From the NCBI RefSeq assembly GCF_028292945.1, contig NZ_JAQGLJ010000044.1:1-50845 (forward strand): a stretch of DNA of 50,845 nucleotides, read 5' to 3'. Origin of the DNA: Sphingomonas bacterium. GTDB taxonomy: Bacteria > Pseudomonadota > Alphaproteobacteria > Sphingomonadales > Sphingomonadaceae. Position numbers and translations under genes: made by a program. How positions within the stretch are numbered: position 1 is the first letter of the stretch; the number at the start of each line of letters is the position of its first letter. The notes below the pieces were generated by a model that saw only the letters and a list, made by a program, of their open reading frames with translations, made no database searches and had not been told where the DNA came from. This document shows positions 1 through 50,845 of the stretch, one piece after another.

Positions 1-136
1 TGCGCGCCGCCGCGTACGACACCCCCGCCCGCTTCGCCGCGCGCGGCAACGCGCCCGTCGCCGCCAGCGCATCCGCCAGCGCGAGCAGCCGCGGCGACAG
101 GCAATAGGCGCGGGACAGGAGGGCGAGACGATCCAC
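1..136 (-). CDS. Helix-turn-helix protein, N-terminal part only
   Basis: Reading the minus strand from a GTG at 136-134 gives about 45 residues running off the window edge. The segment LSPRLLALADALAATGALPR followed by AAKRAGVSYAAAR has the pattern of a helix-turn-helix start, with an alanine-rich first helix and a second helix beginning at the AAKRAGVS turn. It is similar in layout to the HTH stump at 346, which faces the other way. A weak purine-rich stretch (AGAAG) lies about 8 bases before the GTG; the frame stays open upstream, so the start is uncertain. No function beyond DNA binding can be inferred because the rest is outside the window. Confidence 0.45.
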   Translation of the reverse strand, partial: MDRLALLSRAYCLSPRLLALADALAATGALPRAAKRAGVSYAAAR

Positions 137-324
137 GGCCCTGCTTCTACCCAGCCGCCCACCGCGACGCCCGCGAAAATGGAGCTGTCCGACAACGAAT
201 CGTATCGGTTAGCGCCCCGCGCCATGATCAACCGCACCCCGGTCCCGCGCGGCCAGCGCTCCGCCCTGCCCCCCTTCGCCCCCGTGCCACGCGCCACCGC
301 GGGCCACGACGGCAGGCGGGTCTC

Positions 325-343
325 AGCAAAGTAATACTTTGCT
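325..343. promoter_or_regulatory. Perfect 19-bp palindrome, candidate operator
   Basis: AGCAAAGTAATACTTTGCT has 9-bp arms that are exact reverse complements around a single central base. It ends 2 bases before the GTG of the HTH remnant at 346, so it covers the position of its ribosome binding site. It is AT-rich in a very GC-rich background. The geometry fits a homodimeric repressor site, perhaps autoregulatory; that role is inference. Confidence 0.55.
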
Positions 344-562
344 GGGTGCCCTCGACCTCCGAACGCCAGCTCGCCTTGATCGAGGCGCTCGCCGACACCG
401 GCTCCGTCACCAGCGCCGCGCGGCAGGTCAACATGACGCCCGAGAACGCCTACCAGCTGCGCCGCCACCCCGCCGCCTCGCCCGCACGCCGGCCGTGCTC
501 GCGCCGAGACGCTCGGCTAGCTCCCGGATTGCTGACGCAATCCGCTCCCTGGCCTCTCTGCG

Positions 563-2365
<1,803 letters not shown>

Positions 2366-2490
2366 ACCCGCGCGCCGTTAGCACCGCCTGCGCCCAAGCC
2401 AAAGCGCAGCACCACCTTGCGGCACTTGTAAGTGATCGCGGGCGCGCTTCGCCGGTCTGTCGGCTTATGCAACGACGGCGGAACCGCACC

Positions 2491-2960
2491 ATGAAGCTCA
2501 TCACGCACGGCACGCTTGTCGCGATCACGCTCGTCCTCGCCCACCCGGCGACGGCGCAGCTCACGCGCCGCGTCGAGTTCCGCGGCGATCCTGCCTCCGA
2601 GACCGCGACGGCGGTAAAGGTCCCCAACCTCGATGCGCTGCGCGGCACAAGAAATCGTCTACAGGCCCAGCACGCAGGAGGAGAAGCGGCAGGACTGTGT
2701 CTCGGTCGCCCATCGCATCGCGCCGCCGCCGCCGGCCAAGCAGGAGGCGATCGCCGACCGGCTCTATGCACGCGGGGTCGCCGGGCTGCAGGCGCAGGGG
2801 CTGACGGTGCACGGCCCCGCCGAGACCGCACAGCTTAAGCCGTGGTCGAAGGTGTCGAAGAACGTCAACGCCGCGCCCGGGCTGATCGAGCGTCCCAGTG
2901 GTCGGACCCGCATCGTCAGCGCCGGACATCTTCCTGCAACGGCTCACCGGAAACTGGTGA
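2491..2960 (+). pseudogene. Frame-broken secreted protein of unknown function
   Basis: From an ATG at 2491 the sequence MKLITHGTLVAITLVLAHPA followed by TAQ is a typical signal peptide with an AxA cleavage site. The sensible reading continues to LDAL near 2645, then a shift to the next frame is needed to read AQEIVYRPSTQEEKRQDC and on to a proline-rich stretch ending near 2920. A second shift in the same direction near there gives DIFLQRLTGNW and a TGA at 2958-2960. Each segment has normal codon use for this genome but no single frame covers them. It may be a real pseudogene or carry two indel errors. The family is not recognised. It converges with the kinase gene that ends at 2971. Confidence 0.45.
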
Positions 2961-2970
2961 CCGGCCGGCG

Positions 2971-3495
2971 CTAGCGGATCGCCTGCGCCGCCTCGATCGC
3001 GGCGAGCGCATTGAGATAGCGGCGCGACCCCTCGCCGCTCACCAGCGCCCAGCGGACGCCACGCCGGATCAGTTCGCGCTTCGACAGCTCGAAGAACCGC
3101 CATCGCGCGTCCTCGCTGCCGAACATGCGTGTTCCGTCGTCTTCCCAGGGCAGGTCGATGTCGAACAGCAGGTACAGGTCGGCGGTGTTGGTCCAGCGAT
3201 CGAACCACGGATCGCGCCGGCCGAACAGCATCTCCGCCCATACCGCCGTCATCAGCGGGTCGGTGTCGAGGATGACCGGCAACCGTTGTTGCGCGACCGC
3301 CGCCTGCGTCTTCGCGTCGTGCGCTTGGGCGATCACCAGAAGGTCCGCCATCGTCAGGTCGGTCCCGAACGTCTCGCAATAGGTACGGCCGAACTCGGCG
3401 ATGCACTGGCTGTCGAAGTGGCGCGCGAGCCGGGGCGCCATGGTCGACTTGCCCGTGCTCTCCGGCCCGTGCAGGCAGATGGTTCGCAGCTTCAT
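2971..3495 (-). CDS. NadR-type nicotinamide riboside kinase domain, AAA family ATPase
   Basis: A 174-residue P-loop protein with Walker A GPESTGKST at about residues 10-18 and the conserved FGRTYCE and LDTDPLMTAVWAEMLFG segments of the kinase half of NadR. In that family the domain phosphorylates nicotinamide riboside to NMN in the cytoplasm. Here it is a stand-alone protein, whereas in NadR it is joined to an NMN adenylyltransferase domain. Its ATG overlaps the pnuC stop (ATGA), so it is probably translated together with the transporter and traps imported nicotinamide riboside by phosphorylation. The substrate is inferred from the pnuC context; the family also includes less characterised ATPases. 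Confidence 0.8.
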   Translation of the reverse strand: MKLRTICLHGPESTGKSTMAPRLARHFDSQCIAEFGRTYCETFGTDLTMADLLVIAQAHDAKTQAAVAQQRLPVILDTDPLMTAVWAEMLFGRRDPWFDRWTNTADLYLLFDIDLPWEDDGTRMFGSEDARWRFFELSKRELIRRGVRWALVSGEGSRRYLNALAAIEAAQAIR

Positions 3496-4067
3496 ACGGC
3501 AACCTGGCTCGTCACGTCACGAGCCCTGCTCCATTGCCGCAAACCCCAGATCGCCAGCACCAGAAACAGGATGTAAAGGATCATCGTCGGCCACAACCGA
3601 TTGGCGGCATAAAGGCCGATCGACAGCACGTCCACGAGGATCCAGACCCACCAGCTTTCGAAACGTCGCTTGATCATCAGGAGCTGCGCGGCGACGCTGA
3701 GGATGGCAACGGCCGCATCCCACCACGGGAACGCGGCGTCGGTGAAACGGTGCATCAGCCCGCCCCAGACGGCGATGGCCAGTCCCGTCCCTGCCGCCCA
3801 TCCGATCCGCGCCCGAGCCGACATCTCGCCAATCACCACCTCCCCGGCCACCGCGCGGACCCGGGACCAGGCGACCCAGCCATAGACCTGGATGGCGAAG
3901 AAGAAGAGCTGCAGCGACGCGTCGCTGTACAGTTTGGCCCGGTAGAACACGACCGCGTAGAGCGTCACCATCGCCAGGCCGAACGGATAGTTCCAGATGC
4001 TGCGGCGCACGACCAGCGTCACGTTGATCAGCCCGAACAGGCTGGCAAGCACCTCCAATCCGTTCAC
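3492..4067 (-). CDS. pnuC: PnuC-family nicotinamide riboside transporter
   Basis: About 191 residues from a GTG at 4067, mostly hydrophobic, with about seven predicted membrane segments. The features that mark PnuC are the early RRSIWNYPFGLAMVTLYAVVF-type segment (tryptophan-asparagine-tyrosine-proline in the first helices), QVYGWVAW, the loop containing FPWWDA, and the C-terminal WWVWILVDVLSIGLYAANRL. PnuC moves nicotinamide riboside across the inner membrane by facilitated diffusion, driven by intracellular phosphorylation. I chose the GTG at 4067 because it overlaps the stop of the upstream adenylyltransferase remnant (GTGA) and gives a normal length; the open frame upstream is that remnant in another frame. 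The kinase downstream supplies the trapping step. Confidence 0.92.
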   Translation of the reverse strand: MNGLEVLASLFGLINVTLVVRRSIWNYPFGLAMVTLYAVVFYRAKLYSDASLQLFFFAIQVYGWVAWSRVRAVAGEVVIGEMSARARIGWAAGTGLAIAVWGGLMHRFTDAAFPWWDAAVAILSVAAQLLMIKRRFESWWVWILVDVLSIGLYAANRLWPTMILYILFLVLAIWGLRQWSRARDVTSQVAV

Positions 4068-4231
4068 GACACGCCCGCCACGACACCGCGCCCGGTGTAC
4101 CAGTCGCGCACCGGTTCGGGCAGCAGACGCCGGTGCCGCGCCGCAGAGATGTCGCAAAGCAGCTGATGCCCGGCATGCGGCGGCATGAATTTGCCCAGAA
4201 CAAAGCCGTAGCCGGTGCCGTCGCCCGTCAT
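4064..4231 (-). pseudogene. NMN adenylyltransferase with its middle deleted
   Basis: A 55-codon frame beginning MTGDGTGYGFVLGKFMPPHA and then GH. GKFMPPHAGH is the nucleotide-binding HxGH motif of NadR/NadM-type adenylyltransferases. Immediately after LLCDISAAR the protein passes into LLPEPVRDWYTG, which resembles the last few residues of the same domain. The domain is normally around 170 residues, so roughly 110 central residues are absent, including the ISGT-like second catalytic motif. It starts at ATG 4231-4229 and stops at 4064, overlapping the GTG of pnuC. It now looks like a leader peptide for pnuC. Recognition of the C-terminal piece rests on a short segment and is less certain than the N-terminal piece. 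Confidence 0.7.
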
Positions 4232-4301
4232 CGCGCCGACTTAGCGGTGCTTGCCCCGCCTCGCCAGTCCGCTAGGCTTGCGCGAAACGGAGAGGTCTTC
4301 G

Positions 4302-5597
4302 ATGCGTCATGTCGCGGTGATCGGGTCGGGACCCGCTGGCTATTACACCGCCGAAGGGTGCGCGAAGCTGTTCGGCGATCAGGTCCGCGTCGACATCGTC
4401 GATCGGATGCCCGTTCCGTATGGCCTGATCCGCACCGGCGTCGCGCCCGATCACCAATCGATCAAGGCGGTGTCGCGCCGCTACGAGGCCACCGCGCTGG
4501 GCGACAACGTGCGCTTCGTCGGCAATGTCACGGTCGGCATCCATGTCACGATCGCCGAGTTGCTCGACCTCTACGATGCCGTCGTGCTCGCCACCGGCGC
4601 GCCGGCCGACCGGCCGCTCGGCATCCCCGGCGACGACCTGCCGGGCGTGATCGGCTCGGCGGCATTCGTCGGTTGGTACAACGGGCACCCCGACTTCTCG
4701 GGCCTGCAGCCCCCCTTGCATGGGCCTGGCGCGGTGATCGTCGGCGCGGGCAACGTCGCGCTCGATGTCGCCCGCATCTTGGCGAAGACGGGCGACGAAT
4801 TCGGCGGGTCGGACATCGTCGGGCACGCGCTCGATCACCTCGGCGGTGCGGCGCTGGATCATATCTCCATCCTCGCCCGGCGCGGCCCGCATCAGATCGC
4901 CATGACGCCCAAGGAGCTCGGCGAGCTGGGTCATCTGACCCGTGCGACGCCGCGCGTCGATCCCGCCGACCTGCCGCCGATCGAAGCGGACGCCACGCTG
5001 GAGCCGGGCGTGCGCAAGTCGGTCGCCCACCTGCGATCCTTTGCGACCGGCGCGGCGGCCAAGCCGATCACGCTCGACTTCGACTTCTACGCCATGCCGA
5101 TCGCGATCGAAGGTGATGGTCGGGTCGAGCGGGTCATCGTCGAGCGCACCGGGATCGATGCCGAAGGCCGCGCGTCGGGCACGGGCGAGACCTATGCCGT
5201 TCCCGCCGGGCTGGTCGTCGCGTGTATCGGTTATCGCACGCCACCCATCGAGGGGGTGCCCTATGACGCGAAGCTCGGCCGGTTCGCCAACACCGACGGG
5301 CGGATCGGGCCGGGGCTGTATGCGGTCGGCTGGGCGCGGCGTGGACCGACCGGGACGATCGGCACCAACCGCCCCGACGGGTTCCTGATCGCCGATCACG
5401 TCGCTGCGGACACGCTCGCCGACAGTGGGAAGACCGGCCGTGCCGGACTCGATCAGCTGTTGACCAGCCGTGGCGTCGACGTCGTCACCTTTCGCGATTG
5501 GCAGAGGATCGAGCAGGCGGAGATCGCCGCCGCCCGCGCGGGATCACCGCGCGAGAAGTTCGTCGCGGTGGATGCCATGCTGGCGGCGCGGAGCTGA
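4302..5597 (+). CDS. FprA-like ferredoxin/adrenodoxin-type NADP reductase
   Basis: A 431-residue flavoprotein of the adrenodoxin reductase family, which exchanges electrons between NADPH and ferredoxin. It has the FAD dinucleotide motif GSGPAGYY at residues 8-15, the characteristic RTGVAPDH segment after it, a second [13 protein letters not shown] motif near residues 147-160 for [19 protein letters not shown], and the C-terminal [17 protein letters not shown] that closes on the flavin. The ATG at 4302 has a good Shine-Dalgarno (GGAGAGG) seven bases upstream, so the longer in-frame extension is not used. It is monocistronic. A link to the KorAB ferredoxin enzyme elsewhere in the window is possible but is inference. 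Confidence 0.9.
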
Positions 5598-5654
5598 CCC
5601 ACTTCCGACTTGAACAACCGGGACCGCCTCGCTAGGCGCGGTGCCGCAATGTGT

Positions 5655-5731
<77 letters not shown>

Positions 5732-5738
5732 TTGCGTA

Positions 5739-5792
5739 GCCGGCACGCCCGCAGCGTAGCTGCGAGCGAGACCGGCAGGCACGGCCGGCGGG
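5739..5792 (+). repeat. Dispersed palindromic repeat, copy 1
   Basis: About 54 bases directly after the tRNA, beginning GCCGGCACG and containing the perfect hairpin CGCAGC-GTA-GCTGCG at 5750-5764, then GCGAGACCGGCA and GGCCGGCGGG. The same series of blocks is found on the other strand at 32685-32739, with a few substitutions and one small indel. It is GC-rich, non-coding and able to fold, like REP-type extragenic elements. Confidence 0.8.
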
Positions 5793-5806
5793 TCGGCTAA
5801 GCCGAA

Positions 5807-5853
5807 CCCGTCCGATGCCCGAACCCGTCCGATGCCCGAATGCGTCCGACGCC
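5807..5853 (+). repeat. Tandem 17-bp direct repeat
   Basis: CCCGTCCGATGCCCGAA occurs twice head to tail at 5807-5823 and 5824-5840, followed by a degenerate partial third unit (TGCGTCCGACGCC) to 5853. It lies between the dispersed repeat and the end of the YihY gene. A short hairpin TCGGCT-AA-GCCGA precedes it. No role is evident. Confidence 0.85.
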
Positions 5854-5885
5854 ACGGCGCGGCTTCGCCGCGACGCCCCCTTCTG

Positions 5886-7052
5886 TCATCCCACCTTGGA
5901 GCGGCGCGCGACCTTCGCCGCCTTCTGCGCCGCGATCCGCCTGCCCTTTCGTACGCCCAGCTTGCGCCCCAGCCACAGACCCAGCACCCCCGCGCCCGCC
6001 AGCCACGCCCGGCTCCGTCGCACAGGACTAGGCACGGGCGAAACCCCAGCTACCGACGCCCCCGGTTCGCCTGCCGCCGCCCCCCCCGCGACATGATCCG
6101 CCGACCAAGCCCCCCGCTCACCCAGCGGCTTGTCCGCGCCCACCGTCGTGTCGGCGGCAGTCTGATGCTCCAGTTCAGAGTTCAGCTCGGCCCCGAACAG
6201 CAGCACATAAGCAGACAGGTACAGCCAGGTCAGCAGCACCACCACGGTCGCCAGCGAGCCATAGGTCGCGTTGTAATTGCCGAACTTCGACACATAGATC
6301 CCGAACCCGATCGTCAGCAGCAGCCACAGCACCGCCGTGAGCAGCGACCCCGGCGTCAACCACACCCATTTGGCCGAGTCCCGCGACGGCCCCCAACGGT
6401 AGAGCGAGGCAGCGCCCGCCGCGCCAGCGGCGCCGAGCGCGGCGTAGCTCACGATCTTGCCCAGCACCTCGCCCCAGCCAGGCAGCGCCGGAAACAGCGT
6501 GTCCAGATGCCCCATCGCACCGATCGCGATTGTCGCCACGATCGCCACGACGACCGCCACGACAGTCATCGCGAGCGCCAGCAGGTTCAGCTTGATGAAG
6601 CCGCGCTTCTCCTTTTCCTCGTAAGCGATGTTCAGCGCGGTGATGATCGCGCCTGCCCCCTGCCGCGCACCGAACAGCGCGACGCCGAGCGCCAGCAGCA
6701 AGCCGAAACCCTTCTTGTCCCCTGAGGTAGTGACCACATTTAGCAGCTGCTCCCCCACCAGCTTGGCCGCGTCCGCCGGCATCACGGTGGTCAGTTCCTG
6801 GACATGGCTCATCACCGTCGCCGGCTCCGCGACCAGGCCATAGCTGAGCACGATCGCGCCCAGCAGCGGCACCATGGCCAGGAACGCGTAAAACGCGACA
6901 CCGGCCGCGATCAGTCCGACATTGTCATCGCCCGCCTCTTTCCAGCTGCGGATGAGGACCTCCTTCCACCCGGCCAGCGACATGGCCCATGGACTGGCGG
7001 CATGCGTGGTGGTCGGGCTGGCGGTCGAGCCGGCGGGGGTGGTGACTGTCAT
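5886..7052 (-). CDS. YihY/BrkB-family inner membrane protein
   Basis: A 388-residue protein with about six membrane segments in its first 300 residues and the family signatures [36 protein letters not shown] and the late segment [30 protein letters not shown]. The family is widespread but its biochemical role is unclear; it was once wrongly called ribonuclease BN. The last 80 residues are a hydrophilic, alanine-rich tail that ends in a strongly basic cluster ([18 protein letters not shown]), longer than the typical family tail. The ATG at 7052 is preferred because the upstream alternative at 7112 would collide with the divergent SDR start at 7111. Confidence 0.88.
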
Positions 7053-7110
7053 TAAGGCCCAACGCCGCTGCCGGCCGTTGCGCTCCCGGATCACCCCGCT
7101 AAGCGGCATC

Positions 7111-7806
7111 ATGGCAGATGAAATCGGATCGGCCGTTGTGATCGGCGCATCGGGCGGGATCGGTGCCGCGCTGATCGCGGCGCTGTCCGAAGAGGGTGTT
7201 CAGGTGCGCGGCTTCGCGCGGTCCTTCGGCGGGGCGGATCATATCGATCTCGCCAATGAAGCCAGCATCGCCGCAGCGGCTGCTGGCTTGGGCGTCGCGC
7301 CTTCGCTGGTGGTCGTCGCCACCGGCCTCCTCCACGACGGCGACGCTGGCCCGGAAAAGGCGATGGCCGGGCTCGATCCAATCTGGCTCGCGCGCCAATA
7401 TGCGGTCAACGCGATCGGCCCGGCCCTGGTCGCCAAGCACTTCCTGCCCGCGCAGCCGCGCACCGGCCGCACCGTCTTCGCGGCGCTGTCGGCGCGCGTG
7501 GCGAGCATCGGCGACAATCGACTGGGTGGCTGGTATGGCTACCGCGCCAGCAAGGCCGCACTGAACCAGTTCATTCGCACGCTCAGTGTGGAACAGCGCC
7601 GCCGCAACGACCGCTCGATCGTCGTCGGCCTGCACCCCGGCACCGTCGACACCGCATTGTCGCGGCCGTTCCAGTCCGCCGTCGCCACCGACCAGCTGTT
7701 CGCGCCGGACCGCGCCGCCGTGCAGCTGCTCGACGTGCTCGACGGCCTGCGTCCGGCCGATAGCGGCAAGCTATGGTCCTGGGACGGGGCGGAGATCGCG
7801 CCATGA
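7111..7806 (+). CDS. Short-chain dehydrogenase/reductase, C-factor-like
   Basis: A 231-residue cytoplasmic NAD(P)-dependent oxidoreductase. The cofactor-binding motif IGASGGIG lies near residues 10-17, and the catalytic tyrosine and lysine are in YRASKAAL near residue 150, with the conserved LHPGTVDT after it. Unlike most SDRs the protein is compact and lacks an obvious extended substrate loop, as in the CsgA/C-factor-like group. The ATG at 7111 is 58 bases from the divergent yihY start, so both share one short promoter region. The substrate is unknown. Confidence 0.88.
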   Translation: MADEIGSAVVIGASGGIGAALIAALSEEGVQVRGFARSFGGADHIDLANEASIAAAAAGLGVAPSLVVVATGLLHDGDAGPEKAMAGLDPIWLARQYAVNAIGPALVAKHFLPAQPRTGRTVFAALSARVASIGDNRLGGWYGYRASKAALNQFIRTLSVEQRRRNDRSIVVGLHPGTVDTALSRPFQSAVATDQLFAPDRAAVQLLDVLDGLRPADSGKLWSWDGAEIAP

Positions 7807-7852
7807 AGTCCATGCTACCGGCATGCCGCCGGTTACCGGTTCGGACAGGCCG

Positions 7853-8929
7853 GTGAGGCTGCGCACGATCTGGTCTGCCGTGCGCCGCGCCGGCGGGTGG
7901 ATCTGGCGCGGCAAGGCGGTTCCTGCCCAGCCGGCCCCGGTTGCGCCCTCCTTCACCCCTGGTCCCCCCCACTCGGCCGGCATGGGGACGATCAGGGGCG
8001 CGCCGGTGACGCTGCCCCCGCTGGCGCCATTACTCCCGGCTGCCAGCGTCGGCGTGTCACCTGCGGTGATGCTCGATCCCGAACCGGTGACGGACCGTCG
8101 CACGGCGCTGCGGCGCAATGCCGTGTTCCATCTGTTCGACCGAGCCGGGCTGGGCCCACCTCCCCTGCTCCTATGGTCCTTCATCGCCAGCGACGATGTC
8201 GGGCGTGGCGTGGAGTCCTTCCTGCGGGTCACCGGCACGGACCGCGAGCCGAGCCGGCTCGACGACCTGTTGCGGGCGGAACCGGGCCTGCGTCGCGCTG
8301 CGGCGGGCGAGCGGTCGGCGTGGTTGGCCGATCTGCTGTCCGGCGATCCGGCCAGGTTCACGGCGGCGGCGGCATCCGCGCGTCGCGTGACGCGGTCGCG
8401 TCTGGACGAGCACTGGCCCGCCGACCTGATCCCAGCGTCGCGACCCGAGCAGGCCCATCTCGCCGATGACCTCGCATCCGCGCTCGGCGACCACAAGGAT
8501 CATCGCGCCGCACTGCTCGCTCACTGGCCCGATGCCTGGACCTCCAGGACCGAGGGCGATCAGGTATGCGCGGCGATCGCGGCGTTCGAGGCCGCCGAGG
8601 TGACCGCGCTCGCGTCGTTGACCGACGGGCGGGATGGCAAGACCGCGCTGATCACCATGCAGGCCGCCAACATGGACCTCGAAGCACTGGCGGCGCGCGC
8701 GAGCGGCACGGCCGGATCCGGGCCGGTCACGCCGGTAGACACCGCCGCGCTGGATGCGGCCACCGCCTGGCCCGAGGCGCTTCGGGAGTGGCGCGCGCTG
8801 CGCTGGCAGCACCACCCGGAGCGCCCCGAGCTGGATGACGCCGTGCGTGCCGAGCGTCGACGTCGCTGCGCTGTCATCGATCGCGCGCTCGACCGCCGCG
8901 AGCGGCTATTGCGTACTGGGACGCCGTAG
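7853..8929 (+). CDS. Protein of unknown function next to kinase remnant
   Basis: About 358 residues from a GTG at 7853; an ATG at 7823 in the same frame is an alternative start. The N-terminal 60 residues are proline- and alanine-rich and probably flexible. The rest is mainly helical, with segments such as RNAVFHLFDRAGLGPPPLLLWSFIASDD, a leucine/alanine-rich centre and a basic C-terminus. There is no signal peptide, membrane segment or catalytic motif that I recognise. It starts 46 bases after the SDR and overlaps the end of the OmpA fragment by 24 bases. Being next to an OmpA-domain gene and a YegI-like kinase, it may belong to a three- to five-gene phospho-signalling cassette; this is inference. 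Confidence 0.65.
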   Translation: MRLRTIWSAVRRAGGWIWRGKAVPAQPAPVAPSFTPGPPHSAGMGTIRGAPVTLPPLAPLLPAASVGVSPAVMLDPEPVTDRRTALRRNAVFHLFDRAGLGPPPLLLWSFIASDDVGRGVESFLRVTGTDREPSRLDDLLRAEPGLRRAAAGERSAWLADLLSGDPARFTAAAASARRVTRSRLDEHWPADLIPASRPEQAHLADDLASALGDHKDHRAALLAHWPDAWTSRTEGDQVCAAIAAFEAAEVTALASLTDGRDGKTALITMQAANMDLEALAARASGTAGSGPVTPVDTAALDAATAWPEALREWRALRWQHHPERPELDDAVRAERRRRCAVIDRALDRRERLLRTGTP

Positions 8930-9244
8930 CCGCAGCTCGATGCGGCGGCGGTTCTGCTCGTCGGCCGCGCGCGCGCCGTCGGTGACCCGATCGCCAGGCC
9001 GCACCAGCGGCCCGGCCGACATTGGTATGATCACATAGGCTTCGCCAACACCGGCCTTTCTCAACGCGCGCGCCACGGCGACGGCGCGGGCCATGCCCAG
9101 GCCAACGTTGTCGCCGACTGTCGGCTCGACCGCCCCGCCGCGCAACCACGGGATCAGCGTGCGATCGAGATTGCTCCGGCCCGAGCCAAGCGGCACCTCG
9201 TCCGTATGACCGACGACCTCGATGATCGGCGGCGCGTGCCGTCG
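8906..9244 (-). pseudogene. OmpA-family C-terminal domain, 5' end missing
   Basis: The minus strand reads RRHAPPIIEVVGHTDEVP at its upstream end and continues through SNLDRTLIPWLRGG, NVGLGMARAVAVARALR and ADEQNRRRIELRLRR to a stop at 8906. GHTDE near the start and NRRRIELRL near the end are the peptidoglycan-binding signature of OmpA-like domains. No start codon, signal peptide or membrane anchor precedes it: at about 9244 the sequence runs directly into the kinase fragment on the other strand. About 112 codons of domain remain. OmpA domains of this type often occur as MotB-like anchored proteins with a membrane helix at the N-terminus, which is what has been lost. Confidence 0.75.
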
Positions 9245-9855
9245 CCACGGTGCATTACGCCAACTGCGTCGTGGGTGATCTCAACGAGTCCGGCCTGCTC
9301 GTGTCCGATCAAGCTACGGTCGCCATGATCGACGCGGACTCCTTCGAAGTGGAAGCCTCCGGCCGCCGATTTTTGTGCGCAGTCGGCAAGGACGATTTTA
9401 CCGCGCCCGAGTTCGCACTCGATCAGCTCGGCAAGCGCGAACGGACGCGCAACCATGATGCGTTCGGGTTGGCGGTGCTGATCTTCCACCTGCTGTTCCT
9501 GGGGCGTTCTCCGTTCGGCGGGATTGGACCGAAGGGTGATCTCGAGCTTCGGCCAGCGATGGAGCAGCATTGCTTCGCCTTCAGTCTGAAACGCGACACC
9601 GGCGTACGACCGCCGCCGGGCACGCTGACGCTGGCCGACCTGTCGCCCATTCTGGCGGCTCAGTTCGAGAGTGCCTTTGCTCCCGTGGGTCGGGTCGGAC
9701 TGCGGCCGCGACCCACCGAATGGGTGGACAGTCTGGATCGATTCGAGCGCGAGCTCATTGCGTGCCGGCGCCGGCCCTTACATCGCTTTCACCCCGCCGC
9801 TGGCCAATGTTCGTGGTGCCGCATCGAAGCCGAAACAGGGCGCGATCCGTTCTGA
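9226..9855 (+). pseudogene. YegI-like protein kinase, N-terminal lobe missing
   Basis: The frame opens after a TGA at 9223-9225 and reads ARAVATVHYANCVVGDLNES at once: this is the catalytic-loop region of a protein kinase, with GDLN in the place of HRDLN and IDADSF in the place of the DFG metal-binding motif. Downstream are APEF, the HDAFGLAVLIFHLLFLGRSPF helix and a C-terminal CSWC pair followed by DPF, as in YegI-type kinases (COG4248) that accompany TerY-like VWA proteins and PP2C phosphatases. The whole ATP-binding lobe is absent, so it cannot be an active kinase. A GTG at 9250 could allow translation of the stump. Confidence 0.75.
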
Positions 9856-9945
9856 TCCGCTCGGGCGAGCGCATCGCGTTCGCGTGACATAGCGAGCCAT
9901 CCGGGCTAGAAGTTCGGCACCTATTCCCTGTCCGAAAGACCTGCC

Positions 9946-12779
<2,834 letters not shown>

Positions 12780-12783
<4 letters not shown>

Positions 12784-13127
12784 GGGACGTGATCGCCTTC
12801 AAGGTGCTGACCGCCGCCGAGCTGGCAACGCTGGAGCGCGACGGTCGCTTCGCCGGCTCGGCCGCGGACCTGCGCGACGGCTATGTCCACCTCTCGACCG
12901 CGGCGCAGCTCACCGCCACGGTCGACAAACACTATGCCGGCCAGACCGACCTGCACGTCGCGGAGGTCGATCTCGACGCGTTGGGTGAAGCGATCCGCTG
13001 GGAGCGGGCACGTGGCGGCGATGACTTCCCCCACCTGTATGGCGACTTGCCGCTCGACGCCATCGTCGCCTACTCGCCGCTCGCACGCGATGACGATGGC
13101 GCGGTCAGGCTCCCGGTCGCCGGCTAG
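12780..13127 (+). CDS. DUF952 family protein
   Basis: A 115-residue soluble protein with the family's N-terminal pattern FKVLTAAELATLERDGRFAG and the conserved GYVHLSTAAQL, then a C-terminal FPHLYGDLPLDAIVAY. The fold of this family resembles ADP-ribosyltransferase-like or glutathione S-transferase-associated small proteins, but its function is not established. The ATG overlaps the gyrA stop, so it is translationally coupled to gyrA. Its stop overlaps the stop of the convergent DUF488 gene by 4 bases. Confidence 0.88.
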
Positions 13128-13555
13128 GCGTAAAGGTCGACGATCTCCGCCCCCTCGCCCACCGCCGCCAGCAACAGCGTCCGGTGGCAGTGACAAGGAT
13201 CGCGCTCGAAGCAGAGCAGCGCGCTGGGCTGTTCCGCCACCAGCTCCATCATGATCGCCGCCTGCGCCTGCGCCTCCGGCAGCTCCAGCTGGTCGGCGTA
13301 AACAGCCCGTAGCGTCGCGACATCGCCCTTCTTCGCCGCATCGCGACCCGCCTTGGGCGTGCCGAGCGCCTTCAGGTGCCGATAGCCGATGCCGACCTCC
13401 GCCAGCCCCGCGGCGAGCGAGGTCTTCGAAAAGCCCGGTCGCCGCGACAGCGGCAGCGCGCGGACGTCGATCACCCGCCGCACACCGGCAGCCCGCAGCG
13501 CTGCAATTACCTCGGCCACCGTCGCCGCCTCATAGCCGATCGTGAATATCCGCAC
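13124..13555 (-). CDS. DUF488 family protein
   Basis: A 143-residue protein beginning MRIFTIGYEAATVAEVIAAL and continuing RRVIDVRALPLSRRPGFSKT; the TIGYE, VIDVR and C-terminal LLCFERDPCHCHR motifs define DUF488. The paired cysteines and histidines in DPCHCHR could bind a metal. The biochemical role of the family is unknown. Complete in length, convergent with DUF952 and transcribed away from the GbsR remnant; 76 bases separate the two starts and contain a candidate operator. Confidence 0.9.
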   Translation of the reverse strand: MRIFTIGYEAATVAEVIAALRAAGVRRVIDVRALPLSRRPGFSKTSLAAGLAEVGIGYRHLKALGTPKAGRDAAKKGDVATLRAVYADQLELPEAQAQAAIMMELVAEQPSALLCFERDPCHCHRTLLLAAVGEGAEIVDLYA

Positions 13556-13603
13556 TCCGACCTTCTACCGCAGGCGGACATGATCGTCAGCGAGTTTCGT
13601 GGT

Positions 13604-13619
13604 TTCTGTCCTTACAGAA
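13604..13619. promoter_or_regulatory. Inverted repeat, candidate MarR/GbsR operator
   Basis: TTCTGT-CCTT-ACAGAA, perfect 6-bp arms with a 4-base spacer, 12 bases before the ATG at 13632 of a truncated GbsR/MarR-type regulator and just upstream of its Shine-Dalgarno AAGGTG. Placement and symmetry fit autoregulation by a winged-helix dimer; this is inference. Confidence 0.5.
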
Positions 13620-13631
13620 CAAGGTGAGTCG

Positions 13632-13828
13632 ATGACGCTGTACGATCGTCCCGACGCCAAGGCCTTCATTCTCCATCGGGGGGAGATGGGCACGCAATGG
13701 GGCGTCAATCGCTCGGTCGCGCAGATCCATGCGCGGCTCTACCTGTCCGAGCGGCCGATGCACGCCGAGCAGATCACCGACACAAGGTGAACGGCTGGCT
13801 GGCTGAGCAGAAGGCGCTGCCGGCGTGA
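13632..13828 (+). pseudogene. GbsR/MarR-type regulator, truncated
   Basis: The ATG at 13632 follows a good ribosome binding site and reads MTLYDRPDAKAFILHRGEMG, then TQWGVNRSVAQIHARLYLSERPMHAEQITDT, which is the start of a GbsR/MarR-family winged-helix domain (TRWGVNRSVAQIHALLYLSE pattern). It stops at 13790, before the recognition helix, leaving 52 residues of a protein that is normally about 180. The next frame then reads [14 protein letters not shown] to a TGA at 13828, which could be the original C-terminus after an internal, frame-shifting deletion; that second part is tentative. The operator-like repeat upstream is intact. Confidence 0.65.
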
Positions 13829-13914
13829 CACGCTCGTCGCGGCTGCGGTCCGCCCGTGCGACGACACGCCGCCTTCCGCATGACGCCGCCCTGCTCCCCG
13901 TCTATAGCCCGGCC

Positions 13915-15315
13915 ATGCCCATGCACGACATCCACATCATCGGCGGTGGCCTGGCCGGCTCCGAGGCCGCCTGGCAGCTCGCCGAGGCCGGTCACCGCGT
14001 CCGCCTGTCTGAGATGCGCGGCTCCGGCGAGAGCACGCCCGCGCACCACACCGACAGCCTCGCGGAGCTGGTCTGCTCCAACTCCTTCCGCTCCGACGAC
14101 GCGGACAGCAATGCGGTGGGGCTGATCCATCAGGAGATGCGCACGCTCGGCTCGCTGATTCTGCGCGAAGGCGACCGGCACCGCGTTCCGGCCGGTTCCG
14201 CACTCGCCGTCGACCGCGAAGGCTTCGCCGCCGCCGTCACCGCGGCGCTCGCCGCGCACCCGAACGTCGAGATCGTCCGCGAGCGCGTGGATGCGCTGCC
14301 GGACGGCCCGACGATCATCGCCACCGGCCCACTCACCGCCCCCGGTCTCGCCGAGGCGATCGGCGCCGCCACCGGACGCGACCAGCTCGCCTTCTTCGAC
14401 GCCATCGCCCCCATCGTCCACCACGAGTCCATCGACATGGACATCGCGTGGATGGCGGCGCGCTGGGACAAGGGCACCGCTGAGGGGGGCGGCAAGGATT
14501 ACATCAACTGCCCGATGACAAAGGAGCAATACGCCACCTTCCACCAGGGCCTGCTCGACGGCGAGAAGACCGAGTTCCGCGAATGGGAGAACGTTCCCTA
14601 TTTCGAGGGCTGCATGCCGATCGAGGTCATGGCGTCGCGCGGCCTCGACACGCTGCGCTTCGGCCCGATGAAGCCGGTCGGGCTCGACGATCCCAAGACC
14701 GGCCGCTGGCCCCACGCCGTCGTCCAGCTGCGCCAGGACAACGCGCAGGGCACGCTGTGGAACATCGTCGGTTTCCAGACCAAGCTCAAGCACGCCGAGC
14801 AGGTCCGGCTGTTCCGCACCATCCCCGGCCTGCAGAACGCCGAGTTCGCGCGGCTTGGTGGGCTGCACCGCAACACGTTCATCCGCTCGCCCGAGCTGCT
14901 CGACCCGACGCTGCGGCTGCGCTCCCGCCCCAACATCCGCTTCGCCGGCCAGATCACCGGCTGCGAGGGTTACGTCGAGAGCGCCGCGATCGGCCTGCTC
15001 GCCGGGCGATTCGCGGCGGCGGAGCTGGCCGGGCGCGACCTCGCGCCGCCGCCGCCGGAGACCGCGCTGGGCGCGCTGCTCAACCACATCACCGGCGCGG
15101 CGGTGGCCGACACCTATCAGCCGATGAACGTCAATTTCGGGCTGTTCCCGCCGATCACCGAGTCCGGAAAAGGCGGCCGCAGGAAAAAGGCCGACCGCAA
15201 GCGCCTGTACACCGATCGCGCCCGTGCGGCGTTGGCGGGATGGCTTAGCCCTCCTCCTCCGCCGGAGCAGCCTGGACCGGCGGACAATTCACCCGAGCCC
15301 GCGGCTTACGCTTGA
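13915..15315 (+). CDS. trmFO: TrmFO, folate-dependent tRNA U54 methyltransferase
   Basis: A 466-residue flavoprotein that makes 5-methyluridine at position 54 of tRNA using methylenetetrahydrofolate. Seen: the FAD motif GGGLAGSEA at residues 10-18, [25 protein letters not shown], the [13 protein letters not shown] segment with the catalytic cysteine region, [23 protein letters not shown] and [14 protein letters not shown]. The start is ATG 13915, giving the usual N-terminus; the frame is open further upstream without homology. The last 25 residues are a proline-rich tail that overlaps the 3' end of the convergent EF-hand gene by 71 bases, so that part is constrained on both strands. Confidence 0.96.
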
Positions 15316-15724
15316 CGGCAGTGGTTGCGAACTCGGTCGCGCTCATCGCGCCGGACTTGTCGCGATCCGCGCCGCCGAACTTGGTGGTCGCCTTGATCGC
15401 CCATTCGTCGAACGACAGCCGGCCGTCGCCGTTGGTGTCCAGCTTGGCATAGGCCTTGCGCCGTTGCGCGAGATACTCGTCGCGCGTGATCGCGCCGTCG
15501 CGATCCTTGTCGTACCGCCCGAACCGCCGCTCTTCGCGCGTCTTGGCGGAGGCTGCGGGTACGCGGTCGGGCAGCGTCTGCACGTCCACGTCCTGCTCTC
15601 CCACCGGCGCGGCGGCGGGCGCGGGCGGCAGCAGCGCTCGCTGCGTCGTCTGCCCCCCGAACGCCATCATGCCCGCGCCAGCCAGCGCCAGCGCCGCGCC
15701 CGCACCCACCAGATACCGCCACAT
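15245..15724 (-). CDS. EF-hand calcium-binding protein, membrane-anchored or secreted
   Basis: A 159-residue protein with an N-terminal hydrophobic segment (residues 4-22, a signal or anchor), a proline/alanine linker, and three EF-hand loops: [12 protein letters not shown] at 72-83, [12 protein letters not shown] at 96-107, and [12 protein letters not shown] at 120-131. The first two have all the canonical oxygen ligands; the third ends in glutamate but has a lysine at the second loop position. It is expected to bind calcium in the periplasm. The ATG at 15724 is directly before the hydrophobic segment. The C-terminal 24 codons overlap trmFO on the other strand. Confidence 0.88.
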
Positions 15725-15785
15725 CGTCCGCTTTCCCCCGTTGCCGCGCTGCAAGGCTAGAACTTGATTCAGCCCAGACCAAGCC

Positions 15786-15850
15786 CTTCGCCGGCGGAAG
15801 CCGGGGCCAGTTCGCGGCGCGGCTGACTGGGTCCCGGCTTCGGCAGGGAA
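15786..15850. repeat. REP-like inverted repeat, family A, copy 1
   Basis: Left arm CTTCGCCGGCGGAAGCCGGG plus GCCAG (15786-15810) is nearly complementary to the right arm CTGGGTCCCGGCTTCGGCAG plus GGAA (15827-15850), with a short GC-rich loop. A second copy with a longer loop lies at 22535-22627. It sits between two minus-strand genes with no coding capacity that makes sense. Confidence 0.8.
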
Positions 15851-15909
15851 GGGGCTGGCTTAGCTACCTGGGAGCAAAGGCCAACGCCCCGAACGCGCGA
15901 CGCAACCGA

Positions 15910-16542
15910 CTACCATCCCGTGAGCCGATGCATCAGCAGCCGCCCGACCCGGCGCGGGCTGCCCGGCCGTGTCATTCCCGCCACATCGAAGCGCGCCAAC
16001 AAAGCCAGCGCACCCAGCGCCCGCGACTCGCGCGACCAAGGCTGTCGAAACGCGGCAGCGAACCGCTCGCTCGCCAACGGGCGAGCCGCGTCCAGCAAAG
16101 CCGGGCGTTCCTGCGCGAGCGTGGCAAGCGCCCAGCCCTCCCCCGCCTGCCCGATCCGCTCATCCACCGGACCGCCAAGCACCCGCGCCGCGGCAAGGAA
16201 CAGGGTCCGGCCCCGCTCCTTCGCGAACGCCTCCAAGTCCACCTCTTCAGGCTCCAGCAACCGCGCCCAGGCGTCGACGACAACCTCCAGGTCCACCCCG
16301 CCCACCCCGGCGGGCAGCACGAGGGACGCGACTGACGTCAACACCGGCTCGGCAGGGCACGGCGCGGTATCCAGCCGGATCAGGGCGTCTCCCCACCAGG
16401 TCAGCCGCATCAGCCCGATCGTCGGATCACGCGCCGCGCGCACGATGTCGCGCAGCCGGTCGTCGAGTGCGAACAGCGCCGCCAGCCCGTCGCGGGCATG
16501 GGCGGGCGCATAGCTCAACGCAAGGGCGCGCTCAGGATCCAT
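15910..16542 (-). CDS. Squalene/phytoene synthase-like protein
   Basis: A 210-residue protein whose N-terminus ALSYAPAHARDGLAALFALDDRLRDI and following IGLMRLTWWGDAL match the trans-prenyltransferase (squalene/phytoene synthase, NDUFAF6-like) family. It is shorter than true phytoene synthases (about 300), and the first aspartate-rich motif is reduced to FALDDRLRD while the second DxxxD motif is not clear, so catalysis is doubtful. Related short proteins in alphaproteobacteria are of unknown function; in mitochondria the relative NDUFAF6 helps assemble respiratory complex I. Stands alone; divergent from the Tad genes, whose first start is 105 bases away. Confidence 0.75.
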   Translation of the reverse strand: MDPERALALSYAPAHARDGLAALFALDDRLRDIVRAARDPTIGLMRLTWWGDALIRLDTAPCPAEPVLTSVASLVLPAGVGGVDLEVVVDAWARLLEPEEVDLEAFAKERGRTLFLAAARVLGGPVDERIGQAGEGWALATLAQERPALLDAARPLASERFAAAFRQPWSRESRALGALALLARFDVAGMTRPGSPRRVGRLLMHRLTGW

Positions 16543-16647
16543 TTTACCGCCGCGTTAACCTCATTCCGCTACCCCCGCTTATCGCGTCGACGCGCATGGC
16601 GTCACGTTGAAACCCGTCTTTGCGGACGGTCGGGGACAATCGGCGGC

Positions 16648-18675
16648 ATGAACGACGGCACCTTCCTCCAACGCTTGCGGCGCGACACGCGCGGCAACAC
16701 GCTTGCCATCATGGCGGCGACGCTTGTTCCGCTGTGCGGCGTCGTGGGTGGCGGCATCGATGTCGGCCGCATGTACATCGCCAAGACGCGGCTGCAACAC
16801 GCCTGCGACGCGGGCGCCCTCGCCGGGCGCAAGGCGATGGGCGGTGGTACGTGGGCGCAGACGGTCAACGGGGTCGCCGAATACCCCCGCGTATCGGCCG
16901 AGCGCTTCTTTGACGCGAACTACAAGGCTGGCTCCTACGGGTCCGCCGATCTGGCGAAAAGCTTCACCGAAGCCGGAGGAAAGGTTTCCGGCACCGCATC
17001 GGTCAATCTGCCGATGACGCTGATGCGGGTCTTCTCGATCGACACGCAGCCGCTGTCCGTCACCTGCGCCAGCGAGATGCGTCTGCCGAACACAGATATC
17101 ATGTTCGTCCTCGACACTACCGGGTCGATGGCGGAGACGCCCACGGGCGACACCCAGACCAAGATGGCGAGCCTCAAGGTCGCGGTGAAATGCTTCTACG
17201 AGATCGTCGCGAAGCTCGACACCGCAGCCAACTGCACCACCGGCGCGCCCGCGGGTGGCACGGGTTCGCAGACGCAGATCCGCTTCGGGTTCGTGCCCTA
17301 CGCGACCAACGTCAACGTCGGCTATCTGCTGAAGCCCGAATGGCTCGCCGACAGCTGGAAATATCAGTCGCGCGAACCGGAATGGACGGCGACGACCACT
17401 TACACCTACCCACCGTACTCGGGCACCCCGGGTCCGTCTTCGAGCACCACGGGAACGTGGAGCGCCTACGCAAATAGCTCCACCACGGGGCAGACGACCA
17501 GCGCACAGACCTGCACGGCGCCGGCGGACGACCAGTCGCAAAGCTCCAGCACGACCAACTCGGCGGTCGCGCAAAGCGGCACAACGCGCACCTACACCAG
17601 CACCACGACTGTCTCGACAACGTACAATCGCTATACGTCGTCTTCGGTGCAGAGCGGCTACGGTTCCGACCGGCGCTATTATTGTCAGATCAAGAAGAGT
17701 TCGAAGACGGATACCAGCACAACCTCGACCAACTATTCGTCGCAGGGGGTGCCCACGACCACCAACAGCTTCAGCCGCTGGCACTACGGTCAGATCGCGC
17801 AGAACATCGCCGGGCTGAAGAACGGCACGTCCTGGAACTCCGGTATCACCCTGCCGATCGGCAGCAGCGGAACAGCCAAGTACATCGGCTGGGACGGCTG
17901 CATCGAGGAGCGCGAGACGGTGCGGGCGAGCAGCTACAACCCGATCCCTAGCGGCGCCTACGACCTCAACATCGATCTGGTCCCGACGTCCGGCACGGCC
18001 AGCAGCCTGTGGGGTCCGGCGCTGCCCGGCATGCTGTACGCGCGCAAGGACAGCAGCGGCAACTACACACTCACCGACCAGTACACGGCCACCGAATACA
18101 CCAACGATTCCAGCTATTCCTGCCCCACGGCCGCCAAGAAGCTGCAGGCCTGGACCAATGCATCCCTCTTCGACAGCTATGTCGATTCGCTGAGCCCCAG
18201 CGGCAACACCTACCACGATATCGGGCTGATCTGGGGTGGCAGGCTGATGTCGCCGACCGGCATCTTCGCGTCGGAGAATGCGCTTACGTCCGCGGGCGGC
18301 GCCATCGAGCGCAACCTGATCTTCATGACGGACGGCGACCCATGCACCAGCATCGCCAACTACCAGGCCTATGGCTTCCCTTATTACGATCGACGTCAAA
18401 CCGATCCGGCCGCAGTCCCCAGCGACGGCTGCACCACCAATGGCACGCTCACCCAACAGGTGAACGCGCGTACCGAGGCCCTGTGCTCCGCGATCAAGAA
18501 CAAGAACATCACGCTGTGGGTGATCACCTTCGGCACGCTGGATGCGAACACCAACACGCGGATGACGAACTGCGCCTCGCCCGGCCGCTACTTCTCGGCG
18601 ACCAACGCGGCCACGCTCCAGTCGACGTTCCAGTCGATTGCCAACCAGATCTCGCAATTGAGGCTCACGCAATGA
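16648..18675 (+). CDS. TadG-like pilus assembly protein with VWA domain
   Basis: A 675-residue protein with the Tad N-terminus: a basic RRDTRGN stretch, then a hydrophobic helix (TLAIMAATLVPLCGVVGGGI) and DVGRMYIAKTRLQHACDAGA, the prepilin-like Flp/TadG start. The von Willebrand A domain begins at IMFVLDTTGSM, giving the metal-binding DxTxS motif at D156-S160. Residues about 245-375 form an exceptional serine/threonine/tyrosine-rich insertion, then the VWA fold resumes with IFMTDGDPC and LWVITFGT. It is anchored in the inner membrane facing the periplasm. First of three genes joined by ATGA overlaps. Function in pilus or surface adhesion is from the family; no secretion ATPase or secretin is nearby. 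Confidence 0.88.
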   Translation: MNDGTFLQRLRRDTRGNTLAIMAATLVPLCGVVGGGIDVGRMYIAKTRLQHACDAGALAGRKAMGGGTWAQTVNGVAEYPRVSAERFFDANYKAGSYGSADLAKSFTEAGGKVSGTASVNLPMTLMRVFSIDTQPLSVTCASEMRLPNTDIMFVLDTTGSMAETPTGDTQTKMASLKVAVKCFYEIVAKLDTAANCTTGAPAGGTGSQTQIRFGFVPYATNVNVGYLLKPEWLADSWKYQSREPEWTATTTYTYPPYSGTPGPSSSTTGTWSAYANSSTTGQTTSAQTCTAPADDQSQSSSTTNSAVAQSGTTRTYTSTTTVSTTYNRYTSSSVQSGYGSDRRYYCQIKKSSKTDTSTTSTNYSSQGVPTTTNSFSRWHYGQIAQNIAGLKNGTSWNSGITLPIGSSGTAKYIGWDGCIEERETVRASSYNPIPSGAYDLNIDLVPTSGTASSLWGPALPGMLYARKDSSGNYTLTDQYTATEYTNDSSYSCPTAAKKLQAWTNASLFDSYVDSLSPSGNTYHDIGLIWGGRLMSPTGIFASENALTSAGGAIERNLIFMTDGDPCTSIANYQAYGFPYYDRRQTDPAAVPSDGCTTNGTLTQQVNARTEALCSAIKNKNITLWVITFGTLDANTNTRMTNCASPGRYFSATNAATLQSTFQSIANQISQLRLTQ

Positions 18676-19286
18676 TGCGCCGGTCGTTCCGCCGGCTGCG
18701 CCGCGACTGCCGCGGCGCGACGATCGTCGAATTCGGCTTCGTCGCACCGGTCATGGCGCTGTTCCTCGTCGGCGCGTTCGACATCGGGCACACCTTGTAC
18801 ATGCGCGGCGTCCTGCAAGGCATCGTGCAAAAGATGGCCCGGGACTCCAGTCTTGAAACCGGCACCAGCGCGTCGGCGCAGACCGCGTTCAACAATCGGG
18901 TCCGCGACCAGGTGCTGGCGCTTCACAAGGGCGCGGCGGTCACCTTCAGCCGGCGCTTCTATCGCACCTTCTCCGCCGCCGCCGCCGCGCTGGCGGAGGT
19001 GTGGACCGTCGATACCAACGGCAACGGCGTCTGCGACGCGGGCGAGCCGTTCACCGACCGCAACAACAACGGCGTCCGCGATCTCGACGGCGGCGACAGC
19101 GGCCAGGGCGGCGCGATGGACCGGTCGCTCTACACCGTCACGGTGAACTATCCCCGCATGCTGCCGCTCGACAAGTTCATCGGCGGCTCCGGCACGACGA
19201 AGATCACCGCCAGCACCATCCTCCAGAACCAGCCCTACAATGATCAGGGCAGCTATGGCGCGGCGACGACGGGATATTGCCCATGA
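18672..19286 (+). CDS. TadE-like pseudopilin with EF-hand-like repeat
   Basis: A 204-residue protein with the TadE signature: basic start, RGATIVEFGFVAPVMALFLVGAFDIGHTLYMRGV, where the glutamate five residues into the hydrophobic helix is the conserved prepilin residue. The middle contains DTNGNGVCDAGE and DRNNNGVRDLDGG, which look like a calcium-binding EF-hand or dockerin-type loop pair, an unusual insertion for TadE. The ATG overlaps the stop of the TadG-like gene and its own stop overlaps the next start, so the three are one operon. Likely a minor pilin or assembly factor processed by a TadV-type peptidase encoded elsewhere. Confidence 0.85.
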   Translation: MMRRSFRRLRRDCRGATIVEFGFVAPVMALFLVGAFDIGHTLYMRGVLQGIVQKMARDSSLETGTSASAQTAFNNRVRDQVLALHKGAAVTFSRRFYRTFSAAAAALAEVWTVDTNGNGVCDAGEPFTDRNNNGVRDLDGGDSGQGGAMDRSLYTVTVNYPRMLPLDKFIGGSGTTKITASTILQNQPYNDQGSYGAATTGYCP

Positions 19287-19927
19287 GGCGGGTTCGTCGC
19301 TTCGCGGTCCGGCTCGCCCGCGACACCCGCGGCCTGGCGCTGCTGGAGTTCGCCTTTTCCGTGCCGATCCTGCTGCTGCTGAGCCTGACGGGCGCGGAAC
19401 TGCTCAACTACACCACCACGCGGATGCGCGTGAGCCAGATGGCGCTGCAGATCGCCGACAACGCCGCGCGCATGGGCAAGGGCACTCAGATCACGGCCAA
19501 GGTCATCAGCGAGACCGACATCAACGACCTCTTCACCGGCGCGCAGCTGCAGTCGGGCGAGCTCAACCTCAACGCCAACGGCCGCGTCATCCTCTCCGAC
19601 GTCGAGCCGGTCGCGAACCCCAACACGACGGGCAAGTACAAGATCGCCTGGCAGCGCTGCTACGGCTCGAAGACGACCCATTCCTCGAGCTACGGAAGCT
19701 CGGGCGACACGGACCTGGCCGGAGTCGGACCCGCCAACCAGCAGATCACCGCGCAGGACGACAACGCGACGATGTTCGTCGAGGTCTACTATGTCTACAC
19801 GCCGATCATCGCGCTCTCGCGCGCGCCCAGCACGACGATGATCGAAGTCGCCTCGATGGCGGTCCGCGACCGCCGTGACCTGACCCAGATCTACAACACG
19901 GAAAACGCGCCGATCGCGACCTGCTGA
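19283..19927 (+). CDS. TadE/TadF-like pseudopilin
   Basis: A 214-residue protein with a basic N-terminus and the hydrophobic helix RGLALLEFAFSVPILLLLSL, again with the conserved glutamate near the start of the helix, followed by TGAELLNYTTTRMRVSQMALQIADNAARMG. The C-terminal part is polar with a segment YVYTPIIALSRAP. Third gene of the Tad set, starting at an ATGA overlap with the previous stop. It ends only 4 bases from the stop of the convergent pdhB gene. Confidence 0.82.
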   Translation: MRRVRRFAVRLARDTRGLALLEFAFSVPILLLLSLTGAELLNYTTTRMRVSQMALQIADNAARMGKGTQITAKVISETDINDLFTGAQLQSGELNLNANGRVILSDVEPVANPNTTGKYKIAWQRCYGSKTTHSSSYGSSGDTDLAGVGPANQQITAQDDNATMFVEVYYVYTPIIALSRAPSTTMIEVASMAVRDRRDLTQIYNTENAPIATC

Positions 19928-19931
19928 GGCC

Positions 19932-21343
<1,412 letters not shown>

Positions 21344-21344
<1 letters not shown>

Positions 21345-22390
21345 CAGTAACGCTCCACCAGCACGTCGGTGTACAGTTCGGCGGCGTCCGGCTCCGGCGT
21401 GCTCTCGGCGAAGTCGGCCGCCTCGTTGACCTGCTTGCGGATCGCCTGCTCAACGGCCTTCAACTCGTCCTCCCTGACCCCCTGCTCGCCCAGCAGCTTC
21501 TTGGCATATTCGATCGGGTCGGATTTCTCGCGCACCGCCTGCACCTCCTCGCGGCTGCGGTACTTGGCCGGATCGCTCATCGAATGGCCACGATAGCGAT
21601 AGGTCTTCATCTCCAGGATGATCGGTCCCTTGCCCGCGCGCACCCAGGCGAGCGCCGTCTCGGCAGCTCCACGACAGGCGAGTACGTCCATGCCGTCGAC
21701 CTGCAGCCCGGGAATACGGAAACTCTCGCCGCGCCGATACAGCTGGTCCTCGGCCGACGCGCGATTGACGCTGGTGCCCATCGCGTACTGGTTGTTCTCG
21801 ATCACGAAGATCACCGGCAGCTTCCACAGCTCGGCCATGTTGAAGCTCTCGTACACCTGCCCCTGGTTCGACGCGCCATCGCCGAAATAGGTCATGCACA
21901 CGCCGCCATCGCCGCGATATTTGTGCGCGAACCCCAACCCCGTGCCCAGCGAGACCTGCGCCCCGACGATGCCATGACCGCCATAGAACTTCCGCTCGGT
22001 CGAGAACATGTGCATCGACCCGCCCTTGCCGCGGCTGATGCCGGCACCGCGCCCGGTCAGCTCGGACATGATCGCCTTGGGATCGATGCCGTAGGCGAGC
22101 ATGTGACCATGATCGCGATAGCCGGTGATGACCGAGTCCTTCTCGCCATCCAGCGCGGATTGCAGCCCGACCGCGACAGCCTCCTGCCCGATATACAGAT
22201 GGCAGAACCCGCCGATCAGCCCCAGCCCGTACAACTGCCCGGCCTTTTCCTCGAAGCGGCGGATCAGCAGCATCTGGCGGTAGAATTCGATCAGCTCCTC
22301 CTTCGACGCCGCATAGGGCTGCGGCTCGTCGGGTCGCTCGCGATTGGGTGCGGGCGGGGGAGCGGTGCGGGCGACGGCGGCTTTGGCCAT
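21344..22390 (-). CDS. pdhA: Pyruvate dehydrogenase E1 component, alpha subunit
   Basis: A 348-residue thiamine-diphosphate-dependent subunit. It has [12 protein letters not shown] and [15 protein letters not shown] in the N-terminal part, GKGGSMHMF, and the thiamine-binding motif [20 protein letters not shown] ending some 27 residues later at ENNQYAMGT; the phosphorylation-loop-like [11 protein letters not shown] follows. The first 25 residues are a proline/alanine-rich extension. The ATG at 22390 is the only one ahead of the conserved region; its Shine-Dalgarno is poor. It is the first gene of the pdhA-pdhB pair, with a 339-base upstream region containing repeats. Confidence 0.96.
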
Positions 22391-22490
22391 AGGGAAGCAT
22401 GCGTCCTGCGGAGATTTGCTCCGCTATAGGCGCGGACGGCGAGCGGGAGCAATCCAACCCTCTCCCGCGTGCAGGAAAGGGAGTGTAGTT

Positions 22491-22540
22491 GCTCCACCTA
22501 CTTCCACATACCTCCAGGCACCTCCACGCACCTCCCGGGC
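22491..22540. repeat. Degenerate 10-bp tandem repeat
   Basis: Five consecutive 10-base blocks, GCTCCACCTA, CTTCCACATA, CCTCCAGGCA, CCTCCACGCA and CCTCCCGGGC, share the pattern CCTCCAC-CA. On the pdhA strand this reads as GGAGGT at exact 10-base spacing three times, resembling repeated Shine-Dalgarno sequences about 120-145 bases before the pdhA start. Confidence 0.65.
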
Positions 22541-22627
22541 GGAAGCCGGGGCCAGGTCGGCCGCGCCGGGATCAAGCACGATGCCCCGTCGCAGCGCGCA
22601 TCTGGGCCCCGGCTTTCGCCGGGGAAG
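22535..22627. repeat. REP-like inverted repeat, family A, copy 2
   Basis: Left arm CGGGCGGAAGCCGGGGCCAG and right arm CTGGGCCCCGGCTTTCGCCG plus GGGAAG are nearly complementary, as in the copy at 15786-15850, but enclose a longer loop of about 46 bases. Located in the pdhA/MFS intergenic region. Confidence 0.8.
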
Positions 22628-22729
22628 AGCTTGGGTAGGATCAAGCCCCTGTCCTTCGGCGCGAGCGAGAAAGGGAGGAAGAGAGCAGCGGTTGCCCTCG
22701 CCCTTTCCACCCGCCAAAGCCCCCCGCAC

Positions 22730-24097
22730 ATGGCGCAACCTCCACACCCCCTCACCATCCCCTATTTCCGCGCCTACTTCCTCTCGCGCGTCGCCGGCAC
22801 CGTCGCGACCACCTCGTTCGGCATCCTCGTCGGCTGGCAGGTGTATTCGATCGCCCGCGGGGTCGAGGGCATGAGCATCCGCGATGCCGCGTTCCTGCTC
22901 GGCATGATCGGCCTGGCGCAGTTCGTGCCCCTCTTCCTGCTGACCCCGGTTGTCGGCCTGGCCGCGGACACTTTCGATCGGCGCTGGATCGTGCGCGCGA
23001 CCACCGCGCTGCTGCTCGCGACCGTCGTCGCGCTCGGGCTGCTGACCTGGGCCGGGGCGCTGACCATTCCCGCGCTGTTCGCGGGCGCGGTACTGATCGG
23101 CGTCGCGCGGGCCTTCGGCGGCCCGGCCTACTCGGCGCTGGCCCCCAACCTTGTCCCCGCCGAGAGCTTGCCCACGGCCATCGCAGTTAGCGCGATCGCC
23201 TGGCAGCTCGGCTCCATCATCGGCCCCAGTCTGGGCGGGTTGATGTTCGGGTTCGCCCCCCTCCTCGCCTATGCCGTCGCCGCGGCGCTGCTGGGCCTCG
23301 CCTTGGGCACGATGTTCCTGATCGGCCCCGTTCCACAGCCGCCGCGTGAACCCGATCATCGCCCGTTCGCGCGCGTGGTGGAGGGCTTTCGCTACGTCCG
23401 CGCCAATCGGCTGGTGCTGGCGACGATCACGCTCGACCTGTTCGCCGTCCTGCTGGCCGGGGCCACCGCACTGCTGCCGATCTACGCGCGCGACATCCTC
23501 CATGTCGGTCCGCACGGGCTGGGGCTGCTGGCGGCCGGCTCGGGCATCGGTGCGGCGGTTGTCGCCTTCTTCTACTCCTGGCGGCCGATGAAGACCAACG
23601 TCGGCGTCAAGATGCTCTGGGCGGTCGTCATCTTCGGCATTGCGACGATCGTGTTCGGACTCGCGACGCCGATCGCCGATCTGCTCGGACTGCCGACCCC
23701 GGTGATCGGCCTGCCCGGTTCGCTCGGCGGCGGCGCGCTCGCGCTCGCGCCGGCCTTCATCCTCAGTCTGGTGGCGCTGATCGTCGCCGGGGGCGCGGAC
23801 ATGGTGTCGGTCTATGTCCGCACCTCGCTGATCCAGCTCCATACCCCCGATGCGATGCGCGGCCGCGTCAGTGCGGTGTCGCAGCTCACAATTTCTGCCT
23901 CGAACGAACTTGGCGAGGCGGAGAGCGGGCTGGCGGCGGCACTGGTCGGACCCGAGGCGGCGGTGGTGATCGGCGGTGTCGGCGCGATCGCGGTGACGCT
24001 CGCCTGGTCGGGGCTGTTTCCCGAACTCAGGCTTGCCAAGACGTTCGCGCCCCCCGACATGCCGTCCCCGAACCCTGCTCCAGGAGCCGTGCCATGA
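22730..24097 (+). CDS. MFS transporter, EntS-like exporter
   Basis: A 455-residue major facilitator with about 12 membrane segments. It has [18 protein letters not shown] at the start, the loop motif [16 protein letters not shown] (a variant of the MFS motif A GxLaDrxgrr), and a C-terminal [25 protein letters not shown] typical of the enterobactin-exporter-like (EntS) group. The substrate cannot be told. Start at ATG 22730, close to the first conserved residues; the open frame before it is repeat sequence. Its stop overlaps the cysK start (ATGA), so the two genes are cotranslated, which raises the possibility of export of a cysteine-related compound; that is inference only. Confidence 0.88.
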
Positions 24098-25014
24098 AGG
24101 CGAATACCGTTCTCGACACGATCGGCCGCACGCCGCACATCCGCGTCCAGCGGCTGTTTCCCGACTCGGAGGTCTGGATCAAGTCGGAGCGGTCGAATCC
24201 CGGCGGCTCGATCAAGGACCGCGTCGCGCTGGCGATGATCGAGGACGCGGAGGTCTCCGGCCGCCTGCTGCCCGGCGGCACGATCGTCGAACCGACCAGC
24301 GGCAACACCGGCGTCGGCCTGGCGATGGTGGCGGCGGTGAAGGGCTACAAGCTGATCCTCGTCATGCCCGAATCGATGTCGCTGGAGCGTCGCCGCCTGA
24401 TGCTCGCCTATGGTGCGACGTTCGAACTCACCCCGCGCGAAAAGGGTATGAAGGGCGCGATCGAGCGCGCCTCGGAGATCGTCGCCGCGACCCCCGGTGC
24501 ATGGCTCGCCCAGCAGTTCGAGAACCCGGCGAACATCGACGTCCATGTCCGCACCACCGCCCAGGAGATCCTTGAGGATTTCCGCGACACGCCGATCGAC
24601 GTGATCATCACAGGCGTCGGCACCGGCGGGCACATCACTGCCGTCGCACAGGTGCTCAAGAAGGAGTGGCCGGACCTGAAGGTGTACGCCGTCGAGCCGT
24701 CACTTTCGCCCGTTATCGCTGGCGGTCAGCCGGGTCCGCATCCCATCCAGGGCATCGGCGCGGGCTTCATTCCAGCCAATCTGCACGCCGACCTGCTCGA
24801 CGGCGTGATCGACGTCGACGCGGCCGTCGCCAAGGACATGGCGCGCCGCTCGGCTCGGGAGGAAGGGCTGCTGGTCGGCATTTCGTCCGGCGCGACGCTG
24901 GCGGCGATCCTGCAGAAGCTCCCCGACCTGCCCGAAAACGTCCGCGTGCTCGGCTTCAACTACGACACCGGCGAGCGCTACCTGTCGGTCCCGGACTTCC
25001 TGCCCGAAGCGTGA
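24094..25014 (+). CDS. cysK: Cysteine synthase A (O-acetylserine sulfhydrylase)
   Basis: A 306-residue PLP enzyme that makes cysteine from O-acetylserine and sulfide. The PLP lysine is K41 in [10 protein letters not shown], the substrate loop is PTSGNTG at about 67-73, and the phosphate-binding loop is [11 protein letters not shown]. Length and spacing match CysK rather than CysM or cystathionine beta-synthase. It overlaps the MFS gene by 4 bases. The sulfate activation genes cysDNCQ lie 16 kb away in the same window. Confidence 0.93.
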
Positions 25015-25028
25015 GATTACAGATTCTG

Positions 25029-25133
25029 GTCATGCTGAACTTGTTTCAGCATCCATGCGCGCGCGTCGGTAACGGACGGAACGCCCGTGGCTGAGCGAAT
25101 CGCATGGACCCCGAACCAGGTTCAGGGTGACGG
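25029..25133. repeat. Palindromic repeat, family B, across the start of the SleB-type gene
   Basis: Left arm GTCATGCTGAACTTGTTTCA then GCATCCATG (25029-25057), and right arm CATGGACCCCGAACCAGGTT then CAGGGTGACGG (25103-25133). The ends GTCATGC...GCATCCA and TGGACCCCG...TGACGG are the same as in the element inside the glycosyltransferase gene at 49727. The right half lies within the first 16 codons of the downstream hydrolase gene. Confidence 0.8.
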
Positions 25134-26460
25134 GGGCGGCAGGTGGCTGCGCCCCATCCTCCTCCTCGTCGCCGCGCTTGCCCTCCTCGTACCTGCGCTG
25201 CTGGTCCGATACGCCCCACCCGTGCCGATCGCGCCGCGCTTCCGCCCGGCCGCGCTGCCGCCGCAGCGCGTCGTGCCCGCCGCCGAGCTGCCCAAGGTAG
25301 AGCCGCTGGCGCTGATCGCGCTGACCACCGATGCGGCGCGCGCCTACAATGCCGAGGTGCCCTACGTCACCGGGCCGAACCCGGCCGCTCGCCCCTACCG
25401 GTTCGTCGGCAGCGACATCGACCGCGCGCGCGCCGTCGACTGTCTGGCTGCCGCGCTGATCTACGAGGCCGGCGACAGCGTCGACGATCAGCGCCCGGTC
25501 GCTCAGGTCATCCTCAACCGCCTTCGCCATCCCGCCTTCCCCAAGACGGTGTGCGGCGTGGTTTTCGAAGGGTCGGAACGGCGCACCGGCTGCCAGTTCA
25601 CCTTCACCTGCGACGGCGCGCTCGCCCGCTGGTCGCCGTCGCCGGCCGGCTGGCTGCGCGCGCAGGCGATGGCGGCGGCGGCGCTCAACGGCGCGGTGTC
25701 GAAGCAGGTCGGGTGGGCGACGCACTACCATACCGACTGGGTCGTCCCGTATTGGCAGTCCAGCCTCGACAAGCTCGCCAAGGTCGGCACGCATCTGTTC
25801 TTCCGCTGGACTGGCTGGTGGGGCACGCCAGGCGCGTTCCGCAACCCCGGCGCGCAGGCGGAGCCCGCGCTGGCGAAGATGGCCGCCTTGTCCCCCGTGC
25901 ATCGCGCGTCGGCAGGACTGCCCGACGAGATGCTTGCCGGGGTCGTCGCGGAAGCCCTCGACGAGGAGATGGAGGCCGCCCCCGCCGCCGCGGGCGAGCC
26001 GGACAGCTTCCTCGTCACGCTCAGACCCACCACCGCGCCGGCGCTGTACCCGTCCCTGGCGGAGACCGCCTGCGGGGCGCGGACGCGCTGCTCCTACCAC
26101 GCCTGGCTCGACCCGCGCGAGACGCCGACGGCGCTGCCGCTTCGTTCCGAACAGATCGCGACGATGACGTTCGCGTACCTGCGCGACCGCACCGGCGGCG
26201 TGGAACGGACGCTGTGGAACTGTCAGCAGGTTCCCCGCGCCGACAAGCGCCAGTGCATGAAGGTGCAGGTGCTCGCCCCCGCGCCCGAGCCGACGCCGGT
26301 GCCAGTCGTCGCGCCGAAAGGGCCAACCGAGCTCGACGGCGTCCGCCGCCGCCCGGCGACGCCGGCTCCTGCGGCCTCCCCGACGCCGGTCAGGCCGCCA
26401 GGAACATCTCCGGCGGCAGCGCCATCACCGACTCCGCCCCGCCCTCGATCTGCTTCCTGA
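25087..26460 (+). CDS. SleB-type cell wall hydrolase
   Basis: A 457-residue protein with a membrane-spanning or signal segment at about 21-38 (LRPILLLVAALALLVPALLV) and a Hydrolase_2/SleB domain around residues 115-220: CLAAALIYEAGDSVDDQRPV, AQVILNRLRHPAFP, CGVVFEG and CQFTFTCDG, the glutamate in YEAG being the likely catalytic residue. The family cleaves peptidoglycan glycan strands. The C-terminal half is unrecognised and ends in a proline-rich tail. The GTG at 25087 is the only usable start in frame, and it means the N-terminal 16 residues are encoded by a palindromic repeat. The 3' end overlaps the convergent acyl-CoA dehydrogenase gene by 71 bases. Confidence 0.85.
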   Translation: MAERIAWTPNQVQGDGGGRWLRPILLLVAALALLVPALLVRYAPPVPIAPRFRPAALPPQRVVPAAELPKVEPLALIALTTDAARAYNAEVPYVTGPNPAARPYRFVGSDIDRARAVDCLAAALIYEAGDSVDDQRPVAQVILNRLRHPAFPKTVCGVVFEGSERRTGCQFTFTCDGALARWSPSPAGWLRAQAMAAAALNGAVSKQVGWATHYHTDWVVPYWQSSLDKLAKVGTHLFFRWTGWWGTPGAFRNPGAQAEPALAKMAALSPVHRASAGLPDEMLAGVVAEALDEEMEAAPAAAGEPDSFLVTLRPTTAPALYPSLAETACGARTRCSYHAWLDPRETPTALPLRSEQIATMTFAYLRDRTGGVERTLWNCQQVPRADKRQCMKVQVLAPAPEPTPVPVVAPKGPTELDGVRRRPATPAPAASPTPVRPPGTSPAAAPSPTPPRPRSAS

Positions 26461-28192
26461 GCGAGCCGGTCTGCGGCAGCAGCCGCTCGGCATAGAAACG
26501 CGCGGTCACCAGCTTGGCGTCCAGGAACGCCGCGTCGCCTTCTCCGGCCGCCTTCAGCCGCGCCGCCGCGCTCGCCATGCGCAGCCACATCAGCCCCACC
26601 GCGACCAGCCCCGTCAGGTGCATGTAGGGCACCGCCCCCGCGCCGACATGGTCGGGGTTCTTCATGCCATTAGCCATGAACCACATAGTCGCCCCCTGCA
26701 GATCGCCCAGCGAAGTTTCCAGACCAACCGCAACTTCGGCAAGAGAAGTGACCCCCTTCGCCGCCGCAATTTCATCCCCCACCAACCTGAAGAACGCCTG
26801 CACGGCCCTCCCGCCATTCTGCGCCAATTTGCGCCCAACCAGATCCATCGCCTGCACGCCGTTGGTGCCCTCATAGATCATCGCGATCCGCGCATCGCGG
26901 ACATACTGCTCCATCCCCCACTCAGCGATGTAGCCATGCCCGCCATAGACCTGCTGCGCATCGGTCGCGATCTTGTACCCCATATCGGTCCCGAAACCCT
27001 TGATGACCGGGGTCAACAGCCCGATCAGGTCGCCCGCCAGCTGCTTCGCTTCGTCCGTGTCGGCGAGGTGCTCCAGATCGACCTGCAACGCCGCCCACAA
27101 GCACATAGCGCGCAGACCTTCGGTCAGCGCCTTGCTCTCCATCAGCATGCGCCGGATGTCGGCATGAACGAACAGCGTATCCGCCTTCTCTGCCGGCTCC
27201 TTGGCGCCCGTCAGCGCCCGCCCCTGCCGCCGGTCGCGGGCATAGGCGACCGCGTTTTGATACGCGGTCTCCGCGATGCCCAAGCCTTGCAGGCCGACGC
27301 CCAGCCGAGCGGCGTTCATCATGATGAACATGGCGGCGAGGCCCTTCATCTCCTCACCCACCAGCCACCCGGTAGCAGCATCATAGTTCATCACGCACGT
27401 CGAGTTGGCGTGAATGCCCATCTTGTGCTCGATCGAGCCGCACGAGACCGCATTGCGCGCACCCAGCGAGCCGTCCGCCTGGACCATGATCTTGGGAACC
27501 ACGAACAGCGAGATACCCTTCGACGAGTTCGGCGCACCCGGCGTCTTGGCGAGCACCAGGTGGATGATGTTCTCCGTCAAGTCATGCTCGCCCGACGAGA
27601 TGAAGATCTTCGTCCCCGTGATCGCATAGCTGCCGTCGGCCTGCGGCTCCGCCCGCGTCGTGATCAGACCAAGGTCGGTGCCGCACTGCGGCTCGGTCAG
27701 GTTCATGGTCCCACCCCATTCACCCGACACGAGCTTCGGAACGTACATCGCCTGCTGCTCGGGCGAACCCTTGGCGACCAGCGCGGCGATCGCGCCGTGG
27801 GTCAGACCCGGATACATCGCGAAAGCCATGTTGGCTGAGATCATGTACTCCTGAAACGCCGTCGAGACGACGTGCGGCATGCCCTGCCCCCCGAACTCGG
27901 GCTGATTGCCAAGCGTCGCCCAGCCGCTCTCGACGAATTGCTTGTACGCTTCCTTGAACCCGTCCGGCGTGGTGACGCTGCCATCGGAATGTCGCGTGCA
28001 CCCCTGTTGGTCGCCGGATTGATTGAGCGGAAACAACACCTCGGCGACGAACTTGCCGCCTTCCTCCAGCACAGCGTCGACCACATCAGGCGTCGCTGCC
28101 TCGAACCCGGGCTGGTCCAGGTAGCGATCGAGCCCGACCACGTGCTCCAGCACAAAGCGGGTGTCGCGGACGGGGGGCGTATAGCTGGGCAT
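26390..28192 (-). CDS. Acyl-CoA dehydrogenase, DmdC-like
   Basis: A 600-residue FAD enzyme that oxidises acyl-CoA thioesters to 2-enoyl-CoA. It starts with the MPSYTPPVRDTRFVLEHV segment typical of the long DmdC/AidB-like group, has NLTEPQCGTDLG and GTKIFISSGEHDL in the middle beta domain, and YEGTNGVQAMDLVGRKL containing the expected catalytic glutamate. The extra C-terminal domain (about 470-600) distinguishes it from classical 380-residue enzymes. DmdC itself acts on methylmercaptopropionyl-CoA, but many relatives act on fatty acyl-CoAs, so the substrate is open. Monocistronic, 127 bases after the lipoprotein gene. Confidence 0.93.
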   Translation of the reverse strand: MPSYTPPVRDTRFVLEHVVGLDRYLDQPGFEAATPDVVDAVLEEGGKFVAEVLFPLNQSGDQQGCTRHSDGSVTTPDGFKEAYKQFVESGWATLGNQPEFGGQGMPHVVSTAFQEYMISANMAFAMYPGLTHGAIAALVAKGSPEQQAMYVPKLVSGEWGGTMNLTEPQCGTDLGLITTRAEPQADGSYAITGTKIFISSGEHDLTENIIHLVLAKTPGAPNSSKGISLFVVPKIMVQADGSLGARNAVSCGSIEHKMGIHANSTCVMNYDAATGWLVGEEMKGLAAMFIMMNAARLGVGLQGLGIAETAYQNAVAYARDRRQGRALTGAKEPAEKADTLFVHADIRRMLMESKALTEGLRAMCLWAALQVDLEHLADTDEAKQLAGDLIGLLTPVIKGFGTDMGYKIATDAQQVYGGHGYIAEWGMEQYVRDARIAMIYEGTNGVQAMDLVGRKLAQNGGRAVQAFFRLVGDEIAAAKGVTSLAEVAVGLETSLGDLQGATMWFMANGMKNPDHVGAGAVPYMHLTGLVAVGLMWLRMASAAARLKAAGEGDAAFLDAKLVTARFYAERLLPQTGSLRKQIEGGAESVMALPPEMFLAA

Positions 28193-28319
28193 CGTCGATG
28201 ATCCTGGTCTTGAACGTCACCGGCTCAGGGGCAAGGTGACGACAGTGTTGAGCTTGGCAGCAGCGTTACGTGGTCTTCGACCCGCGTGCACACCGAATTG
28301 GATACGCAATCTCCCTAGA

Positions 28320-28808
28320 TCAACCTGCGCAGAGCGGCTTGCCGTCGGCACCCCGGAGCATCGCCGCTTCGGAAACCGACTCGCTCAGCCGCTCCACCGT
28401 AAGCGCGGTCAGCGACGCACGACCCGAGCAGACCCGACCACATGCCGCCGGCAGCACGGCCGGAAAAGCGATCCGCTCCCCGTCGAACTCAGCCTCGAAT
28501 CGGCATTCGCCGAAGGTGATGCGAAGCGCGGCACCGTCGCGCTCCACCGTGCCGGCGGCCGAGCAGCCCTGACCTTCGCCATAGTCGACTCGCGCGCCGA
28601 TCCGATCCGCGCGCCCGCCGGGAACGACGCACAGTCTATCGGTCTCGTTCGCCCAGATTCCGAACAGCGTGCCACCGGCAGGGTCGGGCACCAGTCCCCG
28701 CGCCACTGCCGCGATCTCCAGACGTGCGCCCGGCGTGTCGGCCGAAGGCTTGCTCTGCTGACACGCCGCGAGCAGCAGCACGGCGGCGATGGCCCTTAGG
28801 ACGCGCAC
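28320..28808 (-). CDS. Putative lipoprotein of unknown function
   Basis: A 162-residue protein with a lipoprotein signal [16 protein letters not shown], the lipidated cysteine being C16 after LLAA. The mature part is acidic-polar, with four further cysteines (in [21 protein letters not shown], and AACGRVCSG) that could form disulfides in the periplasm. No family is recognised. The start overlaps the end of hisI by 13 bases on the same strand, so it is probably cotranscribed with hisI without obvious functional link. Confidence 0.8.
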
Positions 28809-29152
28809 AGCCGATCACCGTCGACTTTGCGATAAAAGCAGGAGCGCGCGCCGGTATGACAGGCCGGTCCGGCGGGCTCGCAGATCAGCCACAGCGCGTC
28901 TTGGTCGCAGTCGACGCGCATCTCGATCACGCGCAGCACGTTCCCGGACGTCTCCCCTTTTTTCCACAGCCGCCGGCGCGATCGCGACCAGAAATGCGCG
29001 TCGCCGCTCGCCTGCGTCGCCGCCAGTGCCTGACGATCCATATGAGCCACCATCAGCACCGCGCCCGCGCGATCGGTGACGACGGCGGTGACGAGCCCGG
29101 CAACATCCCAGCGGAGGTCCAGCCGGTCACCCGTCTCGCGATCGTTTGTCAT
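28796..29152 (-). CDS. hisI: Phosphoribosyl-AMP cyclohydrolase
   Basis: A 118-residue cytoplasmic enzyme of histidine biosynthesis that opens the purine ring of phosphoribosyl-AMP. The family pattern [20 protein letters not shown] then [16 protein letters not shown] is complete, as are the zinc and magnesium ligands in [11 protein letters not shown] and the C-terminal [11 protein letters not shown]. It is the single-domain form (no HisE fusion). The ATG at 29152 is used because it gives the standard N-terminus; a longer frame upstream is not conserved. Divergent from purF with 102 bases between starts. Confidence 0.95.
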
Positions 29153-29254
29153 AGGCCTTCTTAGCGCAACCGCGCCTTGCGCCAACAGCGGCCGAGTGAG
29201 GGGCGACATTCACGGACGACTGACCTATAGGGGCCACGCACGACGCGAGCGCCC

Positions 29255-30739
29255 ATGCTGACAACCAATCCTTTCGAACCCTTCGATCCAGACGGAGACA
29301 AGCTGCGCGAGGAGTGCGGCATCTTCGGCGTGTCCGGCAGCGACTCGGCGGCGGCATTGGTCGCGCTTGGGCTCCACGCGCTGCAGCATCGTGGGCAGGA
29401 GGCGGCGGGGATCACCTCGTTCGATGGTCGCTCGTTCCATACCCACCGCGCGATGGGTCATGTCGCCGGCAATTTCGACCGCGATGACATCATCCGTGCG
29501 CTGACGGGGTCGGTCGCTGCGGGGCACGTCCGCTACTCGACGACGGGCGAGGCGGTGTTGCGCAATGTCCAGCCGCTCTATGCCGAGCTGCAGTCGGGCG
29601 GGTTCGCGATCTCGCACAACGGCAACATCTCCAACGCCCAGCGGCTGCGCAAGGAACTGGTCCGGCGCGGGTCTATCTTTCAGTCGACGTCCGACACCGA
29701 GACGATCATTCATCTGGTCGCCACGTCCAGTTATCGCACCCTGCTCGACCGCTTTATCGACGCGCTCAAGCAGATCGAAGGCGCCTATTCGCTGATCGTG
29801 ATGACGCCCGAGGGAATGATCGCGTGTCGCGATCCACTCGGCATCCGGCCATTGGTGATTGGCCGGCTGAACGGCGCGGTCGTGTTCGCGAGCGAGACGG
29901 TGGCGCTGGACGTAGTCGGCGCGACCTTCGAGCGCTCGGTGCTGCCGGGCGAACTGGTGATCGTTCAGGACACGCCCAACGGTCAGGAGGTGCGCTCGAT
30001 CAAGCCGTTCGCGCCGATGAGCCCGCGGCCCTGCATCTTCGAATGGGTGTATTTTTCGCGGCCCGATTCGATCGTGGACGATCGGTCCATCTACGACGTT
30101 CGCAAGCGGATCGGCGCCGAGCTGGCGCGCGAGGCGCCGGTCGACGCCGACCTGGTCATCCCGGTCCCCGATTCGGGCGTGCCGGCGGCGATCGGCTATG
30201 CGCAGGCAAGCGGCATCCCGTTCGAGCTAGGCATCATCCGCTCGCACTATGTCGGCCGCACGTTCATCCAGCCGGGGGACGGTGTCCGTCACCTCGGTGT
30301 CAAGCTGAAGCACAACGCCAACCGCGCGCTCATCAAAGGCAAGCGGGTGGTGCTCATCGACGATTCGATCGTGCGCGGGACGACCAGCCTGAAGATCGTT
30401 CAGATGATGCGCGAGGCGGGCGCGGCGGAAGTCCACCTGCGCATCGCCAGCCCGCCGACCCGACACAGCTGCTTTTATGGTGTCGACACGCCCGAGCGAA
30501 CGAAGCTGCTTGCTGCCAAGCTCGATCTCGGCGGCATGACCGACTTCATCCACTGCGACAGCCTGGCCTTCGTTTCGATCGACGGGCTCTACAAAGCATT
30601 GGGCGAGCCGAAGCGCGCCGACATCCGGCCCAAGCATTGCGATGCCTGCTTCACCGGCGATTATCCCACGACGCTGACCGACCAGGACGAGTCGGCGGAT
30701 GTCGACCAGTTCGCGCTGCTGGCGGAGCGGGTGAACTGA
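29255..30739 (+). CDS. purF: Amidophosphoribosyltransferase
   Basis: A 494-residue enzyme catalysing the first committed step of purine synthesis, PRPP plus glutamine to phosphoribosylamine. The N-terminal nucleophile cysteine is C21 in REECGIFGV, so a 20-residue propeptide would be removed, as in the Bacillus-type enzyme. The glutaminase half has LHALQHRGQEAAGI and GHVRYSTTG; the phosphoribosyltransferase half has the PRPP loop VVLIDDSIVRGTTS. Cysteines in FTGDYPT context and IASPPTRHSCFYG are compatible with the iron-sulfur-type subfamily. The downstream SDR begins 4 bases after the stop. Confidence 0.96.
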   Translation: MLTTNPFEPFDPDGDKLREECGIFGVSGSDSAAALVALGLHALQHRGQEAAGITSFDGRSFHTHRAMGHVAGNFDRDDIIRALTGSVAAGHVRYSTTGEAVLRNVQPLYAELQSGGFAISHNGNISNAQRLRKELVRRGSIFQSTSDTETIIHLVATSSYRTLLDRFIDALKQIEGAYSLIVMTPEGMIACRDPLGIRPLVIGRLNGAVVFASETVALDVVGATFERSVLPGELVIVQDTPNGQEVRSIKPFAPMSPRPCIFEWVYFSRPDSIVDDRSIYDVRKRIGAELAREAPVDADLVIPVPDSGVPAAIGYAQASGIPFELGIIRSHYVGRTFIQPGDGVRHLGVKLKHNANRALIKGKRVVLIDDSIVRGTTSLKIVQMMREAGAAEVHLRIASPPTRHSCFYGVDTPERTKLLAAKLDLGGMTDFIHCDSLAFVSIDGLYKALGEPKRADIRPKHCDACFTGDYPTTLTDQDESADVDQFALLAERVN

Positions 30740-30743
30740 TCGC

Positions 30744-31463
30744 ATGACGACGTCGCTGAAGGGACAGGTAGCGGTCGTGACCGGCGCGAGCCGGGGCATC
30801 GGCGCGGCGACCGCCGAGGCGCTGGCCGCGCGCGGTGCGCATGTGGTGCTGACCGCGCGTACGGCAGCGGGGCTGGAGGAGGTGGAGCAGCGCATCTTCG
30901 ACGCGGGCGGATCGGCGACGATCGCGCCGCTGGACCTGACGCAGACCGATGCGATCGCCAAGCTGGCGGTGGCGGTGGAGGGGCGCTGGAACGCGCTGGA
31001 CCTGCTCGTGCTCAACGCGGCCACGCTGGGTCAGCTGGGTGCGGTCCCGGCGATCGATCCCAAGGAGATGGCGAGCGTCCTGACCCTCAATGTCAGCGCG
31101 CAAGGCGCAATGATCGCTGCGTTCGATCCCCTGCTGCGGCGCGCTGCGGCGGGCAAGGTGATCGGCATCACATCATCGGTCGGGCGAACCCCACGCGCCT
31201 ATTGGGGACTGTACGGTGCCTCCAAGGCGGCGTTCGAGACGCTGCTGGGTGCCTATGGCGACGAGATGGCCGCCATCAGCCGGGTCCGCACCGCGATCGT
31301 CGATCCCGGCGCGACCCGCACCGCGATGCGCGCGCGCGCCTTTCCGGGCGAGGACCCGCTGTCCGTCAAGGGCCCCGCCGTGGTCGCGGAGCGGATCGTA
31401 GCACTTGCGGAGGCGGGGTTCGACGCCGGGCACTTCGAACGGGTTAGCGCTTCACCAGCGTGA
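30744..31463 (+). CDS. Short-chain dehydrogenase/reductase
   Basis: A 239-residue NAD(P)-dependent oxidoreductase with the cofactor motif TGASRGIG at about residues 14-21, LNAATLG in the NNAG position, and the catalytic YGASKAA near residue 157 preceded by the serine in ITSSVGR. The arginine in LTARTA after the second strand favours NADP. It follows purF by 4 bases and is probably cotranscribed, but no shared pathway is evident. Its 3' end overlaps cfa on the other strand by 20 bases. Substrate unknown. Confidence 0.9.
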   Translation: MTTSLKGQVAVVTGASRGIGAATAEALAARGAHVVLTARTAAGLEEVEQRIFDAGGSATIAPLDLTQTDAIAKLAVAVEGRWNALDLLVLNAATLGQLGAVPAIDPKEMASVLTLNVSAQGAMIAAFDPLLRRAAAGKVIGITSSVGRTPRAYWGLYGASKAAFETLLGAYGDEMAAISRVRTAIVDPGATRTAMRARAFPGEDPLSVKGPAVVAERIVALAEAGFDAGHFERVSASPA

Positions 31464-32628
31464 CCTGGGCGACATCGATGCCACCGCCGCGGAAGCCGCC
31501 TTCGCAATACATCAGGTAATACCGCCAGAGCCGAACGAAGCTGGCGTCGAGCCGAGTGGGCAGGCGGCCCTCGGTCACCGCATGGTCGAACCGCTCTCGC
31601 CAGCAGCGGAGTGTCTCGGCATAGTTGGGGCCGAAGGCGTGGTGGTCGGTCCAGACCAGTCCACGCTCCTCGGCGAGTACGCGGAAGCGTTCGGTAGACA
31701 GCAGCATCCCGCCAGGGAAGACGTAGCGCTGGATGAAATCGACGCTGTCGGCATAGGCCGGGAACACGTCGTCGGCGATGCTGATGAACTGCAGCGCCGC
31801 GCGGCCGCCCGGCTTCAGGACGCGCGCGATAGTGTCGAGATAGGCGGGCCAATACTCCTGCCCCACCGCCTCCACCATCTCGATCGACGCGACCGCATCG
31901 TAGCGGCCCTGCTCGTCGCGATAGTCGGCGAGAGCGACCGTGACGCCGGGCAGCGCACGGGCATGGACGAATGCCTGCTGCTCGGTGGAGAGCGTCAGGC
32001 CGCGTACGCGGACGCCTGCCGCGGAAGCGACAGCGGCGAACGAGCCCCAGCCGCAGCCAATCTCGAGCACCTCGTCCCCGGCTGATGCGCCGGTGCGCGC
32101 GAGGATCGCCGCCAGCTTGCGCTGTTGTCCTGCCTCCAGCGTCTCCTCGCCCCCAAGCTCCCCGGCGAACATCGCACTGGAATAGGTCAAGCTTGCGTCC
32201 AGCCATTCGCGATAGAAGTCGTTGCCGAGGTCGTAATGCGCCTCGATATTCTCCTGCGCTCGTCGCGGCGTGTTGCGGCGCATCGCGTGCCAGGCACGAG
32301 CGGCGAGGCGAGCCGGGCCACCCGACCGTGCCGTACGGCCCAACGGGACGCGGTTGCGCATAAACAGGTCGAATAGCGGCACCGGGTCGGGGCTGGACCA
32401 GTCGCCGTCGCGCCAGCCGCGATACCAGCCTATCGACCCGCCGGTGACGAGCCGGGTCAGCGCGCGCCAGCGGTGGACCGAGACTATGGGGATCGGCCCA
32501 GGCGCGCGGCCGCCCAGCACACGGTGCGTGCCGTCCGGTAACGTCGCGTCGATGCCGCCCTCGTCCAGCCCTGCGTCGATGGTATCGAGGATGCGGTGAA
32601 ACATTGGCACGAACAGGCGATTGAACAT
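31444..32628 (-). CDS. cfa: Cyclopropane-fatty-acyl-phospholipid synthase family methyltransferase
   Basis: A 394-residue SAM-dependent enzyme of the CFA/mycolic acid cyclopropane synthase family, which adds a methylene group to unsaturated acyl chains of membrane phospholipids. Seen: the NIEAHYDLGNDFYREWLD segment, the SAM motif VLEIGCGWGSFA, SIEMVEAVG with the active-site glutamate, the RYVFPGGML segment, and C-terminal FVRLWRYYLMYCEGGF. The start ATG at 32628 lies 20 bases after a perfect hairpin. The family also includes enzymes making other modified fatty acids, so the exact product is not fixed. Confidence 0.9.
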   Translation of the reverse strand: MFNRLFVPMFHRILDTIDAGLDEGGIDATLPDGTHRVLGGRAPGPIPIVSVHRWRALTRLVTGGSIGWYRGWRDGDWSSPDPVPLFDLFMRNRVPLGRTARSGGPARLAARAWHAMRRNTPRRAQENIEAHYDLGNDFYREWLDASLTYSSAMFAGELGGEETLEAGQQRKLAAILARTGASAGDEVLEIGCGWGSFAAVASAAGVRVRGLTLSTEQQAFVHARALPGVTVALADYRDEQGRYDAVASIEMVEAVGQEYWPAYLDTIARVLKPGGRAALQFISIADDVFPAYADSVDFIQRYVFPGGMLLSTERFRVLAEERGLVWTDHHAFGPNYAETLRCWRERFDHAVTEGRLPTRLDASFVRLWRYYLMYCEGGFRGGGIDVAQVTLVKR

Positions 32629-32648
32629 CAGGCTCTCTTCGCGAGGCC

Positions 32649-32671
32649 GTCACGGGAGTAAATCCCGTGAC
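32649..32671. other. Perfect hairpin upstream of cfa
   Basis: GTCACGGGA (32649-32657) and TCCCGTGAC (32663-32671) are exact complements around a 5-base loop GTAAA. It lies on the korB-to-cfa side, 20 bases before the cfa ATG on the minus strand. No T-run follows, so it is not a standard terminator; it could be an operator or a 5' leader structure. A second small hairpin CGGGC-ATT-GCCCG follows at 32678-32690. Confidence 0.7.
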
Positions 32672-32684
32672 GTCGAACGGGCAT

Positions 32685-32739
32685 TGCCCGCCGGCCGGCC
32701 TTGCCGGTCTCGCGCGCAGCTACGCTGCGAGCGTGCCGG
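32685..32739 (-). repeat. Dispersed palindromic repeat, copy 2
   Basis: Reverse complement of the element at 5739-5792: GCCGGCACG, then the hairpin CGCAGC-GTA-GCTGCG (32715-32729), then GCGAGACCGGCA and GGCCGGCCGGCGGG. Located between the korB stop and the cfa start. Confidence 0.8.
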
Positions 32740-32746
32740 CCGCGGC

Positions 32747-33766
32747 TCAGACCAGGTGCGGCTGCTTGTCGACCATCCAGGTCTGGCCCTTGCTCAACAG
32801 CTTTTGCATGTCCGGCTTCTTGCCCGCCGCCGCGGCCGCGTTCTGCTCGATCACCGCGCTGTCAAAGGTCGGCGCGGGATCGTCGTAGAGGATGCCGAGC
32901 GCCATCGGGAACTCGCCGAACGGCATTTCGACCAGCATGTGCGCTAGGCCGCGGTTGGTCTGGTCGTGGACGGCGACGGCGGGATCGTCGGCGGCGACGA
33001 CCTTGAGCTGGAGCGTGGCGACATCGAGCGCCAGCCCCTTCGTCCCGCCGGCGAAGATCAACGGCTTGCCATGCTCGACCCACAGCTGATTCTGGTCGGC
33101 ACCCTGCTTCTTGTCGGTGAAGGGCGCGAACACGTCGTCATTGTACACGATGCAGTTCTGGAAGATTTCGACGAACGCCGCACCCTGATGCGCATAGGCG
33201 GCCTTGAGCACGCCGACGAGGTGCTTGCTGACGTCGATCCCCCGAGCCACGAACCGCGCCCCGCTGCCGAGCGCAAAGGCGCACGGGTTGGCGGGACGAT
33301 CGACCGAACCGAGCGGCGTGGACGGCGAGCGCGTACCGACGCGCGAGGTCGGCGAATACTGGCCCTTGGTAAGCCCATAAATCTCGTTGTTGAACAGCAG
33401 GAACTGGCAGTTCAGGTTCCGCCGCAGCAGGTGCATCGTGTGGTTGCCGCCGATCGACAGCGCGTCACCGTCACCGGTGATGATCCACACGTCGAGCTCC
33501 GGATTGGCGAGCTTCACCCCCGTCGCGATCGTCGGCGCGCGGCCGTGGATCGTGTGGAAGCCGTACGTCTCCATGTAGTAGGGAAAGCGAGAAGAGCAGC
33601 CTATCCCGCTGACGAACACCGTATTCTCCGGCCGCGCGCCAATCTCGGGCATGGTGCGCTGCACCGCCTTGAGGATCGCATAGTCGCCGCAGCCCGGGCA
33701 CCAGCGGACCTCCTGATCGGTCTCCCAGTCCTTGGGCTTTGTCAGGAAGGGGGTCATGTCGTTCAT
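32747..33766 (-). CDS. korB: 2-oxoacid:ferredoxin oxidoreductase, beta subunit
   Basis: A 339-residue thiamine-diphosphate and iron-sulfur subunit. It begins with WETDQEVRWCPGCGDYAILKA (cysteines for the 4Fe-4S cluster), has FVSGIGCSSRFPYYMETYGF with a further cysteine, HGRAPTIATGVKLANP, and the thiamine motif GDGDALSIGGNHTMHLLRRN ending at FNNEIYGLTKGQYSPTS. With KorA it oxidises 2-oxoglutarate (or another 2-oxoacid) to the acyl-CoA and reduces ferredoxin. It follows korA by 46 bases on the same strand. The substrate assignment is by family resemblance. Confidence 0.93.
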   Translation of the reverse strand: MNDMTPFLTKPKDWETDQEVRWCPGCGDYAILKAVQRTMPEIGARPENTVFVSGIGCSSRFPYYMETYGFHTIHGRAPTIATGVKLANPELDVWIITGDGDALSIGGNHTMHLLRRNLNCQFLLFNNEIYGLTKGQYSPTSRVGTRSPSTPLGSVDRPANPCAFALGSGARFVARGIDVSKHLVGVLKAAYAHQGAAFVEIFQNCIVYNDDVFAPFTDKKQGADQNQLWVEHGKPLIFAGGTKGLALDVATLQLKVVAADDPAVAVHDQTNRGLAHMLVEMPFGEFPMALGILYDDPAPTFDSAVIEQNAAAAAGKKPDMQKLLSKGQTWMVDKQPHLV

Positions 33767-33812
33767 TGCTTTGCGTCCACGCGGCGGAAGTTCAATGGAA
33801 GTTCAGGCGTAA

Positions 33813-35783
33813 TCACACCGACTGTGGCGAGAGATGGTCGGCAAGACTGCCATCGTCGTGACCGGCGACGGGGTTCGTCACCTGCGTATTGTCGGCCGGC
33901 ACCTCCCCGCCCACGGGCCCGCGCAACGCCGCGTCGATCGCGGCCTCGATCTCCGAGATGCGGAACGGCTGTCCCGACACCTTGTTGAGCGGCTTGGCGT
34001 CGACCAGGAACTGGTCGCGCAGCACCGTCTTGAGCTGGCCCGTATTCATCTCGGGCACGAGTATGGACTCATAGCCGCGAAGTAGGACAGCCATATTCTT
34101 TGGCATCGGCCAGATGTGCCGGATGTGAATGTGGTGCACGTCTTGCCCGCGGCGACGCGCGCGACGCACGGCCTGGTGGATTGGGCCGAACGTCGATCCC
34201 CAGCCGACTACGGCAAGCTTACCGCTGGTCTCGCCAAGTTCGACCTCTTGGTCAGGCACCACCACTCCATCAATCTTGGCGCGTCGGGTGTCGGTCATCT
34301 CTTGGTGATTGGCAGGGCTGTAGTCGATGTTGCCGGTGCCCTGCTTCTTCTCGATCCCGCCGATGCGGTGGAGCAGGCCGGGCGTACCAGGCTTTGCCCA
34401 GGGTCGCGCCAGCTTGTTGTCGCGGGCATAGGGATGAAACCCCTCGCCTGATTTCTCGGCGAACGTCACAGGAAAAGGCTCGTAGCTGCTGAAATCGGGC
34501 ACTTTCCATGGCTCGGCGGCATTGGCGATATAACCGTCGGTCAGCACCATGACGGGGGTCATGTACTGCGTCGCGATTCGCACCGCCTCGATCGCGACAT
34601 CGAAGCAATCGGCCGCCGATCGCGCGGCGATCACCGGCATCGGCGCGTCGCCGTTCCTGCCGTAAACGGCCTGGTATAGATCGGACTGCTCGGTCTTCGT
34701 GGGAAGTCCGGTCGATGGCCCGCCGCGCTGCGAGTTGATGATCACCAGCGGCAGCTCGGTCATGATCGCCAGCCCCATCGCCTCGCCCTTGAGCGCGATG
34801 CCGGGCCCCGACGACGAGGTGACGCCGAGCTGACCCGCGTAGCTGGCGCCAATCGCCGAGCCGATCGCGGCGATCTCGTCCTCCGCCTGGAAGGTGGTGA
34901 CGCCGAACTCCTTCAATCGCGAAAGCGAGTGCAGGATCGCCGACGCGGGCGTGATCGGATAGCCGCCGAAGAACATCGGCAGCCCCGCGAGCTGCGCGCC
35001 CGCGACCAGGCCGAGGCTGATCGAGTCCGCGCCCGTCACGGTCCGCCACAGGCCGGCCTCCGCCGGTGCGACGCCGATATGATGCTGCTTGAGCGGCCCC
35101 GCCAGTTCGGCGGTCTCGCCATAGGCATGACCGGCGTTGAGCGCGGCTATGTTCGCCTCCGCCAGCGTCGGCATCTTGGCGAACTTGGTCTGTAGCCAGT
35201 CGACGATCGGCGCGCGATCGCGGTCGAACATCCACAGCGCCAGCCCCAGCGTCCACATGTTCTTGCAGCGCAGCGCGTCCTTGTTGCCCATCCCGAACGG
35301 CTTCACCGCATCCAGCGTCAGCTGTGAGATGTCGAAGGCCAGCAGCTGCCACTTGTCGAGGCTGTCGTCGGTCAGCGGATCCGCGTCGTACTTCGCCTTG
35401 GCGAGATTACGCGCGTTGAACTCGCCCGCGTCGGCGATGATAAGACCGCCCGGGCGCAGCGCGTCGAGATTGGTCTTGAGCGCGGCGGGATTCATCGCGA
35501 CCAACACGTCCAGCTCGTCGCCGGCCGTCTCGATGTCGGTGGAGCCGAAGTTGATCTGGAACGCAGAGACGCCGAACAGCGTGCCGAGCGGCGCGCGGAT
35601 CTCGGCAGGAAAATCGGGAAAGGTGGCCAGATCATTGCCCGCAAGCGCGGTGGACAATGTGAACTGTCCGCCCGTCAGCTGCATGCCGTCGCCGCTGTCG
35701 CCGGCAAAGCGGACCACGACCGACTCGGGCGCGGGGTGGGCGGCCGCCTCGGCGGGCGTAACTTGGTGGGCGGCTGTCGCCAT
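33813..35783 (-). CDS. korA: 2-oxoacid:ferredoxin oxidoreductase, fused gamma-alpha subunit
   Basis: A 656-residue fusion: the gamma-type domain (about 20-200) begins with VVVRFAGDSGDGMQLTGGQF, and the alpha-type pyrimidine-binding domain begins at about 235 with ADSISLGLVAGAQLAGLPMF and GGYPITPAS, followed by QAEDEIAAIGSAIGASYAGQ and TSSSGPGIALKGEAMG. Such fusions are usual for alphaproteobacterial 2-oxoglutarate:ferredoxin oxidoreductases. Start ATG at 35783 has an AGAGG ribosome site; the open frame upstream is unrelated. It is the first gene of the korA-korB pair. The oxygen-tolerance of this class in an aerobic bacterium is plausible but not visible in sequence. Confidence 0.93.
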   Translation of the reverse strand: MATAAHQVTPAEAAAHPAPESVVVRFAGDSGDGMQLTGGQFTLSTALAGNDLATFPDFPAEIRAPLGTLFGVSAFQINFGSTDIETAGDELDVLVAMNPAALKTNLDALRPGGLIIADAGEFNARNLAKAKYDADPLTDDSLDKWQLLAFDISQLTLDAVKPFGMGNKDALRCKNMWTLGLALWMFDRDRAPIVDWLQTKFAKMPTLAEANIAALNAGHAYGETAELAGPLKQHHIGVAPAEAGLWRTVTGADSISLGLVAGAQLAGLPMFFGGYPITPASAILHSLSRLKEFGVTTFQAEDEIAAIGSAIGASYAGQLGVTSSSGPGIALKGEAMGLAIMTELPLVIINSQRGGPSTGLPTKTEQSDLYQAVYGRNGDAPMPVIAARSAADCFDVAIEAVRIATQYMTPVMVLTDGYIANAAEPWKVPDFSSYEPFPVTFAEKSGEGFHPYARDNKLARPWAKPGTPGLLHRIGGIEKKQGTGNIDYSPANHQEMTDTRRAKIDGVVVPDQEVELGETSGKLAVVGWGSTFGPIHQAVRRARRRGQDVHHIHIRHIWPMPKNMAVLLRGYESILVPEMNTGQLKTVLRDQFLVDAKPLNKVSGQPFRISEIEAAIDAALRGPVGGEVPADNTQVTNPVAGHDDGSLADHLSPQSV

Positions 35784-35857
35784 GGATGTTCCTCTTTCCT
35801 CCACGCTCTCTAGGCCCGTCGAGGGGGCGGGGCCAAGAAGAAAGGCTTTACGTGCGC

Positions 35858-36799
35858 TTACCTCAGCACGCCCCCGGCAGTAGCATTCAACCCGAACGCC
35901 TCGCCCAGCGTCAAAATCGCCGCGACGTGTCGCCGCGCGATCGCGGGCTTGTCGGGACCGTAACCGCCGCCCACGGTGCTCGCCAGCGCGATGCCACGCG
36001 CTCTCGCCAGCCGCGCGACGAGGCCCTCGCGTGCAAGCAGTCCGGCGTCGGTCAGCGCCAGGCGGCCGAGCTGGTCGCCCTCGAAAGGATCGACGCCCGC
36101 CTGGTAGAGGATGAGCCGTGGTCGCATCTCGTCGAGCAACGGCGTCAGCGTGGTCTCGAGCGTGTGGAGGTACTCGTTGTCCCCGACTCCGTCGGCGAGT
36201 TCGACATCGAGCGTCGACCGCGCCTTGCGCACGGGGAAGTTCTTGGCGGCGTGAATCGAATAGGTGGCGATGCCCGGCCGGCCTGCGGTCAACGCAGCGG
36301 TGCCGTCGCCTTGATGCACGTCGACGTCGACCACCAGCAGCCGCTCGACCGTGCCCTCCTCGATCAGCCGCACCGCTGCCACCGCCAGATCGTTGAAGAC
36401 GCAATAGCCCGCCCCCGTCTCCGCCAGCGCGTGGTGACTTCCACCCGCGCTGTTCGCCGCGAACCCGTGGCGTAAAGCCATGCGGGCGGCGAGCCAGGTG
36501 CCGCCGGGCACCGCGCGGGCGCGGGATGCGACGGCAGGCGTCACCGGAAACCCGATACGGCGCTCCTTGTCGCGTGGCACGGCGGCGGCGAGCACCTGCG
36601 CGACATAGTCCGGGTCGTGCACCTCCTCCAGCCAGCGGCGCGGCATGGGCTCTGGCATGTGCCAGTCGATCGCTGCGCCGCTGCCCAGCAGCAGGTCACG
36701 GATCAGCCCGTTCTTGCTCGACTGTGCCATCCTGGCGCCGGGCGGCGCGCCGGGATCGGGACCGGCCACATAGGCGGGGTGGTGGACGACCGGGATCAC
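35858..36799 (-). CDS. Histone deacetylase-family protein
   Basis: A 313-residue zinc hydrolase of the class II deacetylase / acetoin-utilisation (AcuC-AphA-like) superfamily. Seen: the SGGGHHA-type segment as SAGGSHHALAETGAGYCVFND, with the two active-site histidines; the zinc ligands in VVDVDVHQGDGTA; and the third in YQAGVDPFEGDQLG. Bacterial members act on acetylated polyamines, lysine or acetoin-related substrates; the target here is unknown. The GTG at 36799 is taken as start since it directly precedes IPVVHHPAYV, the usual N-terminus. Divergent from the hydrolase operon. Confidence 0.9.
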   Translation of the reverse strand: MIPVVHHPAYVAGPDPGAPPGARMAQSSKNGLIRDLLLGSGAAIDWHMPEPMPRRWLEEVHDPDYVAQVLAAAVPRDKERRIGFPVTPAVASRARAVPGGTWLAARMALRHGFAANSAGGSHHALAETGAGYCVFNDLAVAAVRLIEEGTVERLLVVDVDVHQGDGTAALTAGRPGIATYSIHAAKNFPVRKARSTLDVELADGVGDNEYLHTLETTLTPLLDEMRPRLILYQAGVDPFEGDQLGRLALTDAGLLAREGLVARLARARGIALASTVGGGYGPDKPAIARRHVAAILTLGEAFGLNATAGGVLR

Positions 36800-36880
36800 C
36801 GCGCATAGGTAGGCTGCCGAGAGACAGAACCAACTTCCGTTCGCTAGGCACGGACAGGCGTGGATGTCGGGAGAACAGAT

Positions 36881-37873
36881 GTGGCAGGATCGCAAGCCGA
36901 CGTGCAGCCCTATGTCCGGCCCGACGTGCGCGGGTTCCTGGATTACCTCAACGCGCTGCCGGGGCCGAAAACCCATGAAGTGGGCGCGGCCGGGGCGCGG
37001 GCGATGTATCGGGCGATGAAGGACGTCGCCGACCTGCCGCTGGGCGAGCTGGCGACGATCTCCGACCTGTCCATCCCCGGCCCTGCCGGTGCGATCCCGG
37101 CGCGGCTGTTCGACCATCGCCCAGCACGACCACCGGGGCCGGCGGTCGTGTTCTTTCATGGCGGCGGCTTCGTCATCGGCGACCTCGACACCCATGCCGG
37201 CTTCTGCGCGGAGGCATCGCGGCAGCTGGATCTGCCCGTGATCGCCGTGGATTATCGCCTCTCGCCGGAGGCGAAGTGGCCCGCCGCACCCGATGATGCG
37301 GAGGCTGCGGCACGCTGGGTGGCGGACAGCCCGGCGGAACTGGGGCGCAAGGTGACGGGGCTGGTGCTGATGGGCGACAGCGCGGGCGGCACGCTGACGA
37401 TCGTCGCCGCGCTCGACCTGCGCGATCGGCCCGCGGCGGTGCCGGTGCTGGTGCAGGCGCCGATCTATCCGGCCGCGGACCTCGGCGGCGATTACCCATC
37501 CTACGAACAGTTCGGCACCGGGCACCTGCTGACGGCTGAGTCGATGGACTGGTTTGCAGACTGCTATGCCGCCGACCTGCAGCATCAGCGGGGCTCGCCG
37601 TTGAACGCGGACCTGGCGGGCATGCCGCCCGCCGTGATCGTCACCGCCAGCCTCGATCCGATCCGTGATCAGGGCCGCGCCTATGCCGGTGCGCTGATCG
37701 CGGCGGGAGTGCCCGTGACCTATCGCGAAGCGGTGGGCACGGTGCATGGCTTCATCACGCTTCGTCGGGCAATCCCGTCGGCGGCGGGCGACGTGGCGGG
37801 CTACCTGGCCGCCGTGCGCGCAGCGGTGACCGAGGTCGAGGGCGCTCGGGTCATGGCGCAGGCGGCGGGGTGA
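36881..37873 (+). CDS. Alpha/beta hydrolase, hormone-sensitive-lipase type
   Basis: About 330 residues with the oxyanion motif FFHGGGFVIGD, the nucleophile elbow GDSAGG, the acid region SLDPIRDQG and the catalytic histidine in TVHGF, the full set of the HSL family of esterases. A GTG at 36881 is preferred because a GGGAGA ribosome site lies just upstream; a GTG seven codons earlier is an alternative. It starts a four-gene chain in which each stop overlaps the next start as GTGA (rppH, astA, astB). An esterase is not part of the known arginine pathway, so the link is unexplained. Confidence 0.88.
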   Translation: MAGSQADVQPYVRPDVRGFLDYLNALPGPKTHEVGAAGARAMYRAMKDVADLPLGELATISDLSIPGPAGAIPARLFDHRPARPPGPAVVFFHGGGFVIGDLDTHAGFCAEASRQLDLPVIAVDYRLSPEAKWPAAPDDAEAAARWVADSPAELGRKVTGLVLMGDSAGGTLTIVAALDLRDRPAAVPVLVQAPIYPAADLGGDYPSYEQFGTGHLLTAESMDWFADCYAADLQHQRGSPLNADLAGMPPAVIVTASLDPIRDQGRAYAGALIAAGVPVTYREAVGTVHGFITLRRAIPSAAGDVAGYLAAVRAAVTEVEGARVMAQAAG

Positions 37874-38346
37874 CGGACATTAGCGCCCTGCCCTATCGCC
37901 CCTGCGCGGGCGTCATGCTGCTCAATCGCGACGGTCAGGTGTTCGTCGGCCAGCGTCTCGATTCGGTGGTGGAGGCGTGGCAGATGCCGCAGGGCGGGAT
38001 CGACCCCGGTGAGGATGCGCTGGCCGCCGCCGTGCGCGAAATCGGCGAAGAAACCGGCATCGCGCCCGAGCACCTCCAGCTGATCGCCGAGGCGGAGGGG
38101 GAGTTCTTCTACGACCTGCCGCCCGAGCTGGCGAAGACGATCTGGAAAGGCCGCTGGCGCGGTCAACGTCAGCGATGGTTCCTCTTCCGCTTCATCGGTG
38201 AGGACAGCGACGTGGACATCGCCACCGCCGAACCCGAGTTCCGGGCGTGGCGCTGGGTGGATCCGGCCGAGGTGCCGGCGCTGATCGTGCGGTTCAAGCA
38301 GCAGCTGTATTGCGACGTGCTCGCCGCCTTCCAGGCGCATCTGTGA
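37870..38346 (+). CDS. rppH: RNA pyrophosphohydrolase (Nudix)
   Basis: A 158-residue Nudix protein. The Nudix box runs from G42 to I64 with REIGEETG at its core, all metal-binding glutamates present, and the surrounding YRPCAGVMLLNRDGQVFVGQR and WQMPQGGIDPGE are the RppH signatures; KTIWKGRWRGQRQRWFLFRF follows. RppH removes pyrophosphate from the 5' end of mRNA and so triggers decay. The GTG start overlaps the hydrolase stop and the stop overlaps astA, both as GTGA. Placement inside this chain is unusual for a housekeeping RNA-decay gene. Relatives also hydrolyse dinucleoside polyphosphates. Confidence 0.93.
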   Translation: MTDISALPYRPCAGVMLLNRDGQVFVGQRLDSVVEAWQMPQGGIDPGEDALAAAVREIGEETGIAPEHLQLIAEAEGEFFYDLPPELAKTIWKGRWRGQRQRWFLFRFIGEDSDVDIATAEPEFRAWRWVDPAEVPALIVRFKQQLYCDVLAAFQAHL

Positions 38347-39359
38347 GCTTCGTCGTCCGGGCAGCAACCGATCGCGACCTCCAGCCGCTATACGAGATGG
38401 CAAAGCTGACCGGCGGCGGGTTCACCAACCTGCCGCCTGATCGCCGTGCGTTGCAGACCAAGCTGGACCGCAGCCGCGCCGCATTCGCGCGCGATGCGGA
38501 TACGATCGATGACGAGCTGTTCGTGCTGGTGCTGGAGAACACCGAGACCGGAGAAGTTCGCGGGACGTGCCAGCTGTTCACCGAAGTCGGACGCAAGCTG
38601 CCCTTCTATTCCTATCGGCTGGGCACGCTGACGCAGCATAGCGACCGGCTGGGGCGTACATTTCGCGCCGAGATGCTGAGCTTGACGACCGATCTTGAGG
38701 GCAGCTGCGAGGTCGGCGGTCTTTTTCTCCACCCCGGTGAACGTGCAGGCGGACTCGGGCTGCTGCTCGCCCGCGCTCGCTACCTGTTCATCGCCGCGCA
38801 TCGTTCGCGGTTCGCCGGTCGCATCCTGGCGGAACTGCGTGGCGTGATCGACGAGGCGGGCGGTTCACCGTTCTGGGACGGGCTGGCAGGGCGGTTCTTC
38901 GGGATGAATTTCCAGGACGCCGACCAGTTCAACGCCATCCACGGGCACCAATTCATCGCCGATCTGATGCCCAAGCACCCGATCTATACCGCGATGCTGA
39001 GCGAGACCGCGCGCGCTGCGATCGGCCTGCCGCACCCGTCGGGTCGCGCGGCGATGCGGATGCTGGAGAATGAGGGGTTCGCTTACGAACGCTATGTCGA
39101 CATCTTCGACGGCGGCCCGACGATGACCGCCCATACCGATCGGGTGCGATCGGTGGCGCAGTCACAGGTTGCCCCCGTCATCGCAACGGACGCGGGCGAT
39201 GGTGACGAGCAGCTGGTGGCGACCGGTCGACTCGCGGACTTCCGCTGCGCCTTCGGCAGGATCCACGCGCAAACTGGTGGCGTTTCGGTATCGGCCACTT
39301 GTGCTCAGGCGCTCGGCCTGGCCGCCGGTGACCAGGTGCGCCACGTTCCTCGCTTGTGA
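38343..39359 (+). CDS. astA: Arginine N-succinyltransferase
   Basis: A 338-residue acyltransferase that transfers succinyl from succinyl-CoA to arginine, the first step of the AST catabolic pathway. It begins with FVVRAATDRDLQPLYEMAKL, has the conserved GGGFTNLPPD and SCEVGGLFLHPGERAGGLGL for CoA binding, FAGRILAELRGV, and FWDGLAGRFFGMNFQDAD. Start GTG at 38343 overlaps the rppH stop. Slightly longer than the Escherichia coli monomer but complete. astB follows at a GTGA overlap; astC, astD and astE are not in the window. Confidence 0.95.
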   Translation: MSFVVRAATDRDLQPLYEMAKLTGGGFTNLPPDRRALQTKLDRSRAAFARDADTIDDELFVLVLENTETGEVRGTCQLFTEVGRKLPFYSYRLGTLTQHSDRLGRTFRAEMLSLTTDLEGSCEVGGLFLHPGERAGGLGLLLARARYLFIAAHRSRFAGRILAELRGVIDEAGGSPFWDGLAGRFFGMNFQDADQFNAIHGHQFIADLMPKHPIYTAMLSETARAAIGLPHPSGRAAMRMLENEGFAYERYVDIFDGGPTMTAHTDRVRSVAQSQVAPVIATDAGDGDEQLVATGRLADFRCAFGRIHAQTGGVSVSATCAQALGLAAGDQVRHVPRL

Positions 39360-40600
39360 CCCTCGTCGAGGTCAACCTCGACGGCATCGTCGGGCCGACG
39401 CATAACTATGCCGGGCTGAGCCTGGGCAATCTGGCGGCGACGGCGAACGCCGGCCGACCCTCCTTTCCGCGCGCGGCCGCGCTGGAGGGACTCGCCAAGA
39501 TGCGCGCGAATGTCCGGCTCGGCCTGGTGCAGGGCGTGCTGCTGCCGCATCGACGACCCAACGATGTGTGGCTGGCCGAGCTGGGCACCGACGCCGGCGA
39601 GGCGCAGTCGCTGTGGGCCGCGTCGGCCTCGGCATCCGCGATGTGGGCGGCCAATGCGGCGACGGTCTCGCCCGCGCCCGATACCGCGGACGGGCGCTGT
39701 CACCTTTCGGTCGCGAACCTCGTCACCATGCCGCATCGCAGTCATGAATGGCCCGAGACGCTCGCGCAGTTGCGGCTGGCCTTCGCGCACCCAGCGTTCG
39801 CGGTGCATGGACCCGTGCCGCCGCCCTTTGGCGACGAGGGGGCGGCGAACCACATGCGGCTGAGCGAGCGGCATGGTGAGACGGGCGTCGAGGTGTTCGT
39901 CTATGGCGAGAGCGGCGGCCCCTTCCCTGCCCGTCAGCATCGTCAGGCGAGTGCGGCGGTCGCGCGACGTCATGGTGTCGATGCGCTGTTCGTCCGCCAA
40001 TCGGACGAGGCGATCGCCGCCGGCGCGTTCCACAATGATGTGGTCGCGGTCGCCAACGAGCGCGTACTGTTCGCGCACGAACAGGCGTTCGCGGACAAGG
40101 TGCAGTTCTACGACGCGCTGCGGGCGCGGCTGCCATGTGTGGAGATCATCGAGGTGCCCGCGAGCGCCCTCAGCCTGGCCGATGCCGTGGCGAGCTATCT
40201 GTTCAACGCGCAGTTAGTCACGCTGCCGTCCGGGGGCATGGCGCTGATCCTGCCTTCCGAAGCTCAGGAGAACAACCGCGTCTGGCGGTGGCTGGAGGCG
40301 CTGGTGGCAGGCAATGGGCCGATCCGGCGACTTGTTCCCGTCAATGTGCGCGAGTCGATGGCGAATGGTGGCGGGCCGGCGTGCCTGAGGCTGCGCGTCG
40401 TGTGCGATCCGGCGACGGTGGACCGGCGGTTCCTGGTCGACGGAGTGCGACTGGACGTGATTTCCCGCGTGATCGAGGCGCATTGGCCGGAGCGTGTCGG
40501 GCCGGAGGAGCATCGCACGCTGGGCGCGTGGCCGGCGGCGGAAAACGCCCGGCGAGCGCTGCTGGAGGCGCTGGACCTTGTCGAATTAACTTACACGTAA
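39356..40600 (+). CDS. astB: N-succinylarginine dihydrolase
   Basis: A 414-residue enzyme of the amidinotransferase fold that converts succinylarginine to succinylornithine, releasing ammonia and CO2. The start VEVNLDGIVGPTHNYAGLSLGN carries the GPTHNYAG signature; AFHNDVVAVAN has the catalytic histidine; and the catalytic cysteine is C343 in NGGGPACLRLRVV. Start is the GTG overlapping the astA stop. Last gene of the chain; a small membrane protein starts 65 bases later. Confidence 0.95.
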   Translation: MTLVEVNLDGIVGPTHNYAGLSLGNLAATANAGRPSFPRAAALEGLAKMRANVRLGLVQGVLLPHRRPNDVWLAELGTDAGEAQSLWAASASASAMWAANAATVSPAPDTADGRCHLSVANLVTMPHRSHEWPETLAQLRLAFAHPAFAVHGPVPPPFGDEGAANHMRLSERHGETGVEVFVYGESGGPFPARQHRQASAAVARRHGVDALFVRQSDEAIAAGAFHNDVVAVANERVLFAHEQAFADKVQFYDALRARLPCVEIIEVPASALSLADAVASYLFNAQLVTLPSGGMALILPSEAQENNRVWRWLEALVAGNGPIRRLVPVNVRESMANGGGPACLRLRVVCDPATVDRRFLVDGVRLDVISRVIEAHWPERVGPEEHRTLGAWPAAENARRALLEALDLVELTYT

Positions 40601-40665
40601 CCACGTTCGTTAACACCGGATCGGCGGAAAACCGCGGGTGGCCCCTTCCTTGCTAATCACGAAGC

Positions 40666-40884
40666 ATGTTCGCCCGCATCGCCCGCCTGTTTACTATCAA
40701 AACCAAGTTCGAGGCCTTCCTGATCATCTATGGCCTTGGCGTGGGCGCGGTTGAACGCGGCGTGCATTACATGCAGCAATACCCCGGTGTCGGCGGCAAG
40801 CTGCTGTTCCTGCTGTGTCCGGTGGCAGTTTTCATGGCCGGCACGCGCATCCTCCACTCGGTCGAGGTATCGCGCGAGGGCTGA
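40666..40884 (+). CDS. Small membrane protein of unknown function
   Basis: A 72-residue protein with two hydrophobic stretches, around KFEAFLIIYGLGVGAVERGV and GGKLLFLLCPVAVFMAGTRIL, joined by a short loop with YMQQYPG. It is probably an inner-membrane protein with both ends on one side. Such short conserved proteins are common in sphingomonads, without known function. Start ATG 40666; a TTAA-N7-GTAA sequence resembling a CtrA site lies 66 bases upstream. Confidence 0.75.
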   Translation: MFARIARLFTIKTKFEAFLIIYGLGVGAVERGVHYMQQYPGVGGKLLFLLCPVAVFMAGTRILHSVEVSREG

Positions 40885-40947
40885 GCTATCGCGGGCGACA
40901 GGATAAGTTCGTGGTCCCCGCGGCCACCCGCCTTATGTCCCACCGCG

Positions 40948-41847
40948 ATGACCGCCCTGACCCACCTCCAGCGCCTCGAGGCGGAGAGCATCCACATCCT
41001 GCGCGAGGTGGTGGCGGAGGCCGAGCGGCCGGTGATGCTGTACTCGGTCGGCAAGGACTCCGCGGTCATGCTGCACCTGGCCAAGAAGGCGTTTTTCCCC
41101 GCCCGCCCGCCCTTTCCACTGTTGCATGTCGATACGACCTGGAAGTTCCGCGCGATGTACGCGCTGCGCGATCGCGCGGCGGCGAGTGCGGGGATGGAGC
41201 TGATCGTCCATCGCAACCCGCAGGCCGAGGCCGATGGCATCAATCCCTTCGACCACGGCTCGCGCCACACCGATCTGTGGAAGACCGAAGGGTTGAAGCA
41301 GGCACTGACGGCGGGCCGCTACGACGCGGCGTTCGGTGGTGCGCGGCGCGACGAGGAGGCGAGCCGCGCCAAGGAGCGCATCTTCTCGTTCCGCTCGGCC
41401 GCGCATGCGTGGAACCCGAAGGCGCAACGGCCCGAGCTGTGGCGGCTCTACAACGCGCGCATCAATCCGGGCGAGAGCATGCGTGTGTTTCCGCTGTCGA
41501 ACTGGACCGAGCTGGACGTGTGGCAGTATATCGCGGCCGAGGGCATCGAGATCGTGCCGTTATACCTCGCCGCGCCGCGCCCGACGGTGGAACGTGACGG
41601 CATGATCCTGATGGTCGACGACGATCGGTTTCGTCTGCGCCCCGGCGAGGTGCCGGTCGAGCGCTCGATCCGCTTTCGGACGCTGGGTTGCTATCCGCTG
41701 ACCGGCGCGGTGGAGAGCGAGGCCGCGGACCTGCCCGCCATCATCGCCGAGATGCGCGCCTCCACCACGTCCGAACGTCAGGGGCGGGCGATTGATCGTG
41801 ATCAGGCCGCGAGTATGGAGAAGAAGAAGCGCGAGGGGTATTTCTGA
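40948..41847 (+). CDS. cysD: Sulfate adenylyltransferase, small subunit
   Basis: A 299-residue subunit of ATP sulfurylase that adenylates sulfate to APS. The PP-loop is SVGKDS at residues 33-38; other family blocks are [18 protein letters not shown], the [10 protein letters not shown] region, [21 protein letters not shown] and [17 protein letters not shown]. The serine-valine-glycine loop replaces the more usual SGGKDS as in other CysD proteins. First gene of the operon; its stop overlaps cysNC as TGATG. Confidence 0.96.
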
Positions 41848-43760
41848 TGATTGCTCCCCTCCCGCTCGCGAGGAAGGCCGACCTACCTGCTCCCTCAAGC
41901 GACAGGGGGACGGCTGGCACTCTCCTCCGCTTCATCACCTGTGGCTCGGTGGACGACGGGAAGTCGACGCTGATCGGGCGATTGCTGCACGATACGCGCG
42001 CGATCGCGTCGGACCAGATGGCGCAGCTGGCGACCGACTCGCGCAGGGTCGGTACGCAGGGTGACGCGCTCGACCTGGCGCTGCTGGTCGACGGGCTTGC
42101 GGCCGAGCGCGAGCAGGGCATCACGATCGACGTCGCCTACCGGTACTTCTCCACAGAGCGCCGCAGCTTCATCGTCGCCGATACGCCCGGACACGAGCAA
42201 TATACACGCAACATGGTGACGGGCGCATCGACCGCCGACCTGGCGATCATCCTGATCGACGCACGCAAGGGGGTGCTGACGCAGACGCGGCGGCACAGCT
42301 GGCTGGCGCATCTGATCGGCGTCCGCAGCCTGGTGCTGGCGGTCAACAAGATGGACCTGATCGGCCACGATCAGGCGCGCTTCGACGGGATCGTAGCCGA
42401 TTACCGCGCCTTTGCGGACTCGATCGGGATCGCGGCGGTGACCGCGATCCCGGTATCGGGGCTGACGGGCGCCAATGTGATCGCGCCCTCTCCGGAACTG
42501 GCCTGGTACACCGGGCCGACGCTGCTGGCGCATCTGGAAACGGTGCCGGTGGACACCGACCGCGCCGCCGCCGGGCCGTTCCGGATGCCCGTGCAATGGG
42601 TGAACCGACCTGGCCCCGAATTTCGCGGGTTCGCCGGGATGATTGCGAGCGGCACCGTGCGGCCGGGCGATGCAATTCGGGTGGTGCCTTCCGGACGGAT
42701 GAGCACGGTGGCGAGGATCGCTGGCTTCGACGGCGACCGGGAGTTTGCTCGCGCGGGCGAGTCGGTGACGCTGCTGCTTGCCGACGAGGTTGATTGTTCG
42801 CGCGGCGACGTCATCGCCGCCGCCGACGACGCGCCGGAATCGGGGCACCATTTCTCCGCGACGCTGGTGTGGATGGACGATGCGCCGCTGGTGCCGGCAC
42901 GCGGCTATCTGCTGAAGCTCGGTACACAGACGGTGGGCGCGACGATCGCGCCGCCCGCTTACGTGGTAGACGTCAACACGCAAGCCGAGCTGCCCGCGAC
43001 GACGCTGCGCCTCAACGACATCGGCATCGCCGACGTGCGTACCGACCAGCCGATCGCGTTCACGCCTTATGCCGAGGGCGCTGACCTGGGCGGGTTCATC
43101 CTCATCGACCGCGATACCAACGCGACCGCCGCCGCCGGCATGATCCGCCACGCGCATCGCCGCGCGACGAATGTGCATTGGGAAGCGGCGCAGGTGACAC
43201 GCGAGGCGCATGCCCGGCAGAAGGGCCAGGTCGCGAAGGTGCTGTGGTTCACGGGGCTGTCCGGCGCGGGCAAGTCGACCATCGCGAACCTGGTCGAACA
43301 GCGGCTGCACGCGCTGGGTCGGCACAGCTTCCTGCTCGACGGCGACAACCTTCGCCACGGCCTCAGCCGCGATCTGGGCTTTTCCCCCGCGGATCGCGCA
43401 GAGAACATCCGCCGGGTGGGCGAGGTGGCCAAGCTGATGACCGAGGCCGGGCTGATCGTACTGACCGCGCTGATCTCGCCGTTCCGGGCCGAACGCGACG
43501 CGGTGCGCCAGCTGCTGCCGCCGGGCGCGTTCATCGAGATCTTCGTCGACGCGCCGCTGGAGGTGGCGGAAGCTCGTGACGCCAAGGGGCTGTACGCCAA
43601 GGCGCGCTCCGGCGAGATTGCGGAGTTCACCGGCATCTCCAGTCCGTATGAAGCGCCGCACAGCCCCGACATCCGGGTGGACACCACGCGTGAGAGCGCG
43701 GAAGCGGCGGCGGCGCGGATCGTGGAGCAGGTGATCGGGATATGGAGCTACGACCTTTAG
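41847..43760 (+). CDS. cysNC: Bifunctional sulfate adenylyltransferase subunit 1 / APS kinase
   Basis: A 637-residue fusion. The CysN GTPase (about 25-440) has G1 GSVDDGKST at 33-41, [17 protein letters not shown] and NKMDLIG; it uses GTP hydrolysis to drive sulfate adenylation by CysD. The CysC domain (about 445-637) has its own P-loop GLSGAGKST near 470-478, [20 protein letters not shown] and the APS-binding [20 protein letters not shown], and phosphorylates APS to PAPS. Fusion is common in proteobacteria. The stop region overlaps the cysQ start by 19 bases. Confidence 0.97.
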
Positions 43761-44491
43761 GCGATGCTGCCCTGGCGCGGGAGCTCGCGGTGCAGGCTGG
43801 CGCGCTGTTGCTCGCGATCCGTACGCGCGGAGGCGTGACCGGCGCTGCGCTGGGCGCGCGGGGCGACCGTGAGGCGGACGATCTGATTTTAGCGGCACTG
43901 CGCGTGGCGCGGCCGGACGACTTCATCTTGTCGGAGGAAACCACCGACGATCGCAGGCGCTGTTCGGCGAGCCGGGTGTGGGTGATCGATCCGCTCGACG
44001 GAACGCGCGACTATGCCGACGGGCTGGACGACTGGGCGGTCCATGTCGGCCTGGCGATCGACGGCGAGCCGCGCATCGGCGCCGTGGCGTTGCCGACGCT
44101 GGGCCGCGTGTTCGCGTCCGACGATCCTCAGCCTGGTCTTGCGCCGCTTACAGACCGACTGCGCATGGTGGCCAGCCGCACGCGCTGTCCTCCGGTCGTT
44201 CATGGCGTCGCGAACGCGCTCGACGCGGAGGTGATCAGCATGGGGTCGGCGGGCGCCAAAGCGATGGCGGTGCTGGACGGGCGCGCCGACATCTACCTGC
44301 ATGCCGGCGGGCAATATGAGTGGGACAGTTGCGCTCCCGTCGCGGTGGCGCTGGCGGCGGGGCTGCATGCGTCGCGTATCGACGGCACGCCGCTGCGTTA
44401 TAACCGCGAAGACCCGTTGCTGCCGGATCTGCTGATCTGCCGACCGGAGCTGGCGGCAAGGGTGCTGGCGCTGGTGGCTCAGCTCGGCTGA
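43742..44491 (+). CDS. cysQ: 3'(2'),5'-bisphosphate nucleotidase CysQ
   Basis: A 249-residue inositol-monophosphatase-family enzyme that dephosphorylates 3'-phosphoadenosine 5'-phosphate, the by-product of PAPS use. Metal-binding motifs: EETTDD and [19 protein letters not shown], then the C-terminal [17 protein letters not shown]. The N-terminus overlaps cysNC, and the operon order cysD-cysNC-cysQ supports the assignment over inositol phosphatase. Convergent with the glycosylation operon: only 3 bases separate the two stops. Confidence 0.92.
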
Positions 44492-44494
44492 AGC

Positions 44495-45511
44495 TTACTC
44501 CGCCGCGAGCGATTCGGGTTCCCGCGCCAGTTCGCGCGCAAACCAGGCGCAGGTCTTCTCCAGCCCCTCGGCGAGTCCGACGCGCGGTTCCCAGCCGAGC
44601 AACGCCCGGGCACGGGTGATGTCCGGGCGACGGCGGCGGGGGTCGTCCTGCGGCAGAGGGCGATAGACGATGCGGTTGCGGGTGCCCGTCATCGCCACGA
44701 CCCGCTCCGCGAGTTCGGCGACGGTCAACTCGACCGGGTTGCCGACATTGACCGGCGCCAAGCCGTCGCCGTCGCTCTCCATCAGCGCGGTCAGCGCGTC
44801 GACCATGTCGGAGACGTAGCAGAACGACCGCGTCTGCGATCCGTCGCCGTACAGTGTGATGTCCTCGTCCGAGAGTGCCTGGCAGATCAGATTGGATACC
44901 ACGCGGCCATCGTCGGGGTTCATGTGCGGGCCATAGGTATTGAAGATGCGCGCGACGCGCACTTCCGCCCGGCCCATGCGCGCATAGTCGAACGCAAGCG
45001 CCTCCGCGGCGCGCTTGCCCTCGTCATAGCAGGCGCGCGGGCCGGTGCAGTTGACCGCGCCGCGATAGTCCTCCTGCTGGGGATGCACCTCCGGGTCGCC
45101 ATAGACTTCGCTCGTCGAGGTGAGCAGCAGCCGCGCGCCGCTCTTCTCCGCCAGGCGGAGCAGGTGGTTGGTGCCGACGACGTTGGTCAGCATCGTGTGC
45201 TCGGGATCGGCCTGATATTGCGGTGGCGAGGCGGCGCAGGCGAGATTGTAGATGCGGGTGAGGCGCCCTGCCTCTCCCGTGACGGCGGTCGGCAGCGGGT
45301 TGACGATGTCCGCCTCGACGAAGCGGAACCCCGGCCGCCCCTGCAGCAGACTGAGGTTCGACGGGCGCGAGGTCTGGAGGTTGTCGAGGCAGATGACCTC
45401 GTGGTCCTGATCGAGCAGCCGCAGGACCAGGTGCGAGCCGATGAACCCGGCGCCACCGGCAACCAGCGTGAGTGGATTGGACAAGCGAGCGTTCCCCTGT
45501 TTGCTGTTCAT
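44495..45511 (-). CDS. NAD-dependent epimerase/decarboxylase, UDP-xylose synthase-like
   Basis: A 338-residue extended SDR with the NAD motif GGAGFIGSH at 19-27, NLACAASPPQYQADPEHTM, LLTSTSEVYGDPEVHPQ, the catalytic CYDEGKRAAEAL and RIFNTYGPHMNPDDGRVVSN. These blocks are those of UDP-glucuronate decarboxylase, which makes UDP-xylose; RfbB-like dehydratases differ in the region after the catalytic tyrosine. It is the last gene of a six-gene minus-strand chain and starts at an ATGA overlap with the preceding glycosyltransferase. The product would supply a sugar for those enzymes; the exact reaction is inferred. Confidence 0.87.
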   Translation of the reverse strand: MNSKQGNARLSNPLTLVAGGAGFIGSHLVLRLLDQDHEVICLDNLQTSRPSNLSLLQGRPGFRFVEADIVNPLPTAVTGEAGRLTRIYNLACAASPPQYQADPEHTMLTNVVGTNHLLRLAEKSGARLLLTSTSEVYGDPEVHPQQEDYRGAVNCTGPRACYDEGKRAAEALAFDYARMGRAEVRVARIFNTYGPHMNPDDGRVVSNLICQALSDEDITLYGDGSQTRSFCYVSDMVDALTALMESDGDGLAPVNVGNPVELTVAELAERVVAMTGTRNRIVYRPLPQDDPRRRRPDITRARALLGWEPRVGLAEGLEKTCAWFARELAREPESLAAE

Positions 45512-46587
45512 GCCGCGCGCACGAGCGTGCGACGCGGCCGCGCCGTAGCGGCGGTGAGGTGATCGTCGAGCTCGGCCGCCCGGTGCATCGCGGTGTGCTC
45601 GGCCAGTACGCGAGCTCTCCCTGCTTCGCCGACGGCGGCGGCATCGGGGCGATCGAGCGCGGCGAGCACGTCGGCCGTCGTGTCGGCCAGCACGATCTCG
45701 CGACCCGGTTCGAACAGCCGGTCGAGACCGTCCCACCGGTCGGAGACGATCGGCGTCGCGCAGGCGGCGGCTTCGAATAACCGCACCGATGGCGACCAGC
45801 CGCGCGCGATCATGTCCGCGCGGGTGACGTTGAGCGTCCAGCGCGACGCGGAATAGAAGGCGGCGTGCTCGGCCGGGGGGAGATGGTCGATGCGCTCGAC
45901 GTTGACGGGCCAGTCTATGTCGGCAGGATATTGCGGCCCGGCGACCACGAAGCGCTTGTGCGGGGCCAGGCGGGCGACGTCGATCAGTAGCCGGGTCAGC
46001 GTCGGCTGGCGATCGTCGCTGTAGGTGCCGAGATAGGATAGATCCCAGCGCTTGGCCGCGCCGGTCGGCCGGTACTCGGCGGGATCGACCGAGCAGTAAA
46101 GCGCGCGCGCGACGGGCGAACCGTATTGCGACTCCAGGTGCGCCAGCGTGGGACCGCCGGTGAACGAGAGATACAGGTCATAGCCGGGGATGAGATCGGC
46201 CGAGAGATATTCGGCGTCGCCACGCGCCAGCTTGGCCAGCGTGACGGGGGTATCGATGTCGTAGAACGCAATCGCGCCGGTCGCGGTACGTTGCACGAAG
46301 CGACCGACCGCGACGCCATCGGGCACGTAGGAGCCGACGATCACCGCATCGGCGCGCGCGATCTCGCTCTTCCAGCACTGTAGCTCGTCGAGGTCGCGGT
46401 ACAGCTCCAGCCGGCACCAATCGGGATCGGGCAGGTCGCGATGCGGCGCGTACCAGGGCACGTCGCGCTCGAGGAACAGCACGTCATGTTCCCGCGCCGC
46501 GAACGCCTTGAGCAGCGCGCGGAACGTGGTCGCGTGGCCGTTGCCCCAGGACGAGCTCAGCGAAAGACCAAGGACGACGAGCTTCAT
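45508..46587 (-). CDS. CgeB-like glycosyltransferase, third of three
   Basis: A 359-residue protein with a GT-B-type Rossmann start (MKLVVLGLSLSSSWGNGHAT) and a C-terminal nucleotide-sugar half with WSPSVRLFEAAACATPIVSD followed by RWDGLDRLFEPGREIVLA, the RxFEAA motif of the CgeB/Glyco_trans_1_2 group. DLSYLGTYSDDRQPTL is also typical. Cytoplasmic or membrane-associated; donor and acceptor unknown. ATGA overlaps at both ends bind it to its neighbours. It is a paralogue of the next two genes upstream, with low identity but the same motif order. Confidence 0.85.
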   Translation of the reverse strand: MKLVVLGLSLSSSWGNGHATTFRALLKAFAAREHDVLFLERDVPWYAPHRDLPDPDWCRLELYRDLDELQCWKSEIARADAVIVGSYVPDGVAVGRFVQRTATGAIAFYDIDTPVTLAKLARGDAEYLSADLIPGYDLYLSFTGGPTLAHLESQYGSPVARALYCSVDPAEYRPTGAAKRWDLSYLGTYSDDRQPTLTRLLIDVARLAPHKRFVVAGPQYPADIDWPVNVERIDHLPPAEHAAFYSASRWTLNVTRADMIARGWSPSVRLFEAAACATPIVSDRWDGLDRLFEPGREIVLADTTADVLAALDRPDAAAVGEAGRARVLAEHTAMHRAAELDDHLTAATARPRRTLVRAA

Positions 46588-47696
46588 GCGGCCTCCCGCG
46601 CTCGGGCGACATGCTCACGGAACAGCTTGTCGACCTGGACGCCGCGCAGATCGTAGGTGTGCTCGGCCAAGACGCGCTTGAGCGCCGCCTGGCCGATGCT
46701 GCGGGCGCGCTCGGGCGTAAGCCGTTGCAGGTGTTCGGCGACATCCTGACCGTCGCGCGCGACCAGCACCTCCTGATCCGGGATAAGGAACTGCTCGATG
46801 CCCTCCCAGGCATCGGTGATCAGGCAGGCCGCGGCACCGGCGGCTTCGAACACGCGCGTCGCTGGCGAGAAGCCGATATGCGCCATCGAGTCGCGCGCGA
46901 CGTTGAGCACGGCGGCCGGCGTGCAGTTGAAGGCGTTGTGCTCGGCGGTGTAGACATGACCCCGGTGGCGAACGTTGGCCGGCATCGCCTTGGTTTCCCA
47001 GCCATTCCCGCCGATCAGGAAGCGCCGGTCTGGCAGCGCGGCGGCGGCGCGGAGGAAGAACTCCTCGACGCGCGCCTCGCGATCGGGGAGACGGTTGCCG
47101 AGGAACGCGAGGTCGCAGGCGAAGCGCTCGTCCGGGGCGACTGGGTGGTGGGTCTGCGGGTCGAGTGCGTTGTAGACCGGGATGCACTGCTTGGCGCCGA
47201 AGCCGAGATAGGCGTCGATCACCGGCGGACCGCCGCCATAGGTCAGCACCATGTCGAGCTCGTCGAGCGCGCCCAGCACCGGGTGTCCGGGATCGCTGCG
47301 CATCTCGTCGAGCGTCGCGGCGGCGTCGACATCCCAGAAGATCTTCAGCGCATGGGACGCAGCCTGGTCGAGCACGCCCTCGAGCAGCTCGCGGTCGAAC
47401 ACGCCGACGCCGCTGGCCTTGACGACGATGTCCGCCCTGCCCGCCTCCGCCAGAACGGAGCGCAAGCCGTCGGCGGTGGCGGGGTAGACGACGACCTTGG
47501 CGTAAGCGGGCGGATCGATGTCGCGGTGCTGCTGGCGATCGAAGGCGTCGGGCTCGTAGAAAGTGATGTCGTAGCCATGTCCGGCGAGCGCGCGCAGGAT
47601 GCCGCGGTAATAGGTGGCGGCGCCGTTCCAGTAGGAGGATAGGAGGCTGGAGCCGTAGAAGGCAATCCGCCGTCCTGAGCCTGTCGAAGGGTTCAT
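46584..47696 (-). CDS. CgeB-like glycosyltransferase, second of three
   Basis: A 370-residue paralogue of the neighbouring genes. The Rossmann start is RRIAFYGSSLLSSYWNGAAT, the middle has DLAFLGNRLPDREARVEEFF, and the C-terminal motif is FSPATRVFEAAGAAACLITD then AWEGIEQFLIPDQEVLVA. The first seven residues (MNPSTGS) are encoded by CTTCGACAGGCTCAGGA, a short sequence that looks like a common extragenic palindromic element, so the annotated ATG may sit on a repeat; it does overlap the upstream stop as ATGA, which supports it. Donor and acceptor unknown. Confidence 0.85.
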   Translation of the reverse strand: MNPSTGSGRRIAFYGSSLLSSYWNGAATYYRGILRALAGHGYDITFYEPDAFDRQQHRDIDPPAYAKVVVYPATADGLRSVLAEAGRADIVVKASGVGVFDRELLEGVLDQAASHALKIFWDVDAAATLDEMRSDPGHPVLGALDELDMVLTYGGGPPVIDAYLGFGAKQCIPVYNALDPQTHHPVAPDERFACDLAFLGNRLPDREARVEEFFLRAAAALPDRRFLIGGNGWETKAMPANVRHRGHVYTAEHNAFNCTPAAVLNVARDSMAHIGFSPATRVFEAAGAAACLITDAWEGIEQFLIPDQEVLVARDGQDVAEHLQRLTPERARSIGQAALKRVLAEHTYDLRGVQVDKLFREHVARAREAA

Positions 47697-48799
47697 GCGG
47701 CGCTTCTTTCGGGAAGATCGAGCCGGGCGGCGATGGCGAGCAGCTCGGCGGCGCGATGGGCGCAGGTGTGGCGAGCGAGGATTGTTTCGAGACCCGAGGC
47801 GACTAGTTCGGCGCGTGAGTTGGTATCCTCACGCAACATATTAAGATCGTCCCGAACTTGGCCGCCATCGCGCGCAACCAGATAGTCCTGACCGGGGCGG
47901 AACAGACCTTCGCTGTCCGCCCACGGTGCAGAGATCAGCGGGATGCCGCAGGCCAGCGCCTCGAAGACGCGGATGGTGGGGATGCCGGGCAGGATGGTGG
48001 CGTAGTAGCGGCGAGGTACGTGGACGGTTGCCAAAGCGCGCGCGAACACCTCCGGCGCACGGGCGTTGGGGAGCCAGCCGTGATAGCCTGCGCCGTAGCG
48101 CGCGAGCAGCGCCTTGGCCTCGTCAGGATAGCGGACGCCGTAGACATCCAGCCGCATTCCAGCAGCTTGTGCCGGGTTCAGCAGAAATTGCTCGAGCTCC
48201 GCGGTGCGTTCGCCATCGCCCCAGTTGCCGATCCAGACGACGCCTTCCCGCGTCTGTTCGACAACAGGCGGCTGGAACAGGCGAGTGTCGGCCGCTTCGT
48301 GCCAGGTCCAGACCCGGCCACCCCACCCCCAGCCGCGATACACCTCTGACAACGTCTCACCGAAGGCGAGCACGCCGTCATAACCGCTGAGATCAAAGGC
48401 CTTCATCTCGTGCGGGGCGCTGACGGCACGATGGTGCGTGTCGTGGAACAGGAGGCGGAACCCGCCGCCGCGCTTTCGCAAACCGCCGAGCGCCGCAACC
48501 AGCGCGGGTTCGTTCCATTCGTGAACGATGACGAGATCGGCACCTTCCACCAACGCGGCCGCATCGGCGTCCGCGGCGTAGGTTTCCGGCACAAGATCCG
48601 GGTAAGCGTTACGGAATGCGACCAGACCTGCCTCACCGGCATCGGCGAAGAGATTGTCGAGACTCCAGTTCGTCTCCGGTTCAAGGGCGCGGACCTGATG
48701 CCCCATCGCCTGCAACTCGCGGAGCACACCGCGCAGAAAATGCGCGTTTCCGTGGTTCCAGCACGAGCGCAGCGAGTGAGTGAGGTAGGTGATCCTCAT
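47693..48799 (-). CDS. CgeB-like glycosyltransferase, first of three
   Basis: A 368-residue paralogue: MRITYLTHSLRSCWNHGNAH at the start, LVIVHEWNEPALVAALGGLR, LFHDTHHRAVS, GVVWIGNWGDGERTAEL, and the C-terminal IPTIRVFEALACGIPLISAP plus LFRPGQDYLVARDG. The histidine-rich HDTHHR segment after the first domain is a feature not seen in the other two. ATGA overlaps with the GT4 gene before it and the second CgeB-like gene after it. Donor and acceptor unknown. Confidence 0.85.
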   Translation of the reverse strand: MRITYLTHSLRSCWNHGNAHFLRGVLRELQAMGHQVRALEPETNWSLDNLFADAGEAGLVAFRNAYPDLVPETYAADADAAALVEGADLVIVHEWNEPALVAALGGLRKRGGGFRLLFHDTHHRAVSAPHEMKAFDLSGYDGVLAFGETLSEVYRGWGWGGRVWTWHEAADTRLFQPPVVEQTREGVVWIGNWGDGERTAELEQFLLNPAQAAGMRLDVYGVRYPDEAKALLARYGAGYHGWLPNARAPEVFARALATVHVPRRYYATILPGIPTIRVFEALACGIPLISAPWADSEGLFRPGQDYLVARDGGQVRDDLNMLREDTNSRAELVASGLETILARHTCAHRAAELLAIAARLDLPERSAA

Positions 48800-49962
48800 G
48801 CCGCCGCCCTGACCGGCTCAGCGAGCAGCGCGCGGTAGATCGCGAGCGTTCCCGCCGCCATCGCCTCGACCGTGTAGCGCGCAGCACGGGTGCGGGCGGC
48901 CTCGCCGAGATGCGCGCGCAGGCCGGGATCGGCGCGTACGCGCTCGATCGCGGCGACCCAGGCGGTGGGATCGTCGCCGCCAACGAACAGCGCCGCGCCC
49001 GTCCACAGCTCGCGGAACGTGTCGATGTCGGACAGGATTAGCGGGCAGCCGGCCTGCGCAGCTTCCAGCACCGCAAGTCCGAATGGCTCGAACCGGGCGG
49101 CGGAGACGAAGATCGGCCCGGCCGCATATTCGCCGGCCAACGCATCGACGTCGAGCGTACCGACCAGGTGGAGATGCTCGGGCGCGATGCTCTCGCCATG
49201 GGGTCCGGTGACCGGACCGGCGGCGCGCAGCGGCGCGGGCAGCCGCGCGGCGACGGCGTCGAGCAGGCTTGCGTTCTTCGCCCGATCCCACAAGCGCCCG
49301 GCGGTGAAGACATGGTCGGCCGACGCTCCGGACGGTGCCATCGCCAATGCCCGGCCGTTGTGAACGGTTACCGGGGTGGCGGGCAGGTCGTAGTGGCGTT
49401 GAACGGCGGCGGCGTAGCTGGCGCTGGGGGCGATCACCGCGTCAGCGGCGAGCAGGCCCGCGAGCATCAACTGCCGGTGCCAAGCCAGCTCCGCGGGCGG
49501 CGCGCTGCCGTCGGTGGCGGCGAACCAGGTGCCGACGCAGCCATGCGCGACCGCGACGACGGGCGCGGGAAACGGCCCGCCGGCGGCCAGCGCGGGGGCG
49601 TTGAGGTGGACGAGATCGACGCGATGGTCGGCGGCGAGCGCCGCGATGGCGCGACCGGCGTTGAGGACGTCGTCGGGGCCGGTGGCGAGCCAATCGAGGG
49701 GGAGATTGGTGCGGATCAGCTGTATACCGTCATGCCGGCCCTGAGCCGGCATCCAGGCCCGACCGGAGCGCGGTACTTCGTTGCCGAGCTCGTCGCTCGG
49801 AACCACGCTGGACCCCGGCTCAAGGCCCGGATGACGGGCTTCGTCAAACGGCCCCAGCACCACTAGCACGACCTCGACGCCCTGCCCCATCAGCGCGCCG
49901 GCCAAGTCGCTGGCGTATTGCCACACGCCGCCGACCGCGTCGCAGGTCATCAGGACCTTCAT
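48796..49962 (-). CDS. GT4-family glycosyltransferase with in-frame repeat insertion
   Basis: A 388-residue GT-B enzyme starting MKVLMTCDAVGGVWQYASDL. The donor-binding half has VFTAGRLWDRAKNASLLDAV and the E-x7-E motif EPFGLAVLEAAQAG, both typical of retaining GT4 enzymes. Residues about 42-79 (RHPGLEPGSSVVPSDEL through AWMPAQGRHDG) are not glycosyltransferase sequence: they are the translation of a palindromic repeat, placed after the second strand of the N-terminal domain and before IRTNLPLDWLA. The frame stays open, so a full-length protein can be made, with the insert as a surface loop. ATGA overlap with the upstream epimerase. Confidence 0.88.
   Translation of the reverse strand: MKVLMTCDAVGGVWQYASDLAGALMGQGVEVVLVVLGPFDEARHPGLEPGSSVVPSDELGNEVPRSGRAWMPAQGRHDGIQLIRTNLPLDWLATGPDDVLNAGRAIAALAADHRVDLVHLNAPALAAGGPFPAPVVAVAHGCVGTWFAATDGSAPPAELAWHRQLMLAGLLAADAVIAPSASYAAAVQRHYDLPATPVTVHNGRALAMAPSGASADHVFTAGRLWDRAKNASLLDAVAARLPAPLRAAGPVTGPHGESIAPEHLHLVGTLDVDALAGEYAAGPIFVSAARFEPFGLAVLEAAQAGCPLILSDIDTFRELWTGAALFVGGDDPTAWVAAIERVRADPGLRAHLGEAARTRAARYTVEAMAAGTLAIYRALLAEPVRAAA
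49727..49837. repeat. Palindromic repeat, family B, inside a glycosyltransferase gene
   Basis: Left arm CCGTCATGCCGGCCCTGAGC then CGGCATCCAGG (49727-49757); right arm CTGGACCCCGGCTCAAGGCC then CGGATGACGG (49808-49837). The arms are close to complementary and enclose a loop of about 50 bases. It shares its ends (GTCATGC, GCATCCA, TGGACCCCG, TGACGG) with the element at 25029-25133. It is 111 bases long, a multiple of three, and has no stop codon in the coding frame. Confidence 0.85.
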
Positions 49963-50845
49963 GACGCCAGCCGCTCCAATTCGGCCGGGCCTTCGGGGGC
50001 GATCAGCAGGTTGAGGCGGCGTTCGGCGGCCAGCCACTTCGCCAGGGTCGCGACGCCTTCGCGCCACGGCAGTTTGGGTCCGAGTCCGAGCGCGGTCTCG
50101 GCGGCGCGCGTGTCGGCGACGAAATAGCGTTGGTCGCCTGCGCGCCAGTCGCTCCAGTCGATGTCGACGTCGTGGCCGACCAGCGTCTCCATCTCCGCGA
50201 TCAGCTGCCGCAGCGAAACCGCGTTGTCGGGACCGCCGCCCAGATTGAACGCCCGGCCGCTCACCGCGTCGATGCGCCGCCACGCCGCGAGATATGCCTC
50301 CACCGCGTCGGACACGTCGAGGATGTCGCGGACCTGATAGCCGTCGCCGAAAAGCGTGATCGGCTTGCCCTCGAGCGCGCGGATGAGAAAGTGCGCGACC
50401 CAGCCCTGGTCCTCGGTGCCCATCTGACGCTGGCCGTAGATGCAGCTCATCCGCAGCACGCAGGTCGGCACGCCGAAGCTGCGCGCATAATCAAGGACAT
50501 ACTGGTCGGCCGCGCCCTTCGACACTCCATAGGGGGTGTGGAAGTCAAGCGGTCGCGCCTCGCCGATACCATGCGCGCGGATGGCGGGATCGGTCGGGAC
50601 ATACGCTTCGTCCTCAAGCGCGAAATCGAGGTCGGCAAGGTCGCCATAAACCTTGTTGGTCGAGGCGAAGATCAACGGGGTCCCGCCGCCCCCGGCGCGC
50701 AAGGCTTCGAGCAGCGCAAAGGTGCCGCCGATGTTGATCGCGAAGTCCTCCGCCGGATCGGACATGGACGTGGTGACGGCGACCTGCGCGGCGAGATGGA
50801 AGACGGCTTGAACGCCGGCGGCCGCAGCGGCGAGGCGGGCGTGGT
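49959..50845 (-). CDS. NAD-dependent epimerase, CDP-paratose 2-epimerase-like, N-terminus cut off
   Basis: At least 295 residues of an extended SDR, the NAD-binding start lying beyond the window edge. It reads VFHLAAQVAVTTSMSDPAED, then FAINIGGTFALLEALR, LIFASTNKVYGDL, the catalytic TPYGVSKGAADQYVLDYAR, and MSCIYGQRQMGTEDQGWVAHFLIRALEG with DGYQVRDILDV. STNKVYG and MSCIYGxxQxGTEDQGW are the blocks of RfbE-type CDP-paratose/tyvelose 2-epimerases, but other nucleotide-sugar epimerases share them. Its stop overlaps the GT4 start (ATGA). First visible gene of the glycosylation operon; the promoter is outside the window. Confidence 0.85.
   Translation of the reverse strand, partial: HARLAAAAAGVQAVFHLAAQVAVTTSMSDPAEDFAINIGGTFALLEALRAGGGGTPLIFASTNKVYGDLADLDFALEDEAYVPTDPAIRAHGIGEARPLDFHTPYGVSKGAADQYVLDYARSFGVPTCVLRMSCIYGQRQMGTEDQGWVAHFLIRALEGKPITLFGDGYQVRDILDVSDAVEAYLAAWRRIDAVSGRAFNLGGGPDNAVSLRQLIAEMETLVGHDVDIDWSDWRAGDQRYFVADTRAAETALGLGPKLPWREGVATLAKWLAAERRLNLLIAPEGPAELERLAS

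Follow-up and report, generated by a model that had tools for sequence, protein, structure and literature searches.

A Sphingomonas glycosyltransferase operon belongs to a conserved two-armed gene cluster with a possible link to inositol

What do three CgeB-like glycosyltransferases encoded in a row build, and on which acceptor? We analyzed a 50,845-nucleotide stretch of a Sphingomonas genome (hereafter called the window), in which these enzymes lie between two nucleotide-sugar enzymes. Their operon makes up one of the two arms of a conserved 11–13 gene cluster, which recurs across genera and is common to many environmental bacteria. The partners of the operon are a methyltransferase, a glycosidase, a phosphatase, dehydrogenases and, often, the inositol-phosphate synthase INO1.

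Layout and enzymes of the operon

The features of the operon are as follows.

50719–50845, strand unspecified: exact 127-bp overlap between the window end and the end of contig C78
49959–50845, minus strand: SDR2, 3′ part (294 amino acids within the window; 5′ end on C78)
49959–49962, minus strand: ATGA overlap SDR2/GT4; 4-bp overlap in 50/52 relatives
48796–49962, minus strand: GT4-family glycosyltransferase, 388 amino acids (Pfam)
48796–48799, minus strand: ATGA overlap GT4/CgeB-A; 54/56 relatives
47693–48799, minus strand: CgeB-A, PF13524 glycosyltransferase, 368 amino acids (Pfam)
47693–47696, minus strand: ATGA overlap CgeB-A/CgeB-B; 50/52 relatives
46584–47696, minus strand: CgeB-B, PF13524 glycosyltransferase, 370 amino acids (Pfam and AlphaFold model)
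46584–46587, minus strand: ATGA overlap CgeB-B/CgeB-C; 50/53 relatives
45508–46587, minus strand: CgeB-C, PF13524 glycosyltransferase, 359 amino acids (Pfam)
45508–45511, minus strand: ATGA overlap CgeB-C/UXS; only 16/25 relatives, weaker than the others
44495–45511, minus strand: UXS-like predicted UDP-glucuronate decarboxylase (UDP-xylose synthase), 338 amino acids (Pfam and sequence comparison)

Transcription proceeds from SDR2 through GT4, CgeB-A, CgeB-B and CgeB-C to UXS. The initial annotation described a run of six genes joined by ATGA. The six frames and five junctions are in place, but the run extends to seven genes or more. Past position 50845, the exact overlap leads to contig C78. 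This contig completes SDR2 (359 amino acids when joined), adds SDR1 upstream of it, and carries a divergent arm encoding a phosphatase, a TIGR04290 methyltransferase, a glycosidase and two dehydrogenases (MDR and Gfo). Convergent to the operon lie the CysD-CysN/C-CysQ genes (40948–44491). These genes were not found beside the clusters of relatives (20 loci, with one 41% CysQ match), and we therefore dropped both a link to sulfation and a reading of the CysQ-like protein as an inositol phosphatase.

The six window proteins belong to three Pfam groups: PF13524 (three proteins), GT4 (one) and the NAD-dependent epimerase/dehydratases (two). The CgeB-like proteins score 119–137 bits against PF13524 (cut-off 25) and share 32–33% pairwise identity, in agreement with the earlier view of three divergent paralogues in a row. 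CgeB-C is 50% identical to a further paralogue on contig C97. The AlphaFold model of CgeB-B (pLDDT 92.3) has 284 matches in the PDB at E≤0.001, of which the top ones listed are GT-B glycosyltransferases; the closest solved structures are ManT, sucrose-phosphate synthase, PglA, MshA and BshA. Among the CgeB-like proteins, the model-based GT-B assignment covers CgeB-B alone. The clear best match of UXS is UDP-glucuronate decarboxylase 1 (UXS1, 2b69; 335 bits, next SDR class 140), and UXS is the predicted source of UDP-xylose. SDR2, compared by its 294-residue window part, is closest to CDP-tyvelose 2-epimerase (219 bits, next class 104), and is probably an NAD-dependent nucleotide-sugar epimerase. 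Thus, the transferases do appear to be flanked on both sides by nucleotide-sugar enzymes, as first proposed.

Are the stop-start overlaps meaningful? They exceed chance: 4-bp overlaps join 426 of 535 cluster neighbors, as compared to 86 of 354 same-strand non-cluster neighbors in the same loci, with gene starts and the base rate taken from custom scripts and closely related loci counted separately. In the relatives, the first letter of the overlap is A, G or T, while the 4-bp NTGA length is retained, and the translational coupling suggested earlier is therefore plausible. SDR1 and SDR2 also overlap by NTGA in 55/57 relatives. In the source genome, this is the sole junction of the run that lacks the overlap, because a palindromic repeat sits there; GT4 contains an in-frame 111-bp palindromic repeat.

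Conservation of the two-armed cluster

Among 296 Sphingomonadales genomes, 20 carry TIGR04290 above its cut-off, and the identical 20 carry CgeB-A (E≤1e-60). Therefore, the two arms co-occur as a pair, also in genome G229, in which about 210 kb of a single contig separate them. The initial annotation would have been refuted by a lack of conserved gene order in relatives; the order is instead kept in 50 of 53 loci. That the cluster is a single unit is well supported.

The methyltransferase of the source cluster is a TIGR04290 member (359 bits; curated cut-off 300). We used it to fetch loci and kept the best 80 of the 581 confirmed. Among these 80, the glycosidase adjoins the methyltransferase in 75, and the genera include Sphingomonas, Sphingobium, Novosphingobium, Methylobacterium, Roseomonas and Paracoccus, all of them frequent in plant, air or soil habitats. 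Fourteen of the 80, each with both 10-kb flanks, hold none of the SDR1-to-UXS genes, and two others (L170 and L179) hold only a CgeB-C relative from this set. Contig ends and the 10-kb flank shortened some loci, with UXS most affected. The neighborhoods of loci fetched in this manner are biased towards the methyltransferase, which the genome search with CgeB-A was meant to offset.

The initial annotation would have been overturned by homologous operons already assigned to a known glycan. In the openly licensed PMC literature, we found no such assignment, no description of the cluster or operon, and no mention of TIGR04290, Rta_06860 or “CgeB family”. The words inositol and Rta_06 are absent from the main text, as excerpted, of the Ramlibacter genome paper (PMC3164672). 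The model descriptions shown for TIGR04290 and TIGR04295 give no function; a B12-binding radical SAM protein of Methylobacterium is a TIGR04295 member (725 bits; cut-off 400).

The candidate acceptor and its alternatives

Which acceptor would receive the sugars? The initial annotation left it unknown, and the partner genes, often including INO1, now offer a candidate. INO1 is present in all 20 cluster genomes, as compared to 81 of the 276 other Sphingomonadales (p 1e-10, kinship ignored), and within the genus in 9/9 cluster genomes versus 6/20 others (p 7e-4, kinship likewise ignored). It lies inside the cluster in 14 of the 20, and the remaining six hold a copy elsewhere. In a phylum-wide sample, INO1 occurs in 12 of 14 TIGR04290 genomes versus 24 of 384 others; its absence from the other two (G550 and G596) counts against the inositol reading. 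Outside Sphingomonadales, 9 of 11 TIGR04290 genomes have it, each time within 3.5 kb of the methyltransferase. The cluster INO1 genes form two deeply separated groups. An inositol-phosphate synthase is thus found in or alongside the cluster. Through this co-occurrence, the orphan operon gains a named acceptor candidate and a pathway open to testing.

The partner genes suggest that the sugars are placed onto inositol, rather than into a standard surface polymer. We put at about even chances the proposal that the enzymes of the cluster work in the cytosol and, starting from an inositol-derived acceptor, build up a short oligosaccharide that is O-methylated. The reactions and the sugar order that we infer, with inositol as the acceptor rather than another component, are as follows. 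INO1 would convert glucose 6-phosphate to inositol phosphate, and the histidine phosphatase would dephosphorylate either this compound or an early glycoside. GT4 would then attach the first sugar, after which CgeB-A, -B and -C would attach the others, supplied with UDP-xylose from UXS and with the sugars that SDR1 and SDR2 shape. Methylation of the product would fall to the TIGR04290 methyltransferase, the glycosidase would trim or recycle it, and Gfo and MDR may alter the ring.

Several scores count against the inositol reading, as do the methyltransferase loci described above that hold none of the SDR1-to-UXS genes or only a CgeB-C relative. GT4 reaches 35 bits against the MshA model TIGR03449 (cut-off 462.5), and thus gives no sign of accepting inositol. 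Gfo (92 bits, cut-off 355) and MDR (106 bits, cut-off 450) show only a weak resemblance to inositol dehydrogenases. Moreover, INO1 of the source genome lies outside the cluster; its operon places it between a probable CTP:inositol-1-phosphate cytidylyltransferase (closest 2xme and 4mnd) and a CDP-alcohol phosphotransferase, and this INO1 therefore has another evident use.

This arrangement raises the alternative that an inositol lipid or sphingolipid carries the glycan, as a bacterial counterpart of the glycosyl-inositol-phosphate lipids; sphingomonads do make glycosphingolipids. The INO1-cytidylyltransferase operon is present in G148 as well (by eye), but its INO1 group extends to G132, G183 and G295, which lack TIGR04290. 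A CDP-alcohol phosphotransferase crosses the membrane several times, and no such multi-span gene was seen by simple hydropathy inside 54 clusters. We consider a lipid acceptor quite improbable.

Could the cluster instead build or decorate a surface polysaccharide (exopolysaccharide, capsule or LPS), with the polymerase, flippase and carrier enzymes elsewhere in the genome? Within the best 80 of 581 loci, polysaccharide pyruvyltransferase (14 loci), FrhB-like (15), GT9-like (29) and DUF6165 (23) genes are neighbors of the methyltransferase; this agrees with a surface glycan and speaks against the inositol reading. The glycosidase is related to PslG, which we take to be a GH39 hydrolase of the Psl exopolysaccharide locus, and the CgeB-C paralogue on C97 lies with a nucleotidyltransferase beside putative exopolysaccharide genes (by eye). 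The putative flippase frame seen there by eye has no Pfam match at E 0.001, making this neighborhood less secure. As the initial annotation had stated, neither polymerase nor flippase appears: by simple hydropathy, computed with a custom script on script-called genes, the core query proteins have 0 or 1 membrane segments, no non-core interior gene in 54 loci exceeds two, and no Wzx/Wzy or ABC-type flippase, polymerase or transporter candidate lies inside these clusters. INO1 is, to our knowledge, not an expected exopolysaccharide gene, which also counts against this alternative; we regard it as unlikely.

If the acceptor were a protein, for example flagellin or one of a surface layer, this would recall Bacillus CgeB, which is linked to spore-surface glycosylation, and cytosolic O-glycosylation requires no oligosaccharyltransferase. 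Among the families that recur in four or more of the 80 loci (best 80 of 581; mostly unannotated), however, we recognized by eye no flagellar, surface-layer or other acceptor candidate, and a protein acceptor leaves INO1 and the methyltransferase-glycosidase pair unexplained. We judge it very improbable.

Which known systems resemble the proposed inositol pathway? The mycothiol pathway comprises INO1, MshA, a phosphatase, MshB, MshC and MshD, and thus shares an inositol-phosphate synthase, a GT4 and a phosphatase with the cluster, in which UXS and the three CgeB-like enzymes come in addition. For a cluster INO1 (that of relative L051), a single NCBIfam model is listed, the mycothiol model TIGR03450, and the score of 446 bits falls below its cut-off of 638. 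Rubellimicrobium and a Rhodospirillaceae relative also carry a PIG-L deacetylase (L179 by model, L170 by eye), whereas we noticed none by eye in the Sphingomonas clusters. As excerpted, a glycosyl-inositol review (PMC11907402) gives mycothiol and the phosphatidylinositol mannosides as the bacterial cases. In the excerpted account of PMC9883506, the mycobacterial 3-O-methylmannose polysaccharide (MMP) cluster, with ManT, MeT1 and MmpH, is likewise small, and it produces a methylated oligosaccharide through a similar set of enzymes, in which a glycosyltransferase is paired with a sugar methyltransferase and a glycosidase. Among the Foldseek matches of the CgeB-B model, ManT ranks first (TM 0.71), a similarity at the fold level only (14% identity). 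MmpH is an endo-mannosidase, whereas our glycosidase appears GH39-like and permuted. We know of no INO1, UXS or CgeB set in MMP clusters.

More tentatively, and on balance doubtfully, the cluster could encode a widely shared, undescribed alphaproteobacterial pathway to an O-methylated, xylose-containing glycosyl-inositol. Such a compound would represent a new class of cyclitol oligosaccharide that is made in the cytosol and processed by a GH39-type glycosidase with a natural circular permutation, and it would perhaps be a protectant for bacteria living on leaves, lichens and desert crust or in air.

Strand order of the glycosidase

The glycosidase appears to be a GH39-type barrel with a circular permutation; if true, this would make the enzyme unusual in itself. 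Two glutamate motifs, NEP and T/S-E-V-G, are invariant in 35 glycosidase sequences, and we assume that both glutamates are catalytic. NEP directly follows strand 1 and the second glutamate lies on strand 4 of 8, which departs from the standard GH-A/GH39 strand order. Sequential fold comparison of the glycosidase model gave poor matches (TM about 0.35, rmsd about 11 Å, GH99 first), and we therefore ran a profile test, with the natural and the rearranged order of the parts as mutual controls. The natural-order profile of seven sequences aligned to PslG in two swapped pieces, with positions 200–295 matching PslG 25–130 and positions 4–154 matching PslG 133–302. PslG shares both glutamate motifs with the glycosidase, in which the order of the parts is rotated. 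Consistently, the reordered profile of the identical seven sequences gave a single match, spanning PslG 25–302 with both motifs, at E 6e-10 (range 4e-5 to 6e-10).

The operon and its continuation on contig C78

At the end of the window, the minus strand encodes the 3′ part of SDR2, followed by GT4, CgeB-A, CgeB-B, CgeB-C, and UXS (resembling UDP-glucuronate decarboxylase), in that order. The initial annotation had described a six-gene run with ATGA joins, and the five overlaps are all present. Pfam agrees with the three CgeB-like enzymes and with the other operon families; the CgeB-like proteins (CgeA, CgeB, and CgeC in our script labels) share 32–33% pairwise identity. Window positions 50719–50845 (127 bases) exactly match the end of contig C78 of the same genome, and the SDR2 obtained by joining the two contigs is a complete 359-residue protein (350–361 residues in relatives). 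We take the two contigs to be adjacent from this overlap, the unbroken SDR2, and a matching gene order in relatives. The extension past 50845, which had been proposed as a check, thus completes SDR2 and adds SDR1 upstream plus a divergent arm. The genes on C78 (locus L009) are as follows.

17679–18794, + strand: SDR1, upstream of SDR2
16898–17500, divergent from SDR1: histidine phosphatase
16113–16898, divergent from SDR1: TIGR04290 methyltransferase (359 bits, cut-off 300)
15202–16116, divergent from SDR1: glycosidase-like protein
between the glycosidase and MDR: DUF1003 gene
from 13687, divergent from SDR1: MDR dehydrogenase
12540–13529, divergent from SDR1: Gfo/Idh/MocA dehydrogenase (Gfo)

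Convergent to the operon, window positions 40948–44491 carry CysD, CysN/C (both named by eye), and an inositol-monophosphatase-family gene, likely CysQ; these three were not found beside the relatives' clusters. Within GT4, a 111-bp palindromic repeat (49727–49837; predicted fold −73.6 kcal/mol) forms an in-frame insert of 37 codons that leaves the frame unbroken; 19 other, partial matches to it are listed for the genome. In two other loci (L058 and L105), this part of GT4 carries different inserts.

Conservation of the gene order and the overlaps

The TIGR04290 methyltransferase scores above the cut-off in 20 of 296 Sphingomonadales genomes, and regions of up to 20 kb were taken from 19 of these and from one below-cut-off genome. 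Comparison of the gene order, as the initial annotation had suggested, revealed that SDR1, SDR2, GT4, and CgeB-A adjoin the methyltransferase in 18 of the 19 regions, with glycosidase-methyltransferase-(phosphatase) divergent from SDR1-SDR2-GT4-CgeB-A; the contig of L051, which belongs to the 18, stops inside CgeB-A. The nineteenth (L068) retains, among the genes sought, only Gfo, the glycosidase, and the methyltransferase; in its genome (G229), about 210 kb of the same contig separates this region from the operon. Moreover, a CgeB-A search (E ≤ 1e-60) returned exactly the 20 TIGR04290 genomes of the 296, although such genome co-occurrence counts are less independent than they appear, owing to shared ancestry.

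Scanning for relatives with an alignment of the methyltransferase confirmed at least 581. In the best 80 of these loci, some of them cut by contig ends, we found the glycosidase in 75, phosphatase in 61, SDR2 in 59, GT4 in 58, SDR1 and CgeB-C in 57 each, CgeB-A in 56, CgeB-B in 55, Gfo in 50, MDR in 47, INO1 (inositol-phosphate synthase) in 41, and UXS in 39. In 14 of the 80, each with both 10-kb flanks, none of the seven genes from SDR1 to UXS occurs. The order and strand of GT4 and the three CgeB genes are kept in 50 of the 53 loci with all four; the three exceptions are Roseomonas, where the gene set is split in two. The cluster genes likely act as one unit.

The set varies among lineages. 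Where Methylobacterium loci contain the operon, it runs in one direction, together with a TIGR04295 B12-radical SAM gene (tested in one locus, assigned by similarity in the others); L167 and L175 of this genus carry only the methyltransferase and phosphatase. The set is reduced in some loci of Rhodospirillales and Rubellimicrobium, which have a different GT4 along with a PIG-L deacetylase, a nucleotidyltransferase, and a relative of CgeB-C. A family of ~575–580-residue proteins adjoins the cluster in eight of the best 80 loci; its L161 member (6877–8601) has no Pfam or NCBIfam match.

The 4-bp overlaps are also kept in relatives: SDR1>SDR2 in 55/57, SDR2>GT4 in 50/52, GT4>CgeB-A in 54/56, CgeB-A>CgeB-B in 50/52, CgeB-B>CgeB-C in 50/53, and CgeB-C>UXS in 16/25, and in the other arm phosphatase>methyltransferase in 34/40 and methyltransferase>glycosidase in 60/75, versus 86 of 354 same-strand neighbours outside the cluster at these loci. 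The overlap persists though its first letter varies, and this sequence pattern points to selection maintaining it. On C78, a repeat similar to that in GT4 (L009, ~18807–18925) lies between SDR1 and SDR2, in place of the overlap.

The sugar enzymes and a putatively permuted glycosidase

UXS scores 335 bits against UDP-glucuronate decarboxylase 1 (next class, 140), and the window part of SDR2 scores 219 bits against the CDP-tyvelose 2-epimerase family (next, 104). SDR1 is a nucleotide-sugar epimerase with no clear closest member. CgeB-B has a GT-B fold, and its top structural match is ManT of the methylmannose polysaccharide pathway (TM 0.71, 14% identity), a likeness of fold and not of function, followed by sucrose-phosphate synthase, PglA, MshA, and BshA. 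On contig C97 (L010, 4586–6426), a CgeB-C paralogue (50%) overlaps a nucleotidyltransferase gene and adjoins genes that by eye resemble exopolysaccharide genes.

The glycosidase family alignment keeps both glutamate motifs. In clan GH-A, the two glutamates are three strands apart. The AlphaFold model of the L118 member (pLDDT 88.1, eight strands) has the same spacing, since NEP immediately follows strand 1 and strand 4 carries the second glutamate, but begins at the usual fourth strand. Seven members in their natural order gave two swapped matches to PslG (200–295 to 25–130 and 4–154 to 133–302; E 4e-5), whereas placing their C-terminal part first gave a single alignment to PslG 25–302 (E 6e-10). 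A 35-member natural-order profile matched only PslG 133–303 (E 1e-6), and the model itself matched poorly when folds were compared sequentially. From the modelled strand order and the swapped matches joined by reordering, we read this protein as a probable circular permutation. In L205 (15977–18019) and L209 (2950–5001), SDR2 is ~680 residues long, apparently fused to a glycosidase-like domain (29–32% to the cluster glycosidase); this long form occurs in the two TIGR04290 genomes of our phylum sample without INO1.

INO1 and the product of the cluster

In many relatives, the gene between MDR and the glycosidase is INO1. It occurs in 101 of the 296 Sphingomonadales genomes: 20/20 cluster genomes versus 81/276 others. 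It lies inside the cluster in 14 of the 20 (as the sole copy in 13) and elsewhere in the other six. INO1 was present in 12 of the 14 TIGR04290 genomes of the phylum sample (all but G550 and G596), versus 24 of 384 others; outside Sphingomonadales, it is present in 9 of 11, each within 3.5 kb of the methyltransferase. In a tree of 85 INO1 rows, the 67 cluster genes form two deeply split groups and the starred branches force at least two changes; a long-branch warning applies to this tree, and the rows from outside clusters are all of Sphingomonadales, so it is no demonstration of separate recruitment.

In the present genome, INO1 is on contig C110, in an operon (L101, 10727–13279) between nucleotidyltransferase and CDP-alcohol phosphotransferase genes. 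The best solved relatives of this nucleotidyltransferase are CTP:inositol-1-phosphate cytidylyltransferases. The three genes together suggest that the C110 operon may make a CDP-inositol-derived solute or lipid. The presence of INO1 in this genome, alone, is therefore no evidence for the cluster product. The reduced clusters also encode a nucleotidyltransferase, but, unlike the C110 enzyme, it is nearest, weakly (36 bits), to sugar-1-phosphate enzymes.

What does the cluster make? From the gene set, our reading is a methylated oligosaccharide made in the cytosol, with inositol as the leading candidate for the acceptor; we give the whole explanation about an even chance. The strongest rival is a role in a surface glycan, favoured by the pyruvyltransferase and related genes that some clusters have nearby. 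The annotated lack of a polymerase or flippase extends to the 54 loci with GT4, CgeB-A, and CgeB-B, where a simple hydropathy test assigns at most two membrane segments to any non-core interior gene (genes missed by our own gene caller would escape it). The core query proteins have zero or one such segment, and the additional genes inside the clusters comprise phosphatase variants, DUF1003, GT9-like, DUF6165, radical SAM, and a few others. A description of the cluster was not found in the openly licensed PMC papers searched. The nearest functional analogy is the methylmannose polysaccharide (MMP) gene cluster (PMC9883506).
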